A program made the position numbers and the translations under genes. Under the pieces are notes generated by a model that saw only the letters and a list, made by a program, of their open reading frames with translations, made no database searches and was not told the DNA's origin. From Marinobacterium lutimaris (lineage in GTDB: Bacteria > Pseudomonadota > Gammaproteobacteria > Pseudomonadales > Balneatricaceae), in contig NZ_FNVQ01000001.1 of NCBI RefSeq assembly GCF_900108065.1, positions 1,178,001 to 1,242,000 on the forward strand: a DNA stretch of 64,000 nucleotides. Direction: 5' to 3'. Of this stretch, positions 1 to 64,000 are shown piece by piece. Each line of letters starts with the position of its first letter. Within the stretch, counting starts at the first letter, position 1.

Positions 1-120
1 CTTGGCGAAGAAGTCGATCAGATGGCGGCAACACTAAATCGCCAGGCGAGAACAAGGCAACGAAGAATCGCGAGAGGCATAAAAACGAAACGAAGAACAG
101 GAAAGCTGAGCAGCCCGAGC

Positions 121-1122
<1,002 letters not shown>

Positions 1123-1188
1123 TCAAAAGTTAGCGTCATTATAACGCGCAAGCATAACTTTAGCAGTCCCTGGAGTTACCCCTAAACG

Positions 1189-1215
1189 ACACCGGGGCTC
1201 AGCGAGCCCCGGTGT
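1189..1215 (-). terminator. strong GC hairpin after the KfrA-like gene
   Basis: A perfect 12-bp stem (ACACCGGGGCTC / GAGCCCCGGTGT) encloses a 3-base loop. It lies 57 bases past the stop of the minus-strand gene at 1273-2382 and before cysB. Only a short T-rich stretch follows on the minus strand, so it may be a weak intrinsic terminator or an RNA-end stabiliser. Confidence 0.5.
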
Positions 1216-1272
1216 ATGCGTCTAACTTTACGTCCACTGCTTAGTTTCAAAGCTGCTTAGCTCAAAGCTGGA

Positions 1273-2382
1273 TCAGAGCTTAGCACTGAGCCTGCGGACC
1301 TCATCGTCGCGGGTGACCAGACGTTTCTCAAGCGCGGTGACACGAGTCTGGGTCTGAGTCAGCTCGTCGTCTTTCTCTTTAAGCTGAGTCCGCATGGTCG
1401 CTTCGCGCCGAGATGCCTCGGCAGCGTTACTCGACACACGCTGATTTAGCCGTTCGATCTCCTCGCCAAGCTCCTTAACTTTTGCTTCTAAACGCTTAGT
1501 TTTATTAGTTTCTGCAAGAAGATCAGAGTTCGCTTTCGCCAGGCTGCGATTATTACCGCCCAGCTCCTGCTTGGTATTAGCCAGCTCCTGCTCAAGCGCC
1601 GCAATCTGGCTTTTCTGGGTGTCGAGTTTCGCATCCTTACGCGCAACCTGAGTGTGCAGATCGTTATTCTCGCGACTCAGCGCCGACTCTTTGCGACCGG
1701 TTTCGTCACGCAGCTTATCCAGCTGACCGCGATAGTGGCGCACCTCAACATCCATCTTCGCCTGGATCTCAACGCTCTTGTGCTGTTCTTCACTCAAACG
1801 CTGCTCAGTACTGCGACGGTGATCGTCATACTGCTTACGTAACTGAGTCAGCTCATGCTCGAGATTAACGTTGGCCTGCTCCGCTCTTTTACGTTCGTTA
1901 GCCTCATTTTCAAGGCTGTTACGCAGGATATTGATCTCAGCTTCCAGCGATTTCGCTATCTGACGCTGCTCCTCAAGACGCACCGCCTGCTCGCGATGCC
2001 GAGATTCCAACTCCTGATAGACATCCTGGGACTGGCGTAACGCCTCTTCGTTCAGACGTCGGCTCTCTTCCTCACCGACAACATCCTTCTGCCGCACCTG
2101 AGTCATGTTGGACTTTGCTTCCTGCACCGCCTGCTGCCAGATACGCATAAAGGACTGCGTAATAGCCTCGGGCACGTCCGGCATTTTCAGGGTACTGCGC
2201 CCATTGATCTCTACCCGACCCGGTAACGCCTGCCACCAGCGTTCCAGTGCAGCACCCGCCTCATCAACAGAGAGTTCCAACTGCGCCGCTATCGCCTCAG
2301 CCTCGGGCCTGGCCCCCGACAACAACTGGTGGTCAGCAACTGAAAATATGCGTTCGAGATTCCGCTCACTCACATCTAACAT
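1273..2382 (-). CDS. KfrA-like coiled-coil DNA-binding protein
   Basis: A 369-residue protein. Residues of about 1-95 resemble the KfrA N-terminal DNA-binding domain (helix-rich, with ALERWWQALPGRVEI and DVPEAITQSFMRIWQQAVQEA). From about residue 95 to the end it is an almost unbroken charged coiled coil rich in Glu, Arg, Gln and Leu heptads. KfrA proteins were described on plasmids as DNA-binding, filament-like regulators linked to segregation; a chromosomal role is unknown. It starts 1 base after the rluC stop codon, so the two genes are probably co-transcribed. There is no signal peptide or membrane segment. Family assignment is from sequence character and is moderately sure. Confidence 0.6.
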   Translation of the reverse strand: MLDVSERNLERIFSVADHQLLSGARPEAEAIAAQLELSVDEAGAALERWWQALPGRVEINGRSTLKMPDVPEAITQSFMRIWQQAVQEAKSNMTQVRQKDVVGEEESRRLNEEALRQSQDVYQELESRHREQAVRLEEQRQIAKSLEAEINILRNSLENEANERKRAEQANVNLEHELTQLRKQYDDHRRSTEQRLSEEQHKSVEIQAKMDVEVRHYRGQLDKLRDETGRKESALSRENNDLHTQVARKDAKLDTQKSQIAALEQELANTKQELGGNNRSLAKANSDLLAETNKTKRLEAKVKELGEEIERLNQRVSSNAAEASRREATMRTQLKEKDDELTQTQTRVTALEKRLVTRDDEVRRLSAKL

Positions 2383-2383
2383 C

Positions 2384-3361
2384 CTAATCCTGAGTTTGTT
2401 CTGCGTTTTTCAGCAAAGCCTCGAGCGACCGCTCGATCTGGGCATCCAAGGGAGCCTCAACCCTCAGCGGGGTTCCATCAGCAAGCTTAAGCTCAAGCGC
2501 CGCCGCATGCAGCATTAAGCGCCGAAATCCGTAATCGCGGAATTCCTGATTCACTTCATCGATCCCATATTTGGTATCGCCGATGATCGGGTGTCCAGTG
2601 AACAGGGTGTGTACACGAATTTGATGGGTTCTTCCTGTCTTCGGCCGGGCTTCGATCAAAGTCGCGAGGCTACCGTAGCGGCGCAGAACCTTGAAGTCGG
2701 TCAGCGACGCCTTGCCTGCCTCATCAACCTTGACAATACGCTCGCCCGATTTGAGCTCGCCTCTAAGCAGAGGTACGTCGACACGCTTGTCACGACCATT
2801 CCACTTACCCTGTACCAGCGCGTGGTAGATCTTCTGCACACGGCGTTCACGCAACACCTCATGCAGGTACCTGAGCATGGAACGCTTCTTCGCGATCATG
2901 ATGCAGCCTGAAGTATCACGGTCAAGGCGATGCACCAGTTCGAGAAAACGCTGCTCCGGGCGCAGTTGCCGCAACGCCTCGATCAAGCCGAGATTAACGC
3001 CACTGCCGCCGTGAACAGCCAGTCCGGAGGGCTTGTTAATGACCATCAGGGCATCGTCTTCGTAAAGCACGGCGCTCTCAAGATGCTCCAGAAGCTGCTC
3101 GCCAACCACCGGCGCATCGCCCTTTTCCGGCAGACGCACGGGCGGAACCCGGATCAGGTCGCCCGGCTGAAGCTTGTAATCCGGCTTGGTCCGCTTCTTG
3201 TTAACGCGCACCTCGCCTTTACGCAATACGCGGTAGATCAGACTCTTCGGCGCTCCCTTTAACGCGGTGCGCAGAAAGTTATCGATCCGCTGCCCACCCT
3301 GGTCCTCGTCAACGGTAATAAATTGAACACCTTTGCCGGTGCCTGCACTCTCATTTCCCAT
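2384..3361 (-). CDS. rluC: 23S rRNA pseudouridine synthase RluC
   Basis: A 325-residue RluA-family enzyme. Residues of about 20-75 form an S4 RNA-binding domain ([15 protein letters not shown], then [18 protein letters not shown]). The catalytic domain follows, with the HRLDRDTSG motif at 144-152 and Asp147 as the expected catalytic residue. RluC modifies U955, U2504 and U2580 of 23S rRNA in E. coli. The gene is divergent from rne, the usual arrangement in gammaproteobacteria, which supports RluC over RluD or RluA. The KfrA-like gene follows directly. Confidence 0.93.
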
Positions 3362-3897
3362 CGTTTATCGCTATGTCGGTTCGTTGAAGCACTAGGGGTT
3401 AGCTGTTATATTCTAGCGGTGCCGCGGGCGGTTGGCTTTAGGTTTTTATAAATCCATGTCGCCGGCCCCTCATTACATAGATCGAAGCGCGGCTGCGCAC
3501 GTACCGACCTGCGGCAAAAAGTGTAAAACGCGAAAGTTTAACGGTTTCGCAAGAAATCAAACCTATTTATACGCAACGCTTTCACGACCTTCGTCGATGA
3601 CCGAAGGTCCAGTTGAAGGTGGAGACGCACGCTGACCCGGAACCTGCCTCTCGATCGCCACGAGCGCTCCAGACTGCAGCCACAGCCAGCAACGATAATG
3701 ACAGAGGTCCGCGTTTCCTCCACCGCAGATATGCAGACATTTAAAGCAGGCAGCCGCTGATGTATGGCTGCCTGCTGTTACCGTCCCGCCGCCGTAGACG
3801 CGGGACGGGCTGTAGTCAAAAAGACTGGGCTCCACCTTTCACATGCCGGTATCGACAACGGCGTGGGGCGTTGCGTTACATTGAGAACGCATAAAAA
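3362..3897 (+). promoter_or_regulatory. rluC-rne intergenic region with structured rne 5' leader
   Basis: There are 536 bases without a gene between divergent rluC and rne. Three hairpins lie upstream of the rne start: 3586-3593/3602-3609 (8 bp), 3745-3755/3766-3776 (11 bp perfect, 10-base loop) and 3781-3789/3800-3808 (9 bp perfect, 10-base loop). Their number and position match the autoregulatory rne 5' leader known in enterics, where RNase E binds leader hairpins and controls decay of its own mRNA. Equivalence is inferred from position and structure, not from alignment. No convincing -35/-10 pair could be fixed. Confidence 0.6.
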
Positions 3898-6800
3898 ATG
3901 AAGAGAATGCTCATCAACGCAACTCAGCCAGAAGAGTTGCGGGTAGCCCTGGTCGATGGCCAGAGACTGTTCGATCTGGATATCGAATCCGACAGCCGGG
4001 AGCAGAAAAAGGCCAACATCTATAAAGGCCGCATCACCCGCGTAGAACCCAGCCTTGAAGCCGCATTCGTCGATTACGGCGCCGAGCGCCACGGCTTCCT
4101 CCCCCTTAAAGAGATCTCCCGCGAATACTTCAGCAAGCAGCCTGAGCGTGGCCAACGTCCGAGCATCAAGGACATGGTCAAGGAAGGCACTGAGGTTATC
4201 GTTCAGGTCGACAAAGAAGAACGCGGCAATAAAGGCGCTGCACTGACCACCTTTATCAGCCTCGCCGGCCGTTACTTGGTGCTGATGCCCAACAACCCAC
4301 GGGCAGGCGGAATCTCGCGCCGTATCGAGGGCGACGAACGCACCCAGCTCAAAGAAGCACTTGCAGGCGTAAACATCCCTGACCAGATGGGCGCCATCGT
4401 GCGTACCGCGGGTATCGGCCGCAGCAGCGAAGAGCTGCAGTGGGACCTGGATTACCTGATCACCGTCTGGGAAGCGATCACCAAAGAGAGCAAACGTAAC
4501 GCTCCCTTCCTGATCTACCGCGAAAGCAACGTGGTTATCCGTGCCATTCGCGACTACCTGCGCTCCGATATCGGTGAAGTACTGATCGACGACCCCGTCG
4601 TCTACGACCAGGCACTGATGTTCGTGCGCCAGGTAATGCCAAGCTACGAACAGCGCATCAAGCTTTATAAAGAGCAGACTCCGCTGTTCAACCGCTTCCA
4701 GATCGAAACGCAGATCGAGACAGCCTTCGAGCGTGAAGTAAAACTACCTTCTGGCGGTTCCATCGTTATCGATCCCACCGAGGCACTGGTATCGATCGAT
4801 ATCAACTCCGCCCGCGCAACCCGTGGCGGTGATATCGAAGAAACAGCGCTCAACACCAACCTTGAAGCTGCGGACGAAATCGCCCGCCAGCTGCGCCTGC
4901 GCGACATCGGCGGCCTGATCGTCATCGATTTCATCGACATGACCCCGATCAAGCACCAGCGCGAGGTTGAAAACCGCCTGCGTGACGCCCTGAAACTTGA
5001 TCGCGCCCGTGTACAGATGGGTCGCATCTCCCGCTTTGGCCTGCTCGAGATGTCACGTCAGCGTCTGCGCCCCTCTCTGGCGGAGTCCCGTGGCCACGTC
5101 TGCCCCCGTTGTAACGGCCAGGGCACCATCCGCGACACAGAATCTCTGGCGCTGTCTATCCTGCGTCTGATCGAAGAGGAATCTGCCAAGGACCGCACCG
5201 CGGAAATACGCGCCATTCTGCCGGTCAGCGTCGCCACCTTCCTGCTCAACGAGAAGCGTCGCGAAGTCCATGCGGTCGAGCTGCGTCACGAGGTTCAGGT
5301 CGTTATCGTTCCTAACCCGAACATGGAAACTCCGCACTACGAGGTTGTCCGCCTGCGCGACGACCACAGCGTCTCCACCACCAACGACGCCAGCTACACC
5401 CTGCAGCCGGAACCGGTTGAAGAGGAGCTTGAAAAAGCGAGCGTCCCGGTGAAGCGTGAAAAGGCAGCGGTTCAGGCCGTCGTACCGACCTCCCGCGCAC
5501 CCAGCACCCAGGCAGGGGAAGACACCGCAGAGGCACCCAAGGCTGCAGTTGCACCTGCAGCGCCGGCAGCACCGAGCACTCCGTCCTTCGGCGAGCGCGT
5601 CGTTGCAACTCTGGGCCGCCTGTTTGGCAAGCGCCCACAGGAAGAAGCACCCGCCAAATCCAAGGAAGCTGAAGCCAAGCCGGTAGAAGCCAAGCCAAGC
5701 CAGTCAGATGACAGCGGCAGCAGACAGTCCCGCGATAGCAGCCGCAGCAACCGTAGCGGCAGCAACAACCGCAACCGCAACAACGATCGCCGCCGTGGCA
5801 ATGACCGCCGTCGCACCCGTGATAACGACGAAGTGATCACGATCGAGCAGGAACAGGCGCTGCCAACCATCGGTGATCAGAAGGAAAGCAACGACAGCAG
5901 AGACGACAAAGAGAAGTCCGACGGCAGTCGCTCACGTCGCCGTCGTCGCAGCCGTCGTCGCAGCGACAAAAACAGCAACGATACAGCTACAGACAACCGC
6001 GACATTGAGCAGCGGAACGACGCTGACGAAGCGGACGAGCAGCAGCCGAAAGAGCAGCCTGAAGTCAAAGATGCTTCTGAGCAGCAGAAACCGGCCAAAG
6101 CTGATCGTAGCGAAGCCAGGGATAAAGATGGCGAAGAGGAAACTCGCAGCCGTCGCCGCGGCCGTCGTCGTCGCAGCAACGAAGAGCGCAGTGCCGAGCG
6201 CACACCGCTTGCTGCAGTGGAAGTGAACGCAGAGCAGGACGAAAGCGCTACTGCACCGACAGAAGCACCGGAAGCTGCCACAGAAGCCGACGAAGCCAAA
6301 AACGTTAACGAGGCGACTGGAGCAAGCACCGAGAAAAGCGTTGAGGCCGATGCCGAGAAAGCTGCGGAAGCAACTGGCGAAGAAAGCAGCCTGAAGGAAG
6401 CTAGCGACGTTGCCGAGCAGTCTGAGCCCCAGACCGCCGTGGCTGAAAGCGCAGAGCCCGAGACCGAAGCCGCATCTGAAGAAACAGAGCAGACCCAGGT
6501 CGAAGAGGTAAAAGCTCCCTCTTCCGAGCAGCACCCTGCAGAGGAACCTGCTGCAGAAGAGCCCGCATCTGAGCCCAAAGGCGAAGCTGAAGAGCCAGCT
6601 CCGGCGGCAGAGCAGAAACCTGAAGCCAGCGAGGAAAAAGCGGTTCAGTGCGACAATGTCGAAGCCACTCCAGAAGCTGCAGTAGCAGTTGATCAGCACG
6701 AAGCAGGCGAGTCTGTCGCAGCGGCATCCGAGCCCAAGCAGGAGCCAGCCTCAACCGAGGAGGTCGAAGCCGAGGTCAAAACTGAAGCTGAACCTGAAGA

Positions 6801-7044
6801 GCCAGTCGAAGCAACACTTAGCGAAGAACCGGTATCCGAGCCTAAACAGGGTCAGGAAACCGTCGTTGAGCCGACCCAGGAAGAAGGCGCCAGCGTAGAT
6901 AACGCAAGCGAGAAGGCTGCAGCTGAAGAAGAGCCGGAAAAACCCGCTCGCCGCCGTCGCACCCAACGCGCACCCAACGACCCTCGTGAAGTGAAACGCC
7001 GTCAGCAGCAGGCTGCAGACGAGTCCAGCCAGGGCGATAACTAA
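3898..7044 (+). CDS. rne: Ribonuclease E
   Basis: A 1048-residue endoribonuclease, the scaffold of the RNA degradosome at the inner membrane. It opens [22 protein letters not shown] as in E. coli RNase E. The S1 domain spans about 38-120. The DNase-I-like catalytic core carries Asp301 (in [10 protein letters not shown]) and Asp344 (in VIDFIDM), the expected Mg-binding pair, and the zinc-link motif CPRC is at 402-405. The C-terminal half is low complexity: arginine clusters (around 610-650, 675-690 and 745-760) and then a very long Glu/Ala/Pro-rich stretch ending in another Arg cluster and a basic tail. This fits the disordered scaffold arm. A terminator follows at 7066-7095. Confidence 0.97.
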
Positions 7045-7065
7045 TCGCCCTGCGTTGCAGCGATA

Positions 7066-7095
7066 AAAAAGCCCGCCTTTTCAGGCGGGCTTTTT
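7066..7095 (+). terminator. bidirectional terminator between rne and murB
   Basis: A 7-bp stem (GCCCGCC 7071-7077 / GGCGGGC 7084-7090) is flanked by an A run before and a T run after. It sits between convergent rne and murB, so it can serve both strands. Confidence 0.92.
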
Positions 7096-7149
7096 GTTAG
7101 CGGTATCCAGGGAGCCGATCCATTCGGAAGCCCCTTCCCTCATCTTAGA

Positions 7150-8163
7150 TCAGGGATAAAACCTCGGTTCCGGCTCCAAAACCACTCCGTAGGTTTCAAG
7201 AATATCGGCCTGGATAGCGGTTGCGAGCTTTTCCAGCTGGCTACGATCCCCATCGCCTAGATTGACCAGCACAAGCGCTTGCTGATCATGCACACCGACG
7301 GAAGCCATCTTCCGCCCCTTCCAGCCACAGCGGTCGATCAACCAGCCGGCAGCGAGCTTAAAGCCTGCTATATCAGGGTAAGCAACCAGGTCAGGATAAG
7401 CCGCCTTGATTCGCTCATAGGTTGCACCATCTACCACCGGATTCTTGAAGAAGCTGCCGGCATTTCCGAGCCGCTCGGGATCCGGCAGTTTTTCACGACG
7501 TATATCGCACACCGTACGAAACACCGCTCGCGGATCCTGCTGTTCTTCGGTCGATAGCCTGGCCTGCAGCGGCGCATAGGTAGTGACAGTCGCCGCTATG
7601 CGACTGAGCAGAAAACGCACACGCAGGATAAGGTAGCGACCGCTTTCACGCTTAAAGCGGCTATCTCGATAGGCGAATTCGCACTCACAGTTATCGAGCC
7701 AATAGATGCGCTCCTGCTGCCAGTCATACACCTGAACAGCATCGATTCTGTCTTTTACCTCAACCCCGTAAGCACCGATATTCTGCACCGGCGCCGCGCC
7801 GACGCTTCCTGGTATCAGCGCTAAATTTTCGAGACCGTAAATCCCCTGTTCCAGCAAGCTTGAAACGGCGCCATGCCAGTGTTCGCCACCGCCGAGAGTG
7901 ACCCTGACGGAAGCTCCCTCAAGCTCTTCAACCTCGCAGCCCCTAAGATCCATCTGAGCAACGATCCCGGGTATCCGTGCGGAAAGTACCAGGTTACTTC
8001 CGCCGCCAAGCAGTAGCAGCGGATCACCGCTGCGCTTAAGTTCGGCGTGCAGCTCAGACACCTGTTCCTGGGTTTGGATGCGAACAAAACGCTCAGCAGT
8101 CACCTCGAAGCCGAGCGTGTTCATCCCTGTCAGCGAAAACTCGCGGTGAAACTCCAGACTCAA
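7150..8163 (-). CDS. murB: UDP-N-acetylenolpyruvoylglucosamine reductase MurB
   Basis: A 337-residue FAD enzyme that reduces UDP-GlcNAc-enolpyruvate to UDP-MurNAc with NADPH in cytoplasmic peptidoglycan synthesis. The FAD-binding loop GGGSN is at 53-57, SVGAAPVQNIGAYGVE is at about 120-135, and the catalytic serine is Ser237 in GNAGSFFKNP. The C-terminus EPEPRFYP is typical of the long type I form found in E. coli and pseudomonads. The start overlaps the phosphatase stop by 4 bases, so it is the last gene of the comEC-to-murB operon. Confidence 0.96.
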   Translation of the reverse strand: MSLEFHREFSLTGMNTLGFEVTAERFVRIQTQEQVSELHAELKRSGDPLLLLGGGSNLVLSARIPGIVAQMDLRGCEVEELEGASVRVTLGGGEHWHGAVSSLLEQGIYGLENLALIPGSVGAAPVQNIGAYGVEVKDRIDAVQVYDWQQERIYWLDNCECEFAYRDSRFKRESGRYLILRVRFLLSRIAATVTTYAPLQARLSTEEQQDPRAVFRTVCDIRREKLPDPERLGNAGSFFKNPVVDGATYERIKAAYPDLVAYPDIAGFKLAAGWLIDRCGWKGRKMASVGVHDQQALVLVNLGDGDRSQLEKLATAIQADILETYGVVLEPEPRFYP

Positions 8164-8645
8164 CGGAACAACTCCGCCTGAAGATGCTTGATCAACCCTT
8201 CCGAGGCAGCCTCAACCAGGTCTAAAACCTCTTCAAAGCCGCGGTCACCATCGGTGTAATACGGGTCCGGCACTTCAGCGCCAGACTGACCGGCAAAATC
8301 GAGAAAGAGACCGAGATGCCCCTCGAATTCCGCCGGGCAAACCGCACGCAGATTGGAGAGGTTCTGACTATCCATCGCCAGCACGTAGTCGTATCTGGCA
8401 AAGTCCTCAGGCTCAACAGCACGGGCACGCAACAGGGTCAGATCATAGCCCCGACGCGCTGCGACAGCGGTGCTACGCCGGTCAGGCGCCTCACCGACGT
8501 GATAGGCTGCAGTTCCTGCCGAGTCGACCTCCAGCATTGCCTGCAGCCTGGGATGCTCTGCAAGCTTGCGGCGAAACACACCTTCAGCGGTTGGCGAACG
8601 ACAGATGTTTCCGAGACAGACAAAAAGTACAGCAGCGTTGCGCAT
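8160..8645 (-). CDS. Low-molecular-weight protein-tyrosine phosphatase
   Basis: A 161-residue cytoplasmic phosphatase. The P-loop CLGNICRSP starts at Cys10 (C-X5-R, Cys10 to Arg16), and the general acid loop DPYY has Asp127. Both are essential features of the LMW-PTP/arsenate-reductase fold. Length is standard. It overlaps kdsB by 1 base and murB by 4, so translation is coupled. Bacterial members dephosphorylate BY-kinases and sugar enzymes; no kinase partner is in the window, so the substrate is unknown. Confidence 0.93.
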   Translation of the reverse strand: MRNAAVLFVCLGNICRSPTAEGVFRRKLAEHPRLQAMLEVDSAGTAAYHVGEAPDRRSTAVAARRGYDLTLLRARAVEPEDFARYDYVLAMDSQNLSNLRAVCPAEFEGHLGLFLDFAGQSGAEVPDPYYTDGDRGFEEVLDLVEAASEGLIKHLQAELFR

Positions 8646-9412
8646 CAGGACTCCAGCATCGCTCTGAGACGTTCCAGGTCTTCCGGTGTATCGACACCCG
8701 TCGGTGGCGCTTCCACCGCCTCGTCCACATGAATACCGGCTCCGTTATAGAGCGCGCGCAGCTGCTCCAGAGATTCTGTCGCCTCAATCGGCGCAGGCGG
8801 CCAGGCAACGAAGTCATTCAGCAGCTTGACCCTGTAAGCATACATCCCGATATGACGCTGCCAGTTAAACCCTTCGGGCAAACTGTCCAGCTTGCCACCC
8901 TGGTTCAGCGCCGAATCGCGCGGCCAGGGAATCGGCGCACGGCTGAAGTAGATCGCCATACCGCGGTGATCGCGGATCACCTTAACGACATTAGGGTTCA
9001 GCAGAGAAGCAACATCGGTGATCGGCTCAGATAGCGTTGCAATACTGGCTTCCGGAACCGCAGCCAGGTTATGCGCGACCTGATTAATGACCCGAGGCGG
9101 TATCAGCGGCTCATCACCCTGGACGTTAACCACGATATCGTCGGCATAAAACTCGAGTTTTTTCACCACTTCCTGCAGGCGGTCGGTACCCGAAGGGTGA
9201 TCCGACGACGTCATACAGACTTCAGCACCAAAACCCTTGGCACACTCGGCGATACGCTCATCATCCGTGGCAACAACAACCCGGGTCGCCTCGCTTTCAC
9301 AGGCGCGCTCATAGACATGCTGAACCATCGGCTTGCCGGCGAGCTGCGCCAGCGGTTTACCGGGGAAACGGCTGGAGGCGTAGCGGGCGGGGATAATTAT
9401 CGAAAAGCTCAT
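8645..9412 (-). CDS. kdsB: 3-deoxy-manno-octulosonate cytidylyltransferase KdsB
   Basis: A 255-residue enzyme that makes CMP-Kdo from CTP and Kdo for lipopolysaccharide inner core. The N-terminal nucleotide-binding signature [17 protein letters not shown] and the downstream NVQGDEPLI motif are diagnostic. It sits in a row with Trm112-like, lpxK, PTP and murB, a common envelope cluster. lpxK and kdsB act at consecutive stages of lipid A-Kdo assembly. Confidence 0.96.
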
Positions 9413-9436
9413 AGTTTCACTTCTAAGCTAAGGGTT

Positions 9437-9628
9437 TCACTTCTTTTCGGGAAGGCGCTCATCGGCGCCGAGGGTACGCGCCTCACTTTCAAGCATCACC
9501 GGAATATCATCGCGGATAGGATAAGCCAGCCCGCTGGTACGGCAGATCAACTCGTTGGTTTCGCGGTTCCACTCAACCGGTGCTTTCGACACCGGACATA
9601 CCAGGATATCTAGCAGTTTCTGGTCCAT
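9437..9628 (-). CDS. Trm112/YcaR-family small protein
   Basis: A 63-residue protein of the Trm112p-like (UPF0434, YcaR) family: [20 protein letters not shown] at the start, a single Cys about 20 residues later, then [14 protein letters not shown]. It has the standard size and standard position between lpxK and kdsB. Some relatives are partners of methyltransferases; its own role is not established. It overlaps the end of lpxK by 1 base. Confidence 0.9.
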
Positions 9629-10626
9629 TACGGACTCCCGTATTTCTGTTGCAGTCTGACCAGCTGCCGATCCAGCCAGTCGTCAAATTCTTCATCGAGG
9701 CGGGCGTCAACTTTCAGCGCCCACACCCCGGGTTTCACCCAGTCGCCACATTTTACGGCGTCTTTTTCCGTGAGGATAACGGGCAGCTCATCATCAAAGC
9801 TGAGCGTTTCCGCGGTGATCGCAGCATGGTCCGGCAAAGGATGCGGCAGCGGCTTAAACCCCAGACTCTCGAGCGTGTCAAAGAAACGCTTGGGGTGACC
9901 GATACCAGCCACCGCGTGAACCTGCCGCGCCCCCTGCCACTGCTCTGCATCCAGGCTTTTCCCCGTGGCCAGCTCAACCAAGGCTCCGGGTTGCAGTTCC
10001 ATGCTCGACGCGCCAGGAAAGGCAAAACGCCCCTGGCCGTTCAGTATAACGCGATCCACTTCGTTCAGCCGTTCCGGCGGCTCTCTCAAAGGCCCCGCAG
10101 GCAGACAGCGGGCATTGCCCAGCCCTCGGGCAGCATCAACCACGGCAAGTTCAAGATCACGACCGAGGCGGTAGTGCTGCAGGCCGTCATCGCTGATAAC
10201 GATATCCACGTCAGCCGTGTCGAGTAGCGCCCTGACCGCTGCGGGACGATCCGGATCGATCACCAGCGGCACCCCACTGCGACGAACGATCAGACAGGGC
10301 TCATCCCCGCCCTGCTCCGGCGCGGTATCTGCGTTAACAAAGAAAGGATAATGCGGTGCCTTGGTGCCATAACCGCGACTGACCACGCCAGGCCGGTAAC
10401 CCCGGGCTCTGAGCTTATCGATCAAGTTCAACGTCAGTGGTGTCTTGCCACTGCCGCCGACACTGATATTGCCGACAATGATCACCGGCACCGGCGCCAG
10501 CCATTGATTTTCCGGCTGCGTCAGCCGCTGACGGCGGCGCTCTGAAAGCCTGCGATAGGCCCACTCCAGCGGAGCCAGCAGACGTAGCCAGCCGGCACCG
10601 GAGTACCAGTCGGTTTCGAGTCCCAT
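9628..10626 (-). CDS. lpxK: Tetraacyldisaccharide 4'-kinase LpxK
   Basis: A 332-residue inner-membrane-associated kinase that phosphorylates the 4' position of the lipid A disaccharide. The Walker A loop [11 protein letters not shown] is at 52-62. The N-terminal 30 residues form the usual amphipathic membrane anchor, and [15 protein letters not shown] is a family hallmark. It overlaps exbD by 1 base on one side and Trm112 by 1 base on the other, showing a tight operon. Confidence 0.95.
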
Positions 10627-11045
10627 CAGTTGGTTTCCACTTCCCGCGTGGAAATACTCAGATGAATAAAACCAAGCTGGCCCGCCACATCCATGGCAGT
10701 CACCACGGACTGGTGCGGTGTCTGCGCGTCGGCGGTAATGATAAACGGCAGCGTGCGGTCTTCGCCCGCCTCCTCCGCGATGGCGCGTTTGAGTGTCTGT
10801 GCCTGGGTGTTGACCAGCGAACGCCCGTTGACGCTGTACTGCCCCTGGGCGTTTATGACCACATCGAGGGTTTCTGTCTTAGCGACGGCCCCACCATTAG
10901 CTGCCTGGGGCAGATCCACATCGAGATGGGTTTCCTTGGTGAAGGTCGTTGAGACCATAAAAAAGATCAACAACAGAAACACCACGTCAATCAGGGGTGT
11001 TAGATTGATGTTGACCTCTTCTCGGCGCTGACGCTGAAAATGCAT
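10626..11045 (-). CDS. exbD: ExbD/TolR-family energy transducer
   Basis: A 139-residue protein with a short cytoplasmic N-terminus, one membrane helix (about 15-37: LTPLIDVVFLLLIFFMVSTT) carrying the conserved proton-path Asp20, and a periplasmic domain. With the ExbB-like partner it would use the proton gradient to energise TonB or a Tol-type system. No tonB or tol genes are in the window, so the choice between ExbD and an accessory TolR is by family look. It starts 12 bases after the exbB-like stop. Confidence 0.85.
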   Translation of the reverse strand: MHFQRQRREEVNINLTPLIDVVFLLLIFFMVSTTFTKETHLDVDLPQAANGGAVAKTETLDVVINAQGQYSVNGRSLVNTQAQTLKRAIAEEAGEDRTLPFIITADAQTPHQSVVTAMDVAGQLGFIHLSISTREVETN

Positions 11046-11057
11046 GGGGATCTCCTG

Positions 11058-11678
11058 TTATTTGAAATCCACATCACGTTCGCCATGGACTATCTCGACC
11101 AGCTTGATCGATTCCTGCTCCATGGTAAGCACCAGTGTATCTACCTTGCGTTGAAAATAACGATGCAGCACCAGCGCGGGAATCGCTACGGACAAACCGG
11201 CCGCAGTCGTAATCAGCGCCTCGGATATGCCACCCGCCAGAACGCCGGCATTACCGGTCCCCTGAATCATGATCTCAGTGAAGACCTTGATCATACCGAT
11301 GACCGTTCCGAGCAGGCCCAGCAGAGGGGCTATTGCGGCGATGGTCCCCAGGCTGTTTAGAAAGCGTTCCAGCTCGTGCACCACCACAGTGGCCGCCTCC
11401 TGGATACTCTCTTTCATCACCTCGCGACCGTGAGACGAGCTATTCAATCCCGCGACAACAATCACACCCAGAGGACTTTCCTGCTTAATCGCGCGCATCC
11501 GCTCCGGTGTCATTTCACCACTGCGGACCAACTCCCACACCTGGGCAAGCAGCCCCTGCGGAATGACTCTGGTTGTTCTCAGCGCCAGCAAACGCTCCAC
11601 GACTATCGCCAACGCCACTATAGAGCAGGCGATGATCGGCACCATCAGCCAGCCACCCGCTTGAATCAAATCGAACAC
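11058..11678 (-). CDS. exbB: ExbB/TolQ/MotA-family proton channel
   Basis: A 206-residue inner-membrane protein with helices at about 10-30, 110-135 and 150-175. The family motif is GTVIGMIKVF, with SEALITTAAGLSVAIPALV in the third helix. It pairs with the adjacent ExbD-like protein. In related bacteria this exbBD pair always sits beside lpxK. It could energise the TonB-dependent receptor encoded about 8 kb away, but it is not linked to it transcriptionally. Confidence 0.87.
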   Translation of the reverse strand: MFDLIQAGGWLMVPIIACSIVALAIVVERLLALRTTRVIPQGLLAQVWELVRSGEMTPERMRAIKQESPLGVIVVAGLNSSSHGREVMKESIQEAATVVVHELERFLNSLGTIAAIAPLLGLLGTVIGMIKVFTEIMIQGTGNAGVLAGGISEALITTAAGLSVAIPALVLHRYFQRKVDTLVLTMEQESIKLVEIVHGERDVDFK

Positions 11679-11742
11679 GACTTCGTCTCCTGTACAGCCG
11701 GGGTCTTACTCTACCATAGCCTCAAGCGGCCTGAGTAGATAC

Positions 11743-13992
11743 TTAACCCGCTGTCCAGTAACGTCTTTTTGCACTTCGCCAAACGCTTGTTTCGCATTGC
11801 TCACCGCCATGAAGCAATACAGCGCCATCAACAGCCGTATCGAGTATTTCCGCCCCACTTATCCGGACGCGCTCTACGACCTCAGCCGCCGGGTGACCGA
11901 AAGAGTTGAACGCGCCCCTGCTGAAAACCACAACCTCAGGCGCCATGCGGGTTAAAAATAACTGCGAGCTCGAGGTATCGCTGCCGTGGTGCCCTGCCAC
12001 CAGCCAGGTGACGGGCCCAAGATCAGTCCTGGACACCAATGACCGCTCCCCCTGCTTACCCAGATCACCGGGAATCAACAGCGAGCAGTGTCCGTTACTG
12101 ATCCTGACGACGCATGAGAGATCGTTACTTCCCGCCCCCGTCACCTGCGCCTGAAAAGCAGCTATTTCAACGCCGCCCCAGCGCCAGTTGATCGCGGCAC
12201 TGCCACATGGGCGTTGAGCAGCAATGCCGGGTACTGGTTCACCCGAGACAGTCTCCTCCACTCTCAGGTACTCAAACAGCGCCCCTGCACCGCCACTGTG
12301 GTCGTTGTCGCCATGACTCAGCACCAAAAGCTCCAGGTCGGTTAACGCCCTGGACTTTAAATCCGGCACGATGGCATAGGCGAAAGCACTTCCTCCATCG
12401 AGGTATCCCGGACCGGTATCGTAGAGCAGCCTCGCCTCACTGGTTTCCACAAGCACTGCGAGCCCCTGCCCCACATCGTAGATAGTTACATCAAACTCAC
12501 CGGGGCCGGGGCGCGCTGGCTTGGATAGAAGCAAAGGAAACAGCAGCATGAGCGCAGGCCAGCGCCAACGCAGTGGAACGGGCTGAAGCCACCAGAGCGC
12601 TGCAACGGTTGCCAGCACCACCGCAATAGATGCAGGCGCAGGCAGTGCCATGTACAGCCCCAGCAGATCCCGCCCCGCAGCAAGCCCCCACCAGAATTGA
12701 TCGATCAGAAAACTCATCAACAGGGTCAGCGTCTCGCTGCCTGTTGTCAGCGCAAGCGGCAGTAGTAGCGGCAACGCCATCACCAGCAACGATATCAACG
12801 GCACCGCCAGCAGATTGGCAACGGGAGCCAGAAAACCCAATTGGTAAAAAAGCGCAGCGGTAACTGGCAGCATGCCAATAAAAAGCGTCCCCTGAAGCCG
12901 CCACCAGGCGAAGACGAAGCCGTTCCTGGCTCGCCTCTGAGCCAGTATCCAGAGCAACAGGGCGACAGCACCAAAAGAGAGCCAGGCACCCGGCTCTGTA
13001 ACCGCAAGAGGCTGAACAACGGTGACCAGAATCAACGCGAAACGCCAGCGCACCCAACCGCTGACCGGCGTCAACGTCCACTCCCCGGCAAGGAATATCA
13101 GCACCATGATCAGCGAGCGCTGCACCGGGATCGCCATGCCAGATAGAAGCGCGTAGCCGAACGCGAAAGCCGCCGCCAGTATCAACCCTGCACGGCGCAC
13201 CTGTAGCGATGACACGCCAGCCCCCAACAAGAGGTATCCCACAAGACGGGAGAGCAGCATCCCCACGCCAGCAATAACCGCGATATGCAACCCGCTGACC
13301 ACCATCAGGTGGGCGGTCCCGGTCTCACTGATCAGGCGCCACTGATCATCTCTCAACCCTGACCTGTCGCCCAGCACGAGCGCATGCAGGGTTGCAGAGG
13401 TAACCGGCGAAAAAGCTTCATCCATCTGGTGACTGAGGTACTGCCGGAAAGAAAGCAAGCCGGGAGGCGCGTCGGCGTGCCCACGAAGATCGCGTATGTA
13501 TCCACGCGCATCGACAGCCTGCACCAGATTACGCTTCTCTGTATCGAATGCCCTGGGGTTGCTGAGCCCGCGCGGAGGGAAGAGGCGCACAACAGCCTCG
13601 ATACGGTCCCCGGCCTGTAACACAGGAGCCACATCATAGTAGGATAGTTTCAGCCGCCGCAGCTGGGTTAGCGCAACTTCCTGGCTATCGATGCTGTCTA
13701 TTTTTAGAACGAAACTCTGTCTTCTGCTCGACGTAGCGGGAATGGATATCAGAGTTCCGCTTAGGAATACGTCGCTACGGGCGTGCTGATCAGGCAACCG
13801 ATGACTAAGCTGCCAGGCACCCCAGATAGACGCCAACAATACGCCGGCAATAAACAGGAAAGCCTGACGGCGAGCGGCTTTGAAGAGAGAAGCCGATGCA
13901 CCCGCAAGCAGTAACAGCCAGACTTTTCCCAGGCCGGGTAACATGGCCACGGAGAGCAGACCAGCAAGATAAGCGATCATCCTTGATCTCAA
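11743..13992 (-). CDS. comEC: ComEC/Rec2 DNA-uptake channel protein
   Basis: A 749-residue polytopic protein. Domains in order: an N-terminal soluble region with two early helices (DUF4131-like), the Competence transmembrane domain (about 200-480, with the MVVSGLHIAVIAGVG signature), and a C-terminal metallo-beta-lactamase-like domain with LSHGDNDHSGG and a later GHHGS motif. In transformable bacteria ComEC moves single-stranded DNA across the inner membrane. Here all domains are intact. It appears to be the first gene of the operon running to murB, separated from exbB by 64 bases. Confidence 0.92.
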   Translation of the reverse strand: MRSRMIAYLAGLLSVAMLPGLGKVWLLLLAGASASLFKAARRQAFLFIAGVLLASIWGAWQLSHRLPDQHARSDVFLSGTLISIPATSSRRQSFVLKIDSIDSQEVALTQLRRLKLSYYDVAPVLQAGDRIEAVVRLFPPRGLSNPRAFDTEKRNLVQAVDARGYIRDLRGHADAPPGLLSFRQYLSHQMDEAFSPVTSATLHALVLGDRSGLRDDQWRLISETGTAHLMVVSGLHIAVIAGVGMLLSRLVGYLLLGAGVSSLQVRRAGLILAAAFAFGYALLSGMAIPVQRSLIMVLIFLAGEWTLTPVSGWVRWRFALILVTVVQPLAVTEPGAWLSFGAVALLLWILAQRRARNGFVFAWWRLQGTLFIGMLPVTAALFYQLGFLAPVANLLAVPLISLLVMALPLLLPLALTTGSETLTLLMSFLIDQFWWGLAAGRDLLGLYMALPAPASIAVVLATVAALWWLQPVPLRWRWPALMLLFPLLLSKPARPGPGEFDVTIYDVGQGLAVLVETSEARLLYDTGPGYLDGGSAFAYAIVPDLKSRALTDLELLVLSHGDNDHSGGAGALFEYLRVEETVSGEPVPGIAAQRPCGSAAINWRWGGVEIAAFQAQVTGAGSNDLSCVVRISNGHCSLLIPGDLGKQGERSLVSRTDLGPVTWLVAGHHGSDTSSSQLFLTRMAPEVVVFSRGAFNSFGHPAAEVVERVRISGAEILDTAVDGAVLLHGGEQCETSVWRSAKRRYWTAG

Positions 13993-14055
13993 ATTGTTGG
14001 CTTAAGAGGTCACACTCGGCATAATGCCCGCACAGATGTGAGTTAACACGTTAAT

Positions 14056-14598
14056 ATGCCGCGCAAAATCTTCAAGAAGTACATGCCGGACCAGCACAAG
14101 CTGCGTGCCCACCCCTCCCTGCGCTGGCTAGGGGAACACCTGCATGATCCAAACCTATGGCACCTGACCCGCAAATCGGTTTCTCGGGCTTTCCTGGTCG
14201 GCGTGTTTTGTGCGTTTCTGCCAATCCCTGGGCAGATGCTGGTGGCTGCGGTACTGGCACTCTTCATGGCCAGCAACCTGGCTATATCAATCGGCCTTGT
14301 CTGGCTGACCAACCCGATTACCATACCGCCGATCTTCTATTTCACTTACCGGATCGGCGCCTGGCTGCTGGACAGCCATATCCGCAAGGACATCAGCTTC
14401 CATTGGGACCTGGCCACCATTCAGTCTGAGATAGCCGCCATCTGGTGGCCTCTTCTACTGGGCTCACTGCTGACAGGCATACTGCTGTCGCTACTCAGTT
14501 ATGTGGCCGTGCACTGGTTCTGGATCTGGCACGTCAACCGCAGCTGGCGCAAACGCAAGCAGATTCGCGCCACCCGCAGCGCTGATCAGAACGATTGA
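14056..14598 (+). CDS. DUF2062 inner-membrane protein
   Basis: A 180-residue DUF2062 protein with three hydrophobic segments (about 48-75, 85-105 and 135-160) and the family signature SVSRAFLVGVFCAFLPIPGQM followed by NPITIPPIFY. The C-terminus is basic (WRKRKQIRATRS). Function is unknown. It is divergent from comEC and convergent with lolD. It is a regular neighbour of comEC and lol genes in related genomes. Confidence 0.88.
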   Translation: MPRKIFKKYMPDQHKLRAHPSLRWLGEHLHDPNLWHLTRKSVSRAFLVGVFCAFLPIPGQMLVAAVLALFMASNLAISIGLVWLTNPITIPPIFYFTYRIGAWLLDSHIRKDISFHWDLATIQSEIAAIWWPLLLGSLLTGILLSLLSYVAVHWFWIWHVNRSWRKRKQIRATRSADQND

Positions 14599-14649
14599 TC
14601 AGCAGTCCTGATTAACCACTCTGATCAACACGTCTATTCAAGGCAGGTG

Positions 14650-15336
14650 CTAATCAAATAACCAGGGCTGCAGCCGGCCATCCACAATCTCGACCGCCCG
14701 ATCCATCCGGCGTGCCAGTGCAAGATCATGGGTCACGGTAACAAAGGCGGTGCCGGATTCACGGTTCAACTGATCCAGGCAGTTTTCCACCTCCTGCGCG
14801 GTATGGCGATCCAGGTTGCCGGTGGGCTCATCCATCAAGACACAGGCCGGCTTGCAGACCAGCGCCCTGGCGATCGCCACACGCTGACGCTCACCACCAC
14901 TGAGCTTACCGGGCTTATGCTTCAACCTGTGCCCCATACCCACCTGCTCGAGAAGCTCCTCAGCTGCTTTACGCGCCTCTGCGACGGAGTGACGCCCTAA
15001 CACCAGCGGCATCGCCACATTTTCCAGCGCCGAGAACTCATTCAGCAGGTGATGAAACTGGTAGACGAAACCCAGGTGACGGTTACGTATCGCCGAACGC
15101 CTGACCTCACTGACCTGATAGAGTGCCTCGCCGGCCACGGAGACATCACCGCTATCCGGTTTATCAAGCCCGCCGAGAATATTCAGCAGTGTACTTTTAC
15201 CACTACCGGAAGCGCCGATAATCGCCACTCTCTCGCCGCTGTTCACGCTGAAACTGACATCGTCGATAACGATCATCTCGTTGCCGGCTTCGTTGTAGCT
15301 GCGCCGAACGCCGGACGCCTTAAGAACCTCACTCAT
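14650..15336 (-). CDS. lolD: Lipoprotein-releasing ATPase LolD
   Basis: A 228-residue ABC ATPase. Walker A is GASGSGKST (41-49), the signature is LSGGERQRVAIARAL, and Walker B is VLMDEPTGNLD. LolD powers release of outer-membrane lipoproteins from the inner membrane to LolA. It overlaps the permease gene by 8 bases in the same operon. The YQFHHLLNEFSALENVAMPL segment after the Q-loop is characteristic of LolD rather than of general MacB-type ATPases. Confidence 0.95.
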   Translation of the reverse strand: MSEVLKASGVRRSYNEAGNEMIVIDDVSFSVNSGERVAIIGASGSGKSTLLNILGGLDKPDSGDVSVAGEALYQVSEVRRSAIRNRHLGFVYQFHHLLNEFSALENVAMPLVLGRHSVAEARKAAEELLEQVGMGHRLKHKPGKLSGGERQRVAIARALVCKPACVLMDEPTGNLDRHTAQEVENCLDQLNRESGTAFVTVTHDLALARRMDRAVEIVDGRLQPWLFD

Positions 15337-16576
15337 AACGCAGAGCCTCCGCCGGTTGAGTACGTGATGCCCGCCAGGCGGGATAAATAGTCGCCAGGAA
15401 GCTGATACCCAGCGCGGTGCTGGTGATCAGACTAACATCAGCCCACTGCAGCTGAGATGGCAGATAACTGATGAAATAGACATCGGCAGAGAGGAACTGA
15501 ATACCGAAGGTTTGCTCAATCCAGGCCACCAGATCGGTGACGCTCAACGCCAATACTATCCCGAGCAAGGTACCGAGCAGGGTTCCTATGACTCCAATCA
15601 CCACGCCTTGGACAATAAAAATCCGCAGGATGACCGAAGGCGTCGCACCCATGGTGCGCAGGATGGCGATATCGGCACGTTTATCGGTAACCACCATCAC
15701 CAGCGTGGAAACGATGTTAAATGCTGCCACAAAGACAATCAGGAACAGCAGCAGGCCGATCATCCGCTTTTCGAGCTGGATCGCCTGAAACAGGTTACCG
15801 TGGGTGCGGGTCCAGTCACTGTAACTGAGCATACGGTCCTGGTTGCGGGCCATTTCACGCACCAGAGCCGGCGCCTGGAACAGATCTTCAAAGTGGAGCT
15901 GAACACCATCCACCGCTCCCTGGGACATCCGCTTCAGGCGCGCCGCATCGTCGATATTGATATAAGCGAGATTGGCGTCGAGCTGGGCTCCCACCGAGAA
16001 GATACCGCTGACGGTAAAACGCTTCAGTCGTGGCGTAATTCCGGCCACGCTGACAGATGCCTCCGGCAGCACCAGCGTCACCTTATCGCCAACACTGGCA
16101 CCGATGTAGCGTGCCAGCAGCTCACCCAACACGATGCGGTACTCGCCGGCTTCCAGATCGTTCAGCGTACCGTGCTCCATATGCTGGCCGATAATGGAAA
16201 CCTGGTCCTCAAAGGCGGGATCGACACCATTGACCATCACGCCCTGCACTCTTCCGGCGTGGGTCAGCATACCCTGCGCCTGAATATAGGGAGCCACACC
16301 CTGTAGCCCCGAGGTACCCTCGATCTCACCGGCCAGGGAGCGCCAGTCTTTAAGCTCGTCGCCGTAGGCGCTCAGGGTCGCATGTGGAACCATCCCGAGA
16401 ATACGTTGCTTGAGCTCACGGTCGAAACCGTTCATGACCGAGAGCACCAGAATCAGAGCAGCCACACCCAGCATCAGGCCGAGCATCGACACCAGTGAAA
16501 TGAAGGAGATGAAGTGATTGCCGCGTTTTGCCGCGGTGTAACGTAGACCCACAAAGAGCGAGAGGGGTTTAAACAT
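15329..16576 (-). CDS. LolC/LolE-family lipoprotein-releasing permease
   Basis: A 415-residue permease of the FtsX/LolCE type. One membrane helix lies at about 25-50, a large periplasmic domain at about 50-265, and three C-terminal helices at about 270-400, with the MGATPSVILRIFIVQGVVIG coupling region. It works with LolD. Only one such permease gene is present, whereas E. coli has separate lolC and lolE flanking lolD. It may therefore be a single LolF-type protein acting as a homodimer, or a second paralogue may lie elsewhere. Confidence 0.92.
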   Translation of the reverse strand: MFKPLSLFVGLRYTAAKRGNHFISFISLVSMLGLMLGVAALILVLSVMNGFDRELKQRILGMVPHATLSAYGDELKDWRSLAGEIEGTSGLQGVAPYIQAQGMLTHAGRVQGVMVNGVDPAFEDQVSIIGQHMEHGTLNDLEAGEYRIVLGELLARYIGASVGDKVTLVLPEASVSVAGITPRLKRFTVSGIFSVGAQLDANLAYINIDDAARLKRMSQGAVDGVQLHFEDLFQAPALVREMARNQDRMLSYSDWTRTHGNLFQAIQLEKRMIGLLLFLIVFVAAFNIVSTLVMVVTDKRADIAILRTMGATPSVILRIFIVQGVVIGVIGTLLGTLLGIVLALSVTDLVAWIEQTFGIQFLSADVYFISYLPSQLQWADVSLITSTALGISFLATIYPAWRASRTQPAEALRYE

Positions 16577-16668
16577 CGCGTAATCTTGTCCCTGTTAACG
16601 GCTAACAGCCGCACTACATATTTGTTTATACTCGCAGGAGACGTATCCGACACTTAAAGGAGCCAGAC

Positions 16669-17229
16669 GTGGACCAGGAACGCCGCCAGTTTTATCGCAT
16701 TGACCAACCGGTCGTGATTGACTTCAAGGTCGTCTCTCGCGAAGAGGTCGCTGACTCTTCCCGGCCCTATCAATTCAATGTGTCGCCCTACTTCCTGCTG
16801 CAGAGCCAGCTGGCGGAGATCGATTCCGAGTCTCAGCACCTGATCTACAAGATCGGAGAGTCTACCCCACATCTAGCCACGTATCTGCAACAACTGAACA
16901 AAAAGCTCGACCTGATCGCCAGCACCATCGCCGGCAGCGACCTTAACCTTGAGGCCAGTCAACCCCAGACCATTAACCTCAGTGAGGGCGGCCTGTCGTT
17001 CGCCACCCATGAGCCGATCCCACTTGAAAGTTACCTGGCCCTGAAGCTGGTGTTTCCTGACAACGGACTGGGACTGCTGCTTTATGCAGAGGTTCAACGC
17101 TGCAGCGCAATAGACGAGGGCTACGAACTTGGCGTCTCCTTTATGAAGATGCCGGAAAGCTGCCGTACCCTGCTGGCAAGGCTGATTCTTGAAGCCCAGG
17201 CCAAAGAGCGACAGAGACATTCAGAATGA
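16669..17229 (+). CDS. PilZ-domain protein with long internal insertion
   Basis: A 186-residue protein read from a GTG start at 16669, which has an AAAGGAG Shine-Dalgarno (16656-16662) six bases upstream. The N-terminal arginine motif RQFYR (Arg6, Arg10) and the NLSEGG motif (Asn103, Ser105, Gly108) are the two parts of the c-di-GMP-binding PilZ signature, but about 90 residues are inserted between them. The rest (about 100-180) completes a PilZ beta barrel. It probably binds c-di-GMP; the output is unknown. It overlaps the next small gene by 4 bases. Confidence 0.82.
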   Translation: MDQERRQFYRIDQPVVIDFKVVSREEVADSSRPYQFNVSPYFLLQSQLAEIDSESQHLIYKIGESTPHLATYLQQLNKKLDLIASTIAGSDLNLEASQPQTINLSEGGLSFATHEPIPLESYLALKLVFPDNGLGLLLYAEVQRCSAIDEGYELGVSFMKMPESCRTLLARLILEAQAKERQRHSE

Positions 17230-17516
17230 GTCACCCGGAAAAGCGTCAGAAGTTTCTGCACCACCTCGGTGTCGGTGCCGGTTTTGTCGGACTGGTCGCC
17301 TGGTTTTTCGCAGGCAGACAGCTCGGTATTCTCGACTGGGCAGGATCGCTGGCCCCTGAGGGATACGGCGGCGCGGCCTTGATGCTCGGCATCATGATCA
17401 TGATGACTCCGGCCTTCGCCTTATGGACAGTGTTCAACCGCTGGCTCGAACGCAAACTGTCGATCACCGGTCGCTATATGGAAGACGACGTCTACCTGCC
17501 ACCTAAAGAGCGCTGA
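17226..17516 (+). CDS. Small two-helix membrane protein of unknown function
   Basis: A 96-residue protein with two predicted membrane helices (about 14-33 and 46-68), the second very rich in Met and Ile (MLGIMIMMTPAFALWTVF). The start overlaps the PilZ gene stop by 4 bases (ATGA), so it is translationally coupled to it. No family was recognised. The coupling suggests a membrane partner of the PilZ protein, which is an inference. It marks the end of the left core block. Confidence 0.72.
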   Translation: MSHPEKRQKFLHHLGVGAGFVGLVAWFFAGRQLGILDWAGSLAPEGYGGAALMLGIMIMMTPAFALWTVFNRWLERKLSITGRYMEDDVYLPPKER

Positions 17517-17585
17517 TCGACCTCACTCCTGCAGCCAACCAAGACCATAAACCTTTGCTATAGACCGCCTATGAGTTAGCATTAA

Positions 17586-17600
17586 CGATATTTATTATCA
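17586..17600. promoter_or_regulatory. Fur-box-like site before the two-component system
   Basis: CGATATTTATTATCA matches the 7-1-7 Fur consensus TGATAATnATTATCA at 12 of 14 defined positions. It lies 21 bases before the response-regulator start within an AT-rich promoter stretch. It implies iron repression of the sensor pair. Confidence 0.6.
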
Positions 17601-17621
17601 TTCGTATTACTAATAATAATC

Positions 17622-18323
17622 ATGCACTCAGAAAACCCGGCAGGCGCTCATGTCTTCGTTGTCGAAGACGACCCCACCCTCAGCAGCCAGATAACCGAGC
17701 TGCTGCAGGCCAAGGGCTTTACCACGCAACAGTCCCAGGATGGCGAGGAAGCCCTGCTTGTCGCCCTCAAGACGCGCTTCGACCTTATCCTCCTTGATGT
17801 ATTACTCCCCTCCTGCGACGGCTTCTCACTCCTCCAGCGTTTGCGGGAAAAGTGCCAGACACCAGTGATGATGCTTACTGCCTGCGGCGCCGAGGAGGAA
17901 CGCATTCGCGGTTTCAACAAGGGTGCCGACGACTACCTGCCCAAGCCTTTCAACTCCACCGAGCTGCTGTTACGCATCAACGCTCTGCTACGCCGCTCAA
18001 TGGGGAAAGCCTCGCAGCAGGAACAGTTCCAGTTGAGCCTCAACGGCCTGACGATGCAGCGCCAGCAGCAACTCGTGCACTATGAAGGCCAGCCGATACA
18101 ACTGACCCCGATTCAGTTCAAGCTGCTCTGGATACTGGCCCGCCATCCTGGCGAGACACTGAGTAAGCCCTATCTGTATCAGGTCGTTCTGGAGCGTGAA
18201 TACAGCAGGCACGATCGCAGTCTTGATATGCACCTCAGCCGTGTCAGGCGCCGGCTGGTCGAGGCGGGTATGACCGCAGACCGGCTGCAAACCATGCATG
18301 GCACCGGGTATTCACTGACATGA
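17622..18323 (+). CDS. OmpR-family response regulator
   Basis: A 233-residue regulator with an N-terminal receiver domain (about 10-125, phospho-acceptor Asp59 in LILLDVLLP, conserved Lys in DYLPKPF) and a C-terminal winged-helix DNA-binding domain (about 135-232). The kinase gene follows with a 4-base ATGA overlap. The pair sits before a TonB receptor and ABC transporter and has its own Fur-like box, so it probably controls that uptake system in response to an extracytoplasmic iron complex or metal. The exact signal cannot be read from sequence. Confidence 0.9.
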   Translation: MHSENPAGAHVFVVEDDPTLSSQITELLQAKGFTTQQSQDGEEALLVALKTRFDLILLDVLLPSCDGFSLLQRLREKCQTPVMMLTACGAEEERIRGFNKGADDYLPKPFNSTELLLRINALLRRSMGKASQQEQFQLSLNGLTMQRQQQLVHYEGQPIQLTPIQFKLLWILARHPGETLSKPYLYQVVLEREYSRHDRSLDMHLSRVRRRLVEAGMTADRLQTMHGTGYSLT

Positions 18324-19699
18324 GGCGGCGACTGTTCTGGAAACTCTGCGCCACCGTCGCGGCAGGGACGGTGCTACTTTTTTGGGCCATCAACCACCTG
18401 GCTTCACACACCGAGCAGCGTATGAGTTTTATCGCTGACGAGCACCAGCGCAGCCTGGTCGCTTACGGACGCAAAGCGGAATCGCTTTATCTCAGTGGCG
18501 ATGAAGTGGCGCTGGCCGACTGGCTCAGAGAGCTGCAGACGCAGGAGGATACCTGGGCAGCGGTGGTGCAATCGCAGCTCACGCCCATCGCCGGCAGCCG
18601 CCTGTCGCAACAGTTCCTGGAAGGCTTTCGGCTGGGTCGCCACGTGGAATGGAAAATACACCTCTACTTCACCGAAAACCCTATCATGGATGTCACCTTC
18701 GCCGACGGCCATACCCACTTCCTGATCCGGCTACCGCAGCGGATGAGACCCGGGTCTATGCAACCCTACATCGGCCCGCTGCTGAAAGTGCTCCTGCCGC
18801 TTTCGCTGCTTATACTGCTGAGCGTCGTTTTATACCGTCATGTCATGGGACCATTGCGCCGACTGGAACGCGCCACACGCCAGTTCAGCGAAGGGCTATA
18901 CGATGTGCGTGTTGCCAACGATCTGGGAAACCGGCGCGACGAGCTGACAGGGCTTGCCGAATCTTTTGATCACATGGCCGAGCGTACAGGCAGCCTGATC
19001 CGCAGCCAGCGCCACCTTATCGCCGATCTATCCCACGAACTGCGCACTCCCCTGACCCGCATCGACATGGCGCTCAGTCTGAGCAACCACTCAAACCAGC
19101 AGGAAATTCTCGACCGCATCAAAAGAGACAGTGCACAAATGCGCGCACTGGTGGAAGACAGCCTCACCCTGGCCTGGCTGGAAAACGAACGTCCCCAGCT
19201 AGACCCGGAAGACCTTGACCTGACGGATCTGATCGACAGCATTCTGGATGATGCCCGGTTCGAGTTTCCGCACCATCAGATCACAGCGTGTCTGCCCGAT
19301 CACGCCCGTTTATGCGGGAGCAGCCAACGCCTCCTGGGGCAGGCGCTGGAGAACATAGTCCGCAACGCACTGCATTACACCCCTCCCGGCGGACAAGTTA
19401 GTGTCACGCTAACCCGACAGGACGAGGAGTACCGTATCCAGATCAGCGACCAGGGGCCTGGGGTTCCTGAGGCGGAACTCAGATCGATCTTTCGGCCTTT
19501 CTACCGTGTCGACCGCGCCCGCCACAATGAACCGCGCGGTTATGGACTTGGGCTCGCCCTCGCACTCAGGCAGGTGGAAGCGGTATCAGGTTCGCTAAGG
19601 GCGTTTAACCTAGCTGAGGGCGGCCTTTGTATGGAAATTCGCCTGCCCTGCAACTCCGGTAACCTGGAGGCTCCCGCCACGGAACCTCAAGCCGTGTAA
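18320..19699 (+). CDS. Sensor histidine kinase of the iron-uptake block
   Basis: A 459-residue inner-membrane kinase. Helix 1 is at about 9-28, the periplasmic sensor region at about 29-155 and helix 2 at about 156-175. A HAMP domain follows (MGPLRRLERATRQFSEG), then HisKA with phospho-acceptor His239 (DLSHELRTPLTR), and HATPase_c with the N box (ENIVRNALHYTPPGG), a G1 box (DQGPGVP) and a G2 box (GYGLGLAL). All motifs are intact. The periplasmic region matches no family that I recognise. It is coupled to the upstream regulator. Confidence 0.9.
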   Translation: MRRRLFWKLCATVAAGTVLLFWAINHLASHTEQRMSFIADEHQRSLVAYGRKAESLYLSGDEVALADWLRELQTQEDTWAAVVQSQLTPIAGSRLSQQFLEGFRLGRHVEWKIHLYFTENPIMDVTFADGHTHFLIRLPQRMRPGSMQPYIGPLLKVLLPLSLLILLSVVLYRHVMGPLRRLERATRQFSEGLYDVRVANDLGNRRDELTGLAESFDHMAERTGSLIRSQRHLIADLSHELRTPLTRIDMALSLSNHSNQQEILDRIKRDSAQMRALVEDSLTLAWLENERPQLDPEDLDLTDLIDSILDDARFEFPHHQITACLPDHARLCGSSQRLLGQALENIVRNALHYTPPGGQVSVTLTRQDEEYRIQISDQGPGVPEAELRSIFRPFYRVDRARHNEPRGYGLGLALALRQVEAVSGSLRAFNLAEGGLCMEIRLPCNSGNLEAPATEPQAV

Positions 19700-19759
19700 C
19701 AATTGTAAAAGTTCTTTTATTCATCACTCTCCAAGATAAGAATACGAACATATTGCATT

Positions 19760-19774
19760 TGCGAATCAGTATCA
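19760..19774. promoter_or_regulatory. Fur-box-like site before the TonB-dependent receptor
   Basis: TGCGAATCAGTATCA matches TGATAATnATTATCA at 11 of 14 defined positions and lies 10 bases upstream of the receptor start. The 85-base gap after the kinase suggests a separate promoter for receptor and transporter. Confidence 0.42.
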
Positions 19775-19784
19775 TCTGGAGAGT

Positions 19785-21749
19785 ATGAGAGTGGAAAAGC
19801 GACTATCCCTGCCCCTGCGTCCCTGCCTGCTGGCTATCGCGGTATCCGGAGTCCTCGCCAGCCAGGCTGCGCTGGCGGACGAGCGGCCCGTTGTGCTGCA
19901 GCAGATCGATATCACCGGCAGCAAACCCTTAGCCGAGACCGGCCATGTTGATTCCCAACAGCTGGATCAGATCCAGGCTAACGACCTGGAAGACGTTTTT
20001 CGCCAGCAGCCGGAGGTTTCCGTCGGTGGTTCGGTCGGCGTAGCCCAGAAGGTCTACGTTCGCGGCCTGCAGGATAGTCTGCTCAACGTGAGCATCGATG
20101 GCGCTACTCAGGGCGGCTCCCAGTATCATCACAGCGGCCGCCTTTCCATCGAGCCGGATCTCATCAAGGCTGTGGAAGTAGACGCAGGGACCGGCGATGC
20201 CACCTCTGGCCCCGGCTCTCTCGGCGGCGCTATTCGGTTCATCACCAAGGATCCCGAAGATCTGTTACAGGGCGATGAGCGTATTGGCGCGCTGATCAAA
20301 GGCAGCTACTACAGCAACGGCGATGTCGGCAAACTGAGTACCAGCCTTTACGGTCGCCTGGGTGAAGACTGGAGTGGTCTGGTGTCTCTGAGCGCCAGCG
20401 ATCAGGATCAATTTGAGGATGGTAACGGCGATGACGTCGCCGGCACCGAATCGGAGCAACAACTGGGCTTTGCCAAGCTGGTGGGTCATATCGGCGATAG
20501 CCAGACCCTGAGATTCAGCTTCGAGAACCGCACCGATGAAGGCGAGCGCCCCCAGCGCCCACAATGGATTGTCAGCGATTGGAACCCGGCTTACCCGATG
20601 GAGACCGAGCGTGAAACCCTCACCTTCGGCTACAACATCAATCCGCTCGGTAATCAGTTCGTTGATGCAGACCTCAGCATTTACAACACAGAAACGGAGC
20701 TGCAGCAGGATGGCCGCTGGGGGCTCTACTTCGGTACCACCGAAAGTACAGGTTTCGATCTTCGCAATACCAGCGTCCTCGGCAACCACTCCCTGACCTA
20801 CGGTATCGACTACCGCGAAGACAAGGTGTATCTGGGTCCTGAGGGCGACACTAGACTCGATCAGGAGGATGGAGAGGTCCGCGGTATCTATCTGCAGGAT
20901 CGCTGGCAAATCATCGAACCGCTGACACTCAGCGCCGGCCTGCGCCACGACCGCTACGAGCTTGACGACAAGGCCGACCAGTCCTTCGAGGAATCCGGCA
21001 CCAGCCCGAACCTTGGCCTGGAATACGCCTTCAACAACGGGCTGACACTGTTCGCGCGTCACGCTCAGGCGTTCCGCGGCCCCGAGACCCAGGAAGCGTT
21101 CCGGCTGGATGTTTACAGCAACGACCCGAACCTAAAAGCAGAAGAAGCAGTTAACAATGAGATCGGGTTCGATTACACCCAGGATGGCTTCTTCATCAGC
21201 GGCAAGGTGTATCAGAGCCGCATCGACGATGCCATCGCCGCCGCGGCCGGTCGCCTCTACACCAATGTGGGCGATGTGGATTCCGACGGTTACCTGATCA
21301 CCCTGGGCCATCAGTGGCAGCAGCTAAGCGCCAGCCTGAGCTTCCACCACAATGATGCCGAGATCGACGGCATGAAACTAAACGCCTACGACCACGGCGG
21401 CCTGGGGAACTCCATCGGCGATACCCTCACAGCCAACCTCGACTATCGTGCCAGCGACGCCTGGCGCATGGGCTGGAACGCCCGGTTCGTCAAAGGGATC
21501 GATGATATCGAAACCTCTGCCGGCGAGATCGACAAGCCGGGCTACGGCGTCCACGACCTTTACGTTGAGTGGCTGCCCACCGGGCACGACAGGCTGAAGG
21601 TCAATCTGGCCGTCATGAACCTGTTCGACAAACAGTATATCGACCACGCCAGTAACGGCAGTTTCGATCATATCCCGGGATGGGAAGGTGTCGTAGGCAT
21701 GCCTGAAAGCGGTCGCGACATCCGCCTTTCTTTGGCCGCGCGTTTCTAA
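19785..21749 (+). CDS. TonB-dependent outer-membrane receptor
   Basis: A 654-residue receptor. The signal peptide is about 1-31 (cleavage near ALA-DE). A TonB box-like/plug region follows, with YVRGLQDSLLNVSIDGATQG and the plug end GPGSLGGAIRFITKD, then a 22-strand-type barrel ending in the terminal Phe (SLAARF) needed for BAM insertion. A YHHSGRLSIEPDLIK segment recurs in iron-complex receptors. The substrate is a ferric siderophore or haem; its neighbours (FepB/FecCD/FecE-type ABC) favour a siderophore. Ferric petrobactin is the obvious candidate because its synthesis genes lie 8 kb downstream, but this is inference. The RBS GGAGAG precedes the start. Confidence 0.9.
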   Translation: MRVEKRLSLPLRPCLLAIAVSGVLASQAALADERPVVLQQIDITGSKPLAETGHVDSQQLDQIQANDLEDVFRQQPEVSVGGSVGVAQKVYVRGLQDSLLNVSIDGATQGGSQYHHSGRLSIEPDLIKAVEVDAGTGDATSGPGSLGGAIRFITKDPEDLLQGDERIGALIKGSYYSNGDVGKLSTSLYGRLGEDWSGLVSLSASDQDQFEDGNGDDVAGTESEQQLGFAKLVGHIGDSQTLRFSFENRTDEGERPQRPQWIVSDWNPAYPMETERETLTFGYNINPLGNQFVDADLSIYNTETELQQDGRWGLYFGTTESTGFDLRNTSVLGNHSLTYGIDYREDKVYLGPEGDTRLDQEDGEVRGIYLQDRWQIIEPLTLSAGLRHDRYELDDKADQSFEESGTSPNLGLEYAFNNGLTLFARHAQAFRGPETQEAFRLDVYSNDPNLKAEEAVNNEIGFDYTQDGFFISGKVYQSRIDDAIAAAAGRLYTNVGDVDSDGYLITLGHQWQQLSASLSFHHNDAEIDGMKLNAYDHGGLGNSIGDTLTANLDYRASDAWRMGWNARFVKGIDDIETSAGEIDKPGYGVHDLYVEWLPTGHDRLKVNLAVMNLFDKQYIDHASNGSFDHIPGWEGVVGMPESGRDIRLSLAARF

Positions 21750-21822
21750 ACGCTGCTTCTCTTGTGAGCCTGCGGCCCTTTGGCACCAGGCTCTTTTTCA
21801 GTTTGGCCACCGGATTCATTCA

Positions 21823-22974
21823 ATGTTTAGCTCAATCACCCTGCCTGACCTGAAGCGGCTGGGACTTGGCCTGCTGGCAGGCCTCGCCTGGCTTTGCCCG
21901 GGTCACTCTCAGGCCCAGACCGTCACCGACCTGGCTGGACGCCAGGTTGAAGTGCCTGCAGAGGTCCAGCGGATCATCCTCGGCGAAAGCCGCTATATCC
22001 CGGCCTTAGCGATCCTGGAACCAGAGCAGCCTCTGGCGCGCATCGTCGGAATGCTGCCCGATTTAAGGCTCGCAGATCCGGGCAGCTACGCTCAGTATCA
22101 GAAGCTCTATCCCGAAATTGATCAGATACCAGAGATTGGACGCACCTCCAAAGACTCCTTCAGCCTGGAACAGACGCTGACGCTGGATGCCGACCTCGCC
22201 CTGTTTGGGCTGGAGGGACACGGCCCCTCTTCTCATGATGCACGACTGATCAATCAGCTGGAGCAGGCTGGTGTCACCGTGCTGTTTCTGGACTTCCGTC
22301 AGGATCCGATCCGCAACACGCCTGTCAGTATGCAACTGCTTGGCGAGGTGCTGGGGCGCACTTCAGAGGCCGCCGCCTTTACCGGCTTTTATCGGCAGCA
22401 ACTGAACGAGGTCGACCGTCGCCTTGCGCAGCTGAGCCCAGAGCTGACGCCACCCACGGTTTTTCTGCACAGCAGGGTGGGCCGCCAGGACCAATGCTGC
22501 GAGACCATGGTCAGGGGTATGCTCGGCCATTTTATCGATTATCTGGGCGCCACCAATATCGCCGCAGATAGCGTACCCGGCGTCAGCGGCGTGCTTAACC
22601 TGGAGTACCTGCTGGTCAATCAGCCGGATGTCTATATCGCAACCGCCATTGGATCACCGGATACCCTGGTTGACGATCCCCAATATATTGCGCTGGGTGC
22701 GGGTATCGATGCCGATACGGCCCGCTCCAGCTTTCAGCATGTACTCTCCCAGCCGGGACTGGCGCAGCTGAACGCGGTGGAGACCGGCCGCGCCTTCGCG
22801 GTCTGGCATCACTTTTATAACTCCCCATTCAATATCGCGGCGCTGCAGGCCTTTGCCCAATGGCTCTACCCGGAGACCTTCGCCGATCTTAAGCCAGAGC
22901 AGACGCTGGCGACGCTTTATCAGCGCTTTCAGCCGGTCGGGCTGGAAGGCGCCTACTGGACGGGGGTGAAGTAA
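21823..22974 (+). CDS. Periplasmic iron-complex binding protein
   Basis: A 383-residue protein with a signal peptide (about 1-31, cleavage near SQA-QT) and a periplasmic binding protein fold of the FepB/BtuF type (TVTDLAGRQVEVPAEVQRIIL at the N-terminus). It contains a CC pair in VGRQDQCCETMVRGMLG. It presents the iron complex to the adjacent permease. The stop codon abuts the permease ATG. It is longer than typical FepB (about 320 residues), with insertions in the first lobe. Confidence 0.88.
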   Translation: MFSSITLPDLKRLGLGLLAGLAWLCPGHSQAQTVTDLAGRQVEVPAEVQRIILGESRYIPALAILEPEQPLARIVGMLPDLRLADPGSYAQYQKLYPEIDQIPEIGRTSKDSFSLEQTLTLDADLALFGLEGHGPSSHDARLINQLEQAGVTVLFLDFRQDPIRNTPVSMQLLGEVLGRTSEAAAFTGFYRQQLNEVDRRLAQLSPELTPPTVFLHSRVGRQDQCCETMVRGMLGHFIDYLGATNIAADSVPGVSGVLNLEYLLVNQPDVYIATAIGSPDTLVDDPQYIALGAGIDADTARSSFQHVLSQPGLAQLNAVETGRAFAVWHHFYNSPFNIAALQAFAQWLYPETFADLKPEQTLATLYQRFQPVGLEGAYWTGVK

Positions 22975-24054
22975 ATGGCCGTCAACAGTACTGTTCCCAC
23001 TACCGACGCCAGCGATACACAGACACTGGCGCAGCACTATCGGCGCTTTATCGGCTGGCGACTGGCAGCACTTCTGCTGCTGGCTTTCGCGCTGGCGATC
23101 TCACTGCTCTGTGATATCGCTACGGGGCCGGCGTCGCTCACTCCCAACCAGGTGCTGCAGGGGTTGATCTATCCGGAAGAACTGGATGCCGCGACTCGGG
23201 TGATTATCTGGGAAGTGCGCCTGCCTTACGCGTTGATGGCACTTGTGGTCGGTGCCGCTCTCGGGTTGGCGGGCGCTGAGATGCAAACAGTGCTCAACAA
23301 TCCATTAGCCAGCCCTTTTACCCTCGGCGTTGGCGCCGCCGCGACCCTGGGAGCATCGCTGGTCATCGTTTTCCCGGTGGGCCTGTTTGGCCTCAGCACC
23401 GCCGTCATGCTACCGCTTTCAGCCTTTGTTTTCGCCACCGCTGCGTCGGGCCTGATTTTATTGCTGTCGCGTTTTTTCGGCGCCGGGGTGCATACCGTAG
23501 TACTGTTCGGGATCGCGCTGCTCTTCGGTCTCAACGCACTGGTGGGCCTGCTTCAGTTCATCGCCGATTACGATGCCCTGCAGCAGATCGTGTTCTGGAC
23601 CATGGGCAGCCTTGCCCGCGCCAGCATCGACAAGGTCCTGGTCGTCGCACTGGTCTTATTCTGCTGCCTGCCCTTTTCCATGGCTCAGTCCTGGTCGCTG
23701 ACCGCTCTGCGCAGCGGAGAGGATCAGGCTCGCAGCCTGGGCATCCGGGTTGAACGGTTACGCCTGATAGTACTGGTGCGCGTAAGCCTGCTGACCGCCG
23801 TGGCGCTTTCGTTCGTGGGGGAAATCGGTTTTATCGGCCTGGTCGGCCCCCATATAGCACGTTTACTGCTGGGCGAAGACCATCGCTTCTTCCTGCCGGG
23901 CAGCGCCCTCGCCGGCGCCCTGCTGTTGTCGCTGTCCTCGATCGCCAGCAAGCTACTGGTGCCGGGTATCCTGCTGCCGGTGGGCATCGTCACCGCACTG
24001 GTGGGTATCCCGCTGTTTCTCGCCCTGATCATCACGCGTGGACGGGAGCTCTGA
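22975..24054 (+). CDS. FecCD-family iron-complex ABC permease
   Basis: A 359-residue inner-membrane permease with about 10 helices. Hallmarks of the FecCD/BtuC family are LGLAGAEMQTVLNNPLASPFTLGVG in the first third and FVGEIGFIGLVGPHIARLLLGEDHR near the C-terminus, the ATPase-coupling loop. A single permease gene implies a homodimer. It starts directly after the binding-protein stop and overlaps the upstream GTG alternative of the ATPase, so the three genes form one unit. Confidence 0.93.
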   Translation: MAVNSTVPTTDASDTQTLAQHYRRFIGWRLAALLLLAFALAISLLCDIATGPASLTPNQVLQGLIYPEELDAATRVIIWEVRLPYALMALVVGAALGLAGAEMQTVLNNPLASPFTLGVGAAATLGASLVIVFPVGLFGLSTAVMLPLSAFVFATAASGLILLLSRFFGAGVHTVVLFGIALLFGLNALVGLLQFIADYDALQQIVFWTMGSLARASIDKVLVVALVLFCCLPFSMAQSWSLTALRSGEDQARSLGIRVERLRLIVLVRVSLLTAVALSFVGEIGFIGLVGPHIARLLLGEDHRFFLPGSALAGALLLSLSSIASKLLVPGILLPVGIVTALVGIPLFLALIITRGREL

Positions 24055-24055
24055 T

Positions 24056-24832
24056 ATGTCACTCTGGATACGTGAATTAACGGCCGGCTATCGTCATCGC
24101 ACCGTATTGGAAAGGATAGCTCTGCAGCCGTTCCCCGAGGGTAGCCTGATCGGCGTCATCGGCCGCAATGGCGCGGGCAAATCCACCCTGCTCAAGTCTC
24201 TGGCCGGGTTACAGCCCTATCGGGGCGAGGTCCTGTTCGACAATCAGCCGATCAACCTGAAAAACCGGGGGACGTTGGCGAGCCAGCTGGGTTACCTGCC
24301 GCAAAGCCTGCCTCAACCCACCTCGTTGATCGCCTACGAAACCGTGTTCAGCGCCAGCCGGGCGGTGATCAACAGTTTTGATCGTGCAAAGCTCGAAGCG
24401 GCCATAGAGCAAGTCTTCGCCACCCTGGGTATCCGTGATCTGGCGCTGCGCAAACTCAGCGAACTCTCCGGCGGACAGCGCCAGATGATCGGCCTGGCCC
24501 AGGTACTGGTGCGCTCACCTCGCCTGCTGCTTCTGGATGAGCCCACCAGCGCATTGGACCTTCACTGGCAGCTTAACGTGCTCAACTCTGTCCGTGATGT
24601 CACCCGCGAGCAGGGAGCCACCGCCATGGTCGCTATACACGATATCAACCTGGCGCTTCGCTTCTGCGACCAGCTACTCGTGCTGGGCCAGGGCGGCGTA
24701 CTGGCTCAGGGGCCTGCACAGGAGGTTCTGACACCGCAGGTACTGCGCGAGGCCTACGGCATCGAAGGGAGAATCGAACGCTGCTCCAACGGCACACCCA
24801 TCGTGCTGTGCGACCGCGCCATCGATCACTGA
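24056..24832 (+). CDS. FecE/FepC-family iron-complex ABC ATPase
   Basis: A 258-residue ATPase: Walker A GRNGAGKST, signature LSGGQRQMIGLAQVL, Walker B LLLLDEPTSALD, H-loop VAIHDINLAL. The ATG at 24056 is chosen over an in-frame GTG 18 bases earlier because GGGAG (24044-24048) is 7 bases upstream of it and it immediately follows the permease stop. It completes the binding-protein/permease/ATPase import system. A hairpin at 24850-24870 (TCGGGCC/GGCCCGA) follows without a T run and may mark the transcript end. Confidence 0.92.
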   Translation: MSLWIRELTAGYRHRTVLERIALQPFPEGSLIGVIGRNGAGKSTLLKSLAGLQPYRGEVLFDNQPINLKNRGTLASQLGYLPQSLPQPTSLIAYETVFSASRAVINSFDRAKLEAAIEQVFATLGIRDLALRKLSELSGGQRQMIGLAQVLVRSPRLLLLDEPTSALDLHWQLNVLNSVRDVTREQGATAMVAIHDINLALRFCDQLLVLGQGGVLAQGPAQEVLTPQVLREAYGIEGRIERCSNGTPIVLCDRAIDH

Positions 24833-25311
24833 AATTCAAGCCTAAGGCCTCGGGCCTCATAGGGGCCCGAACTTCTGCGGGCGTGAGGGTAACGTGTGAT
24901 TCAGTGATTGGCGTAACAGGTGCAAAGCCCTAAGACTTGTGTGTTTTTGAAGGGTATAAAAACGTCTGGGAGCAGTGCTATCACCGTGCCGACCCGGGCA
25001 GTAATGAATCTCATTGAGTACTGCTCGAATACTCCCCTATTACTGAGCAGCATCAATACCTAAAAGTCGGACGGTAACTGATGAACAGGAGCTGACGTTA
25101 GGCCGACAGTCCCAGATGACTGCGGACGGCACATAGCGGACATGTCAACTTTTTGGGTTTGCTTTAAGATTTCCGGCAAATGGTCGATCAGGCCCATCCA
25201 AAGGAAGAATCAAAGTCAAATCAGAAAGGACAGTTTTACTGAAAGTGCTATCTAGGGCTACAGTGGCCAGGCACTCAATTACACCGGAATTCTTAAAGTT
25301 CACCCGAATCG
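24833..25311. other. Gene-free spacer at the left edge of the AT-rich block
   Basis: 479 bases between the ABC ATPase and the convergent LysR gene. It contains the 7-bp hairpin at 24850-24870 and no open frame with coding character. It includes a stretch near 25120-25145 with a repeated GCGGAC element (tGCGGACggcacataGCGGACatg). Base composition shifts from GC-rich to more AT-rich across it. Nothing resembling a tRNA, integrase site or IS end was recognised. Confidence 0.5.
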
Positions 25312-26232
25312 CTAAGAATTGAAGCCATCAAATAACATCTTGACCTGTTGGCGTAGCCAAATGTTTGCGGGATCACGGTGATAACGTGGGTGCCAGTACT
25401 GTCTCAAAGGAAAAGTAGGCAACTCTATCGGGGGATCAAGCATTTTTACCATGTTGACTCGACTAAAGACCTTCCCGAGTTGAAGCGGTACTGTCGTTAT
25501 AAAGTCTAGGTTGCCTTCTAGTATCATCGGCAACACTACGAAATGTGGGGTCGTCACTTGGATATCGCGCTTTAAGCCCATTTCTTCTACAACGGAATCG
25601 TAAGGGGTCGACTTATCTGAAAGCATCACGCACACGTGTTTCATATCCAGATATTTTTCTAAGTTTAGATCCCGGTCTGTTAGCGTAGAATGTGGGCTAA
25701 CCAGACATGTAAAAGAGTGGTGAAATAGTTCCTGCTGAAAGACACCTTGAGATATGACATAACTTGTACCCAGTGCTAAATCAATTTCCCCATTTTCCAG
25801 TTTTTCTGGAATTTTTTCAGTTGGCACTTGTATCGTTTTTATCCGGCAGCCCGGTGCCTTTTCTTGCAGATGTTTTATAAGTTTTGGAAGAAATACAACC
25901 TCACCCATATCTGACATAAATATACTAAAAACCCGGTTTGCCTTTATCGGGTCAAAAACAGCTTCTGTGGTCAAACTTCCTCTTACCAAGTGAAGCACAT
26001 CTTCAACTGAGCGAGCCAAGTGTTCCGCGTAGGGAGTAGGTTTCATGCCATCCCCTACTCTTACGAAAAGATCATCATTATAGAAGTCACGTAATCGCCT
26101 AAGGGCGTGACTCATTGCACTTTGCGACAGTCCCAGCGACTCAGCTGCTCGTGTCACATTTTGCTCACGCAGCAGGGCGTCGAACGGCAGAAGGAGGTTC
26201 AGATCTAGCTTTTTATTATGAACAGCATGCAT
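25312..26232 (-). CDS. LysR-family regulator divergent from the Rieske oxygenase
   Basis: A 306-residue LysR-type regulator of the NodD/NahR-like branch: DLNLLLPFDALLREQNVTRAAE, then LGLSQSAMSHALRRLRDFYNDDLFVR as helix-turn-helix (about 10-65), followed by a substrate-binding domain (about 95-300). Members of this branch often control aromatic degradation genes and are encoded divergently from them, as here, 115 bases from the oxygenase start. It probably senses the oxygenase substrate or product. Codon and base use are more AT-rich than in the core genes. Confidence 0.87.
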   Translation of the reverse strand: MHAVHNKKLDLNLLLPFDALLREQNVTRAAESLGLSQSAMSHALRRLRDFYNDDLFVRVGDGMKPTPYAEHLARSVEDVLHLVRGSLTTEAVFDPIKANRVFSIFMSDMGEVVFLPKLIKHLQEKAPGCRIKTIQVPTEKIPEKLENGEIDLALGTSYVISQGVFQQELFHHSFTCLVSPHSTLTDRDLNLEKYLDMKHVCVMLSDKSTPYDSVVEEMGLKRDIQVTTPHFVVLPMILEGNLDFITTVPLQLGKVFSRVNMVKMLDPPIELPTFPLRQYWHPRYHRDPANIWLRQQVKMLFDGFNS

Positions 26233-26281
26233 AGTATCTATTCCCGAGAACTTATTTTCGTTATTTGATTCATAGTTTAGC

Positions 26282-26300
26282 CTTAAATCTACCGTTTAAG
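26282..26300. promoter_or_regulatory. Inverted repeat in the LysR/oxygenase intergenic region
   Basis: CTTAAA-N7-TTTAAG forms a perfect 6-bp dyad between the divergent lysR and oxygenase starts, the place expected for a LysR operator. The site is inferred from position and symmetry only. Confidence 0.35.
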
Positions 26301-26347
26301 ACAGCGGCCTATCGATAAAAAACCTATAAAAATAATAGGACTATCTT

Positions 26348-27400
26348 ATGTTTATCAAAAACTGCTGGTATGTAGCTGGCTGGTCAAGCGAGGTCTCTAG
26401 CTCAAGCCCCCTTTCTCGTACACTTCTTAGCACCCCTGTTGTGTTTTGGAGGGATTCTTCAAATAATGTCGTCGCCTTCGAAGACATGTGTTGCCATCGA
26501 GGCGCCCCTCTTTCAAAAGGTCGTATCGAAGAAGACAGCTTGCGCTGCATGTACCACGGCTTGTTATTCGACAAAAACGGGACCTGCATCGAAATCCCGG
26601 GACAGGATCGGATACCTCCTAAAACCAAGGTGAGAAAATTCCCTATTGTAGAAAAACATAAGTGGATTTGGATCTGGATGGGAGACGAGGAAAAAGCGGA
26701 TCCTGAAAAAATCCCTGCTACGCCTTGGCTTGATCATCCGGACTGGAGAAGCCGGGAAGGTTATACCCACTACGACACTAATTACCTTTTGATTACAGAC
26801 AACCTCCTAGATCTTGCTCATATTCCATATGTTCATGCGGATACTTTGGGTGGTGATGAAGCTTATGCAGCATGCACTCCTGAGATCACACGTTTGGAAA
26901 ACGGGGTGAGAATTACAAGATGGGGCGAAGGCATAAAGCCAGCACCTTTTCTAAAAGGAGTCAAAGATTTTTCTGGCCTGGTCGATCGATGGAATATATA
27001 CGACTTTACTCTGCCAGCAATTTTCCTTATGGACTCAGGAATGCAACCGACCGGTCATGGGGCCAAAGAAGGTAATAGATACGCCGCTGCGGAGTTTAGA
27101 AGCACTCAAGCACTTACGCCAGAAACTGAAGAATCAACACATTACTTCTTCGCTCAGCCACACAATTTTGCAATTGATCGTCCAGATGTTACTGATGCTA
27201 TTCATCAAAGCGTAATAAAAGCCTTTGAAGAGGATCGTGACATGATTCAGGCTCAAAACGATTTTCTAAAAATGAATACTGATTTTGAGATGATTTCAAT
27301 TGGCGCCGACTCAGCTTTGTCATATTTTCGCTGGCTTGTTTCAAAAACAATCAAGGAAGAACAAGAGGAAAAGCCAACAGTCCAAACTCATGAGGCATGA
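26348..27400 (+). CDS. VanA-like Rieske non-haem iron oxygenase
   Basis: A 350-residue oxygenase component of the phthalate/vanillate class. Rieske [2Fe-2S] ligands are Cys48, His50, Cys67 and His70 (CCHRGAPLSKGRIEEDSLRC-MYHG). The mononuclear iron site is DNLLDLAHIPYVH with His158 and His163. Length and start (MFIKNCWYVAGWSSEV) match vanillate O-demethylase oxygenase VanA, which converts vanillate to protocatechuate with VanB. Relatives act on other methoxy-, sulfo- or N-methyl substrates, so the substrate is not certain. The reductase gene follows with a 4-base overlap (ATGA). Confidence 0.88.
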   Translation: MFIKNCWYVAGWSSEVSSSSPLSRTLLSTPVVFWRDSSNNVVAFEDMCCHRGAPLSKGRIEEDSLRCMYHGLLFDKNGTCIEIPGQDRIPPKTKVRKFPIVEKHKWIWIWMGDEEKADPEKIPATPWLDHPDWRSREGYTHYDTNYLLITDNLLDLAHIPYVHADTLGGDEAYAACTPEITRLENGVRITRWGEGIKPAPFLKGVKDFSGLVDRWNIYDFTLPAIFLMDSGMQPTGHGAKEGNRYAAAEFRSTQALTPETEESTHYFFAQPHNFAIDRPDVTDAIHQSVIKAFEEDRDMIQAQNDFLKMNTDFEMISIGADSALSYFRWLVSKTIKEEQEEKPTVQTHEA

Positions 27401-28353
27401 TAATGAATACTTGGATAGTGGTTCAGGTAGAAGAGATTCGTCATGTATCCAAGGGCGTAGTGAACCTAACGTTAATAGCCTCAGACGGAATGCCATTACC
27501 TATTGCGCCAGCAGGTAGCCATATAGATTTGCGTTTGCCTAATGGCGTGATTAGACAATATTCTGTTCACGACTGTAGCGACGGCCGATACCATCTGGGT
27601 ATCGGCCTCGCGGAGTCCTCTAGAGGTGGCTCTCTTTTCGTTCATGGGCGTCTTACCAAAGGCGATACGCTGGAGGCATCTCCACCACGTAATCTCTTTG
27701 CCTTAGACTATGAGGCAGAAGGTTTCCTATTCATTGCAGGTGGGATAGGTATTACCCCCATACTTAGTATGGTGCGCTGGTGCAAAGCTCACAATAGGCC
27801 TTGGAAACTCCTGTATAGCGGGCGAAGCCGGGATCGAATGGCCTATATCGATGAAGTCAATACAAGCATTAACGCGGAATTACATTTTAGTGAAGAATCC
27901 GGAAGCCATCCGGATATACAGAGCTATATAAAATCAATAGGGCCGAAAGATCATCTTTATTGTTGCGGTCCAGGCCCCATGATGGATTCAGTTGAAAGCT
28001 TCGCTGAGGGTTTGATTGATTCTGACCGTTTACATTTTGAGCGTTTTAAAGCCCCTGAACCTGCCTCATCGAATTCGGTCACTGACAAAAGTTTCAAAGT
28101 TACCCTGTCATCAAGTGGCAAAACGATTGAAGTTCCGCCACATCTGTCACTACTGGAAGCTTTGGAAAGTGAAGGTATCTCTATACCTTTCTCGTGTCGA
28201 GAAGGCATGTGCCGCACCTGCGAATGCAGGGTTTTAGAAGGGAAAATTGATCACCGCGATTATGTACTTTCTGATTCGGAGCGAGAATCAAACGAAGTAG
28301 TGTTGCCGTGTGTTTCTCGTGCGGAGAGTGATTCACTAATAATTGAGGCATAA
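27397..28353 (+). CDS. VanB-like phthalate-dioxygenase-type reductase
   Basis: A 318-residue NAD(P)H:ferredoxin-type reductase, electron donor to the oxygenase. Domains in order: FMN-binding (about 1-100, RQYSVHD), NAD-binding (about 105-220, GGIGITPILSMVRW), and a C-terminal plant-type [2Fe-2S] ferredoxin (about 235-318) with FSCREGMCRTCECRV and a last Cys in LPCVSRA. This is the VanB/phthalate dioxygenase reductase order. The start is ATG 27397 overlapping the oxygenase stop, or possibly ATG 27403 (MNTWIVV). Confidence 0.9.
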   Translation: MIMNTWIVVQVEEIRHVSKGVVNLTLIASDGMPLPIAPAGSHIDLRLPNGVIRQYSVHDCSDGRYHLGIGLAESSRGGSLFVHGRLTKGDTLEASPPRNLFALDYEAEGFLFIAGGIGITPILSMVRWCKAHNRPWKLLYSGRSRDRMAYIDEVNTSINAELHFSEESGSHPDIQSYIKSIGPKDHLYCCGPGPMMDSVESFAEGLIDSDRLHFERFKAPEPASSNSVTDKSFKVTLSSSGKTIEVPPHLSLLEALESEGISIPFSCREGMCRTCECRVLEGKIDHRDYVLSDSERESNEVVLPCVSRAESDSLIIEA

Positions 28354-28432
28354 ATTATAAAATTTAAATACGTTAAAAAATAAAAACATACCAAATAATA
28401 ATATTGGTTTTATTTGCAATAAAGGGTGAAAC

Positions 28433-29467
28433 ATGAAAATAAAAAACAAACTCGTCCGGGCAATATCTTTAGGCACAACTTTAATGCTTTCAACCTCTGC
28501 TATGGCAGCCACTGAGCTCCGTGTTGCTACATGGATGCCACCGACTAATGCACAAAATGCTGACGTATGGCCAACATGGGGAAAATGGGTTGAAGATGCG
28601 ACAGAAGGACGCGTTAAAGTGGTTGTCGAACAAACCTCAGGTGATCCTGGAAGCCTGTTCAACCTTGTTGAAGATGGTGTTTACGACGCAAGTTTTAGCT
28701 ATCACGGTTATCTTCCCGGCCGTTTTAAACTACCTCAAATAGTCGAACAACCCGGGCTTGGAGTTGGGGCTGAGTCAGCCTCCGTGGCACTGTGGCGTGT
28801 TTATAACAAATATTTTTCCGATTCGTATGAATTCGATGGGCTCGAGCTGATTGGTATGTTTACTCACGGCCCTGGCGTACTTCATTCTCGTGAACCTATT
28901 AATTCTTTAAGTGATTTAAAAGGTAAGAAAATCAGAATTGGTGGGGGCGTACAAACCGAAATAGGCAACCGTCTGGAAGTCACTCCGGTAGCTGCCCCCG
29001 CCCCAAAAGTTTACGAGATGCTACAACAAGGCATTATTGATGGGACATTCCTTCCTATTTCAGAGCAGAAAAATCTAAGACTGAATGAAGTAGCACCGAA
29101 TGTCACCATATTTCCGGGTGGTCTGTATTTGGGCAGCTTCTCAATTTTCATGAATCCCGATTTTTTGGAAAGCCTAAGTGCGGAAGACCGGGAGGCGATT
29201 CTTGGCGTATCAGGCGAAAAACTTTCTGCGATGGCTGGTAAGGCTTGGGAGCGGATTGATGCAGTTGGTTATAAAGCAGCCGAGGAAAAAGATGTGCATG
29301 TTAATAACATCGATGGTAATTCGCCTGTGGCTAATTCTTTTTACAAAGCAATAAATGGCATGAAAGAAGACTGGGTTACCAGTGTTTCTGACAGGACGGA
29401 TATGGCCGAAACTGCAATGGATGAGCTTTGGGAAATTGCCCGAGACTATGAAAACGCCAAGCAGTAA
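28433..29467 (+). CDS. TRAP transporter solute-binding protein (DctP family)
   Basis: A 344-residue periplasmic protein: signal peptide about 1-25 (cleavage near SAMA-AT), then the DctP fold (TELRVATWMPPTN). RIGGGVQTEIGNRLEVTPVAAPAPKVYEMLQQGIIDG contains the helix and arginine region that binds the carboxylate of the ligand in TRAP receptors. The RBS AAAGGGTGA precedes it. With the next two genes it forms a tripartite Na+-driven organic acid importer. Association with a Rieske oxygenase suggests an aromatic or methoxylated acid as substrate, which is inferred. Base composition is AT-rich, like the genes before it and unlike the two after it. Confidence 0.9.
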   Translation: MKIKNKLVRAISLGTTLMLSTSAMAATELRVATWMPPTNAQNADVWPTWGKWVEDATEGRVKVVVEQTSGDPGSLFNLVEDGVYDASFSYHGYLPGRFKLPQIVEQPGLGVGAESASVALWRVYNKYFSDSYEFDGLELIGMFTHGPGVLHSREPINSLSDLKGKKIRIGGGVQTEIGNRLEVTPVAAPAPKVYEMLQQGIIDGTFLPISEQKNLRLNEVAPNVTIFPGGLYLGSFSIFMNPDFLESLSAEDREAILGVSGEKLSAMAGKAWERIDAVGYKAAEEKDVHVNNIDGNSPVANSFYKAINGMKEDWVTSVSDRTDMAETAMDELWEIARDYENAKQ

Positions 29468-29474
29468 AAAGGTG

Positions 29475-29996
29475 ATGAATATGTCTATGGGTGCATGGGT
29501 AAATGCACACTACGACGAGATCGGGCCAATCAAATGGTTGGCCCTGGGTCTCGAAGTGGTTGCTGCAACAGTCCTGTTTCTGATGATGGCAATGACCTGC
29601 GTAGACGTGACCGGTCGCTATCTGTTTTCCAACTCACTCGACGGCGCTACGGAGCTGACCCGTATAGGGTTGGCGGTCATGGTGTTCGCCGAGCTGCCGG
29701 TGGTGACCTGGCGCGGCGGGCATATCGTCGTGGATCTGCTCGACAGGGTATTAGGTAACAGGATCGTCAAGGCTCTGGGTCTGTTGGCCGCGTTGGCCGT
29801 ATCCTCGTCCATGTATTTCATAGGTGCCCGTATTTTCGATCTGGCCGAACGCTCGCTGCGACGTGGCGTCGAGACTGAGTACTTGGGTCTGCCTACCGGT
29901 TATATCATCGAATACATCGCGGTTATGAGCTGGTTCACGGCGTTGGGGATGTTCACGTATGGCATCTACCGCATCTTCGCTGGTTCTAACAATTAA
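29475..29996 (+). CDS. TRAP transporter small membrane subunit (DctQ family)
   Basis: A 173-residue protein with four membrane helices and the DctQ signature (TCVDVTGRYLFSNSLDGATELTR). The start is put at ATG 29475 (or 29481) because an AAAAAGG Shine-Dalgarno lies at 29466-29472. A longer frame to 29382 would overlap the binding-protein gene by 86 bases and has no such site. It bridges the receptor and the large permease. Base use is clearly more GC-rich than in the preceding gene. Confidence 0.88.
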   Translation: MNMSMGAWVNAHYDEIGPIKWLALGLEVVAATVLFLMMAMTCVDVTGRYLFSNSLDGATELTRIGLAVMVFAELPVVTWRGGHIVVDLLDRVLGNRIVKALGLLAALAVSSSMYFIGARIFDLAERSLRRGVETEYLGLPTGYIIEYIAVMSWFTALGMFTYGIYRIFAGSNN

Positions 29997-30020
29997 CCCT
30001 GCTGTACAAAGGTACCGCCT

Positions 30021-31349
30021 ATGTCTTTCGTACTGATCGGCTTTGCCGCTCTGCTATTGCTCATTATTGTTGTCCGGGTGCCAATCGCATTCGCCATGGG
30101 GCTGGTCGGCTTTCTCGGGTTCGCTGCATTGCAGGGGCTAGGGTTCGACAACTTGTTTAACTTCCGCTGGACCGGTGCACTGTCGATGGCCTCCTACCGG
30201 GTTATCGATACGGTGCAGGAATACAGCCTGTCCGTTATCCCGCTATTCGTTCTGATGGGCAACCTAGTTACACGGTCTGGCCTATCGAATGAGCTTTATC
30301 ACGTATCCAACGCCTTCCTGGGGTATCGCAAGGGTGGATTGTCGATGGCCACCGTGGTCGCCTGCGGTGGGTTTTCCGCGATCTGCGGTTCGAGCCTGGC
30401 CACTTCGGCAACAATGGCCCGGGTGGCGATGCCGCCTATGCGTAGATACGGCTATTCCGATGCGTTGGCCACGGCATCCATCGCCGCTGGCGGCACGCTA
30501 GGTATTTTAATTCCGCCCAGCGTGATTCTGGTTATCTATGGTCTTCTGACTGAGTCTTCGATCCGCGAACTCTTCGCTGCCGGCTTCATCCCGGGACTGT
30601 TGGGTGTGCTGCTTTACTTGGGGGCCGTGCGCTATGTGGTCTGGCGAAACCCGGCTGAAGGCCCGGCCGGTGACAAGATGCCCTGGTCTGAGCGTCTACT
30701 GGCGCTGCAAGGGGTATGGGGAGTAGTACTGCTGTTCACCATCGTTATGGGTGGCATTTACTTGGGTGTTTTCACGCCTACAGAGGCGGCGGGCATTGGT
30801 GCTGGTGGTGCCTTCCTGATCGCGCTCGCGCGTCGCCGGCTGAGCCTTGCCGCGCTATTTGAGACCCTGACCGACACGGCCCGCACCTCGGCGATGCTGT
30901 TCGCGGTGGTCATCGGCGCGCTAATCTTTTCCGACTTCATTAACCGCGCGGGTCTGCCAGACATGCTGCTCGGGTTCGTCAACGGACTGGATGTAGCACC
31001 CATTGTTGTAATCCTGGCGATCCTCGGCATCTACATTGTGCTGGGCATGGTGTTTGAGAGTCTGTCTATGATGCTGCTGACTGTACCGGTGTTTTACCCG
31101 CTGGTGGCCAGCATGGGCTTCGACCTAGTCTGGTTCGGCATCGTCGTTGTGGTCGTGACCGAGATCAGTCTTATTACGCCGCCGGTGGGGATGAACGTTT
31201 TCGTACTGAGTGCGGTATTACGGGATGTGAAGACCGGCACGATATTCAAAGGCGTCACGCCGTTTTGGTGCGCTGATATTGTTCGCCTTGCATGCATTGT
31301 ATTCGTAGTGCCTATCTCTATGTTCTTGCCAGATCTGCTTTATCGCTGA
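30021..31349 (+). CDS. TRAP transporter large permease (DctM family)
   Basis: A 442-residue permease with about 12 hydrophobic segments, DctM/SiaM family: PIAFAMGLVGFLGFAALQG near the start, GGFSAICGSSLATSATMARVAMP and AGGTLGILIPPSVILVIYG in the first half, and VFTPTEAAGIGAGGAFLIAL in the second. It forms the Na+-coupled elevator with DctQ. The gene is GC-rich like dctQ. No obvious terminator was found directly after it. Confidence 0.93.
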   Translation: MSFVLIGFAALLLLIIVVRVPIAFAMGLVGFLGFAALQGLGFDNLFNFRWTGALSMASYRVIDTVQEYSLSVIPLFVLMGNLVTRSGLSNELYHVSNAFLGYRKGGLSMATVVACGGFSAICGSSLATSATMARVAMPPMRRYGYSDALATASIAAGGTLGILIPPSVILVIYGLLTESSIRELFAAGFIPGLLGVLLYLGAVRYVVWRNPAEGPAGDKMPWSERLLALQGVWGVVLLFTIVMGGIYLGVFTPTEAAGIGAGGAFLIALARRRLSLAALFETLTDTARTSAMLFAVVIGALIFSDFINRAGLPDMLLGFVNGLDVAPIVVILAILGIYIVLGMVFESLSMMLLTVPVFYPLVASMGFDLVWFGIVVVVVTEISLITPPVGMNVFVLSAVLRDVKTGTIFKGVTPFWCADIVRLACIVFVVPISMFLPDLLYR

Positions 31350-31745
31350 TCTAACCCAGGAGCTTAACCTGTTAAGGTGAATCGATGGATTTCCCAGAAT
31401 AATAGGCCAAGATATTCAGCGCTGCTTTTCATCTCATTACGTCAGTAATAAAAATATAGTCGCGCTGTCCTGGTTTGATGCAGAAAGGTTATTATATAAA
31501 AATCAGAATTAAAAAATTCTTAATTATTAACTACCACCCTATTCCTCGCGCGATATTTCTGTGTTTTTAACGCCAAGCGAGAAAAGATGGTTAGGTATAA
31601 TTACTGTGATGAATATAATAAAAATCATTTCAGAAAAATTGAGTTATATATTTTCCAAATAATATTATGATAGTTATAAGCTAGGATGTTTTTATAAAAA
31701 AACATCCTAGTAGTAATTCATATTATAAAAATAATTAAGAGGTGG
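31350..31745. other. AT-rich gene-free spacer before the AraC regulator
   Basis: 396 bases, very AT-rich from about 31430 on. It has no coding frame. It holds the perfect inverted repeat at 31681-31710 and a weaker one (AGAATT-N4-AATTCT, 31505-31520). It probably contains the promoter of the AraC-family gene; no confident -35/-10 pair was chosen because AT richness makes chance matches common. Confidence 0.5.
31681..31710. repeat. Perfect 13-bp inverted repeat upstream of the AraC gene
   Basis: CTAGGATGTTTTT (31681-31693) and its exact reverse complement (31698-31710) are separated by a 4-base loop. It ends 35 bases before the AraC-family start. There is no T run after it on the + strand, so a simple terminator is less likely than an operator or a leader hairpin of the AraC mRNA. 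Confidence 0.65.
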
Positions 31746-32711
31746 ATGATGACATTATTCTTATCTCTATTTGATCAGGAAATTAAGGATGTTTCTGCCT
31801 TGGAAATATACAACTTCCTAAGAAATAACAAGTTCTCTGATTATCGTTTAATACGAAGCGATAGTGTATCGAGCGGTTCCAGCGTCAGATACAAGGATTT
31901 AGGTCCACTTCAAATTGCAGAATATACCAACGGATGTGCAACGGAAGAACGCATTCTAATACTAAAAGAGGCTTATCACTTACAGCTGATTCTGGGTGGC
32001 CAAAGTTCCGTTATTTTTGACGGCGAAACCATCGAATTGGGACCTGGTGACTCGGTCATGCTCTCTTCAGGCACAAAGTATATGCAGACTTACTCTCCTG
32101 GTTCTAACCATCTGAGTGTCCGCATCCCGCTGGATTTCTTGCACCAGTCTGCACGCGAGTTTGGATATTTCCCCGCTGGAGCCCCTATCAGGTTTGTTCC
32201 CTATTGTGTCAACGTTTTAAAACAAGGTGCGATACGGCATATCTTACGCGATATTCTGGAACTCAAAGCATCAGCGACAAGCGAGCGCGCACAGCTTTAC
32301 TACGCGAAGCTTCTCTGTCACGGAATACTGCAAAGTCACCAAAGCGATATCTGCCTGAATAATAGGGTTACAAGGTCCGAGCACCGGCATATCGCCCAGG
32401 TCCGTGGCTATGTACTCGACAACATAACAGATGACATCAACATTCAGGCCTTGGCGTCTCTATGTCGTATCAGCAGAAAATCGTTGTACAACCTGTTTGA
32501 GCGGGAGACTGGACTGACCCCCTCCCTTTATATCCGCCAATTGAAGCTGGAAATTATTTACGCAGAGCTCAGCGGCGACTTAGACAACATACGTAACGTT
32601 ACCGAAGTCGCAATGAAATATGGCTTTACGAATCTCGGGCGTTTTTCCGCTCAATATCGCGATCATATTGGCGAACTACCTTCCGAGACACTGCGCCGAC
32701 AGAGTCACTGA
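31746..32711 (+). CDS. AraC-family transcriptional regulator
   Basis: A 321-residue regulator. The N-terminal half (about 30-190) resembles the AraC_binding_2 cupin-like sensor domain of XylS/FeaR-type regulators. The C-terminal about 100 residues carry two helix-turn-helix motifs (INIQALASLCRISRKSLYNLFERETGLTPSLYIR, and ending GFTNLGRFSAQYRDHIGELPSE). The start is ATG 31746 or 31749; AGAGG (31738-31742) fits the latter better. It lies between the TRAP operon and the petrobactin operon and may regulate either; its AT-rich composition and orientation favour the catabolic/TRAP block. Confidence 0.87.
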   Translation: MMTLFLSLFDQEIKDVSALEIYNFLRNNKFSDYRLIRSDSVSSGSSVRYKDLGPLQIAEYTNGCATEERILILKEAYHLQLILGGQSSVIFDGETIELGPGDSVMLSSGTKYMQTYSPGSNHLSVRIPLDFLHQSAREFGYFPAGAPIRFVPYCVNVLKQGAIRHILRDILELKASATSERAQLYYAKLLCHGILQSHQSDICLNNRVTRSEHRHIAQVRGYVLDNITDDINIQALASLCRISRKSLYNLFERETGLTPSLYIRQLKLEIIYAELSGDLDNIRNVTEVAMKYGFTNLGRFSAQYRDHIGELPSETLRRQSH

Positions 32712-32998
32712 TACATTGGGGGTAAGGGTAACAATTATGGATACCCACTTCCTACCGATGGCCCGCATGGAGCAACGCGAACCGAGCGTCAGCAAAGGGT
32801 CGAAAGTGACGACTGGGGCCGATCCCCGCAATGTCTGCTCTGCGAGCTAAGCAGGATCTTTCAACCGAAACGAGGGTAAGTTGGGACTAAGGCGGGCTTC
32901 AGGTGTTTAGATGACTCCGTCGCTCCCCCCCTGAAGTAATCCATCAGATCTGTTTTAAAACTTCGATTCCCTACAGCACTAAGGCTGAGGTACCACCC

Positions 32999-33865
32999 TC
33001 AGACCGCAAGGGATTGGTGGCATGCGTCTGCCGCCAGCATCCCTGCTTGGAGATCGCCTGTTAAGGATGTAATCGCTCTACAATCCCGCGCCAGCACGTT
33101 TTTTACATCCGGCCCGAACCATTCGAGCGATGCATCCAGCAGCCCCATTGAGCCCAAAGATTGCAGAAACGTACGGTAGTCGAACGCACCCTCCAGCAGC
33201 GGCACCATGCCATCGCGAGAACCCGCCGCGGCATACACATTGGCCGGTGCAAACACGCCGAGATTCTCGCGCTTGTCGATGTTTTTTAGATGGAAATGAC
33301 ACACCCGGGGAGCCAGGACTCTGAGGCTTTCCAGCGGATCGTCGCCCGCCTCCCAGAGATGCAGCACATCGAAATTGATACCCATGGCGGGGTGATCAAC
33401 CTCCTCCAGCAGCTGGCGGGTCGACGCCAGCGTGTCGGCCAGGGTATTGGGGTGGGTTTCCACTACCAGTTGAACCCCATGCGCAGCGGCAAGACTGGTC
33501 AGATTCCGCAGCCTTGCCACCCAGGCTTTTCTTTCTTCCGTGCTAACAACGGCACTGCCACGATTTCCGGCGAAGGTTCGCAGCTTGGGCGCCTCCCAGC
33601 GATTCGCAAGACGACAGAGTCGCTCCAGGTGCCGTAACGCCCTGACCTCCGATCCTTCCAAGGGCAGATAGTCACTGATCATCGGCACTTCCAGGCCGAG
33701 GGAACCAAGCCAGGCGGCATCGAACTGATCCTCAGGCTCAAGATTGATGGCGTGTGCGCCCCAGAGCTCGATGCCGGCAAAGCCATGCTGCTGGGCCCAA
33801 GTTGCTATATCGCTGAGCGCAATGAGCTGATGCCTGAAGGAGATGGTGCAGACCGAGAGATTCAT
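32999..33865 (-). CDS. asbF: 3-dehydroshikimate dehydratase AsbF (petrobactin)
   Basis: A 288-residue TIM-barrel enzyme of the sugar-phosphate isomerase/epimerase fold that converts 3-dehydroshikimate to 3,4-dihydroxybenzoate, the catechol of petrobactin. It begins MNLSVCTISFRHQLIALSD, nearly the same as Bacillus AsbF, and keeps GFAGIELWGAHA, PMISDYL, ETHPNTLADTL, NFDVLHLWEAGDDP and ASLEWFG. The start at 33865 gives one-to-one alignment with AsbF and makes an ATGA overlap with asbE; an ATG 6 bases upstream (33871) is also possible. GGAGG is at 33876-33880. It is the last gene of the operon. Confidence 0.95.
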   Translation of the reverse strand: MNLSVCTISFRHQLIALSDIATWAQQHGFAGIELWGAHAINLEPEDQFDAAWLGSLGLEVPMISDYLPLEGSEVRALRHLERLCRLANRWEAPKLRTFAGNRGSAVVSTEERKAWVARLRNLTSLAAAHGVQLVVETHPNTLADTLASTRQLLEEVDHPAMGINFDVLHLWEAGDDPLESLRVLAPRVCHFHLKNIDKRENLGVFAPANVYAAAGSRDGMVPLLEGAFDYRTFLQSLGSMGLLDASLEWFGPDVKNVLARDCRAITSLTGDLQAGMLAADACHQSLAV

Positions 33866-34866
33866 ACGCATAAAGCCTCCTGCTTTGAAGATGTCGTCGG
33901 CCCTGACGAAGCATCGCGCTCGCACCAGCGCTCAAACAGCGCCTGCAGTTCTGCCTTTATCCTGAATTCCAGTGCATCCTGGTCGGCGAGCAGTGCGAAA
34001 AGGGAGTCCGCCACCCGGGTCTGGTCTGTGCGCGCGAGCTTCATCGACCGGTACTGCACCTGGGTATAGACCTTGACGAGTTTTTCGACTTCATCGGTCC
34101 AGTGCACGAAGTACGGATCATCCAGATCCTCCCCGAGTGCCTGACAGAAAAAGGCGAACGCATGCTCATAGGCGTACTTTCGTATCGCCATCACCGGGAT
34201 CTCGCGCACTGCAGACTCAAGATCGGCAAGTTCCACACCATCCCGTTCCAGATGCGCACGGACGATGCGCCGCAGCGCATCGGTGAAGGGGTTATGCCGG
34301 TGCTTCATGCAGGTCGCAAAATAGGCGCGCACGGTCTCATCGGCTGTATGCCGCACGTCGATACCATCAAAGAAGAAGCCACCGGCCACGCTGGGTTGAC
34401 TCACTGCATTAAGGATACGCGCCTTGGGCAAGGGCCCTTCCCAGCGGTAATCCGGGTCATGCATAAACCAGATATCAGGATCGTCCGTGGTTTCCAGCAT
34501 CACATAGTGGGGAAAAGGGTTCTGATTGAACTTGTTCTCCCGTTCCGGCAGCTGATACATATCCAGCATCACCATGATATTTCGGTGAGCAGGCCTATTT
34601 TCGACAAGCTCAACGAGCCGCGCCACATTGGCGGCTTTATCCGCGCAGGGGTCGAACCACTCCCGTATTTCAATGCCGTAGAGCTGCTGATACCAGGTTT
34701 TGAAAAAGTCGTGGTTGGTATGCTCGGAATGGTAGGACAGCACCCAGCGATCACTGACCGAAAAGTCGGCATCCCAGACTCCGAAGTAGAAGGGACGGTG
34801 ATCAACCCCCTCACTTCGTTTGATCACCTCACAAACGCAACTGACAAAACAATGCACCTTGATCAT
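33862..34866 (-). CDS. asbE: Petrobactin synthesis protein AsbE
   Basis: A 334-residue protein of the AsbE (DUF6005) family. GVDHRPFYFGVWDADF, YHSEHTNHDFF, LDMYQLPERENKFNQNPFPHYVMLE and DPDYRWEG are all strongly conserved with Bacillus AsbE as I recall it. AsbE transfers 3,4-dihydroxybenzoyl from holo-AsbD to a spermidine amine. It has no membrane segment. Start and stop overlap asbD and asbF by 4 bases each, so translation is coupled. Confidence 0.93.
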   Translation of the reverse strand: MIKVHCFVSCVCEVIKRSEGVDHRPFYFGVWDADFSVSDRWVLSYHSEHTNHDFFKTWYQQLYGIEIREWFDPCADKAANVARLVELVENRPAHRNIMVMLDMYQLPERENKFNQNPFPHYVMLETTDDPDIWFMHDPDYRWEGPLPKARILNAVSQPSVAGGFFFDGIDVRHTADETVRAYFATCMKHRHNPFTDALRRIVRAHLERDGVELADLESAVREIPVMAIRKYAYEHAFAFFCQALGEDLDDPYFVHWTDEVEKLVKVYTQVQYRSMKLARTDQTRVADSLFALLADQDALEFRIKAELQALFERWCERDASSGPTTSSKQEALCV

Positions 34867-35171
34867 CCCGGGCCTCCCTCTACAGCCACCTCGGCGGCGA
34901 TCTCGGGAAATCCGCTCTCCTCCTGCTGCAACTGCAGCAGGAAATCGACCAGGGTATTGACCGTGGCAAAGGCCTCGGCGCTCAGCGCTTCGTCGGGTAT
35001 TTCATAGCCGCATTCCAGCTCAAGATGCAGCAGCAACTGCAGTATCATCACCGAATCGAGATGCAGATCTTCGTTAAGCCGGGCCTCGGGTCTGAAACTG
35101 GCGATATGGGGAATCCTCAAGGAATTCGCCAGCCCATCCCGTATCACCTCTATAAGCTCTTCTCGCTTCAT
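34863..35171 (-). CDS. asbD: Aryl carrier protein AsbD (petrobactin)
   Basis: A 102-residue acyl/aryl carrier protein. The phosphopantetheine serine is Ser40 in NEDLHLDSVMILQLL. The start at 35171 (MKREELIEVIRDG) is chosen because it gives the normal carrier length and an ATGA overlap with asbC; a longer frame to 35309 would lie deep inside asbC. It receives 3,4-dihydroxybenzoate from AsbC and gives it to AsbE. The last about 18 residues are an extra acidic tail (GFPEIAAEVAVEGGPG). Confidence 0.92.
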   Translation of the reverse strand: MKREELIEVIRDGLANSLRIPHIASFRPEARLNEDLHLDSVMILQLLLHLELECGYEIPDEALSAEAFATVNTLVDFLLQLQQEESGFPEIAAEVAVEGGPG

Positions 35172-36430
35172 GCCGACAGTTGCTCCGCGCTGTGCCCGAC
35201 CTGATCCGCCAGCAGGCGGCGACTGATTTTGCCGTTTGGCAGCTTGGGGATCTCTTCGACCTGGGCAATTTCCAACGGGCATTGGTAGGGTGAAAGATGT
35301 TCGGCACACCAGCGTCGCAGCTCATCCTCATCGACCATGCGGTCGGCGACAAACTGCAGGCACACGCGCTCACCGGCGTAAGGATCGGCGCGTTTGAAGA
35401 CAACGACGTCGACAACCCCTTCGCAGGTCAGGACCACATCCTCCACCTCTTTCGGGTACACATTGATACCTGCCACGTTGATCATGTCATCGATTCGGGC
35501 CAGGTAATGCAGAACGCCGTCGCTATCGAAATATCCCAGATCCCGGGTATAAATCGCCTGTTCAGCACCGCGTATGATCACTTCAGAGGGCGCATCGGCA
35601 CTGCTGCCAGATTCGACCTGATAGCGTGCCAGCGGGCGTCCCATTGCACAGGCTGAGCGGGTATCCGTATTGATCGCCACACATCCCGCTTCCGAGCAAC
35701 CGTATTGCTGGAACAGGTGAACGCTGCGTTCACGCAAGGCTTCAAAGTGAGCCTTGGGCATGACGGCGCCGGAAGTCATCACCGCAAACAGTTTTTCACC
35801 TTGAGGCAGAAGCCGCGTCAGCACATGCAAAAGCGTCGGTGCCGCGTACAGCAACGGCTGTGGCAGCTGCGCGAGCTTACGTAGCACATACTTCGGGTTC
35901 AGCTGGGTGAGGACGTGCGCTTCCTGCCCCCGTGCCAGTGAGGCCAGTACACCGCAGATCAAGCCATAGGAGTGCGTCACCGGGCAGGCGATTATTGGTG
36001 TCATTTCCCGCGCCTGGGGCAAGGCTTCCAGGTAGTCCTCCAACTCACGGTCGATAGCCTCCCAGCTACGCTCGATGCACTTGGGCTCCCCCGTGGTGCC
36101 GGAACTTAGCTGCACCAGACCTGGCGGCACCTCGGCCGCGCTATCCGGCTGTAACTCAATGCGCTCAATCTGATCAAAGATCAGCGCGTAACTGCCGCTG
36201 CGTCGGCCCAGCCGTCGTGCGGCCTCCAGCGGCGTGGTCGGATGCAGTGGCAGCACAGAACCGCCGCGTGCTTTTACGTACAGGCATAGCGCAATCCATT
36301 CGACCGGATCACTCAGGCAGACAGTGAGCCGGCGGCCTTTGCACTCACTGATTGCAGCTACCGCGTCAAAGCGGCGGTAGCAACGCTCGAAATGTTCGCT
36401 GTCATAGTAGTTATCATTCAGGTAAAGCAT
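35168..36430 (-). CDS. asbC: 3,4-dihydroxybenzoate-AMP ligase AsbC (petrobactin)
   Basis: A 420-residue adenylating enzyme of the ANL superfamily: P-loop LVQLSSGTTGEPKCIERSW, A5-like QYGCSEAG, A7/A8 TRDLGYFDSDGVLHYLARIDDMIN, and a C-terminal lysine in KLPNGKISRR. It is shorter than typical acyl-CoA ligases (about 520), in keeping with AsbC. It activates 3,4-dihydroxybenzoate and loads AsbD. It overlaps asbB by 13 bases and asbD by 4. Confidence 0.93.
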   Translation of the reverse strand: MLYLNDNYYDSEHFERCYRRFDAVAAISECKGRRLTVCLSDPVEWIALCLYVKARGGSVLPLHPTTPLEAARRLGRRSGSYALIFDQIERIELQPDSAAEVPPGLVQLSSGTTGEPKCIERSWEAIDRELEDYLEALPQAREMTPIIACPVTHSYGLICGVLASLARGQEAHVLTQLNPKYVLRKLAQLPQPLLYAAPTLLHVLTRLLPQGEKLFAVMTSGAVMPKAHFEALRERSVHLFQQYGCSEAGCVAINTDTRSACAMGRPLARYQVESGSSADAPSEVIIRGAEQAIYTRDLGYFDSDGVLHYLARIDDMINVAGINVYPKEVEDVVLTCEGVVDVVVFKRADPYAGERVCLQFVADRMVDEDELRRWCAEHLSPYQCPLEIAQVEEIPKLPNGKISRRLLADQVGHSAEQLSA

Positions 36431-38202
36431 GCTGCAGCCTCATTTTTGCTCAGCGGGTGGAAAGGGTTCGGAATCGGGTGACGGCACTCCGTGGTGATCG
36501 ACGCGCAGAGTTTCCGCCGAAGCAGCGATTCCGTTTGAATAACCGGTGAGGAACATCCCAACAAAGCGGCGCGCTCCGGGTCGCAATGGCCGCCGGCGCT
36601 GTAGTACTCCAACAGGTCGTGTACCTGCTGCCAGAACCTGGTCTCGGGCACGTCATAATCGCGTTCGAGCAGGTTGGAAAGCTCCGTCAGGTTGTAGATG
36701 TAAAGCGTGTCCATGTAGAGCTCGCGCAACGCTTCGACCTCCTGCATCCAGAAAAACCGGTCGGGTGTGTCATCGAGATACACAGGATCGAGCGCACGAA
36801 AGTCGGGACAGAGATCCGGCTGCGCCAGAAAACCCTCGACATACTCCACACTCTCATGAAAATCGCGTACGGCTAGCCGTGTTGGCCAGCCATCACGGTG
36901 TACAAGAATCAGGTTCTGGGCATGCGCCTCCAGCGCAATTCCCTGCGCTACCAGGAGGTGCCATATCGGCAGTACCGTGCACTCAAGCAAGCGCGTCAGC
37001 CAGGCTTTCAGCCCAAAGCGCTGGATCCAGTCATCTATAAACGGACGCCGGTCCAACTCGGTGGCAAATAGTGCCGTGAACGGAACCGCCTGCTCGCCAG
37101 GTTCAAGAGAGGTATTCAGGTTCTCGCGCCAGATGGCACCCAGTTGCCCTTCCAGCTGCTTTTCTGTGCCTCTGAAAAGCAGACCGGCATACTCCTGCAG
37201 CAGGATCAGCGGCGCGACATCAGTGAAAAACGGGTCGCTGTCGACGACCTTTTTCAACCAGGCGGACAGCACCGGTGCCGTGCAGACAGAGTTAGGCTCC
37301 AGGGTGCGAAGCGATGAGGTGTTCACCAGATTCAGCGGCAGCTTGATATGGGCCTTCCCGGGATCCTCTGCGTTGATAAGCGTCCTTATGGACTGGGTTG
37401 CCCGGTACTGCTCCCCCGCCTCACCGAGATAGAGAATCTCGCCCGAACGGATGGGCGCACCCAGCCCTTCACGCTGTAGTGCCTGCCACTGCCAGGGATG
37501 GATCGGCATTAGTCCATAGCGCTCCGGGCTTCCACCGCGTTGAAGAATACGTGCCTGCAGGGTGTTCCAGCACAGATCGCCCAGTTCTCGACGCCAGAAC
37601 GACGCTTCCTCAACTGGGAGGCTGGCGGTCAGCGATCTGCGGTCGATAGCAAGCCAATGCAGGGCAAAGGTTTCACCCGCCTCTGGACCATAGCGCCGAT
37701 GATCTTCAAGGCTAAATCCGGTGCGTGCCTTGAAACAGGGATGATAGGGATGCCCCTCATCGAGCAGGCCTTCAAGCGCCTCGAAAGACAACTGACGACG
37801 ACTTAGCGGCCTTGGCAGACGCCGTGCGTTCCAGTCGCACAAGCGCACCGTCTGTTCCAGCTCTGCATGGAGGCGTTTTCTTATCGCTGCATCTACGTTA
37901 AGCGCGGCGACTAAATCGCCGAGGCCAACCTGGCAGCGCCAGCCGTCTGCGTCGACCCGGCGCAAGCTGTTCTCCTGTACGCGCAGTCTGCCAAACGCTC
38001 CTCTGCGGCCGCGACAAACCAGGTCCAGCTCACCGATCCGGAAATTCAGTTCACCCGTGTTATCGGAAATATCTCCGCTACAGGCGACGGCCCCCTCGAA
38101 CAGCAGCGCTTCAATCAGCTGGCGGATCACGCGTCCTTCCGACATCAGACTTGCTTCAGGCACCGTGAATAGCCTCGGCTCGAGCGAGATCGATCCCGTC
38201 AT
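36418..38202 (-). CDS. asbB: NIS siderophore synthetase AsbB (petrobactin)
   Basis: A 594-residue IucA/IucC-family synthetase. Family motifs are EGHPYHPCFKARTGF, LMPIHPWQWQ, STQSIRT-like RATQSIRTLIN, IKLPLNLVNTSSLR and ALEAHAQN. In petrobactin synthesis AsbB adds the second spermidinyl arm to citrate, usually after 3,4-dihydroxybenzoylation. The ATG at 38202 has AAGGAG 7 bases upstream and lies 47 bases inside asbA. A later ATG at 38145 would avoid the overlap but has no good ribosome site. Confidence 0.94.
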   Translation of the reverse strand: MTGSISLEPRLFTVPEASLMSEGRVIRQLIEALLFEGAVACSGDISDNTGELNFRIGELDLVCRGRRGAFGRLRVQENSLRRVDADGWRCQVGLGDLVAALNVDAAIRKRLHAELEQTVRLCDWNARRLPRPLSRRQLSFEALEGLLDEGHPYHPCFKARTGFSLEDHRRYGPEAGETFALHWLAIDRRSLTASLPVEEASFWRRELGDLCWNTLQARILQRGGSPERYGLMPIHPWQWQALQREGLGAPIRSGEILYLGEAGEQYRATQSIRTLINAEDPGKAHIKLPLNLVNTSSLRTLEPNSVCTAPVLSAWLKKVVDSDPFFTDVAPLILLQEYAGLLFRGTEKQLEGQLGAIWRENLNTSLEPGEQAVPFTALFATELDRRPFIDDWIQRFGLKAWLTRLLECTVLPIWHLLVAQGIALEAHAQNLILVHRDGWPTRLAVRDFHESVEYVEGFLAQPDLCPDFRALDPVYLDDTPDRFFWMQEVEALRELYMDTLYIYNLTELSNLLERDYDVPETRFWQQVHDLLEYYSAGGHCDPERAALLGCSSPVIQTESLLRRKLCASITTECRHPIPNPFHPLSKNEAAACFT

Positions 38203-39985
38203 CGGCGGACTCCTTGTGTGAATCTGCGACTGGGTCGTGCAGCGGGTTGGGTACGCGGGTGTAGACTGCGAGCTCCAGCTCAGCGGTCAACTCATCCACA
38301 TCCTGAACACGGGTCAGCAGATTGGCTTTGTAAGCGAGCTCGGGCTGTTCCAGCAGCTGGTTAACCAGCCGAAGACCCGCGCCCTTCAGATTGCGACGCA
38401 TATCGCTTAACCAGGTTCTCACTTGCTGCAGCAAACTGGCCTCATCAGCCAGACCGTCAGCACCCAGGCGATGGATAACCGCGGCCAGCTGATTCAAGAA
38501 CAGGTAATAACCGAAACGGTCGCGAATCATCGCCTCGCTGTAATACAGCTCTTCTGAATAACGCGCCTGCGGCTCCAGTTCACACAGGTGTTCACGATAA
38601 CTGTCCGCCAGGTAGTAACCCTGATTGTCGCGGTAGTAATACCGGGAGGGATAGCCACCCGAGATATCGAGCAAGCTGTTCTGCTGGTGGGCTTCCAGGG
38701 CGATACCCTGCTCGTCATACAACCTGATAAGCGTATCGACGGCGCAGTGCCAGTAGTGGCCAAACCAGTCCAGCGCCACATCATTGACGTTGCGCCCTTC
38801 TCTAAGCGCCAACCCTTCAATCAAGGTTCGCATTCTGGATGGGCGGCCTGGCAGCGGCTCCTGCAGGATCGCCGCAATCGATTGCACGCCCCGGCGCTCC
38901 CCACCGATAAAGGGGTTATGGCGCAGGATGATCTCAAAACCGGACTCCCCGCCCTCGGGAAGTTGTACGGTCAGCCAGGCCGGGTCCGTTAATACTGAGA
39001 ACTGCGGGTTGCGCTCGACAAAGCCGCTTTTCTCAAGCAATTTGGCCGCGACAACGCCGGCCCTGAGCTCTGAAACCTGGTTGCGACGCAGCGAGTTGGT
39101 CACCTTGACCGGAATCGAAACCTTGAACATCCAAGGGGAGTGATCGCTATACAGCGTCCTGACCGATGAGGTCGGTGTGAACTCAGGGCCAATGGCGCCC
39201 AGGTCGCGCAGAACGCCGGCCTCAATCGCCTGTTTGACCTGAGGCTGGTGAATAAGCCATTGCGCCTGCAGCGGATGAACCGGGATACAGACCTCATCCT
39301 GAGACAGGCCGACATCGCCGAGTACCTCCAGCACCAGGGTTTCTGCGCTGCGCTCAAGCAGAGAATCTTGTCTGACCCAGGCGCGGCGAACGGCAAAACA
39401 GTGCAGACGAAAGTGTCCGGCCAGCTCTGGTGCATAGTGATCCTGCTGCCAGAAGCTCATCCCCTGCCGGCTTTTCGGCGTAGGATGACTCCAGTGCCCA
39501 TATAGAAGGGACTGCTCGGACTCGATAAACCGCTCACCTTCAAGACTGGGATCATCAGCCCTTGCCTCGATAAAGCGAGCCATCAGCTGGCAGCTTTCCA
39601 CCAACCGATAAACCAGCTCAAGCTCCTGCTCACGCTGGCGGTGATCCGCCATGCCAGGATCGTAGAGTTCCCGAACCAGGAGCAACACCGCGTCGAGCGG
39701 GCGCAAGGGAGACCATTGATCGGACGAGTCGTGGTTTACCCAGGCAGAAAGGATACGGTGCCGCCCAATCAGGGAGCGGTAACCGATATCCAGGGCCAAC
39801 CTGCCCCTCAGACCTTTCAGCCGCAGTTCGATGACGCCGATACCGTGGAACAGTCCGCCGAGGATCCTTCGATCCGCCCAGCCGGAACCCGAATGCCACG
39901 CACCGGAATCAGCCTCACGCAGGTAGCAATTTACAAAGTTTTGAAAGGTGGCGTTTTCCGCCACCTCAAGTGCGGTAGGATTCAT
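38156..39985 (-). CDS. asbA: NIS siderophore synthetase AsbA (petrobactin)
   Basis: A 609-residue IucA/IucC-family enzyme, first gene of the operon. Conserved blocks are FVNCYLREADSGAW, SEQSLLYGHWSHPTPKSRQG (HPTPKSRQG at 167-175, ATP/citrate site), PVHPLQAQWLIHQP, TSSVRTLYS, KVTNSLRRNQ and ALEAHQQNSLLD. AsbA joins citrate to spermidine. Sequence and order (asbA to asbF) match the Bacillus anthracis and Marinobacter petrobactin operons. AGAGGAG lies just before the start, and a Fur box lies at 40051-40065. Confidence 0.95.
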   Translation of the reverse strand: MNPTALEVAENATFQNFVNCYLREADSGAWHSGSGWADRRILGGLFHGIGVIELRLKGLRGRLALDIGYRSLIGRHRILSAWVNHDSSDQWSPLRPLDAVLLLVRELYDPGMADHRQREQELELVYRLVESCQLMARFIEARADDPSLEGERFIESEQSLLYGHWSHPTPKSRQGMSFWQQDHYAPELAGHFRLHCFAVRRAWVRQDSLLERSAETLVLEVLGDVGLSQDEVCIPVHPLQAQWLIHQPQVKQAIEAGVLRDLGAIGPEFTPTSSVRTLYSDHSPWMFKVSIPVKVTNSLRRNQVSELRAGVVAAKLLEKSGFVERNPQFSVLTDPAWLTVQLPEGGESGFEIILRHNPFIGGERRGVQSIAAILQEPLPGRPSRMRTLIEGLALREGRNVNDVALDWFGHYWHCAVDTLIRLYDEQGIALEAHQQNSLLDISGGYPSRYYYRDNQGYYLADSYREHLCELEPQARYSEELYYSEAMIRDRFGYYLFLNQLAAVIHRLGADGLADEASLLQQVRTWLSDMRRNLKGAGLRLVNQLLEQPELAYKANLLTRVQDVDELTAELELAVYTRVPNPLHDPVADSHKESADDGIDLARAEAIHGA

Positions 39986-40050
39986 AAGCTCCTCTGTCGA
40001 TCTTTGACGGTCGCGACACGACGACCTAACCGGGACAGAGGAAATCTACT

Positions 40051-40065
40051 TGATAACCATTATCA
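40051..40065. promoter_or_regulatory. Fur box before asbA
   Basis: TGATAACCATTATCA matches the 7-1-7 Fur consensus at 13 of 14 defined positions. It is 66 bases before the asbA start, inside the 119-base gap after the MATE gene. This predicts iron repression of the petrobactin operon from its own promoter. Confidence 0.8.
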
Positions 40066-40104
40066 CTCGCAACAGCATTTACATCTGTTACAAATCATTC
40101 AACG

Positions 40105-41493
40105 CTAATTCATAGACTGACTCGTAGCCTGACTCGTAGCCTGACTAATAGGCTCACAACGGAGCATAGCCCGTTCAGGTGAGAAAGCCCGGTAGCAGCC
40201 TAGTGCCAGACCAAAGGTCACCCACTCCGCGATTGGCAGGGCCACCAATATTGAAACCTGCGGAAACAGGGTCGCAATGGCAAATAGCAATCCTACCGGC
40301 AACACCAGACTGCGAGACAAAGCCACGAACAAAGAGGGCAACGGCTGATGCATTGCGGTCAGATAGATCGACAGACAGACATTCAGGCCATTAACCAGAA
40401 AGAGCGGCCAGACCGCCGCGATAAAATCGTGCGACTGCTCAAGTACAGAGTCGTCCGCGCCCTGGAGAAACAGGCCAATAAGCCAATCACCGCCTGCCAG
40501 TAGCAGCGAAACCAGGACGACCGCCACGCAGGCCACCATCAGAAACGCACTGCTCATGAAGCCACGAATACGGTCCGCCTGCCCTGCCCCCAGGTTCTGG
40601 CTCACCAAAAGATGCACAGCGTCGGCGATACCGTAGTAGATCATCAAGCTTAGAAAGATGGTGTAGTTCACCACGGTGAAGGCCGCTATCCCATCAACCC
40701 CGAGACGACTGACAAGCAGCCAGTTGAGCACCAGTATCACCACCCCGCCGGAGCACTCATTAATGAACTCGGACACGCCGTTATAAGCGACCTTGAACAT
40801 ATCACTCCACTGGCCAGGCCGTAGCTTAAGGTGAAGCTTGCGCCCGGTACGGCGGAAATAGCGCGTCAATACAGCAAACTGAAGCAGTTGTGCTAGCCCG
40901 GTGGCCCACGCAGCCCCGACAAGGCCCAGCTCAAAATGGATAATAAACAGAGCGTCCAACAATATGTTGGCTACTGCCCCCACTGAAAGGGCCAGGGTCG
41001 CCAGGCCGGGCTGCCCATCCATGCGGACAAAGTAGTACAAAACCATGGAGGTAAGCTGCAACACCATGACGACACTGAGCCAGCGAAAGTATGGCCTCAT
41101 GGTAGCGTGCAGGTGGTCAGGTGCGCCCAGCAGCGTTAGTACGCTGCTATCAAACAATAACGCGGTGACCAGAAAGAGCAGCGCCATCGCCACAACGCTG
41201 AGCATGCAGCGGCTGAACACCCCTGAAGCCCGTTCATGATCCCCCGCCCCCAAAGACCGCCCCGCTCGCACAGCGCCACCGATGGCGATCATCAGCGCCA
41301 GGCCAAACACGAGTGTCAGATAGGGAATCATCAGGTTGACCGCAGCCAGCGCATCGGAACTGACAAACCGACCGACAAAAATACCATCGACAATGCTTGC
41401 CGTCGTTATCGCCAGCAAGCCGAGTATTGAGGGTATCGCGTAGCGAACAAACGTCGGAAATATTGCGCCTTGCAGTATCGGGGATCCGTCCAT
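40105..41493 (-). CDS. MATE-family efflux protein, candidate petrobactin exporter
   Basis: A 462-residue inner-membrane transporter with 12 hydrophobic segments in two halves, MATE/MOP type (AIPSILGLLAITTASIVDGIFVGRF, then AVNLMIPYLTLVFGLALMIAIGGA, and the second-half GIAAFTVVNYTIFLSLMIYYGIADAV). It lies directly upstream of asbA on the same strand under its own perfect Fur box. Position and iron control make siderophore export the best guess; drug efflux cannot be excluded. The C-terminus SQATSQATSQSMN is encoded by a 12-base tandem repeat (40113-40148). The ribosome site before ATG 41493 is weak. Confidence 0.88.
   Translation of the reverse strand: MDGSPILQGAIFPTFVRYAIPSILGLLAITTASIVDGIFVGRFVSSDALAAVNLMIPYLTLVFGLALMIAIGGAVRAGRSLGAGDHERASGVFSRCMLSVVAMALLFLVTALLFDSSVLTLLGAPDHLHATMRPYFRWLSVVMVLQLTSMVLYYFVRMDGQPGLATLALSVGAVANILLDALFIIHFELGLVGAAWATGLAQLLQFAVLTRYFRRTGRKLHLKLRPGQWSDMFKVAYNGVSEFINECSGGVVILVLNWLLVSRLGVDGIAAFTVVNYTIFLSLMIYYGIADAVHLLVSQNLGAGQADRIRGFMSSAFLMVACVAVVLVSLLLAGGDWLIGLFLQGADDSVLEQSHDFIAAVWPLFLVNGLNVCLSIYLTAMHQPLPSLFVALSRSLVLPVGLLFAIATLFPQVSILVALPIAEWVTFGLALGCYRAFSPERAMLRCEPISQATSQATSQSMN
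40113..40148. repeat. Three tandem 12-base units at the MATE gene 3' end
   Basis: TAGACTGACTCG, TAGCCTGACTCG and TAGCCTGACTAA run in tandem. On the minus strand they encode the repeated SQAT residues at the C-terminus of the transporter. This looks like recent slippage duplication; the frame is kept. Confidence 0.75.
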
Positions 41494-41546
41494 CAGACCT
41501 ATACACCTTCGGGGCTAAACAGGGGGGAGTATCTCGAGAAGAAGGC

Positions 41547-41565
41547 GATGATAATTATTATCATC
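41547..41565. promoter_or_regulatory. Perfect Fur box before the MATE gene
   Basis: GATGATAATTATTATCATC is a perfect 9-1-9 palindrome and matches the 7-1-7 Fur consensus at all 14 defined positions. It lies 53 bases upstream of the MATE start. Confidence 0.9.
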
Positions 41566-41692
41566 TATGTGCACAAGGAAACGATTGCAGTGCGCTGAGG
41601 CTCCCCAGCAAACACGGAGCTACTTTAATCAGACCTGTTGCACCGATCGGGCGACCAACGCCGCAAGCAAAGAACGCTAAAACGCGACAACA

Positions 41693-41718
41693 AAAAAAGG
41701 GGCACCTGGCCCCTTTTT
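41693..41718 (-). terminator. Terminator of sthA
   Basis: GGGGC (41699-41703) and GCCCC (41709-41713) form a stem with a 5-base loop. It is flanked by A and T runs that extend the stem and give the U tract on the minus strand, about 20 bases after the sthA stop. Confidence 0.88.
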
Positions 41719-41738
41719 CATAGTCCATCAGACAACAA

Positions 41739-43139
41739 TCAGAGGTTGTCGATACGGTTCAGACCGGCAATTGCCGCGACGCGGTAGGCTTCCGCCATGG
41801 TCGGGTAGTTGAACGTGGTGTTGATGAAGTACTTCAATGTATTCGCCTCGCCCTTCTGCGCCATGATCGCCTGTCCGATGTGGACGATCTCCGAAGCCTG
41901 GTCACCGAAACAGTGGATGCCGAGGATCGCCAGGGTTTCACGGTGGAACAGAATCTTCAGCATACCTACAGGCTCACCGGAGATCTGTGCGCGAGCGGTA
42001 TCCTTGAAGAATGCCTGCCCTGCTTCGTAAGGCACCGACTCCGCGGTCAGCTCCTCTTCGGTTTTACCGATAGAACTGATTTCCGGAATGGTGTAGATCC
42101 CGGTCGGAACCTCGTTGATGTAGCGGAAGTCATCACCGTTAAGCATATCGGCCGCTGCAGCACGTCCCTGGTCCAGTGCGGCAGACGCAAGGCTCGGCCA
42201 GCCAACCACATCACCTACGGCATAAACGCCTTCGCACTCAGTGCGATAGTGGCCGTCGACGGTCAACTGGCCACGGTTATTGGCTGTGAGACCGATATTT
42301 TCCAGCCCCAGTCCTTCAGTGTTACCGGTACGGCCGTTACACCAGAGGAAGGCATCTGCGCGAATACGCTTACCGGATTTCAGGTTGATGATAACGCCGT
42401 GGCCATCCCCCTCAACCGACTGATACTCCTCGTTGTGACGGATCTTCACCGCGTTGTTACGGAAGTGGTAACTAAGCGAGTCGGAAATTTCGCTATCCAG
42501 GAACGAGAGCAGACGATCGCGGGTATCGATCAGATCCACTTTCACGCCCAGACCACTGAAGATCGAAGCATACTCACAGCCGATGACGCCGGCGCCATAG
42601 ATCACCAGGGTGCGTGGCGTGTGGTTCAGCTTAAGAATAGTGTCCGAGCTGTAGATACGCGGATGTTCAAAATCGATATCGTCCGGCTTGTAAGGGCTGG
42701 AGCCGGTCGCAATAACAAAGTTCTTGGCGCGCAAGACTTCGCGGGAGTTGGACTCCCCTTCGATGACCACTTCGCCCGGTTTGCTGAACTGGGCACGACC
42801 GAAGAACACATCAACGCGATTACGGGCGTAGAAGTTGGTCCTCAGCATCACCTGGTTGGAGATAACCTTCTCGGCACGATTCAGTACCTTCGGGAAGGAG
42901 AACCAGCGCGGCTCGCCGATATCACGAAACATCGGGCTGGTGTTGAATTCGATAATCTGTTTAACGGAGTGACGCAGGGCTTTGGAGGGGATGGTACCTT
43001 TGTGGGTGCAGTTACCGCCGACGGTGTCCTGCTCCTCGACGACCGCGACACGCTTGCCCTTCTTGGCAGCACTCATCGCCGCGCCTTCACCGGCGGGTCC
43101 AGACCCGATAATCACGACATCATAGTCATATACAGCCAT
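41739..43139 (-). CDS. sthA: Soluble pyridine nucleotide transhydrogenase SthA
   Basis: A 466-residue FAD flavoprotein that moves hydride between NADPH and NAD+ in the cytoplasm. The N-terminal dinucleotide fold is [17 protein letters not shown]. The motif CTHKGT has Cys44 but Thr49 where lipoamide and glutathione reductases have the second redox Cys; this missing Cys is the normal SthA feature. There is a second dinucleotide fold ([18 protein letters not shown]), and [13 protein letters not shown] precedes the interface domain. GGGGA precedes the start. Its place beside the nqr genes recalls Pseudomonas. Confidence 0.96.
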
Positions 43140-43172
43140 TAACTTCCCCTTATGCAGTGCACTGGTACCAGA

Positions 43173-43207
43173 CGTGGCCGCTACCCTACTAAAACTCAGC
43201 GGCCACG
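43173..43207 (-). terminator. Hairpin between nqrM and sthA
   Basis: A perfect 10-bp stem (CGTGGCCGCT / AGCGGCCACG) has a 15-base loop, 31 bases past the nqrM stop. It has no T tract. It is followed on the minus strand by overlapping small palindromes (CTGGTACCAG, CAGTGCACTG). It may end or protect the nqr transcript. Confidence 0.45.
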
Positions 43208-43237
43208 CCCATTATCTATTCGAATTACATTGTTCGA

Positions 43238-43486
43238 TTATTTGGCTTTTACTTCGTAGGCGAGATCATCGTTGCCCATGCCTGACTTGGCAGCTGATTT
43301 GTTTCTCTGCTGCTCTTCGTCGCACTTAGACTGGTCTCCGCCACAGATATCACAGGCGGTATCCATACCCAGCGCGCTCATGCCACCGCAGGAGCCTGCG
43401 ATCGGCTTACGTCCCATCAACACACCCACCGACATGGCGGTGATGATGCACAGTAAAACAACAAAGGTAAGTATCAAGGTATCCAT
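43238..43486 (-). CDS. nqrM: Na+-NQR maturation protein NqrM
   Basis: An 82-residue protein with one N-terminal membrane helix (about 3-23) and the conserved cysteine set Cys33, Cys45, Cys48 and Cys55 (GSCGGMSALGMDTACDICGG). NqrM (formerly DUF539) is needed for assembly of the Cys-bound iron centre between NqrD and NqrE. It is the last gene of the nqr operon and overlaps apbE by 1 base. The tail is charged and soluble. Confidence 0.95.
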   Translation of the reverse strand: MDTLILTFVVLLCIITAMSVGVLMGRKPIAGSCGGMSALGMDTACDICGGDQSKCDEEQQRNKSAAKSGMGNDDLAYEVKAK

Positions 43487-44511
43487 CAGTTCACCTCCTG
43501 CAGAAAGCTATCGAACTCCGGCGTTGAACGTTCAACGAAGCTCTCACCCTGCTTGATAATGAAAAATGCGGCGATCCCGTGTTTCTCGGCAAACGCGGGG
43601 CCCGCTTCATCGCCCAGCACCATCAGCGTCGTTGCCAGCGCATCGGCCTCATAACAGTTGGGCCGCAGCACCGTTACCGACGCCAATTTATGCGTTATCG
43701 GGCGCCCGGTACGGGGATCGATCGTGTGGGAAAAACGCTGCCCGTTTTCCTCAAAATAGTTGCGGTAGTCGCCTGAGGTTGCAATGCCAGTATCACTCAC
43801 ACTGACCACACGCTCTACATCGCGCTCTCCGGCAACCGGGCTTTCGATGGCGATACGCCAGTCTTCCTTACCCGGCTTAAGACCCGAGGCACGCAACTCG
43901 CCGCCGATCTCCACCAGATAATCTTTGATGCCCTGTTGCTCGAGAAGTGCCGCAACCTCGTCTACACCATAGCCCTTGGCTATTGCAGAGAGGTCAACGT
44001 ATTGATGCCCGCTCTTGGAGAGAGCGTTACCTTCAACAGAGATGTTCTGGTAACCAACCTCAGCACGCAGACCTTCAATCTTCTCGTCCGACGGCGCCTT
44101 TATGATACGCCCATCGGGCCCGAACCCCCAAAGATTCACCAGCGGACCTACCGTCACATCGAACGCCCCATCGCTAAGCTTACTGATCCTGAGCGCCTGG
44201 GTAACCACATCCGCCAGCTGCGGGGAAACCTCAAGCGATCCGCCGGCAGGCAGAGCATTAAAACGGGAAAGTTCGGAGTCTTCGATATAGGTCGACATCT
44301 GCTGGTTAACTTCCTTGAGGAGGTTATCGACCAGCGGACGCAGCGTCTCGATGCGTGATTCGTCGGTATCAACCCAGCGAATGCTGTAGGTCGTACCCAT
44401 GGTCATCCCGTTGAAGCCGATCACTTCCGGCTCACGGGAACAGCCGCTTAGAACGAAAACGGCCAGCAGCAGAGCTGCCGGCCATTTCAGGTAGTGTTTA
44501 ACTACTGCCAT
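43486..44511 (-). CDS. apbE: FAD:protein FMN transferase ApbE
   Basis: A 341-residue periplasmic lipoprotein with lipobox VLSGC (Cys24). The ApbE domain carries MGTTYSIRW, GAFDVTVGPLVNLWGFG, DLSAIAKGYGVD and FSHTIDPRTGRP. It covalently attaches FMN to threonines of NqrB and NqrC, consistent with its position 5 bases after nqrF and before nqrM. Confidence 0.95.
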   Translation of the reverse strand: MAVVKHYLKWPAALLLAVFVLSGCSREPEVIGFNGMTMGTTYSIRWVDTDESRIETLRPLVDNLLKEVNQQMSTYIEDSELSRFNALPAGGSLEVSPQLADVVTQALRISKLSDGAFDVTVGPLVNLWGFGPDGRIIKAPSDEKIEGLRAEVGYQNISVEGNALSKSGHQYVDLSAIAKGYGVDEVAALLEQQGIKDYLVEIGGELRASGLKPGKEDWRIAIESPVAGERDVERVVSVSDTGIATSGDYRNYFEENGQRFSHTIDPRTGRPITHKLASVTVLRPNCYEADALATTLMVLGDEAGPAFAEKHGIAAFFIIKQGESFVERSTPEFDSFLQEVN

Positions 44512-44516
44512 CCGGA

Positions 44517-45746
44517 TTAACCACCGAAGTCATCAAGCAGGATGTTTTCCGGCTCTACGCCGAGATCTTCCAGCATCTTGATAACAGAGGCGTTCATCAT
44601 TGGAGGTCCGCACATGTAGTACTCGCAATCTTCAGGCGCATCGTGGTCCCGCAGATAGTTTTCGTACAGCACGTTATGGATAAAGCCGGTGTAACCGGTC
44701 CAGTTATCCTCCGGCAGCGGATCGGACAGCGCCAGGTGCCAGCTGAAGTTTTCGTTCTCTTCGGCCAGCTGATCGAACTCTTCTACGTAGAAGGCTTCAC
44801 GGGTTGAACGTGCGCCGTACCAGAAAGAGATCTTGCGCTTGGAGTTCAGGCGCTTGAGCTGATCAAAGATGTGCGAACGCATCGGCGCCATACCGGCACC
44901 ACCACCGATGAAGACCATCTCGTTGTCGGTATCCTTGGCGAAGAACTCACCGAACGGTCCGTAAACGGTGATCTTGTCACCCGGCTTCAGGCTGAACACG
45001 TAAGAAGACATCTGGCCCGGCGGGATACCCTGGCTGCCCGGAGGCGGAGAAGCGATACGGATGTTGAACTTAACAACGCCCTTCTCTTCCGGGTAGTTAG
45101 CCATGGAGTACGCACGGATAACCGGCTCGTCAACCTTGGAGACATACTGCCAGAGGTTGAACTTGTCCCAGTCGCCACGGAACTCTTCTTCGATGTTGAA
45201 ATCCTTGTAGTGGACTTCGTGCGCCGGAGCTTCCAGCTGCACATAACCACCTGCACGGAAATCGACGTTCTCGCCTTCCGGCAGTTCCAGTGTCAGCTCC
45301 TTGATGAAGGTCGCCACGTTCGGGTTGGAGCCAACGGTGCATTCCCACTTCTTCACACCGAAGACATCGTCTTCAACGTGGATTTTCATATCCTGCTTCA
45401 CCGCGACCTGGCAGGACAGACGCCAGCCCTCTTTCGCTTCACGCAGGTTAAAGTGAGACTCTTCGGTGGGCAGCATGGAGCCGCCACCGTCGGTCACCTG
45501 GCACTTACACTGTGCACAGGTACCACCGCCGCCACAGGCAGACGCCAGGAAGATACCCTTGTCCGCCAGAGTCTGAAGCAGCTTGCCGCCAGCCGGAACA
45601 GTGATCGACTTATCGGGATCGTTGTTGATCTCGATGGTCACATTACCGGAACTGACCAGTTTTGCGCGTGCAGCCAGGATCACGGCAACCAGTGCAAGCA
45701 CCACCACCGTGAACATGACCACACCCAGAATGATTTCTACATTCAT
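44517..45746 (-). CDS. nqrF: Na+-NQR subunit F (NADH dehydrogenase)
   Basis: A 409-residue electron-entry subunit. One N-terminal membrane helix (about 3-26) is followed by a [2Fe-2S] ferredoxin domain with Cys71, Cys77, Cys80 and Cys112 ([10 protein letters not shown]), an FAD domain ([11 protein letters not shown]), and a C-terminal NADH domain ([17 protein letters not shown], then [15 protein letters not shown]). It oxidises NADH at the cytoplasmic face and passes electrons to the other subunits. Length equals that of Vibrio NqrF. Confidence 0.97.
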
Positions 45747-45784
45747 AGGTTTATTCCATCCTTAATGCTGTTCATACCCAGCTG

Positions 45785-46393
<609 letters not shown>

Positions 46394-46396
46394 GAC

Positions 46397-47056
46397 TTAC
46401 GCAGCCCCCTTCTTAGTGTTCGGGTACATGGTGTACTCCGGCTTCTCAACCTGCTCTTTACGCAGGGTACGCGTACCCCAGATGAACAGACCGATCAGGA
46501 AGAATGCACTCGGCGGCAGCAGCAGCATACCGTTACCCTGGTACCAGCCACCGTTGTTCACCAGCGGCAGAATCTCGATACCAAACAGGGAACCGGAGCC
46601 GAACAGTTCGCGGAAGAAACCGACAAACATCAGCACCAGACCGTAGCCCAGACCGTTACCAACACCATCGAAGAAGCTCTGGATCGGCGGGTTCTTCATG
46701 GCGAAGGCTTCCGCGCGGCCCATAACGATACAGTTGGTGATGATCAGACCAACGAATACCGACAGCTGCTTGGAGATCTCGTAGGCAAAGGCCTTGAGGA
46801 TCTGGTCAACCACGATTACCAGGGAAGCGATGATCGTCATCTGTACGATGATTCGAATCGAACCCGGAATGTGGTTACGGATCAGCGACACGAAGAAGTT
46901 CGAGAACGCAGTCACCGAGATTACGGCAAGACTCATAACCAGAGCCGTTGCCAGGTTTGACGTTACCGCCAGTGCAGAACAGATACCCAGGATCTGCAGA
47001 GCGATCGGGTTGTTCTTAAGGATTGGCGTCGTCAGGACATCTTTAGTCGTGGACAT
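46397..47056 (-). CDS. nqrD: Na+-NQR subunit D
   Basis: A 219-residue six-helix membrane subunit, homologous to NqrE and RnfE ([21 protein letters not shown] and [21 protein letters not shown], each with a conserved Cys). The ATG at 47056 is chosen over a TTG at 47062 because GGGGAGG lies 7-8 bases before it and it follows the nqrC stop by 2 bases. Confidence 0.96.
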
Positions 47057-47058
47057 AA

Positions 47059-47838
47059 TCAAGCCTCCCCTGCACGCAGGTTGTTCAGGAACGGTGCGTA
47101 ACCGTTTTCACCCATCCAGTACTGCAACAGGTGAGTTACGCCGTTACTGGTCAGAGTAGCGCCAGACAGGCCATCGACCTTGTGTTCGGCATCGGAAGTA
47201 TCCGCGCCTACGCTACCCTTGATCAGGCGAATTTCCGGATCGGTTTTGTCATCACCGTAGACTTCTTTACCCGGCCACAGCGCTTTCCAGGCGGGGTTGT
47301 CCACCTCGCCACCAAGCCCCGGGGTTTCGGCGTGAGAATAGAAACCCAGACCGACGACGGTGTTGAGGTCCCCTTCCAGAGCCAGGAAGCCATACAGTGT
47401 AGACCAGAGACCATAACCGTGAACCGGCAGGATCACCTTTTCAAGTTCGTTGGCGGAGTCACGCACGATGTAAACCGGCATAACGTTGGCCTGATACTTG
47501 ATAGAAGCGATATCTTCGCTGCGAGGTACCGGATGACCCAGTTCAGTATCCTTGGCGGCCTTGGTCGCGTCATAGTTAGTGACCGGCTCATCAACGAACT
47601 TACCGGAATCGAGATCCACATAGCGGGTCTCAATCTGCGCGAACAGTTCATCAACGGACTTGGAGGCATCATTGATGCCCGCCGCTGCCAGGATGTTGGA
47701 CTTACGGTCCAGCTCACGGTTAGCGACCTGCTTCGGCTTCAGCAGAACCGCTGCCGCCGATACAACAACGGAGCAGATCACGCAGAGCAGGATCGTAACG
47801 GTAAGCGTTTTACCGATAGAATCGTTATTAGACGACAT
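47059..47838 (-). CDS. nqrC: Na+-NQR subunit C
   Basis: A 259-residue subunit with one N-terminal membrane helix (about 11-32) and a periplasmic FMN-binding domain. The flavinylation motif is [10 protein letters not shown] with Thr228 as the expected FMN attachment site, modified by ApbE. The start overlaps nqrB by 11 bases. Confidence 0.96.
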
Positions 47839-49036
47839 TGCGCTTCATCCTCCGCTTGATGTTCGACTGGACGACAAAGTTATCGATCAGCGGTGCGAAC
47901 AGGTTGGCAAACAGAATCGCCAGCATCATGCCCTCAGGGAAGGCCGGGTTCACAACACGGATCAGAATCACCATCACGCCGATCAGTGCACCGAAAATCC
48001 ACTTGCCGGTGTTGGTCATGGATGCAGACACAGGATCTGTAGCCATGAAGAACATACCGAAGGCAAAGCCACCAAGCACCAGATGCCAGTAGAACGGCAC
48101 TGAGAACATCGGGTTGGTTTCGGAACCGATCAGGTTGAACAGCGTAGACATGGCAACCATACCCAGGAACACACCCAGGACGATGCGCCATGCAGCGATG
48201 CCGGCAAACATGATCACCAGACCGCCGATAAGAATCGCCAGCGTGGAGGTCTCACCCACAGAACCCTGAATGGTGCCCAGGAAGGCATCGAACCAGGTCA
48301 GGTTGTTGGCCAGGATCTGATCAACGCCACCCATGGCAGCCAGACCCAGCGGAGTCGCGCCGGAGAAGCCGTCAACCGCAGTCCAGATGGAATCGCCAGA
48401 CATGCTCGCCGGGTAGGCGAAGAACAGGAATGCACGACCGGTCAGCGCAGGGTTGAGGAAGTTTTTGCCGGTACCACCGAACACTTCCTTACCGATAACC
48501 ACACCAAAGCTGATACCCAGGGCAACCTGCCACAGCGGGATGCTCGGCGGCAGGATCAGCGCGAACAGCACGGAAGTCACGAAGAAACCTTCGTTAACCT
48601 CGTGACCACGCTTCATCGCAAACAGGACTTCCCAGAAGCCGCCAACAATGAAGGTTGTCGCGTAGATCGGCAGCCAGTAAGCGGCACCGTGAATGATGTT
48701 GTCCCAGACACTGTTGGGATCGAAACCGGTCAGCGCAGCGGCGATGGAGCCCTGCCAGGTACCCGGATCGGTAATACCGAGATCCGCCATGGCCGTATTG
48801 GCCTGCAGACCGACGTTATAAAGACCAGCGAAAATCGCCGGGAAGGTGCACAACCACACCAGGATCATGATGCGCTTCAGATCGACGCCATCGCGGACGT
48901 GAGCTGCGCTCTTGGTCACGTGACCCGGTGTATAGAAGATGGTATCGACCGCCTCGTAAAGCGCGTACCAGTTCTCGTACTTACCGCCCTTGTGAAAGTG
49001 CGGTTCGAGATTATCAAGAATAGATCTCAAACTCAT
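47828..49036 (-). CDS. nqrB: Na+-NQR subunit B
   Basis: A 402-residue membrane subunit with about 10 helices that carries riboflavin and a covalent FMN. The FMN site is [10 protein letters not shown] with Thr228. The N-terminus [20 protein letters not shown] and the [28 protein letters not shown] block are typical. It is the main Na+ path of the complex. It lies 12 bases after nqrA. Confidence 0.97.
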
Positions 49037-49048
49037 GGCCAGCCTCGC

Positions 49049-50733
<1,685 letters not shown>

Positions 50734-52167
50734 TTAACCTTCGACCGGGAAAGCCGGCAGGGTGCACTTGGCGATAGAGCGAGCCAGGCGAATAACCTGG
50801 CAGCTGTAACCGAACTCATTGTCGTACCAGACATAGAGAACACAGCTGTTACCGCTGGCGATGGTCGCCAGACCATCGACAACACCCGCTGCACGGGAAC
50901 CGACGAAGTCGCTGGAAACCGCTTCCGGAGAGTTGCTGTAGTCGACCTGTTTCTGCAGCTCAGAGTGCAGAGCAACATTGCGCAGGTAATCGTTCAGCTC
51001 GTCCTTGTCGACGGACTTCTCGAGGTTCAGGTTCAGGATCGCCATGGAGACGTTCGGCGTCGGAACGCGGATAGCGTTACCGGTCAGCTTGCCTTCCATT
51101 TCCGGCAGCGCCTTGGATACTGCCTTGGCAGCACCAGTCTCGGTCAGAACCATGTTCAAACCAGCCGCGCGACCGCGACGGTCACCCTTGTGGTAGTTAT
51201 CGATCAGGTTCTGGTCGTTGGTGTAGGAGTGAACGGTTTCAACGTGACCATTGATCACGCCGTACTTGTCGTTCATCGCCTTCAGCACCGGAGTGATGGC
51301 GTTGGTGGTGCAGGATGCAGCAGACAGGATCTGATCAGCATCGGTGATATCGCCGTCGTTAACACCCATAACGATGTTCTTAACGCCCTTACCCGGAGCG
51401 GTAAGGATAACGCGGGCAACACCCTTGGATTTCAGGTGCAGCGCCAGGCCGTCAGCATCACGCCATTTACCGGTGTTATCGATAACCAGCGCGTTGTTGA
51501 TACCGTATTCGGTGTAATCGATAGTATCCGGCGCGTCAGCAAAGATCACCTTGATCATGTTGCCGTTGACGATCAGAGAGTTGGTCTCTTCATCAACCTG
51601 GATAGTGCCCTTGAAGGAACCGTGCACGGAATCACGACGCAGCAGGCTGGCACGCTTTTCCAGATCGTTTTCGGCACTGCCTTTACGTACAACAATCGCC
51701 TTCAGGCTCAGGGAGTGACCCGCGCCGGAACGATCGATCATCAGGCGCGCCAGCAGTCGACCGATACGGCCGAAACCGTACAGAACAACATCAGTCGGCT
51801 GTGTCGGTTCACCACCCAGGGCGCCAGACAGCTCAGCTTCGAGGAACTCCTTCAGAGTGCGACCTGCGCCCTCATCACGGAATTTCACGGCCAGCTTGCC
51901 GATATCGACGTGAGCATCGTTAATATCCATCTCACTTACCGCTTCGAGTACCGGGAAGGTATCAACTACGGAAAGCTCTTCACCTTCAATCTGGCGAACA
52001 TAGCGGTGCGCTTTGAGGATGTTGATTACGGAACGCTTGACGACGATGCGGCCGTAGATGGAGATCTCAACGTTGTGATCACGGTAGAGACGACCGACCA
52101 GGGGTACCATCGCTTCAGCGATCGCTTCACGGGCATTCCAGTCGGCTAAAATCAGTTCTTGGGTCAC
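50734..52167 (-). CDS. gap: Long-form glyceraldehyde-3-phosphate dehydrogenase
   Basis: A 477-residue NAD(P)-dependent GAPDH with an N-terminal extension of about 125 residues before the normal domain. The NAD fold GFGRIGR is at 131-137, and the catalytic cysteine is Cys286 in SCTTNA. The extension (LILADWNAREAIAEAMVPLVGRLYRDHNV...) is typical of a long Gap type in pseudomonads and vibrios. The start is set at GTG 52167, since GGAG lies 9 bases upstream and residues before it are not family-like. It is divergent from mfd, the same arrangement as in Pseudomonas. It is a likely glycolytic or gluconeogenic enzyme; direction is not evident. Confidence 0.92.
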   Translation of the reverse strand: MTQELILADWNAREAIAEAMVPLVGRLYRDHNVEISIYGRIVVKRSVINILKAHRYVRQIEGEELSVVDTFPVLEAVSEMDINDAHVDIGKLAVKFRDEGAGRTLKEFLEAELSGALGGEPTQPTDVVLYGFGRIGRLLARLMIDRSGAGHSLSLKAIVVRKGSAENDLEKRASLLRRDSVHGSFKGTIQVDEETNSLIVNGNMIKVIFADAPDTIDYTEYGINNALVIDNTGKWRDADGLALHLKSKGVARVILTAPGKGVKNIVMGVNDGDITDADQILSAASCTTNAITPVLKAMNDKYGVINGHVETVHSYTNDQNLIDNYHKGDRRGRAAGLNMVLTETGAAKAVSKALPEMEGKLTGNAIRVPTPNVSMAILNLNLEKSVDKDELNDYLRNVALHSELQKQVDYSNSPEAVSSDFVGSRAAGVVDGLATIASGNSCVLYVWYDNEFGYSCQVIRLARSIAKCTLPAFPVEG

Positions 52168-52375
52168 GGGCGGTAGCTCCGAAAATTGTGTCAGCTCAAT
52201 TTTGGTGCGCGTATTATCCCTATTTAGGTGCCTGCGGGCAAACCACCAAAGGTATACTTTTGTACGCCTCCAACAGGGCGAACTCAATTCGTGCTGCGCA
52301 TCGACGCTTCGGCCGCTAGAATAGCGACCCTCTGCTACGGTCTGAACCTATCCCTGCATCTACAAGGAGTGTCGC

Positions 52376-55300
52376 GTGCCCGTCCGCTTTGAACCCACGG
52401 TTCCCCAGAATCCAGGCGATATACGCCGTATTGGCCAGGTTAATGGCAGCGCCACCGGCCTTTTGCTGGCATCGCTACAGGGGCGCCACAAAGGGCCAAT
52501 TCTGATGGTCTGCCGGGACAGCGAAAGCGCAGCCCGAACCGCAGCCGAAATCGGCTTCTATTGTGACAGTGCTACCCAGGTCAGCCTGTTCCCTGACTGG
52601 GAAACGCTGCCCTATGACAACTTCTCGCCGCACCAGGACATCATTTCGACCCGGCTCGAAGCCCTGTTCAAGCTGCCTGCAATGACCAGCGGCGTTCTGG
52701 TGATCCCGGCATCGACGCTGATGCAGCGCATCGCACCGCCCAGCTTTGTCACCGGCAACTCCCTCTGGCTCGAAAAAGGCCAGACTATCAACCCGGAACA
52801 GATGCGCCAGCAGCTCTCCAACGCCGGCTACTCGCTGGTAGACACCGTTTATGAGCATGGCGAATTCGCTATCCGCGGCGCGCTTATCGACCTGTTCCCC
52901 ATGGGGAGCGATGTACCCTACCGCATCGACTTGTTCGATGACGAGATCGACACCCTGCGTACGTTCGACCCGGAAACCCAGCGCTCGGTAGACCAGATCG
53001 ACAAGGTGCGCCTGCTGCCGGCGCGGGAATATCCTTTCCACAAGGATGCGATCACCCGCTTCAAACAGCGCTGGCGCGAAAGCTTCGATGTCGATTACAC
53101 CCGCTGCCCGCTGTACCAGGATATTTCATCCGGCCTTACACCCGCGGGCATCGAATACTACCTGCCGCTGTTTTTCGATGATTGCGCCACCCTGTTCGAC
53201 TACCTGCCCAACAACACTCTGCTGGTGCAGCAGGACGGACTCAACGACGCCGCGCAGCAGTTCTGGCGCGAAGTCGGCTCTCGCTATGAAGAGCGCGCCT
53301 GGGATGTGCAGCGCCCCGTCCTCAAACCTGAAAGCCTGTTTCTTGCGCCGGATACGCTGAACCTCGCGTTCAAAGCCTATCCAACCCTGCGACTTAACCC
53401 GGAAGCCGAAGAGAAGCGCCCTGGCCGCGATAACCTGCCCTGCCAGCAGCCGCCTTCGTTGACCGCTCCCCAAGGAGCTCAGGACCCGCTTTCGCTGTTT
53501 AAACAACTGCATCAGAACAGCGGCCAATCACTGCTGATCTGCGCCGAGTCCGCCGGCCGACGCGAGTCACTGATCACTCTGGCTCAGCGTTCGGGGCTAA
53601 AACTGCGTGAATATACGGACTGGCAGGCATTCGCCGCGGATCCCGCAGCACTTGGCATTACGGTTTACCCGCTGGAGCACGGTCTTAACCTGGAAGAGAT
53701 ACAGGTTGTTACCGAAACCCAGCTGTTCGGCCAGCAGGTGTTTCAGCGCCGCCGTCGCGAACGTGAACAGACCGACTCCGACCAGTCCGTGCGCCACCTG
53801 TCAGAACTGGAGATCGGTGCACCTGTGGTCCATATAGACCACGGCGTCGGCCGCTACCTCGGATTGCAAACGATCGAAACCGAGGGCGAGGTGAACGAAT
53901 TCCTCACCCTGGAATACGCCAACAACGCCAAGCTTTATGTGCCGGTTTCGTCACTGCATCTGATCAGCCGCTATTCCGGCGCCTCCGATGAAGCGGCGCC
54001 GCTACACCGCCTGGGCACCGAACAATGGTCCAAGGCACGCCGCAAGGCCGCCGAGAAAGTGCGCGACAGCGCCGCCGAACTGCTGGATATTTATGCCCGC
54101 CGCGCTGCGCGCGAAGGCCACAGTTTCGAGTGCCCGGAAGAGGATTATCAGAAGTTCACCGCCGGATTCCCGTTTGAGGAAACCCCGGACCAGGCCAACG
54201 CCATCGAAGCCGTGGTGCGAGATATGCGCTCGTCACAGCCGATGGACCGCCTGGTGTGCGGCGACGTGGGCTTCGGTAAAACCGAGGTCGCCATGCGCGC
54301 TGCATTTATCGCAGTGCAGGCGGGACAACAGGTCGCGGTACTGGTACCCACCACCCTGCTGGCACAGCAGCATTTCGACAACTTCCGCGACCGCTTTGCC
54401 GATTGGCCGGTCAATGTGGAGCTGATTTCTCGTTTCCGCAGCGCCAAACAGCAGCAGACCATCGCCGGCCAGGTCAGTGAAGGCCAGGTCGATATCCTTA
54501 TCGGCACCCACAAGCTGCTGCAGGGCGACCTGGAGTTCAAACAGCTGGGGCTCGTCATTATCGACGAGGAACACCGCTTTGGCGTACAGCAGAAAGAGCG
54601 TCTCAAATCCCTGCGCGCCGAGGTGGATATTCTTACGATGACCGCAACGCCGATTCCGCGAACGCTGAATATGGCCATGTCAGGCATGCGTGACCTGTCG
54701 ATCATCGCCACACCGCCGGCACGACGCCTGTCGATTAAAACCTTCGTGCGCGAATCCGCCAAACCGATGCTCAAGGAGGCGATCCTGCGTGAGCTGCTGC
54801 GCGGCGGCCAGGTTTACTTCCTGCACAACGAAGTCAAATCGATCGAGAAGGTGGCCGCGGAGCTCAGCGAATTGGTGCCGGAAGCTCGTGTCGCCATAGG
54901 TCACGGCCAGATGCGTGAGCGCGAGCTGGAACAGGTGATGACCGATTTCTACCACAAGCGCTTTAACGTGCTGGTGTGCACCACCATCATCGAGACCGGC
55001 ATCGACGTGCCCAATGCAAACACCATCATCATCGAGCGCGCCGACAAGTTCGGCCTGGCCCAGCTGCATCAGCTGCGCGGTCGCGTCGGCCGATCTCATC
55101 ACCAGGCCTACGCTTACCTGCTGACGCCGCCGCCCAAGCTGATGACTCCGGATGCCACCAAACGCCTAGAGGCGATCAGCCAATCGAGCACACTCGGCGC
55201 GGGCTTTACCCTGGCGACCCACGACCTTGAAATTCGCGGCGCAGGCGAGCTGCTCGGCGAAGAGCAGAGCGGCCAGATCCAGAGCATCGGCTTCACGCTC

Positions 55301-55825
55301 TACATGGAGATGCTGGACCAGGCGATCCAGTCCATACGCGAAGGCAAAACACCGAATCTCGACCAGCCGATGAATCATGGCAGCGACATCAACCTGCGGG
55401 TTCCGGCTCTGATCCCGGATGACTACCTGCCAGACGTCCACAATCGTCTGATCATGTACAAACGCATCTCCAACGCCAACGATGAGCGCGGACTGGATGA
55501 ACTGCAGGTGGAAATGATCGACCGTTTCGGCATACTGCCGCAGCCGACACGCAACCTGTTCCGCCTCACCGCGGTTAAACTGCGCGCCGACAAGCTGGGC
55601 ATCACCAAACTGGAAGCCAACGACCGGGGCGGTCGGGTCGAGTTCACCGCTGATACACGGGTTGAGCCGCTGACACTGGTTACACTGGTACAGCAGCAGC
55701 CCAACCGGTATAAACTGGACGGCGCCAGCGCGCTGCGCTTCACTCTGCCAATGGCAAAACCTGAAGACCGTTTTCACTGCATCGAAGGCCTGCTGGGCCA
55801 GCTGACACCCAACGAGAGAGACTGA
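52376..55825 (+). CDS. mfd: Transcription-repair coupling factor Mfd
   Basis: A 1149-residue ATP-dependent translocase that removes stalled RNA polymerase and recruits UvrA. The UvrB-like N-terminal modules span about 1-340, the RNA-polymerase-interacting CarD-like domain about 475-570 (GAPVVHIDHGVGRYLGL), and the RecG-like motor has Walker A GDVGFGKT (629-636) and DEEH (730-733), TRG motif and C-terminal TRCF domain. The GTG start at 52376 has AAGGAG six bases upstream. It overlaps csiV by 1 base. Confidence 0.97.
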   Translation: MPVRFEPTVPQNPGDIRRIGQVNGSATGLLLASLQGRHKGPILMVCRDSESAARTAAEIGFYCDSATQVSLFPDWETLPYDNFSPHQDIISTRLEALFKLPAMTSGVLVIPASTLMQRIAPPSFVTGNSLWLEKGQTINPEQMRQQLSNAGYSLVDTVYEHGEFAIRGALIDLFPMGSDVPYRIDLFDDEIDTLRTFDPETQRSVDQIDKVRLLPAREYPFHKDAITRFKQRWRESFDVDYTRCPLYQDISSGLTPAGIEYYLPLFFDDCATLFDYLPNNTLLVQQDGLNDAAQQFWREVGSRYEERAWDVQRPVLKPESLFLAPDTLNLAFKAYPTLRLNPEAEEKRPGRDNLPCQQPPSLTAPQGAQDPLSLFKQLHQNSGQSLLICAESAGRRESLITLAQRSGLKLREYTDWQAFAADPAALGITVYPLEHGLNLEEIQVVTETQLFGQQVFQRRRREREQTDSDQSVRHLSELEIGAPVVHIDHGVGRYLGLQTIETEGEVNEFLTLEYANNAKLYVPVSSLHLISRYSGASDEAAPLHRLGTEQWSKARRKAAEKVRDSAAELLDIYARRAAREGHSFECPEEDYQKFTAGFPFEETPDQANAIEAVVRDMRSSQPMDRLVCGDVGFGKTEVAMRAAFIAVQAGQQVAVLVPTTLLAQQHFDNFRDRFADWPVNVELISRFRSAKQQQTIAGQVSEGQVDILIGTHKLLQGDLEFKQLGLVIIDEEHRFGVQQKERLKSLRAEVDILTMTATPIPRTLNMAMSGMRDLSIIATPPARRLSIKTFVRESAKPMLKEAILRELLRGGQVYFLHNEVKSIEKVAAELSELVPEARVAIGHGQMRERELEQVMTDFYHKRFNVLVCTTIIETGIDVPNANTIIIERADKFGLAQLHQLRGRVGRSHHQAYAYLLTPPPKLMTPDATKRLEAISQSSTLGAGFTLATHDLEIRGAGELLGEEQSGQIQSIGFTLYMEMLDQAIQSIREGKTPNLDQPMNHGSDINLRVPALIPDDYLPDVHNRLIMYKRISNANDERGLDELQVEMIDRFGILPQPTRNLFRLTAVKLRADKLGITKLEANDRGGRVEFTADTRVEPLTLVTLVQQQPNRYKLDGASALRFTLPMAKPEDRFHCIEGLLGQLTPNERD

Positions 55826-56376
55826 TGACTAACCCGATTCGATCCATGCTCTGCGCCCTGCTGCTCTGTCTCGCAGCACCGACCTTTGCTGCCAACGGCA
55901 ACTACACCATCGAAGTCGTGATCTTCGCGCAGAACGGTTATAACGCCGGCGCCCTGCCCTTTGATGCCAGTGCACCCAACGCACAGCCACCGGCAACCTC
56001 GGGCGCACGCTATATCAGCAGCTACAACGGCTCACCTTACTCTCAGCTGGAAGCGATGCCCTCAAGCAGCTTTGTACTCGGGGATGACGCGGCGCGCCTG
56101 AGGCGCGAGGGATACCAGATTCTCTGGCATGGCGGCTGGTTCCAGAACGTAAGCACCGGCCGCAACCCGGAGATCCGTATCAACAGCGCAGACGGTAATG
56201 TTGACGGAGTTATCCGTGTCGATCGCAGCCGCTACCTGCACTTCAAGCCCAACCTGCTGCTGACCCGCGGCGGCTCAGAGTATCAGCTGAAGCAGTCTCG
56301 ACGCATGCGCTCACAGGAGCTGCATTACCTGGATCACCCGCTGTTCGGTATGTTGGTTTACGCTCGACCGATCTAA
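55825..56376 (+). CDS. csiV: CsiV-family periplasmic protein
   Basis: A 183-residue protein with a signal peptide (about 1-23, cleavage near TFA-AN) and the CsiV domain start YTIEVVIFAQNG, ending HPLFGMLVYARPI. CsiV proteins were described as peptidoglycan-binding partners of glycosyltransferase activation; that function is family knowledge. It is coupled to mfd by a TGATG overlap, a conserved neighbourhood. It is on the short side for the family. Confidence 0.85.
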   Translation: MTNPIRSMLCALLLCLAAPTFAANGNYTIEVVIFAQNGYNAGALPFDASAPNAQPPATSGARYISSYNGSPYSQLEAMPSSSFVLGDDAARLRREGYQILWHGGWFQNVSTGRNPEIRINSADGNVDGVIRVDRSRYLHFKPNLLLTRGGSEYQLKQSRRMRSQELHYLDHPLFGMLVYARPI

Positions 56377-56385
56377 GGGTCACAA

Positions 56386-56406
56386 GGCACGGACGAGGGC
56401 CGTGCC
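56386..56406. terminator. Hairpin between convergent csiV and cydC
   Basis: A 7-bp stem (GGCACGG / CCGTGCC) with a 7-base loop lies 10 bases after csiV. There is no T run, so it is a weak candidate for transcript end. Confidence 0.35.
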
Positions 56407-56440
56407 AAAGATCCCAACCACGCCAAGCCTGGATCGATCC

Positions 56441-58150
56441 TTAGATTGATCTAAGCCTTGCCAGACAGCTCTCCGGATCAGTCAGCAGCTGCGCCGGAGA
56501 GCCCTGCTCAACCACCCTGCCAGAATCCATAACAACTACTCTGTCGAAGCGCTCCAGCGCGATAGGGTGATGGGTAATCAGCAGCACCGTACGCTCCTTG
56601 GCGTATTCCAGCAGCGCCGCCAGGGCGCGCGCCTCGGTCTCTGCATCCAGCCCTTCCGTAGGCTCGTCCAGCAACAGAATCGGCGCCGACCTCAACAGCG
56701 CCCGCGCCAGCGCCAGACGCTTGCGCTGACCGCCCGAAAGCCTGACACCCGACTCGCCAACCTGGTAATCGAGCCCCTGACCGGACAGCCCCGACATCAG
56801 ATCCAGCTCATCCAGCAAACGCTCAAGCTGCGTATCATCCAGATCATCCGCCGCCAACTTCAGGTTATCCCGCACCGTGCCAGCAAACAACTGAACCGGC
56901 TGGGACATCACGCTCATCTGTGCCCTGAGCTGCGCCTCGGTATAGCTCTCTACAGGAAGCCCACCCAGGCGAATTTCGCCTGACTGCGGGTCCCAGAAGC
57001 GACTGAGCAACGCAATCAGGCTGCTTTTGCCACTGCCGGAATGACCCAGCACCACCACCTTTTCGCCAGCAGTCACTTCCAGGTCGACACCCTTGAGCGC
57101 AGCACGCTCTGGCGTATAGGCAAAGCTCACGTTAGTGAAACTGAACTGCCCAAGCCGCACAGGCTCAGCGCCCTTTCCATTAAAGCCCGAAGGCTCAGGC
57201 GAATTCACCACCTGGTCCAGCCGCAGCGCCGCCTCCCTGGTCTTGCCCAGATACTGGTACGCCAGCGGCAAGGGCATGACGGCTTCGAAAGCAGCCAGCA
57301 CACAAAACAGCAGCATCGCCAGCTGCGCCGGCTGCAAAACACCGGTGCCGAGATACTCAGCGCCGTACAGCAGCGCCAGAATCATCGTCAGGCCTGCCAC
57401 TATCACCATGCAGGCATTGATCGCCGCAGAGACCAGCCCCATGCGTCGCTGGGTATCCAGCAACTGGGATTCCGATTCCACCACCGAACCCCGGGCCAGA
57501 TCCATGCCACCATAGATGCGAAGGTCCGCCATCCCCTGCAGCAACCTGACCAGGCGGGTGCGCAGTTCCGCCTGCGCGCCAATCTGGGCCCGTCCAGGAC
57601 GCCTCCCCAGCAGGTAACCAACACCAGGAACCAGGATCCCCGCAAGCGCCAGCCCTGCCAGAGCTATAAACGCCACGGCCGGCGCGTAAAGCGCCAGAAA
57701 ACCGGCTACCAGCAGCACAACGACCAACGCCACCAGCGTTGGCGACAACACCCGTAGATAGAGATTGTCCAGCGCGGCTATATCCGCAACCAGCCGGTTT
57801 AACAGCTGCGCTGAACCTATTCGACTCAACTGTTCGGGCCGTAGTGGCTCGATACGACGATAAACCCAGACACGAAGCTTGGCGATCAAGCGGAAGGTGG
57901 CCTCATGTGAGGCTATGCGCTCACCATAGCGACCCGCCGTACGCAAAATAGCGAACCCTCTCACCCCAGCCCCGGGGGTGAAGAAATTGAAACTGGAAGC
58001 CCCGGCCAGCGCCGTGGCGGTAATAAACCAACCGGACAAGGTCAGCAGCCCGATACTGGCCAGCAGTGTCGCCAACGCGAGCAGAGCGCCGAGCGACACC
58101 CAGCCAAGATGGTCACGCATCTGCCGGATATAGGGCCAGAGCAGCCTCAT
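56441..58150 (-). CDS. cydC: CydC subunit of the cysteine/glutathione ABC exporter
   Basis: A 569-residue ABC exporter half: six-helix membrane domain (about 1-310) and ATPase domain (Walker A GHSGSGKSS, signature RLSGGQRKRLALARALL, Walker B ILLLDEPTEGLD). The N-terminal LSGWFITATALAGASSFNFFTPGAGVRG and LRTAGRYGERIASHEATF segments are typical of CydC. CydDC moves thiols to the periplasm and is needed for cytochrome bd assembly. It overlaps cydD by 4 bases. No cydAB genes are in the window. Confidence 0.94.
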   Translation of the reverse strand: MRLLWPYIRQMRDHLGWVSLGALLALATLLASIGLLTLSGWFITATALAGASSFNFFTPGAGVRGFAILRTAGRYGERIASHEATFRLIAKLRVWVYRRIEPLRPEQLSRIGSAQLLNRLVADIAALDNLYLRVLSPTLVALVVVLLVAGFLALYAPAVAFIALAGLALAGILVPGVGYLLGRRPGRAQIGAQAELRTRLVRLLQGMADLRIYGGMDLARGSVVESESQLLDTQRRMGLVSAAINACMVIVAGLTMILALLYGAEYLGTGVLQPAQLAMLLFCVLAAFEAVMPLPLAYQYLGKTREAALRLDQVVNSPEPSGFNGKGAEPVRLGQFSFTNVSFAYTPERAALKGVDLEVTAGEKVVVLGHSGSGKSSLIALLSRFWDPQSGEIRLGGLPVESYTEAQLRAQMSVMSQPVQLFAGTVRDNLKLAADDLDDTQLERLLDELDLMSGLSGQGLDYQVGESGVRLSGGQRKRLALARALLRSAPILLLDEPTEGLDAETEARALAALLEYAKERTVLLITHHPIALERFDRVVVMDSGRVVEQGSPAQLLTDPESCLARLRSI

Positions 58151-59874
58151 AGCTCACCTCCCGCTTCACCGGACAGGACTTCCAGCCGCCCGTGTCGCAG
58201 CCTGAACCGATGCTTCGCCGCAAGCAGCGTGGCATCCCTATGACTTAAGATCAGGACCGTGCGATCCCTGGCAAAGGCTTCCAAAGCCTGAAGTATCAGC
58301 AGCTCGCTTTCCCGATCCAGATTTGCCGTGGGCTCATCCAGCAGCAAAACCGGCGCATCCTTGAGCAACGCCCTCGCCAGCGCTATGCGCTGAATCTGAC
58401 CACCGGAGAGCCCGGCCCCCGCCTCTTCCACACGGGTATCCAGGCCCTGCGGCAGTCGATCAAGAAACTCGGTGACATGAGCAGCATCGCAGACCCGACG
58501 CAGCCTTACGTCATCCGCATCCGGATCGGCCAGCAGCAGGTTTTCTCTCAATGTGCCGCTGAATAGCGTCGTGTGCTGACTGACCCAGGCAACCCGCGAC
58601 AGCCAGGAGTCACGATCCAGCTGCACCAGCTCCTGGCCATTGATCAGAATCCGCCCCTGCGAGAGCGGGTAGAATCCAAGCAGAAGATTCATCAAGGAAG
58701 ATTTACCAACCCCACTTGGACCGGCAATAGCCACTGGCTGTCCCGGCTCAATAGAGAGATCCAACCCGCTGAGCACCGCCTGCTCTGCTCCCGGGTAGGT
58801 CAGCGACACTTGCTCAAAACGGATATTGATCGGCGCATCAGGCGCCGCCAACGAGCCGGACTCAGCCTGATGCTCAGCCTCATCCAATAACTCCATCAAC
58901 TTTTCGGAGGCCGCTACCGCCTCCTGTTTTGCATGGTACTGGGTACCCAGCTCACGCAGTGGAAGATAAAACTCGGGCGCCAGCAGCAGGATAAACAGCG
59001 CCTGGTAGAGCGTTATATCCCCTTCCCAGGCACCAAATCCGAGCTGACCGAGAAAGCTGAAACCGAGATAGACCGCCGTCAGCGCAATCGATACCGAGGC
59101 AAAAAACTCGAGCACCGCCGAGGAGAGAAAGGCAAGCCGCAGTACTTCCATGGTTTTAAGACGAAATTCCTCCGACACCCTGGCAATAGTGGCGGCTTCT
59201 GATTCGCTGCGCTGAAACAGCTTAAGCGTTGGCAAACCCTGAATAACATCAAGCAGATAGGAAGATAAGTTCGCCAGCACCTGAAAGTTACGCCGGTTGG
59301 CGTCGGCGGCTTTCATACCCACCAGCGCCATGAACAGCGGCACCAGTGGCGCGGTGAGGATGAAGATCAGTGCGACCGCCCAGTTCTGCGGCAAGACAAA
59401 GAGAAGGATAATCAACGGCAGGCCGACAGCCTGAGCCATCTGCGGGAGATAGCGGGCGATAAAGCCATCCAGCGCCTCGACCTGCTCCAGCAACAGGGTA
59501 CTCAGCTCTCCGCTCTGACGCCGATGAGTAAAGCCTGGCCCCAGCCGGTCCAGCTTCACAAGCAGCTCCTGACGCAACGCCTGGCGCACACTGAGCGAAG
59601 CACGAACACCCGCCCATTCACGTAAAAAACCGAACAGGGCACGCAAACAAACCGCCAGCACCAGCAGGGAAATTTCCGCGCTGTAATCGGCCAGCCCGCC
59701 CCTTCCCTCAACCAGCCCGGAGACCACATAGGCGAGACGATCCGCCTGTAGCACCAGCGCCAATCCCAACAAAAGCCCGGCAACAATCGCCAGCAGGGTC
59801 CAGCGCCGCCCCGGCCCAGCCGTTTTTCGTAACCAGGCTGAGGGCTTGACGGCTTGGGTTTCGGGTTGGCTCAT
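58147..59874 (-). CDS. cydD: CydD subunit of the cysteine/glutathione ABC exporter
   Basis: A 575-residue ABC exporter half, partner of CydC and first in the pair. The membrane domain (about 20-320) includes RQSGELSTLLLEQVEALDGFIARYLPQ. ATPase motifs are Walker A GPSGVGKSS, signature LSGGQIQRIALARALL and Walker B LLLDEPTANLD. The ATG at 59874 (MSQPETQAV) is chosen over a TTG 21 bases upstream; GGAG lies 9 bases before it. CydD-type spacing and length support the assignment. Confidence 0.93.
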   Translation of the reverse strand: MSQPETQAVKPSAWLRKTAGPGRRWTLLAIVAGLLLGLALVLQADRLAYVVSGLVEGRGGLADYSAEISLLVLAVCLRALFGFLREWAGVRASLSVRQALRQELLVKLDRLGPGFTHRRQSGELSTLLLEQVEALDGFIARYLPQMAQAVGLPLIILLFVLPQNWAVALIFILTAPLVPLFMALVGMKAADANRRNFQVLANLSSYLLDVIQGLPTLKLFQRSESEAATIARVSEEFRLKTMEVLRLAFLSSAVLEFFASVSIALTAVYLGFSFLGQLGFGAWEGDITLYQALFILLLAPEFYLPLRELGTQYHAKQEAVAASEKLMELLDEAEHQAESGSLAAPDAPINIRFEQVSLTYPGAEQAVLSGLDLSIEPGQPVAIAGPSGVGKSSLMNLLLGFYPLSQGRILINGQELVQLDRDSWLSRVAWVSQHTTLFSGTLRENLLLADPDADDVRLRRVCDAAHVTEFLDRLPQGLDTRVEEAGAGLSGGQIQRIALARALLKDAPVLLLDEPTANLDRESELLILQALEAFARDRTVLILSHRDATLLAAKHRFRLRHGRLEVLSGEAGGEL

Positions 59875-59917
59875 CGCACAGGACTCCAGCGGCAACGGCG
59901 AATGATTAAGTATTAGC

Positions 59918-61045
59918 TCACGCGGACTTCTCGTTAAGCGCTGGCGGCGGCTCCTCTCCCGGCTGCTCGTGAAGATGCACGGTAGTGGTCGGGAAGGCGA
60001 TTTCGGCGCCGTGACGGTCGACGATCTCGATAATTTTCAGCAGCACGTCCTCACGCACCGCCAGGTAATGTCCCCAGTTAGTGGTATGCGTGAAGGTGTA
60101 AACCATAATATCGAGCGAGGATGGCCCAAAGCGGTTCAGCTGCACAAACAGGGTGTTGTTCTCGTCGATCTCTTCATGCCCTACCAGCATCTCACGGATA
60201 TCATCGACGATCTGCTTCACCACTGCCGCATCGTCATAACGCACGCCGACATACTCGAAGATACGCCGATGCGTCATTCGCGACGGGTTTTCCACCGAGA
60301 TATTGTTAAAGGTTGCGTTTGGTACATAGAGCGGGCGCAGATCAAAGGTACGAATGACGGTGAGACGCCAGCCGACGTGCTCCACCACCCCTTCGATATT
60401 CTTGTCTGGCGAACGTACCCAGTCACCGACCTTGAACGGGCGATCCAGGTAAATCATCAGACCACCGAAGAAGTTGGCGAGCAGATCCTTGGCAGCAAAA
60501 CCCACCGCCAGGCCGCCGATACCACCGAACGCCAGCAGACCGGAAACGCTGTAACCCAGGTTCTGCAGCAGCACCAGACCCACGACAACCACCACGATCA
60601 TGCGGATCAGCTTCGAAAACGCATCCGCGGTGGTGCGGTCGATATTGGTATTACGTCTCAGGACGACTTCTTCGGCGTGGCTGATAAAGCGGATCAACGT
60701 CCAGCCAAAGAGCAGAATAAAGGCAAGCTCCCGCGCTCTGTTGGGCAACTCTTTGCCGACATAATCGGAATGCGGCGCCGCCACGCTAAGCGCCAGGGAG
60801 CAGCCGACCACCAGAATCAGGATCTTTACCGGCACCCGGCTGGAATCGATCAGCAGATCATCCCAGACTGGCTTGGTGTGGGAAAGCGAATGCACCAGCC
60901 GCTTCATGATCCGGTTAACCACCAGCATAACCAGCAGCGTCAGCGCGAGAATCAGCAGCACACTCAACTGCCAGCGATAGTCCTCAAGCCCGGGCACAAA
61001 CTTCAACACCGGATCGAGCCAGCTGGCCAGTTTCTCTTCAGGCAT
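59918..61045 (-). CDS. MscS-family mechanosensitive channel
   Basis: A 375-residue inner-membrane protein. About four N-terminal helices (20-170) are followed by the MscS pore helix and beta domain: GIGGLAVGFAAKDLLANFFGGLMIYLDRPFKVGDWV (about 165-200), then the family loop around NATFNNISVENPSRMTHRR. The C-terminal soluble domain is acidic and Pro-rich. It is larger than E. coli MscS (286) because of extra N-terminal helices, as in YnaI/YbdG-like channels. It lies between cydD and nagZ, with no operon partner clear. Confidence 0.9.
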   Translation of the reverse strand: MPEEKLASWLDPVLKFVPGLEDYRWQLSVLLILALTLLVMLVVNRIMKRLVHSLSHTKPVWDDLLIDSSRVPVKILILVVGCSLALSVAAPHSDYVGKELPNRARELAFILLFGWTLIRFISHAEEVVLRRNTNIDRTTADAFSKLIRMIVVVVVGLVLLQNLGYSVSGLLAFGGIGGLAVGFAAKDLLANFFGGLMIYLDRPFKVGDWVRSPDKNIEGVVEHVGWRLTVIRTFDLRPLYVPNATFNNISVENPSRMTHRRIFEYVGVRYDDAAVVKQIVDDIREMLVGHEEIDENNTLFVQLNRFGPSSLDIMVYTFTHTTNWGHYLAVREDVLLKIIEIVDRHGAEIAFPTTTVHLHEQPGEEPPPALNEKSA

Positions 61046-61118
61046 TACACATTCCTTAACAACTTTCTTTTTACAGCGGTTCTTAATGGCGACCCTTCAC
61101 CCGGTCGCTAACATCGTC

Positions 61119-62159
61119 TTAGCAGCGCTCGCTCAGGCTGATCAGCTCCTGCGCGATCTGCTTCGCCCTGTCGCGACGTGCGCTATCCCCAATATCGGCA
61201 GGCTTAGCCTTCATACGCGCCAGGCGTGCGGACGGAACGACAGGATTCTTGCGCAGGTATTCCAGCACCTCAAGCGCCCCCTCCGGGCGGTTACAGACAA
61301 GCACCATATCGCAGCCGGCATGCAGCGCCTTTGCGGCTCGTTGTGGGTATCCGCCCGCTACACTGGCGCCTTCCATGGTAAGGTCGTCGCTGAAGATCAC
61401 ACCCTCAAAGCCGAGCCGCTGGCGCAGTTGCTGCTGCAACCAATAGGTTGAGAACCCGGCAGGTTCTTCATTGATGGCTGAGTAGATGACATGGGCCGGC
61501 ATAATCGCGTCCAGTCCCTGATCGATCAATGCGGCAAATGGACGCATATCTTCGGCCAAAATATCGTCGAGCGTGCGCTCATCCACCGGAATCTCAAGGT
61601 GAGAGTCGGCGACAACCCAGCCGTGACCGGGAAAGTGTTTGCCAGTAGCCGACATTCCCGCCTCATGCATACCTGCCATGAACGCCGTAGCCAGATCGGC
61701 AATACCCTCCACAGTCGCCGCAAAGGCGCGATCGCCGATAACTCCGCTTCGTGACCAGTCCCGATCCAGCACCGGTGCAAAGCTAAAATCGATATCGAAA
61801 TCGCGAAGCTCTGCCGCCATCAGCCAGCCGAGCTCGTGCGCTTCCGCCACAGCGCGCTGCGCATCGAGCTCCCAGCGTTTGCCGAGTGCTGCCATCGGCG
61901 GCAGCCGGGTGACGCCCTTGCGCAGACGCTGTACGCGACCGCCCTCCTGATCGATGGAGACCAGAATGTCCGGACGTGCTTCACGCACCTGTGCCATCAA
62001 CGCCCGCAGCTGCTCAGGAGACTCATAGTTACGTGCAAACAGGATCAGACCACCGACTTCCGGCTGACGCAGCAGCTCTGCCTCATCGACCTCCAGTGAC
62101 AGACCGCGAAGGTCGAGCATCAGTGGGCCAATCTGTGGTGTCGAATTCACAAGCGTCAT
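61119..62159 (-). CDS. nagZ: Beta-N-acetylhexosaminidase NagZ
   Basis: A 346-residue GH3 enzyme that removes GlcNAc from anhydro-muropeptides in cytoplasmic cell-wall recycling. The KHFPGHG motif is at 174-180, which carries the catalytic His on a mobile loop, and the nucleophile region is FSDDLTMEGA (Asp258). The ATG at 62159 (MTLVNSTPQIGPLMLDL) has GAGG 5 bases upstream and gives normal NagZ length; a longer frame runs into the upstream gene. It is 7 bases after the YkuD-type gene, suggesting co-expression. Confidence 0.95.
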   Translation of the reverse strand: MTLVNSTPQIGPLMLDLRGLSLEVDEAELLRQPEVGGLILFARNYESPEQLRALMAQVREARPDILVSIDQEGGRVQRLRKGVTRLPPMAALGKRWELDAQRAVAEAHELGWLMAAELRDFDIDFSFAPVLDRDWSRSGVIGDRAFAATVEGIADLATAFMAGMHEAGMSATGKHFPGHGWVVADSHLEIPVDERTLDDILAEDMRPFAALIDQGLDAIMPAHVIYSAINEEPAGFSTYWLQQQLRQRLGFEGVIFSDDLTMEGASVAGGYPQRAAKALHAGCDMVLVCNRPEGALEVLEYLRKNPVVPSARLARMKAKPADIGDSARRDRAKQIAQELISLSERC

Positions 62160-62166
62160 GCTTTCC

Positions 62167-62646
62167 TCATTCATAGATATCGACCGGCGTACCGGCGCTG
62201 ACACGGGAGAATAGATCCAGGAGATCTTCATTGCGCATGCGGATACAACCATGGGAAAGCGGCACTCCCATAGGCTCGGTATCCGGCGTGCCATGGATAT
62301 AGATATAGCGGCGCTGGGAGTCGCAGCTGCCGAGGCGATTTTTGCCTGGTTCGCGGCCGCAGAGCCAGAGAATACGGGTCAGTATCCAGTCGCGCCGGGG
62401 GTGACTGGCGGCAAGTTCCGGGGAGTAGATTTCACCGGTAGGCCGGCGACCGACAAAGACTGCGTTGATCGGCTGATCGCCGCCGATGCAGGCGCGGATA
62501 TAATGGGCGCCCCTGGGTGTGCAGCCGCTACCGTTGGCCTCTCCGGCCCCATTCAGCGCGGTTGAGACCGACCAACTGCCCAGCTCGGTGCCACCATCGG
62601 TCAAACGCAGCTGCTGTTCGGCCAGTGACACCTCAATGCGATACAT
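62167..62646 (-). CDS. Signal-less YkuD (L,D-transpeptidase-fold) enzyme
   Basis: A 159-residue protein, nearly all YkuD domain: IHGTP (His118) and the catalytic motif SHGCIRMRN with Cys134. There is no signal peptide or membrane helix; it starts MYRIEVSLAEQQLRL, so it should be cytoplasmic. Periplasmic L,D-transpeptidases need export, so a cytoplasmic recycling role is more likely. Signal-less YkuD proteins of the ElsL type in Acinetobacter act as L,D-carboxypeptidases that trim tetrapeptides. Immediate coupling to nagZ fits that role. The exact reaction is inferred. Confidence 0.85.
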   Translation of the reverse strand: MYRIEVSLAEQQLRLTDGGTELGSWSVSTALNGAGEANGSGCTPRGAHYIRACIGGDQPINAVFVGRRPTGEIYSPELAASHPRRDWILTRILWLCGREPGKNRLGSCDSQRRYIYIHGTPDTEPMGVPLSHGCIRMRNEDLLDLFSRVSAGTPVDIYE

Positions 62647-62680
62647 ACTTCCCCCAGATTGCGAAACTCAGGCAAAAACT

Positions 62681-62750
62681 TAATCAAGAAGCTTACATTG
62701 AGAAAATGACATCAAGAAACTTATACCAAGAACCGGCATCAAGAAGCTGA
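62681..62750. repeat. Five imperfect tandem 14-base repeats before the YkuD gene
   Basis: Five consecutive 14-base units (62681, 62695, 62709, 62723 and 62737) share the core ATCAAGAA: taATCAAGAAgctt, acATtgAGAAaatg, acATCAAGAAactt, atAcCAAGAAccgg and cATCAAGAAgctga, the last shifted by one base. They fill the psrA-to-YkuD spacer on the minus-strand leader. Units 1, 3 and 5 are the closest matches. Confidence 0.7.
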
Positions 62751-62759
62751 ACCGGGCAG

Positions 62760-63434
62760 TCAGACCCGGCAGAGCCAGTTTTTCTCGGAGCGCGCATGAA
62801 AGCCTGCGGTGAGCACAGGCACCATTCGATGCAGGGTTCTTTCGATATCAACACGCCCGTCAGAGTTCCGCGCATTGATCAGATTAAGAGTGCCATAGTT
62901 CGACAGGGTAAAAATCAGCGCACCGAGCAGAAAATGCAGGCGCCAGAAGAACTCATCGGATTCCATCGGTGCAGCATCCCTGCGCACCAGGGTGATCATC
63001 GGGTCAATACGACCGCCATAGTGCCGCATGAGGAAGTTGCGCAGCTCTTCCTGGTCCGGTGCGTAGGCGAGATCCAGCAGATGCATGAACAGAGACAGCG
63101 AGTGTTCGCGATCCTCCCGCGCCTCCAGCAACGCCACCATCAGAACCTCGATCAGTTCCTCCACACCGATATAGTCGGTGCCGGCGGCACGGCGCTCGGC
63201 GAGCAGATGCTCGAGACGGGCGCACAGCGGGTCGAGAAAACGGGTCGCCACCGCTTCAATCAAACCGTGCTTGGAGCCGTAGTGGTAATTCACCGCCGCC
63301 AGATTCACATCCGCCGCAGCGGTGATCTGGCGCATGGTGGTCTCCGCAAATCCCCGCTCCGCGAACAACTGCTCCGCGGCGAGGATAATACGTGTTGCGG
63401 TATTAGCGTCCTTTAACTGCCCTTTCACATCCAC
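62760..63434 (-). CDS. psrA: TetR-family regulator PsrA
   Basis: A 224-residue TetR-type repressor: helix-turn-helix ILAAEQLFAERGFAETTMRQITAAADVNLAAVNYHYGSK at about 17-58, close to Pseudomonas PsrA, and an alpha-helical ligand domain. PsrA responds to long-chain fatty acids or acyl-CoA and controls beta-oxidation and rpoS in pseudomonads. Its place near nagZ recalls Pseudomonas. The start is GTG 63434 (or GTG 63428); no ATG is in frame and the ribosome site is weak. Confidence 0.85.
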   Translation of the reverse strand: MDVKGQLKDANTATRIILAAEQLFAERGFAETTMRQITAAADVNLAAVNYHYGSKHGLIEAVATRFLDPLCARLEHLLAERRAAGTDYIGVEELIEVLMVALLEAREDREHSLSLFMHLLDLAYAPDQEELRNFLMRHYGGRIDPMITLVRRDAAPMESDEFFWRLHFLLGALIFTLSNYGTLNLINARNSDGRVDIERTLHRMVPVLTAGFHARSEKNWLCRV

Positions 63435-63470
63435 TCTCTCACTTGTTCCATTTGTTCGAGCTCCATCCCC

Positions 63471-64000
63471 TTATCGCGACCAGAAGCGGCTGGCATAAAG
63501 TTTCTGCACAAGACGATCCGCCAGGCGGTCGGCGGTTTGCACAGAAAAGTTACTCAGACGCTCCTGCAATCCCTTCTTTAGCTCGTAGCTGACACGATAG
63601 ACATCGGCGTTTTCACAGGCGTCAAACAGATAATCGTCACTGGTGCTGATACCATCAACCAGGCCCAGCGCCAGCGCACGCTTGCCGAACCAGACTTCAC
63701 CGGTGGCGATCTTCTCAAGGTCCAGATCGGGACGATATTCAGCCACGAACTCCTTGAAGAGGCCGTGAGTGTCTTCAAGCTCCTCGATAAATTTTTTGCG
63801 CCCGTGCTCGGTATTTTCGCCAAACAGAGTAACCGTGCGCTTGTACTCGCCAGCGGTGAATACTTCGTAATCCACGTCATGCTTCTGAAGCAGGCGATGG
63901 AAGTTCGGCATTTGAGCGACGACGCCGATCGACCCAACCAGCGCAAAGGGCGCGGTCAGCAGTTTATCGGCGATACAGGCCATCATATAGCCACCGCTGG
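63471..64000 (-). CDS. sohB: SohB-like S49 signal-peptide-peptidase-family protease, 3' part
   Basis: Partial gene: its 5' end lies beyond the window. About 176 residues of the C-terminal part are visible. The frame stays open to the edge and reads SGGYMMACIADKLLTAPFALVGSIGVV, which contains the S49 catalytic-serine motif (SGGY) at the very boundary. QKHDVDYEVFTAGEYKRTVTLFGENTEHGR is typical of SohB. SohB is an inner-membrane/periplasmic protease. The psrA gene follows 36 bases downstream. Confidence 0.88.
   Translation of the reverse strand, partial: SGGYMMACIADKLLTAPFALVGSIGVVAQMPNFHRLLQKHDVDYEVFTAGEYKRTVTLFGENTEHGRKKFIEELEDTHGLFKEFVAEYRPDLDLEKIATGEVWFGKRALALGLVDGISTSDDYLFDACENADVYRVSYELKKGLQERLSNFSVQTADRLADRLVQKLYASRFWSR

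Follow-up and report, generated by a model that had tools for sequence, protein, structure and literature searches.

The 64,000-nucleotide stretch of the Marinobacterium lutimaris genome analysed here (the window) very probably carries a complete and likely iron-regulated petrobactin locus, in which synthesis, probable export by a MATE-family transporter and TonB-dependent uptake are combined with predicted control by Fur and a two-component system, and into which a further module appears to have been inserted. The petrobactin system itself is already known from other bacteria. A first-pass annotation of this DNA had placed a complete asbABCDEF operon with a linked MATE gene at 32999-41493. 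Its content is correct and its interval too short, as the locus reaches left to 17622 and includes uptake genes that had been missed; that observation is incomplete rather than wrong.

In the pathway we propose, AsbF would convert 3-dehydroshikimate to 3,4-dihydroxybenzoate (3,4-DHB), AsbC would charge AsbD with it, and AsbE would transfer it to spermidine, probably via an acyl-enzyme on Cys6. AsbA and AsbB would then attach two arms to citrate. Apo-petrobactin would be exported across the inner membrane by the MATE protein, and ferric petrobactin would re-enter through the TonB receptor, the binding protein and the FecCD/ATPase importer. The two-component system is predicted to control the uptake genes, and Fur to repress the three units under iron-replete conditions.

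The biosynthetic operon and its likely product

All six asb frames are open and lie in the order asbA to asbF on the minus strand (39985-32999). They encode a type A NIS synthetase (asbA, 38156-39985, 609 aa, IucA/AcsD-like), a type C NIS synthetase (asbB, 36418-38202, 594 aa), a 3,4-DHB adenylating enzyme (asbC, 35168-36430, 420 aa, assigned by profile match), an aryl carrier protein (asbD, 34863-35171, 102 aa), a predicted acyltransferase joining 3,4-DHB to spermidine (asbE, 33862-34866, 334 aa) and a 3-dehydroshikimate dehydratase making 3,4-DHB (asbF, 32999-33865, with an alternative start at 33871 to the ATG at 33865). The three ATGA overlaps reported earlier are real (C/D at 35171-35168, D/E at 34866-34863 and E/F at 33865-33862). 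The other two junctions overlap by 47 bp (asbA/asbB) and 13 bp (asbB/asbC), and an AGGAG motif precedes the asbB start at 38202.

The identity of the individual proteins is well anchored. AsbF matches the solved AsbF 3dx5 (E 1.7e-74), and AsbB matches the solved AsbB 3to3 with 374 bits (E 1e-110) compared with 165 bits for the aerobactin synthase IucC, so that its nearest NIS synthetase of solved structure is AsbB. We take both solved proteins to belong to the Bacillus asb system. AsbE scores 502 bits against DUF6005 (cut-off 25), and AsbC 563 bits against NF006167 (cut-off 513), a model named merely 'acyl-CoA synthetase'. AsbD reaches 86.3 bits with the AsbD model NF005798, under its cut-off of 100, which weakens that one model assignment and leaves the operon assignment unaffected. 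The outcome named earlier as speaking against petrobactin, a closer match to the clusters for aerobactin, achromobactin or vibrioferrin, was not found for the whole operon; the one protein with its best solved match in IucA is AsbA. AsbA is matched in 92 of 93 related loci at 41-54% identity (one of the 92 partial, at a contig end), and the genome's only two NIS synthetases both lie inside the locus.

Residues expected to be functional are also conserved. The phosphopantetheine serine of AsbD (S40, in LHLDSVM) is invariant in all 92 matched loci of the 93 compared, as are E136, D166, H192 and E248 of AsbF in all 87 matched. These four correspond to E142, D172, H198 and E253 of 3dx5, presumably its metal ligands. 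For AsbE, a confident structural model resembles CtaG/CcbD and shares their fold, while sequence identity to CtaG, CcbD and AziU3 is just 9-14% (rmsd 3.9-4.5) and a sequence-profile comparison with these three gave no match. Together with the invariance of C6, H120 and D137 in 45/45 sequences, the model suggests that AsbE is a Cys6-His120-Asp137 acyltransferase.

The product is likely petrobactin or a close analogue. The earlier petrobactin-type reading is borne out by gene content, order and catalytic residues, which match those of Marinobacter nauticus, a species named as a petrobactin producer (PMC12423834), and the polyamine genes speE and nspC in the genome are in keeping with it. It is rather unlikely that the compound is instead an acetylated, homospermidine-based, sulfonated or 4-hydroxybenzoate relative. 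Rhodopetrobactin and methylolanthanin are described as products of asb homologues elsewhere (PMC11317620), petrobactin sulfonate is also reported from M. hydrocarbonoclasticus (PMC6836290), and the genome holds both speE and nspC, so that polyamine supply could vary. The clusters for rhodopetrobactin and methylolanthanin, as described, are marked by an asbD-asbE fusion, an acetyltransferase and DUF2218 (PMC11317620). In the window asbD and asbE are separate, none of the 18 proteins scanned in 17622-41493 (the larger frames other than the TRAP membrane subunits) is an acetyltransferase, and DUF2218 is absent from the whole genome. The fusion says little by itself: the two genes occupy one open frame in a gammaproteobacterial locus (L017) as well. 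AsbF keeps all four presumed metal ligands of 3dx5, and tailoring genes could still lie elsewhere in the genome.

Uptake genes, Fur-like sites and the intervening module

The uptake half (17622-24832, plus strand) comprises an OmpR-type response regulator (17622-18323), a sensor histidine kinase (18320-19699), a TonB-dependent receptor that is the candidate ferric-petrobactin receptor (19785-21749), a periplasmic siderophore-binding protein (21823-22974), a FecCD-type permease (22975-24054) and the ABC ATPase of a siderophore importer (24038-24832). The permease shares 65-74% identity with asb-linked permeases of the loci compared; the other five were assigned by profile scan and by the linkage of their homologues to asb. 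Substrate names from NCBIfam differ, with all best models below cut-off (a heme receptor subfamily for the receptor, ferrichrome/ferrioxamine for the binding protein, heme for the ATPase). Receptor, binding protein, permease and ATPase are homologous to asb-linked counterparts, and their order is shared with Marinobacter and Methylophaga.

Linkage of the uptake genes to asb is not universal. Among the locus stretches compared, receptor and regulator lie near asb in 21/22 named gammaproteobacterial loci and 4/13 loci of the order, the importer genes in 10/22 and 3/13, and the histidine kinase in 8/22 and 3/13. Across 124 genomes of the genus Marinobacter the receptor occurs in 22, namely in 15/15 with asbE and 7/109 without (Fisher p ~2e-14, uncorrected for kinship).

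The window holds three Fur-like palindromes with at most two mismatches (0.06 expected in 64 kb), and each sits at the promoter of one of the three units: a perfect site, TGATAATNATTATCA, upstream of the MATE gene (41549-41563), one with a single mismatch upstream of asbA (40051-40065) and one with two upstream of the response regulator (17586-17600). A scan of 48 sequences, among them the window, finds the pattern at 14/43 MATE, 13/39 asbA and 25/42 regulator promoters, and hence at a minority of the first two.

Between the convergent halves lies a mostly low-GC stretch (25312-32711) with genes for a LysR regulator, a Rieske oxygenase, a reductase, a TRAP transporter (binding protein by scan, two membrane subunits by reading and position) and an AraC regulator. 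The gap from asbF to the ATPase gene is 8173 bp, compared with 299-385 bp in the 15 Gram-negative loci so arranged (two duplicate pairs among them leave 13 distinct genomes). An unrelated catabolic module appears to have been inserted between uptake and biosynthesis, and is unlikely to belong to the siderophore system. This apparent invasion by a foreign module, together with the report of a Bacillus strain that carries asb and makes no petrobactin (PMC3317741), is what could be cited for a silent or degraded operon. We consider such an outcome very unlikely: the six asb frames are intact, their active residues are conserved, and the extra stretch interrupts no gene of either convergent unit.

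The MATE transporter beside asbA

The linked MATE gene of the first-pass annotation is indeed present beside asbA (41493-40105, minus strand). Family profiles, clade and this conserved place make its 462-aa product a candidate petrobactin efflux pump. A MATE gene adjoins asbA, in two orientations, in 13/13 genomes of the order, 20/22 named Gammaproteobacteria (in the other two the sequence ends before the MATE position) and 2/2 Myxococcota, and none of the window's kind stands beside asb in 38 Bacillus-type or 18 alphaproteobacterial loci. In the tree, all 35 asb-linked MATE rows and five MATEs of asb-less Marinobacter form one clade (support 99/98), separate from 25 other homologues, with the window protein sister to that of Methylophaga. 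Among the 124 Marinobacter genomes, 15 carry asbE and 20 the MATE gene, that is 15/15 with asbE and 5/109 without (Fisher p ~2e-15, uncorrected for kinship).

A MATE near asb in Marinobacter has already been proposed as an exporter, in a study where the petrobactin exporter of B. anthracis is the RND protein ApeX (PMC5596346). A B. anthracis double mutant in two MATE genes still exported petrobactin, at wild-type level by the text and at 72% (SD 16) by the table of that source (PMC5596346). The exporter hypothesis is thereby refuted for the Bacillus MATEs only. In 10 sampled Bacillus-type asb genomes the best MATE is at most 30% identical to that of the window, so the B. anthracis MATEs tested come from another lineage. 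In the literature searched, no exporter of petrobactin emerged as established for any Gram-negative species.

That the protein is a general drug pump and merely a neighbour of asb is quite unlikely. NCBIfam names MATE proteins commonly as multidrug pumps, the nearest non-linked homologues have no assigned substrate, and the gene outlasts asb in five Marinobacter genomes; against this stand the constant asbA neighbour, the single clade and the perfect Fur-like site upstream in the window.

Those five asb-less genomes, four of which (all but G423) also have the receptor, make it unlikely that the role is only export of newly made petrobactin, and the protein may do more. It is possible, if doubtful, that it acts after uptake, in recycling petrobactin or in protection, besides or instead of exporting new siderophore. 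Four asb-less Marinobacter loci (L140, L157, L158 and L159) retain MATE, DUF2218 and uptake genes at the same trpGDC site as asb-bearing loci of the genus. L140 and L159 share a MATE-DUF2218 junction, which points to a single asb loss before their split, and the asb-less rows require four label changes on the MATE tree, hence repeated losses. The L140/L159 MATE pair has a dN/dS of 0.076 at dS 0.82, which indicates strong constraint and resembles five asb-bearing pairs (0.035-0.084); the value comes from a simple method with dS near saturation. On the other hand, MATE and kinase are fragmented in L158, L160 has MATE and DUF2218 and lacks a receptor of this type, and the receptor occurs in the absence of the MATE in three asb-less genomes (G375, G390 and G391, the last 83% complete). 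One of these, G390 (L162), is very near L159 at the trpGDC site (TrpD 99.4% identical), so the MATE is dispensable there. A wider detoxifying role would explain retention too. With real reservation, we suggest that the asb-linked MATE could return imported, iron-stripped petrobactin to the outside, its work being linked no less with uptake than with synthesis; this would explain an intact, constrained MATE in asb-less genomes that keep receptor and importer.

Relation to known systems and significance

Petrobactin had been described in the first-pass annotation as known mainly from Bacillus and Marinobacter. Both belong to its range, which is wider: reports of asb span Gammaproteobacteria, Alphaproteobacteria and Bacilli (PMC8776838, PMC8822346). 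The closest arrangements are those of Marinobacter (M. nauticus and others) and Methylophaga thiooxydans, with the same MATE gene and asbABCDEF and, as in the window, convergent genes for ATPase, FecCD permease, binding protein, receptor, kinase (in part of them) and regulator in identical order; they differ in the short gap to asbF and in having DUF2218. The Bacillus operon has these six biosynthetic genes in identical order, whereas its system (FpuA, Fat, ApeX) has no such MATE by asb and no outer-membrane receptor. The fprA-asb-fat locus of Sinorhizobium fredii is likewise a Gram-negative asb operon with TonB receptor and importer, described as under FecIR sigma-factor rather than two-component control (PMC8822346); none of 18 alphaproteobacterial asb loci gave a receptor match of at least 250 bits. 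Alteromonas macleodii offers a marine gammaproteobacterial cluster with confirmed product (m/z 719.361; PMC8776838), which by its published description differs from the window in containing PepSY and hypothetical genes.

The locus adds another lineage to those likely to produce petrobactin, and it represents the system in complete Gram-negative form, from synthesis and MATE to receptor and importer, together with two-component control. The AsbE model provides a testable catalytic mechanism for a family still of unknown function in Pfam (DUF6005). The comparative evidence points to one MATE clade as the candidate Gram-negative petrobactin exporter, and the natural asb-less genomes offer a setting in which export of new product can be told from recycling. 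Were recycling to prove true, these would be receivers that do not themselves produce the siderophore but recycle it through a MATE-type pump.

The operon and its predicted transport half

The MATE gene and then asbA to asbF lie in canonical order between 41493 and 32999 on the minus strand, and this reading of the genes bears out both the order and the linked MATE gene of the first-pass annotation. The three ATGA overlaps that it had claimed are likewise present, at the asbC/asbD, asbD/asbE and asbE/asbF junctions; asbA overlaps asbB by 47 bp, asbB overlaps asbC by 13 bp, and an AGGAG motif precedes the asbB start at 38202. The solved counterparts 3dx5 and 3to3 are matched by AsbF (E 1.7e-74) and AsbB (E 1e-110), respectively. 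AsbE scores 502 bits as DUF6005, AsbC passes the cut-off of NF006167 (whose sole name is acyl-CoA synthetase) and the AsbD score stays under the cut-off of its own model. When 93 loci were compared, the AsbF residues that we take to be metal ligands did not vary among the 87 matched loci, and the AsbD carrier serine was kept in all 92 matched. In Enterovibrio coralii (locus L105), asbB, asbC and asbF are each fragmented, by sequencing errors or decay.

Other NIS siderophores (aerobactin, achromobactin, staphyloferrin B and rhizoferrin) were considered and rejected, as AsbB scores weaker for them and their partner genes are missing. Best matches to other NIS clusters, named by the first-pass annotation as evidence against petrobactin, were not found for AsbB and were found for AsbA alone, whose top match among the solved proteins listed, which include no AsbA chain, is IucA. 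The whole genome (5.57 Mb, from the same order as Marinobacter and a different family) has two NIS synthetases, both encoded at this locus (AsbA and AsbB), and it carries speE and nspC.

On the plus strand, a response regulator, a histidine kinase, a TonB receptor, a binding protein, a FecCD permease and an ATPase span 17622-24832; we recognised these uptake genes by reading the flanks of related loci. Marinobacter and Methylophaga have the identical uptake gene order, convergent on asbF, with the kinase matched in part of the loci only. The solved chains nearest to the receptor carry the names ferric enterobactin receptor and Fe-regulated protein B, those nearest to the binding protein are siderophore ABC binding proteins, and the next receptor relative inside the same genome is only 30% identical. 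On the other hand, the best NCBIfam models, all under cut-off, name a heme receptor (receptor), ferrichrome/ferrioxamine (binding protein) and a heme importer (ATPase), and these names count against an assignment to petrobactin uptake. Judged from the genes, a complete putative transport half accompanies the asb operon, and a foreign-looking stretch separates the two halves.

The two-component system (17622-19699) adjoins the candidate petrobactin receptor, a linkage of receptor and regulator that recurs in Gammaproteobacteria; rhizobia, in contrast, have FecIR in its place. Within the available stretches, 21 of the 22 loci of the gammaproteobacterial set carry both receptor and regulator, versus 4 of the 13 asb genomes from the window's order, where the regulator, counted without the receptor condition, is present in 11 of 13. 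The linkage of uptake genes to asb thus differs by lineage.

Fur-like sites were sought in the window with the pattern GATAATGATAATCATTATC, which has zero matches at ≤3 mismatches, and the 7-1-7 palindrome TGATAATNATTATCA was adopted in its place. It has three matches in 64 kb at ≤2 mismatches (0.06 expected), and all three precede units, namely the MATE gene, asbA and the response regulator. Across 48 sequences including the window, sites were found for the regulator in 25/42, for the MATE gene in 14/43 and for asbA in 13/39, so the pattern is strongest for the regulator unit. Three Marinobacter asbA promoters that we inspected hold a related A+T-rich motif beyond the reach of the TGATAATNATTATCA scan.

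The stretch between asbF and the uptake genes

The gap from asbF to the ATPase gene is 8173 bp in the window, compared with 299-385 bp, occupied by DUF2218, in 15 Gram-negative loci from 13 distinct genomes (the Bacillus-type locus L063, with a gap of 872 bp, was excluded for its different arrangement). The extra stretch (25312-32711) is a mostly low-GC catabolic module comprising a LysR regulator, a Rieske oxygenase with a VanA_C domain, a reductase, a TRAP transporter (two membrane subunits assigned by reading) and an AraC regulator. Between 25 and 33 kb, seven of the eight one-kb steps have a GC content of 40-50% (the exception being 30-31 kb), and on both sides (17 to 46 kb) it is 54-62%. 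DUF2218 has no copy anywhere in the window's genome. We read the stretch as a probable insertion that displaced DUF2218 and parted uptake from synthesis; terminal repeats bounding it were sought, and none was convincing. In Marinobacter, DUF2218 sits between asbF and the importer (11859-12242 in the Marinobacter locus L037, and equivalents). It also occurs in 14 of the 18 asb loci from Alphaproteobacteria.

Two genes of the module were weighed for a part in petrobactin biology. The AraC gene beside asbF was rejected as a siderophore regulator and assigned to the extra stretch, because its best model is AndR (anthranilate catabolism), below cut-off, and AraC matches at related loci are weak (26%, at 2 of 80 loci). 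The Rieske oxygenase was considered, and set aside, as a vanillate demethylase supplying 3,4-DHB to AsbC. Among solved proteins it comes closest to dicamba demethylase, no vanillate demethylase model is among the models listed for it, the window scan found no Fur-like site ahead of it, and the 15 comparable loci all lack an enlarged gap where it sits. An O-demethylase releasing 3,4-DHB would make an intriguing neighbour of asbC, if true; nothing supports it yet.

The MATE gene with and without asb

The MATE gene (41493-40105, minus strand) was counted as linked elsewhere when it lay ≤1.5 kb upstream of asbA and scored at least 200 bits. Linkage was found in 13/13 genomes of the window's order (12 in the same direction, one divergent), in 20/22 gammaproteobacterial loci (12 in the same direction, eight divergent; the other two sequences, L031 and L032, end before the MATE position) and in 2/2 Myxococcota, one genome (L018/L038) being counted in both of the first two sets. 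At the same score, it was found in 0 of 38 Bacillus-type loci (including L071, from a record titled Pseudomonas) and 0 of 18 alphaproteobacterial loci. Twenty sampled asb genomes of the latter two types gave a MATE match in 16, the best 30% identical. In a tree of 65 rows, one clade (support 99/98) unites all 35 asb-linked rows with five from Marinobacter genomes without asbABCDEF ('asb-less'), and the 25 other homologues, including paralogues of asb-bearing genomes, fall outside.

The linkage itself is not new, since PMC5596346 reports MATE genes that were suspected as petrobactin exporters for their place near the operon in Marinobacter. The same paper describes two MATE genes as dispensable in B. 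anthracis, with ApeX as the petrobactin exporter (PMC5596346). That lineage is without the linked MATE gene, so the ApeX result leaves the Gram-negative case unsettled.

Of 124 Marinobacter genomes, 15 have asbE, 20 the MATE gene (E ≤1e-60) and 22 the receptor (E ≤1e-90); all 15 asbE-bearing genomes have both of the latter, and 109 genomes are without asbE. Four asb-less genomes (G230, G331, G357 and G400) still have the MATE gene next to DUF2218 and the uptake genes. Three others (G375, G390 and G391) keep the receptor with the MATE gene missing. With neighbours named by Pfam, trpD and trpC adjoin the locus in all 14 asb-bearing loci inspected (12 distinct genomes) and in all seven asb-less ones, and this shared site speaks for loss of asb rather than repeated gain.

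The MATE-DUF2218 junction is common to the G230 and G400 loci, and their MATE genes show a dN/dS of 0.076 at dS 0.82, as in asb-bearing pairs. Constraint kept despite the missing asb genes suggests that the MATE protein can have a role beyond exporting freshly made petrobactin, and the four genomes that keep it with DUF2218 and uptake genes point the same way. It might serve petrobactin recycling or protection after uptake, alongside or instead of exporting new product, which we consider rather unlikely. MATE and kinase are both in pieces in G357, and G390, close kin of the asb-less G400, has lost MATE; both cases count against a needed role, and the G390 case makes recycling less likely in our view. 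The asb-less G423 speaks against a strict tie to the window-type receptor, as it keeps MATE and DUF2218 alone (9645-11332 of its locus, beside trpGDC), with a different TonB receptor and importer across the trp genes. That the protein recycles imported petrobactin is the boldest reading, unproven and, in our judgement, improbable.

For AsbE, a sequence profile searched against solved structures matched designed coiled coils only, and a Pfam search of 45 members gave a weak C39-like match in two. The wider interest of the locus would lie in the mechanism of AsbE and in the MATE question, for which the four asb-less genomes may be natural receivers, predicted from their gene content to be unable to make petrobactin.
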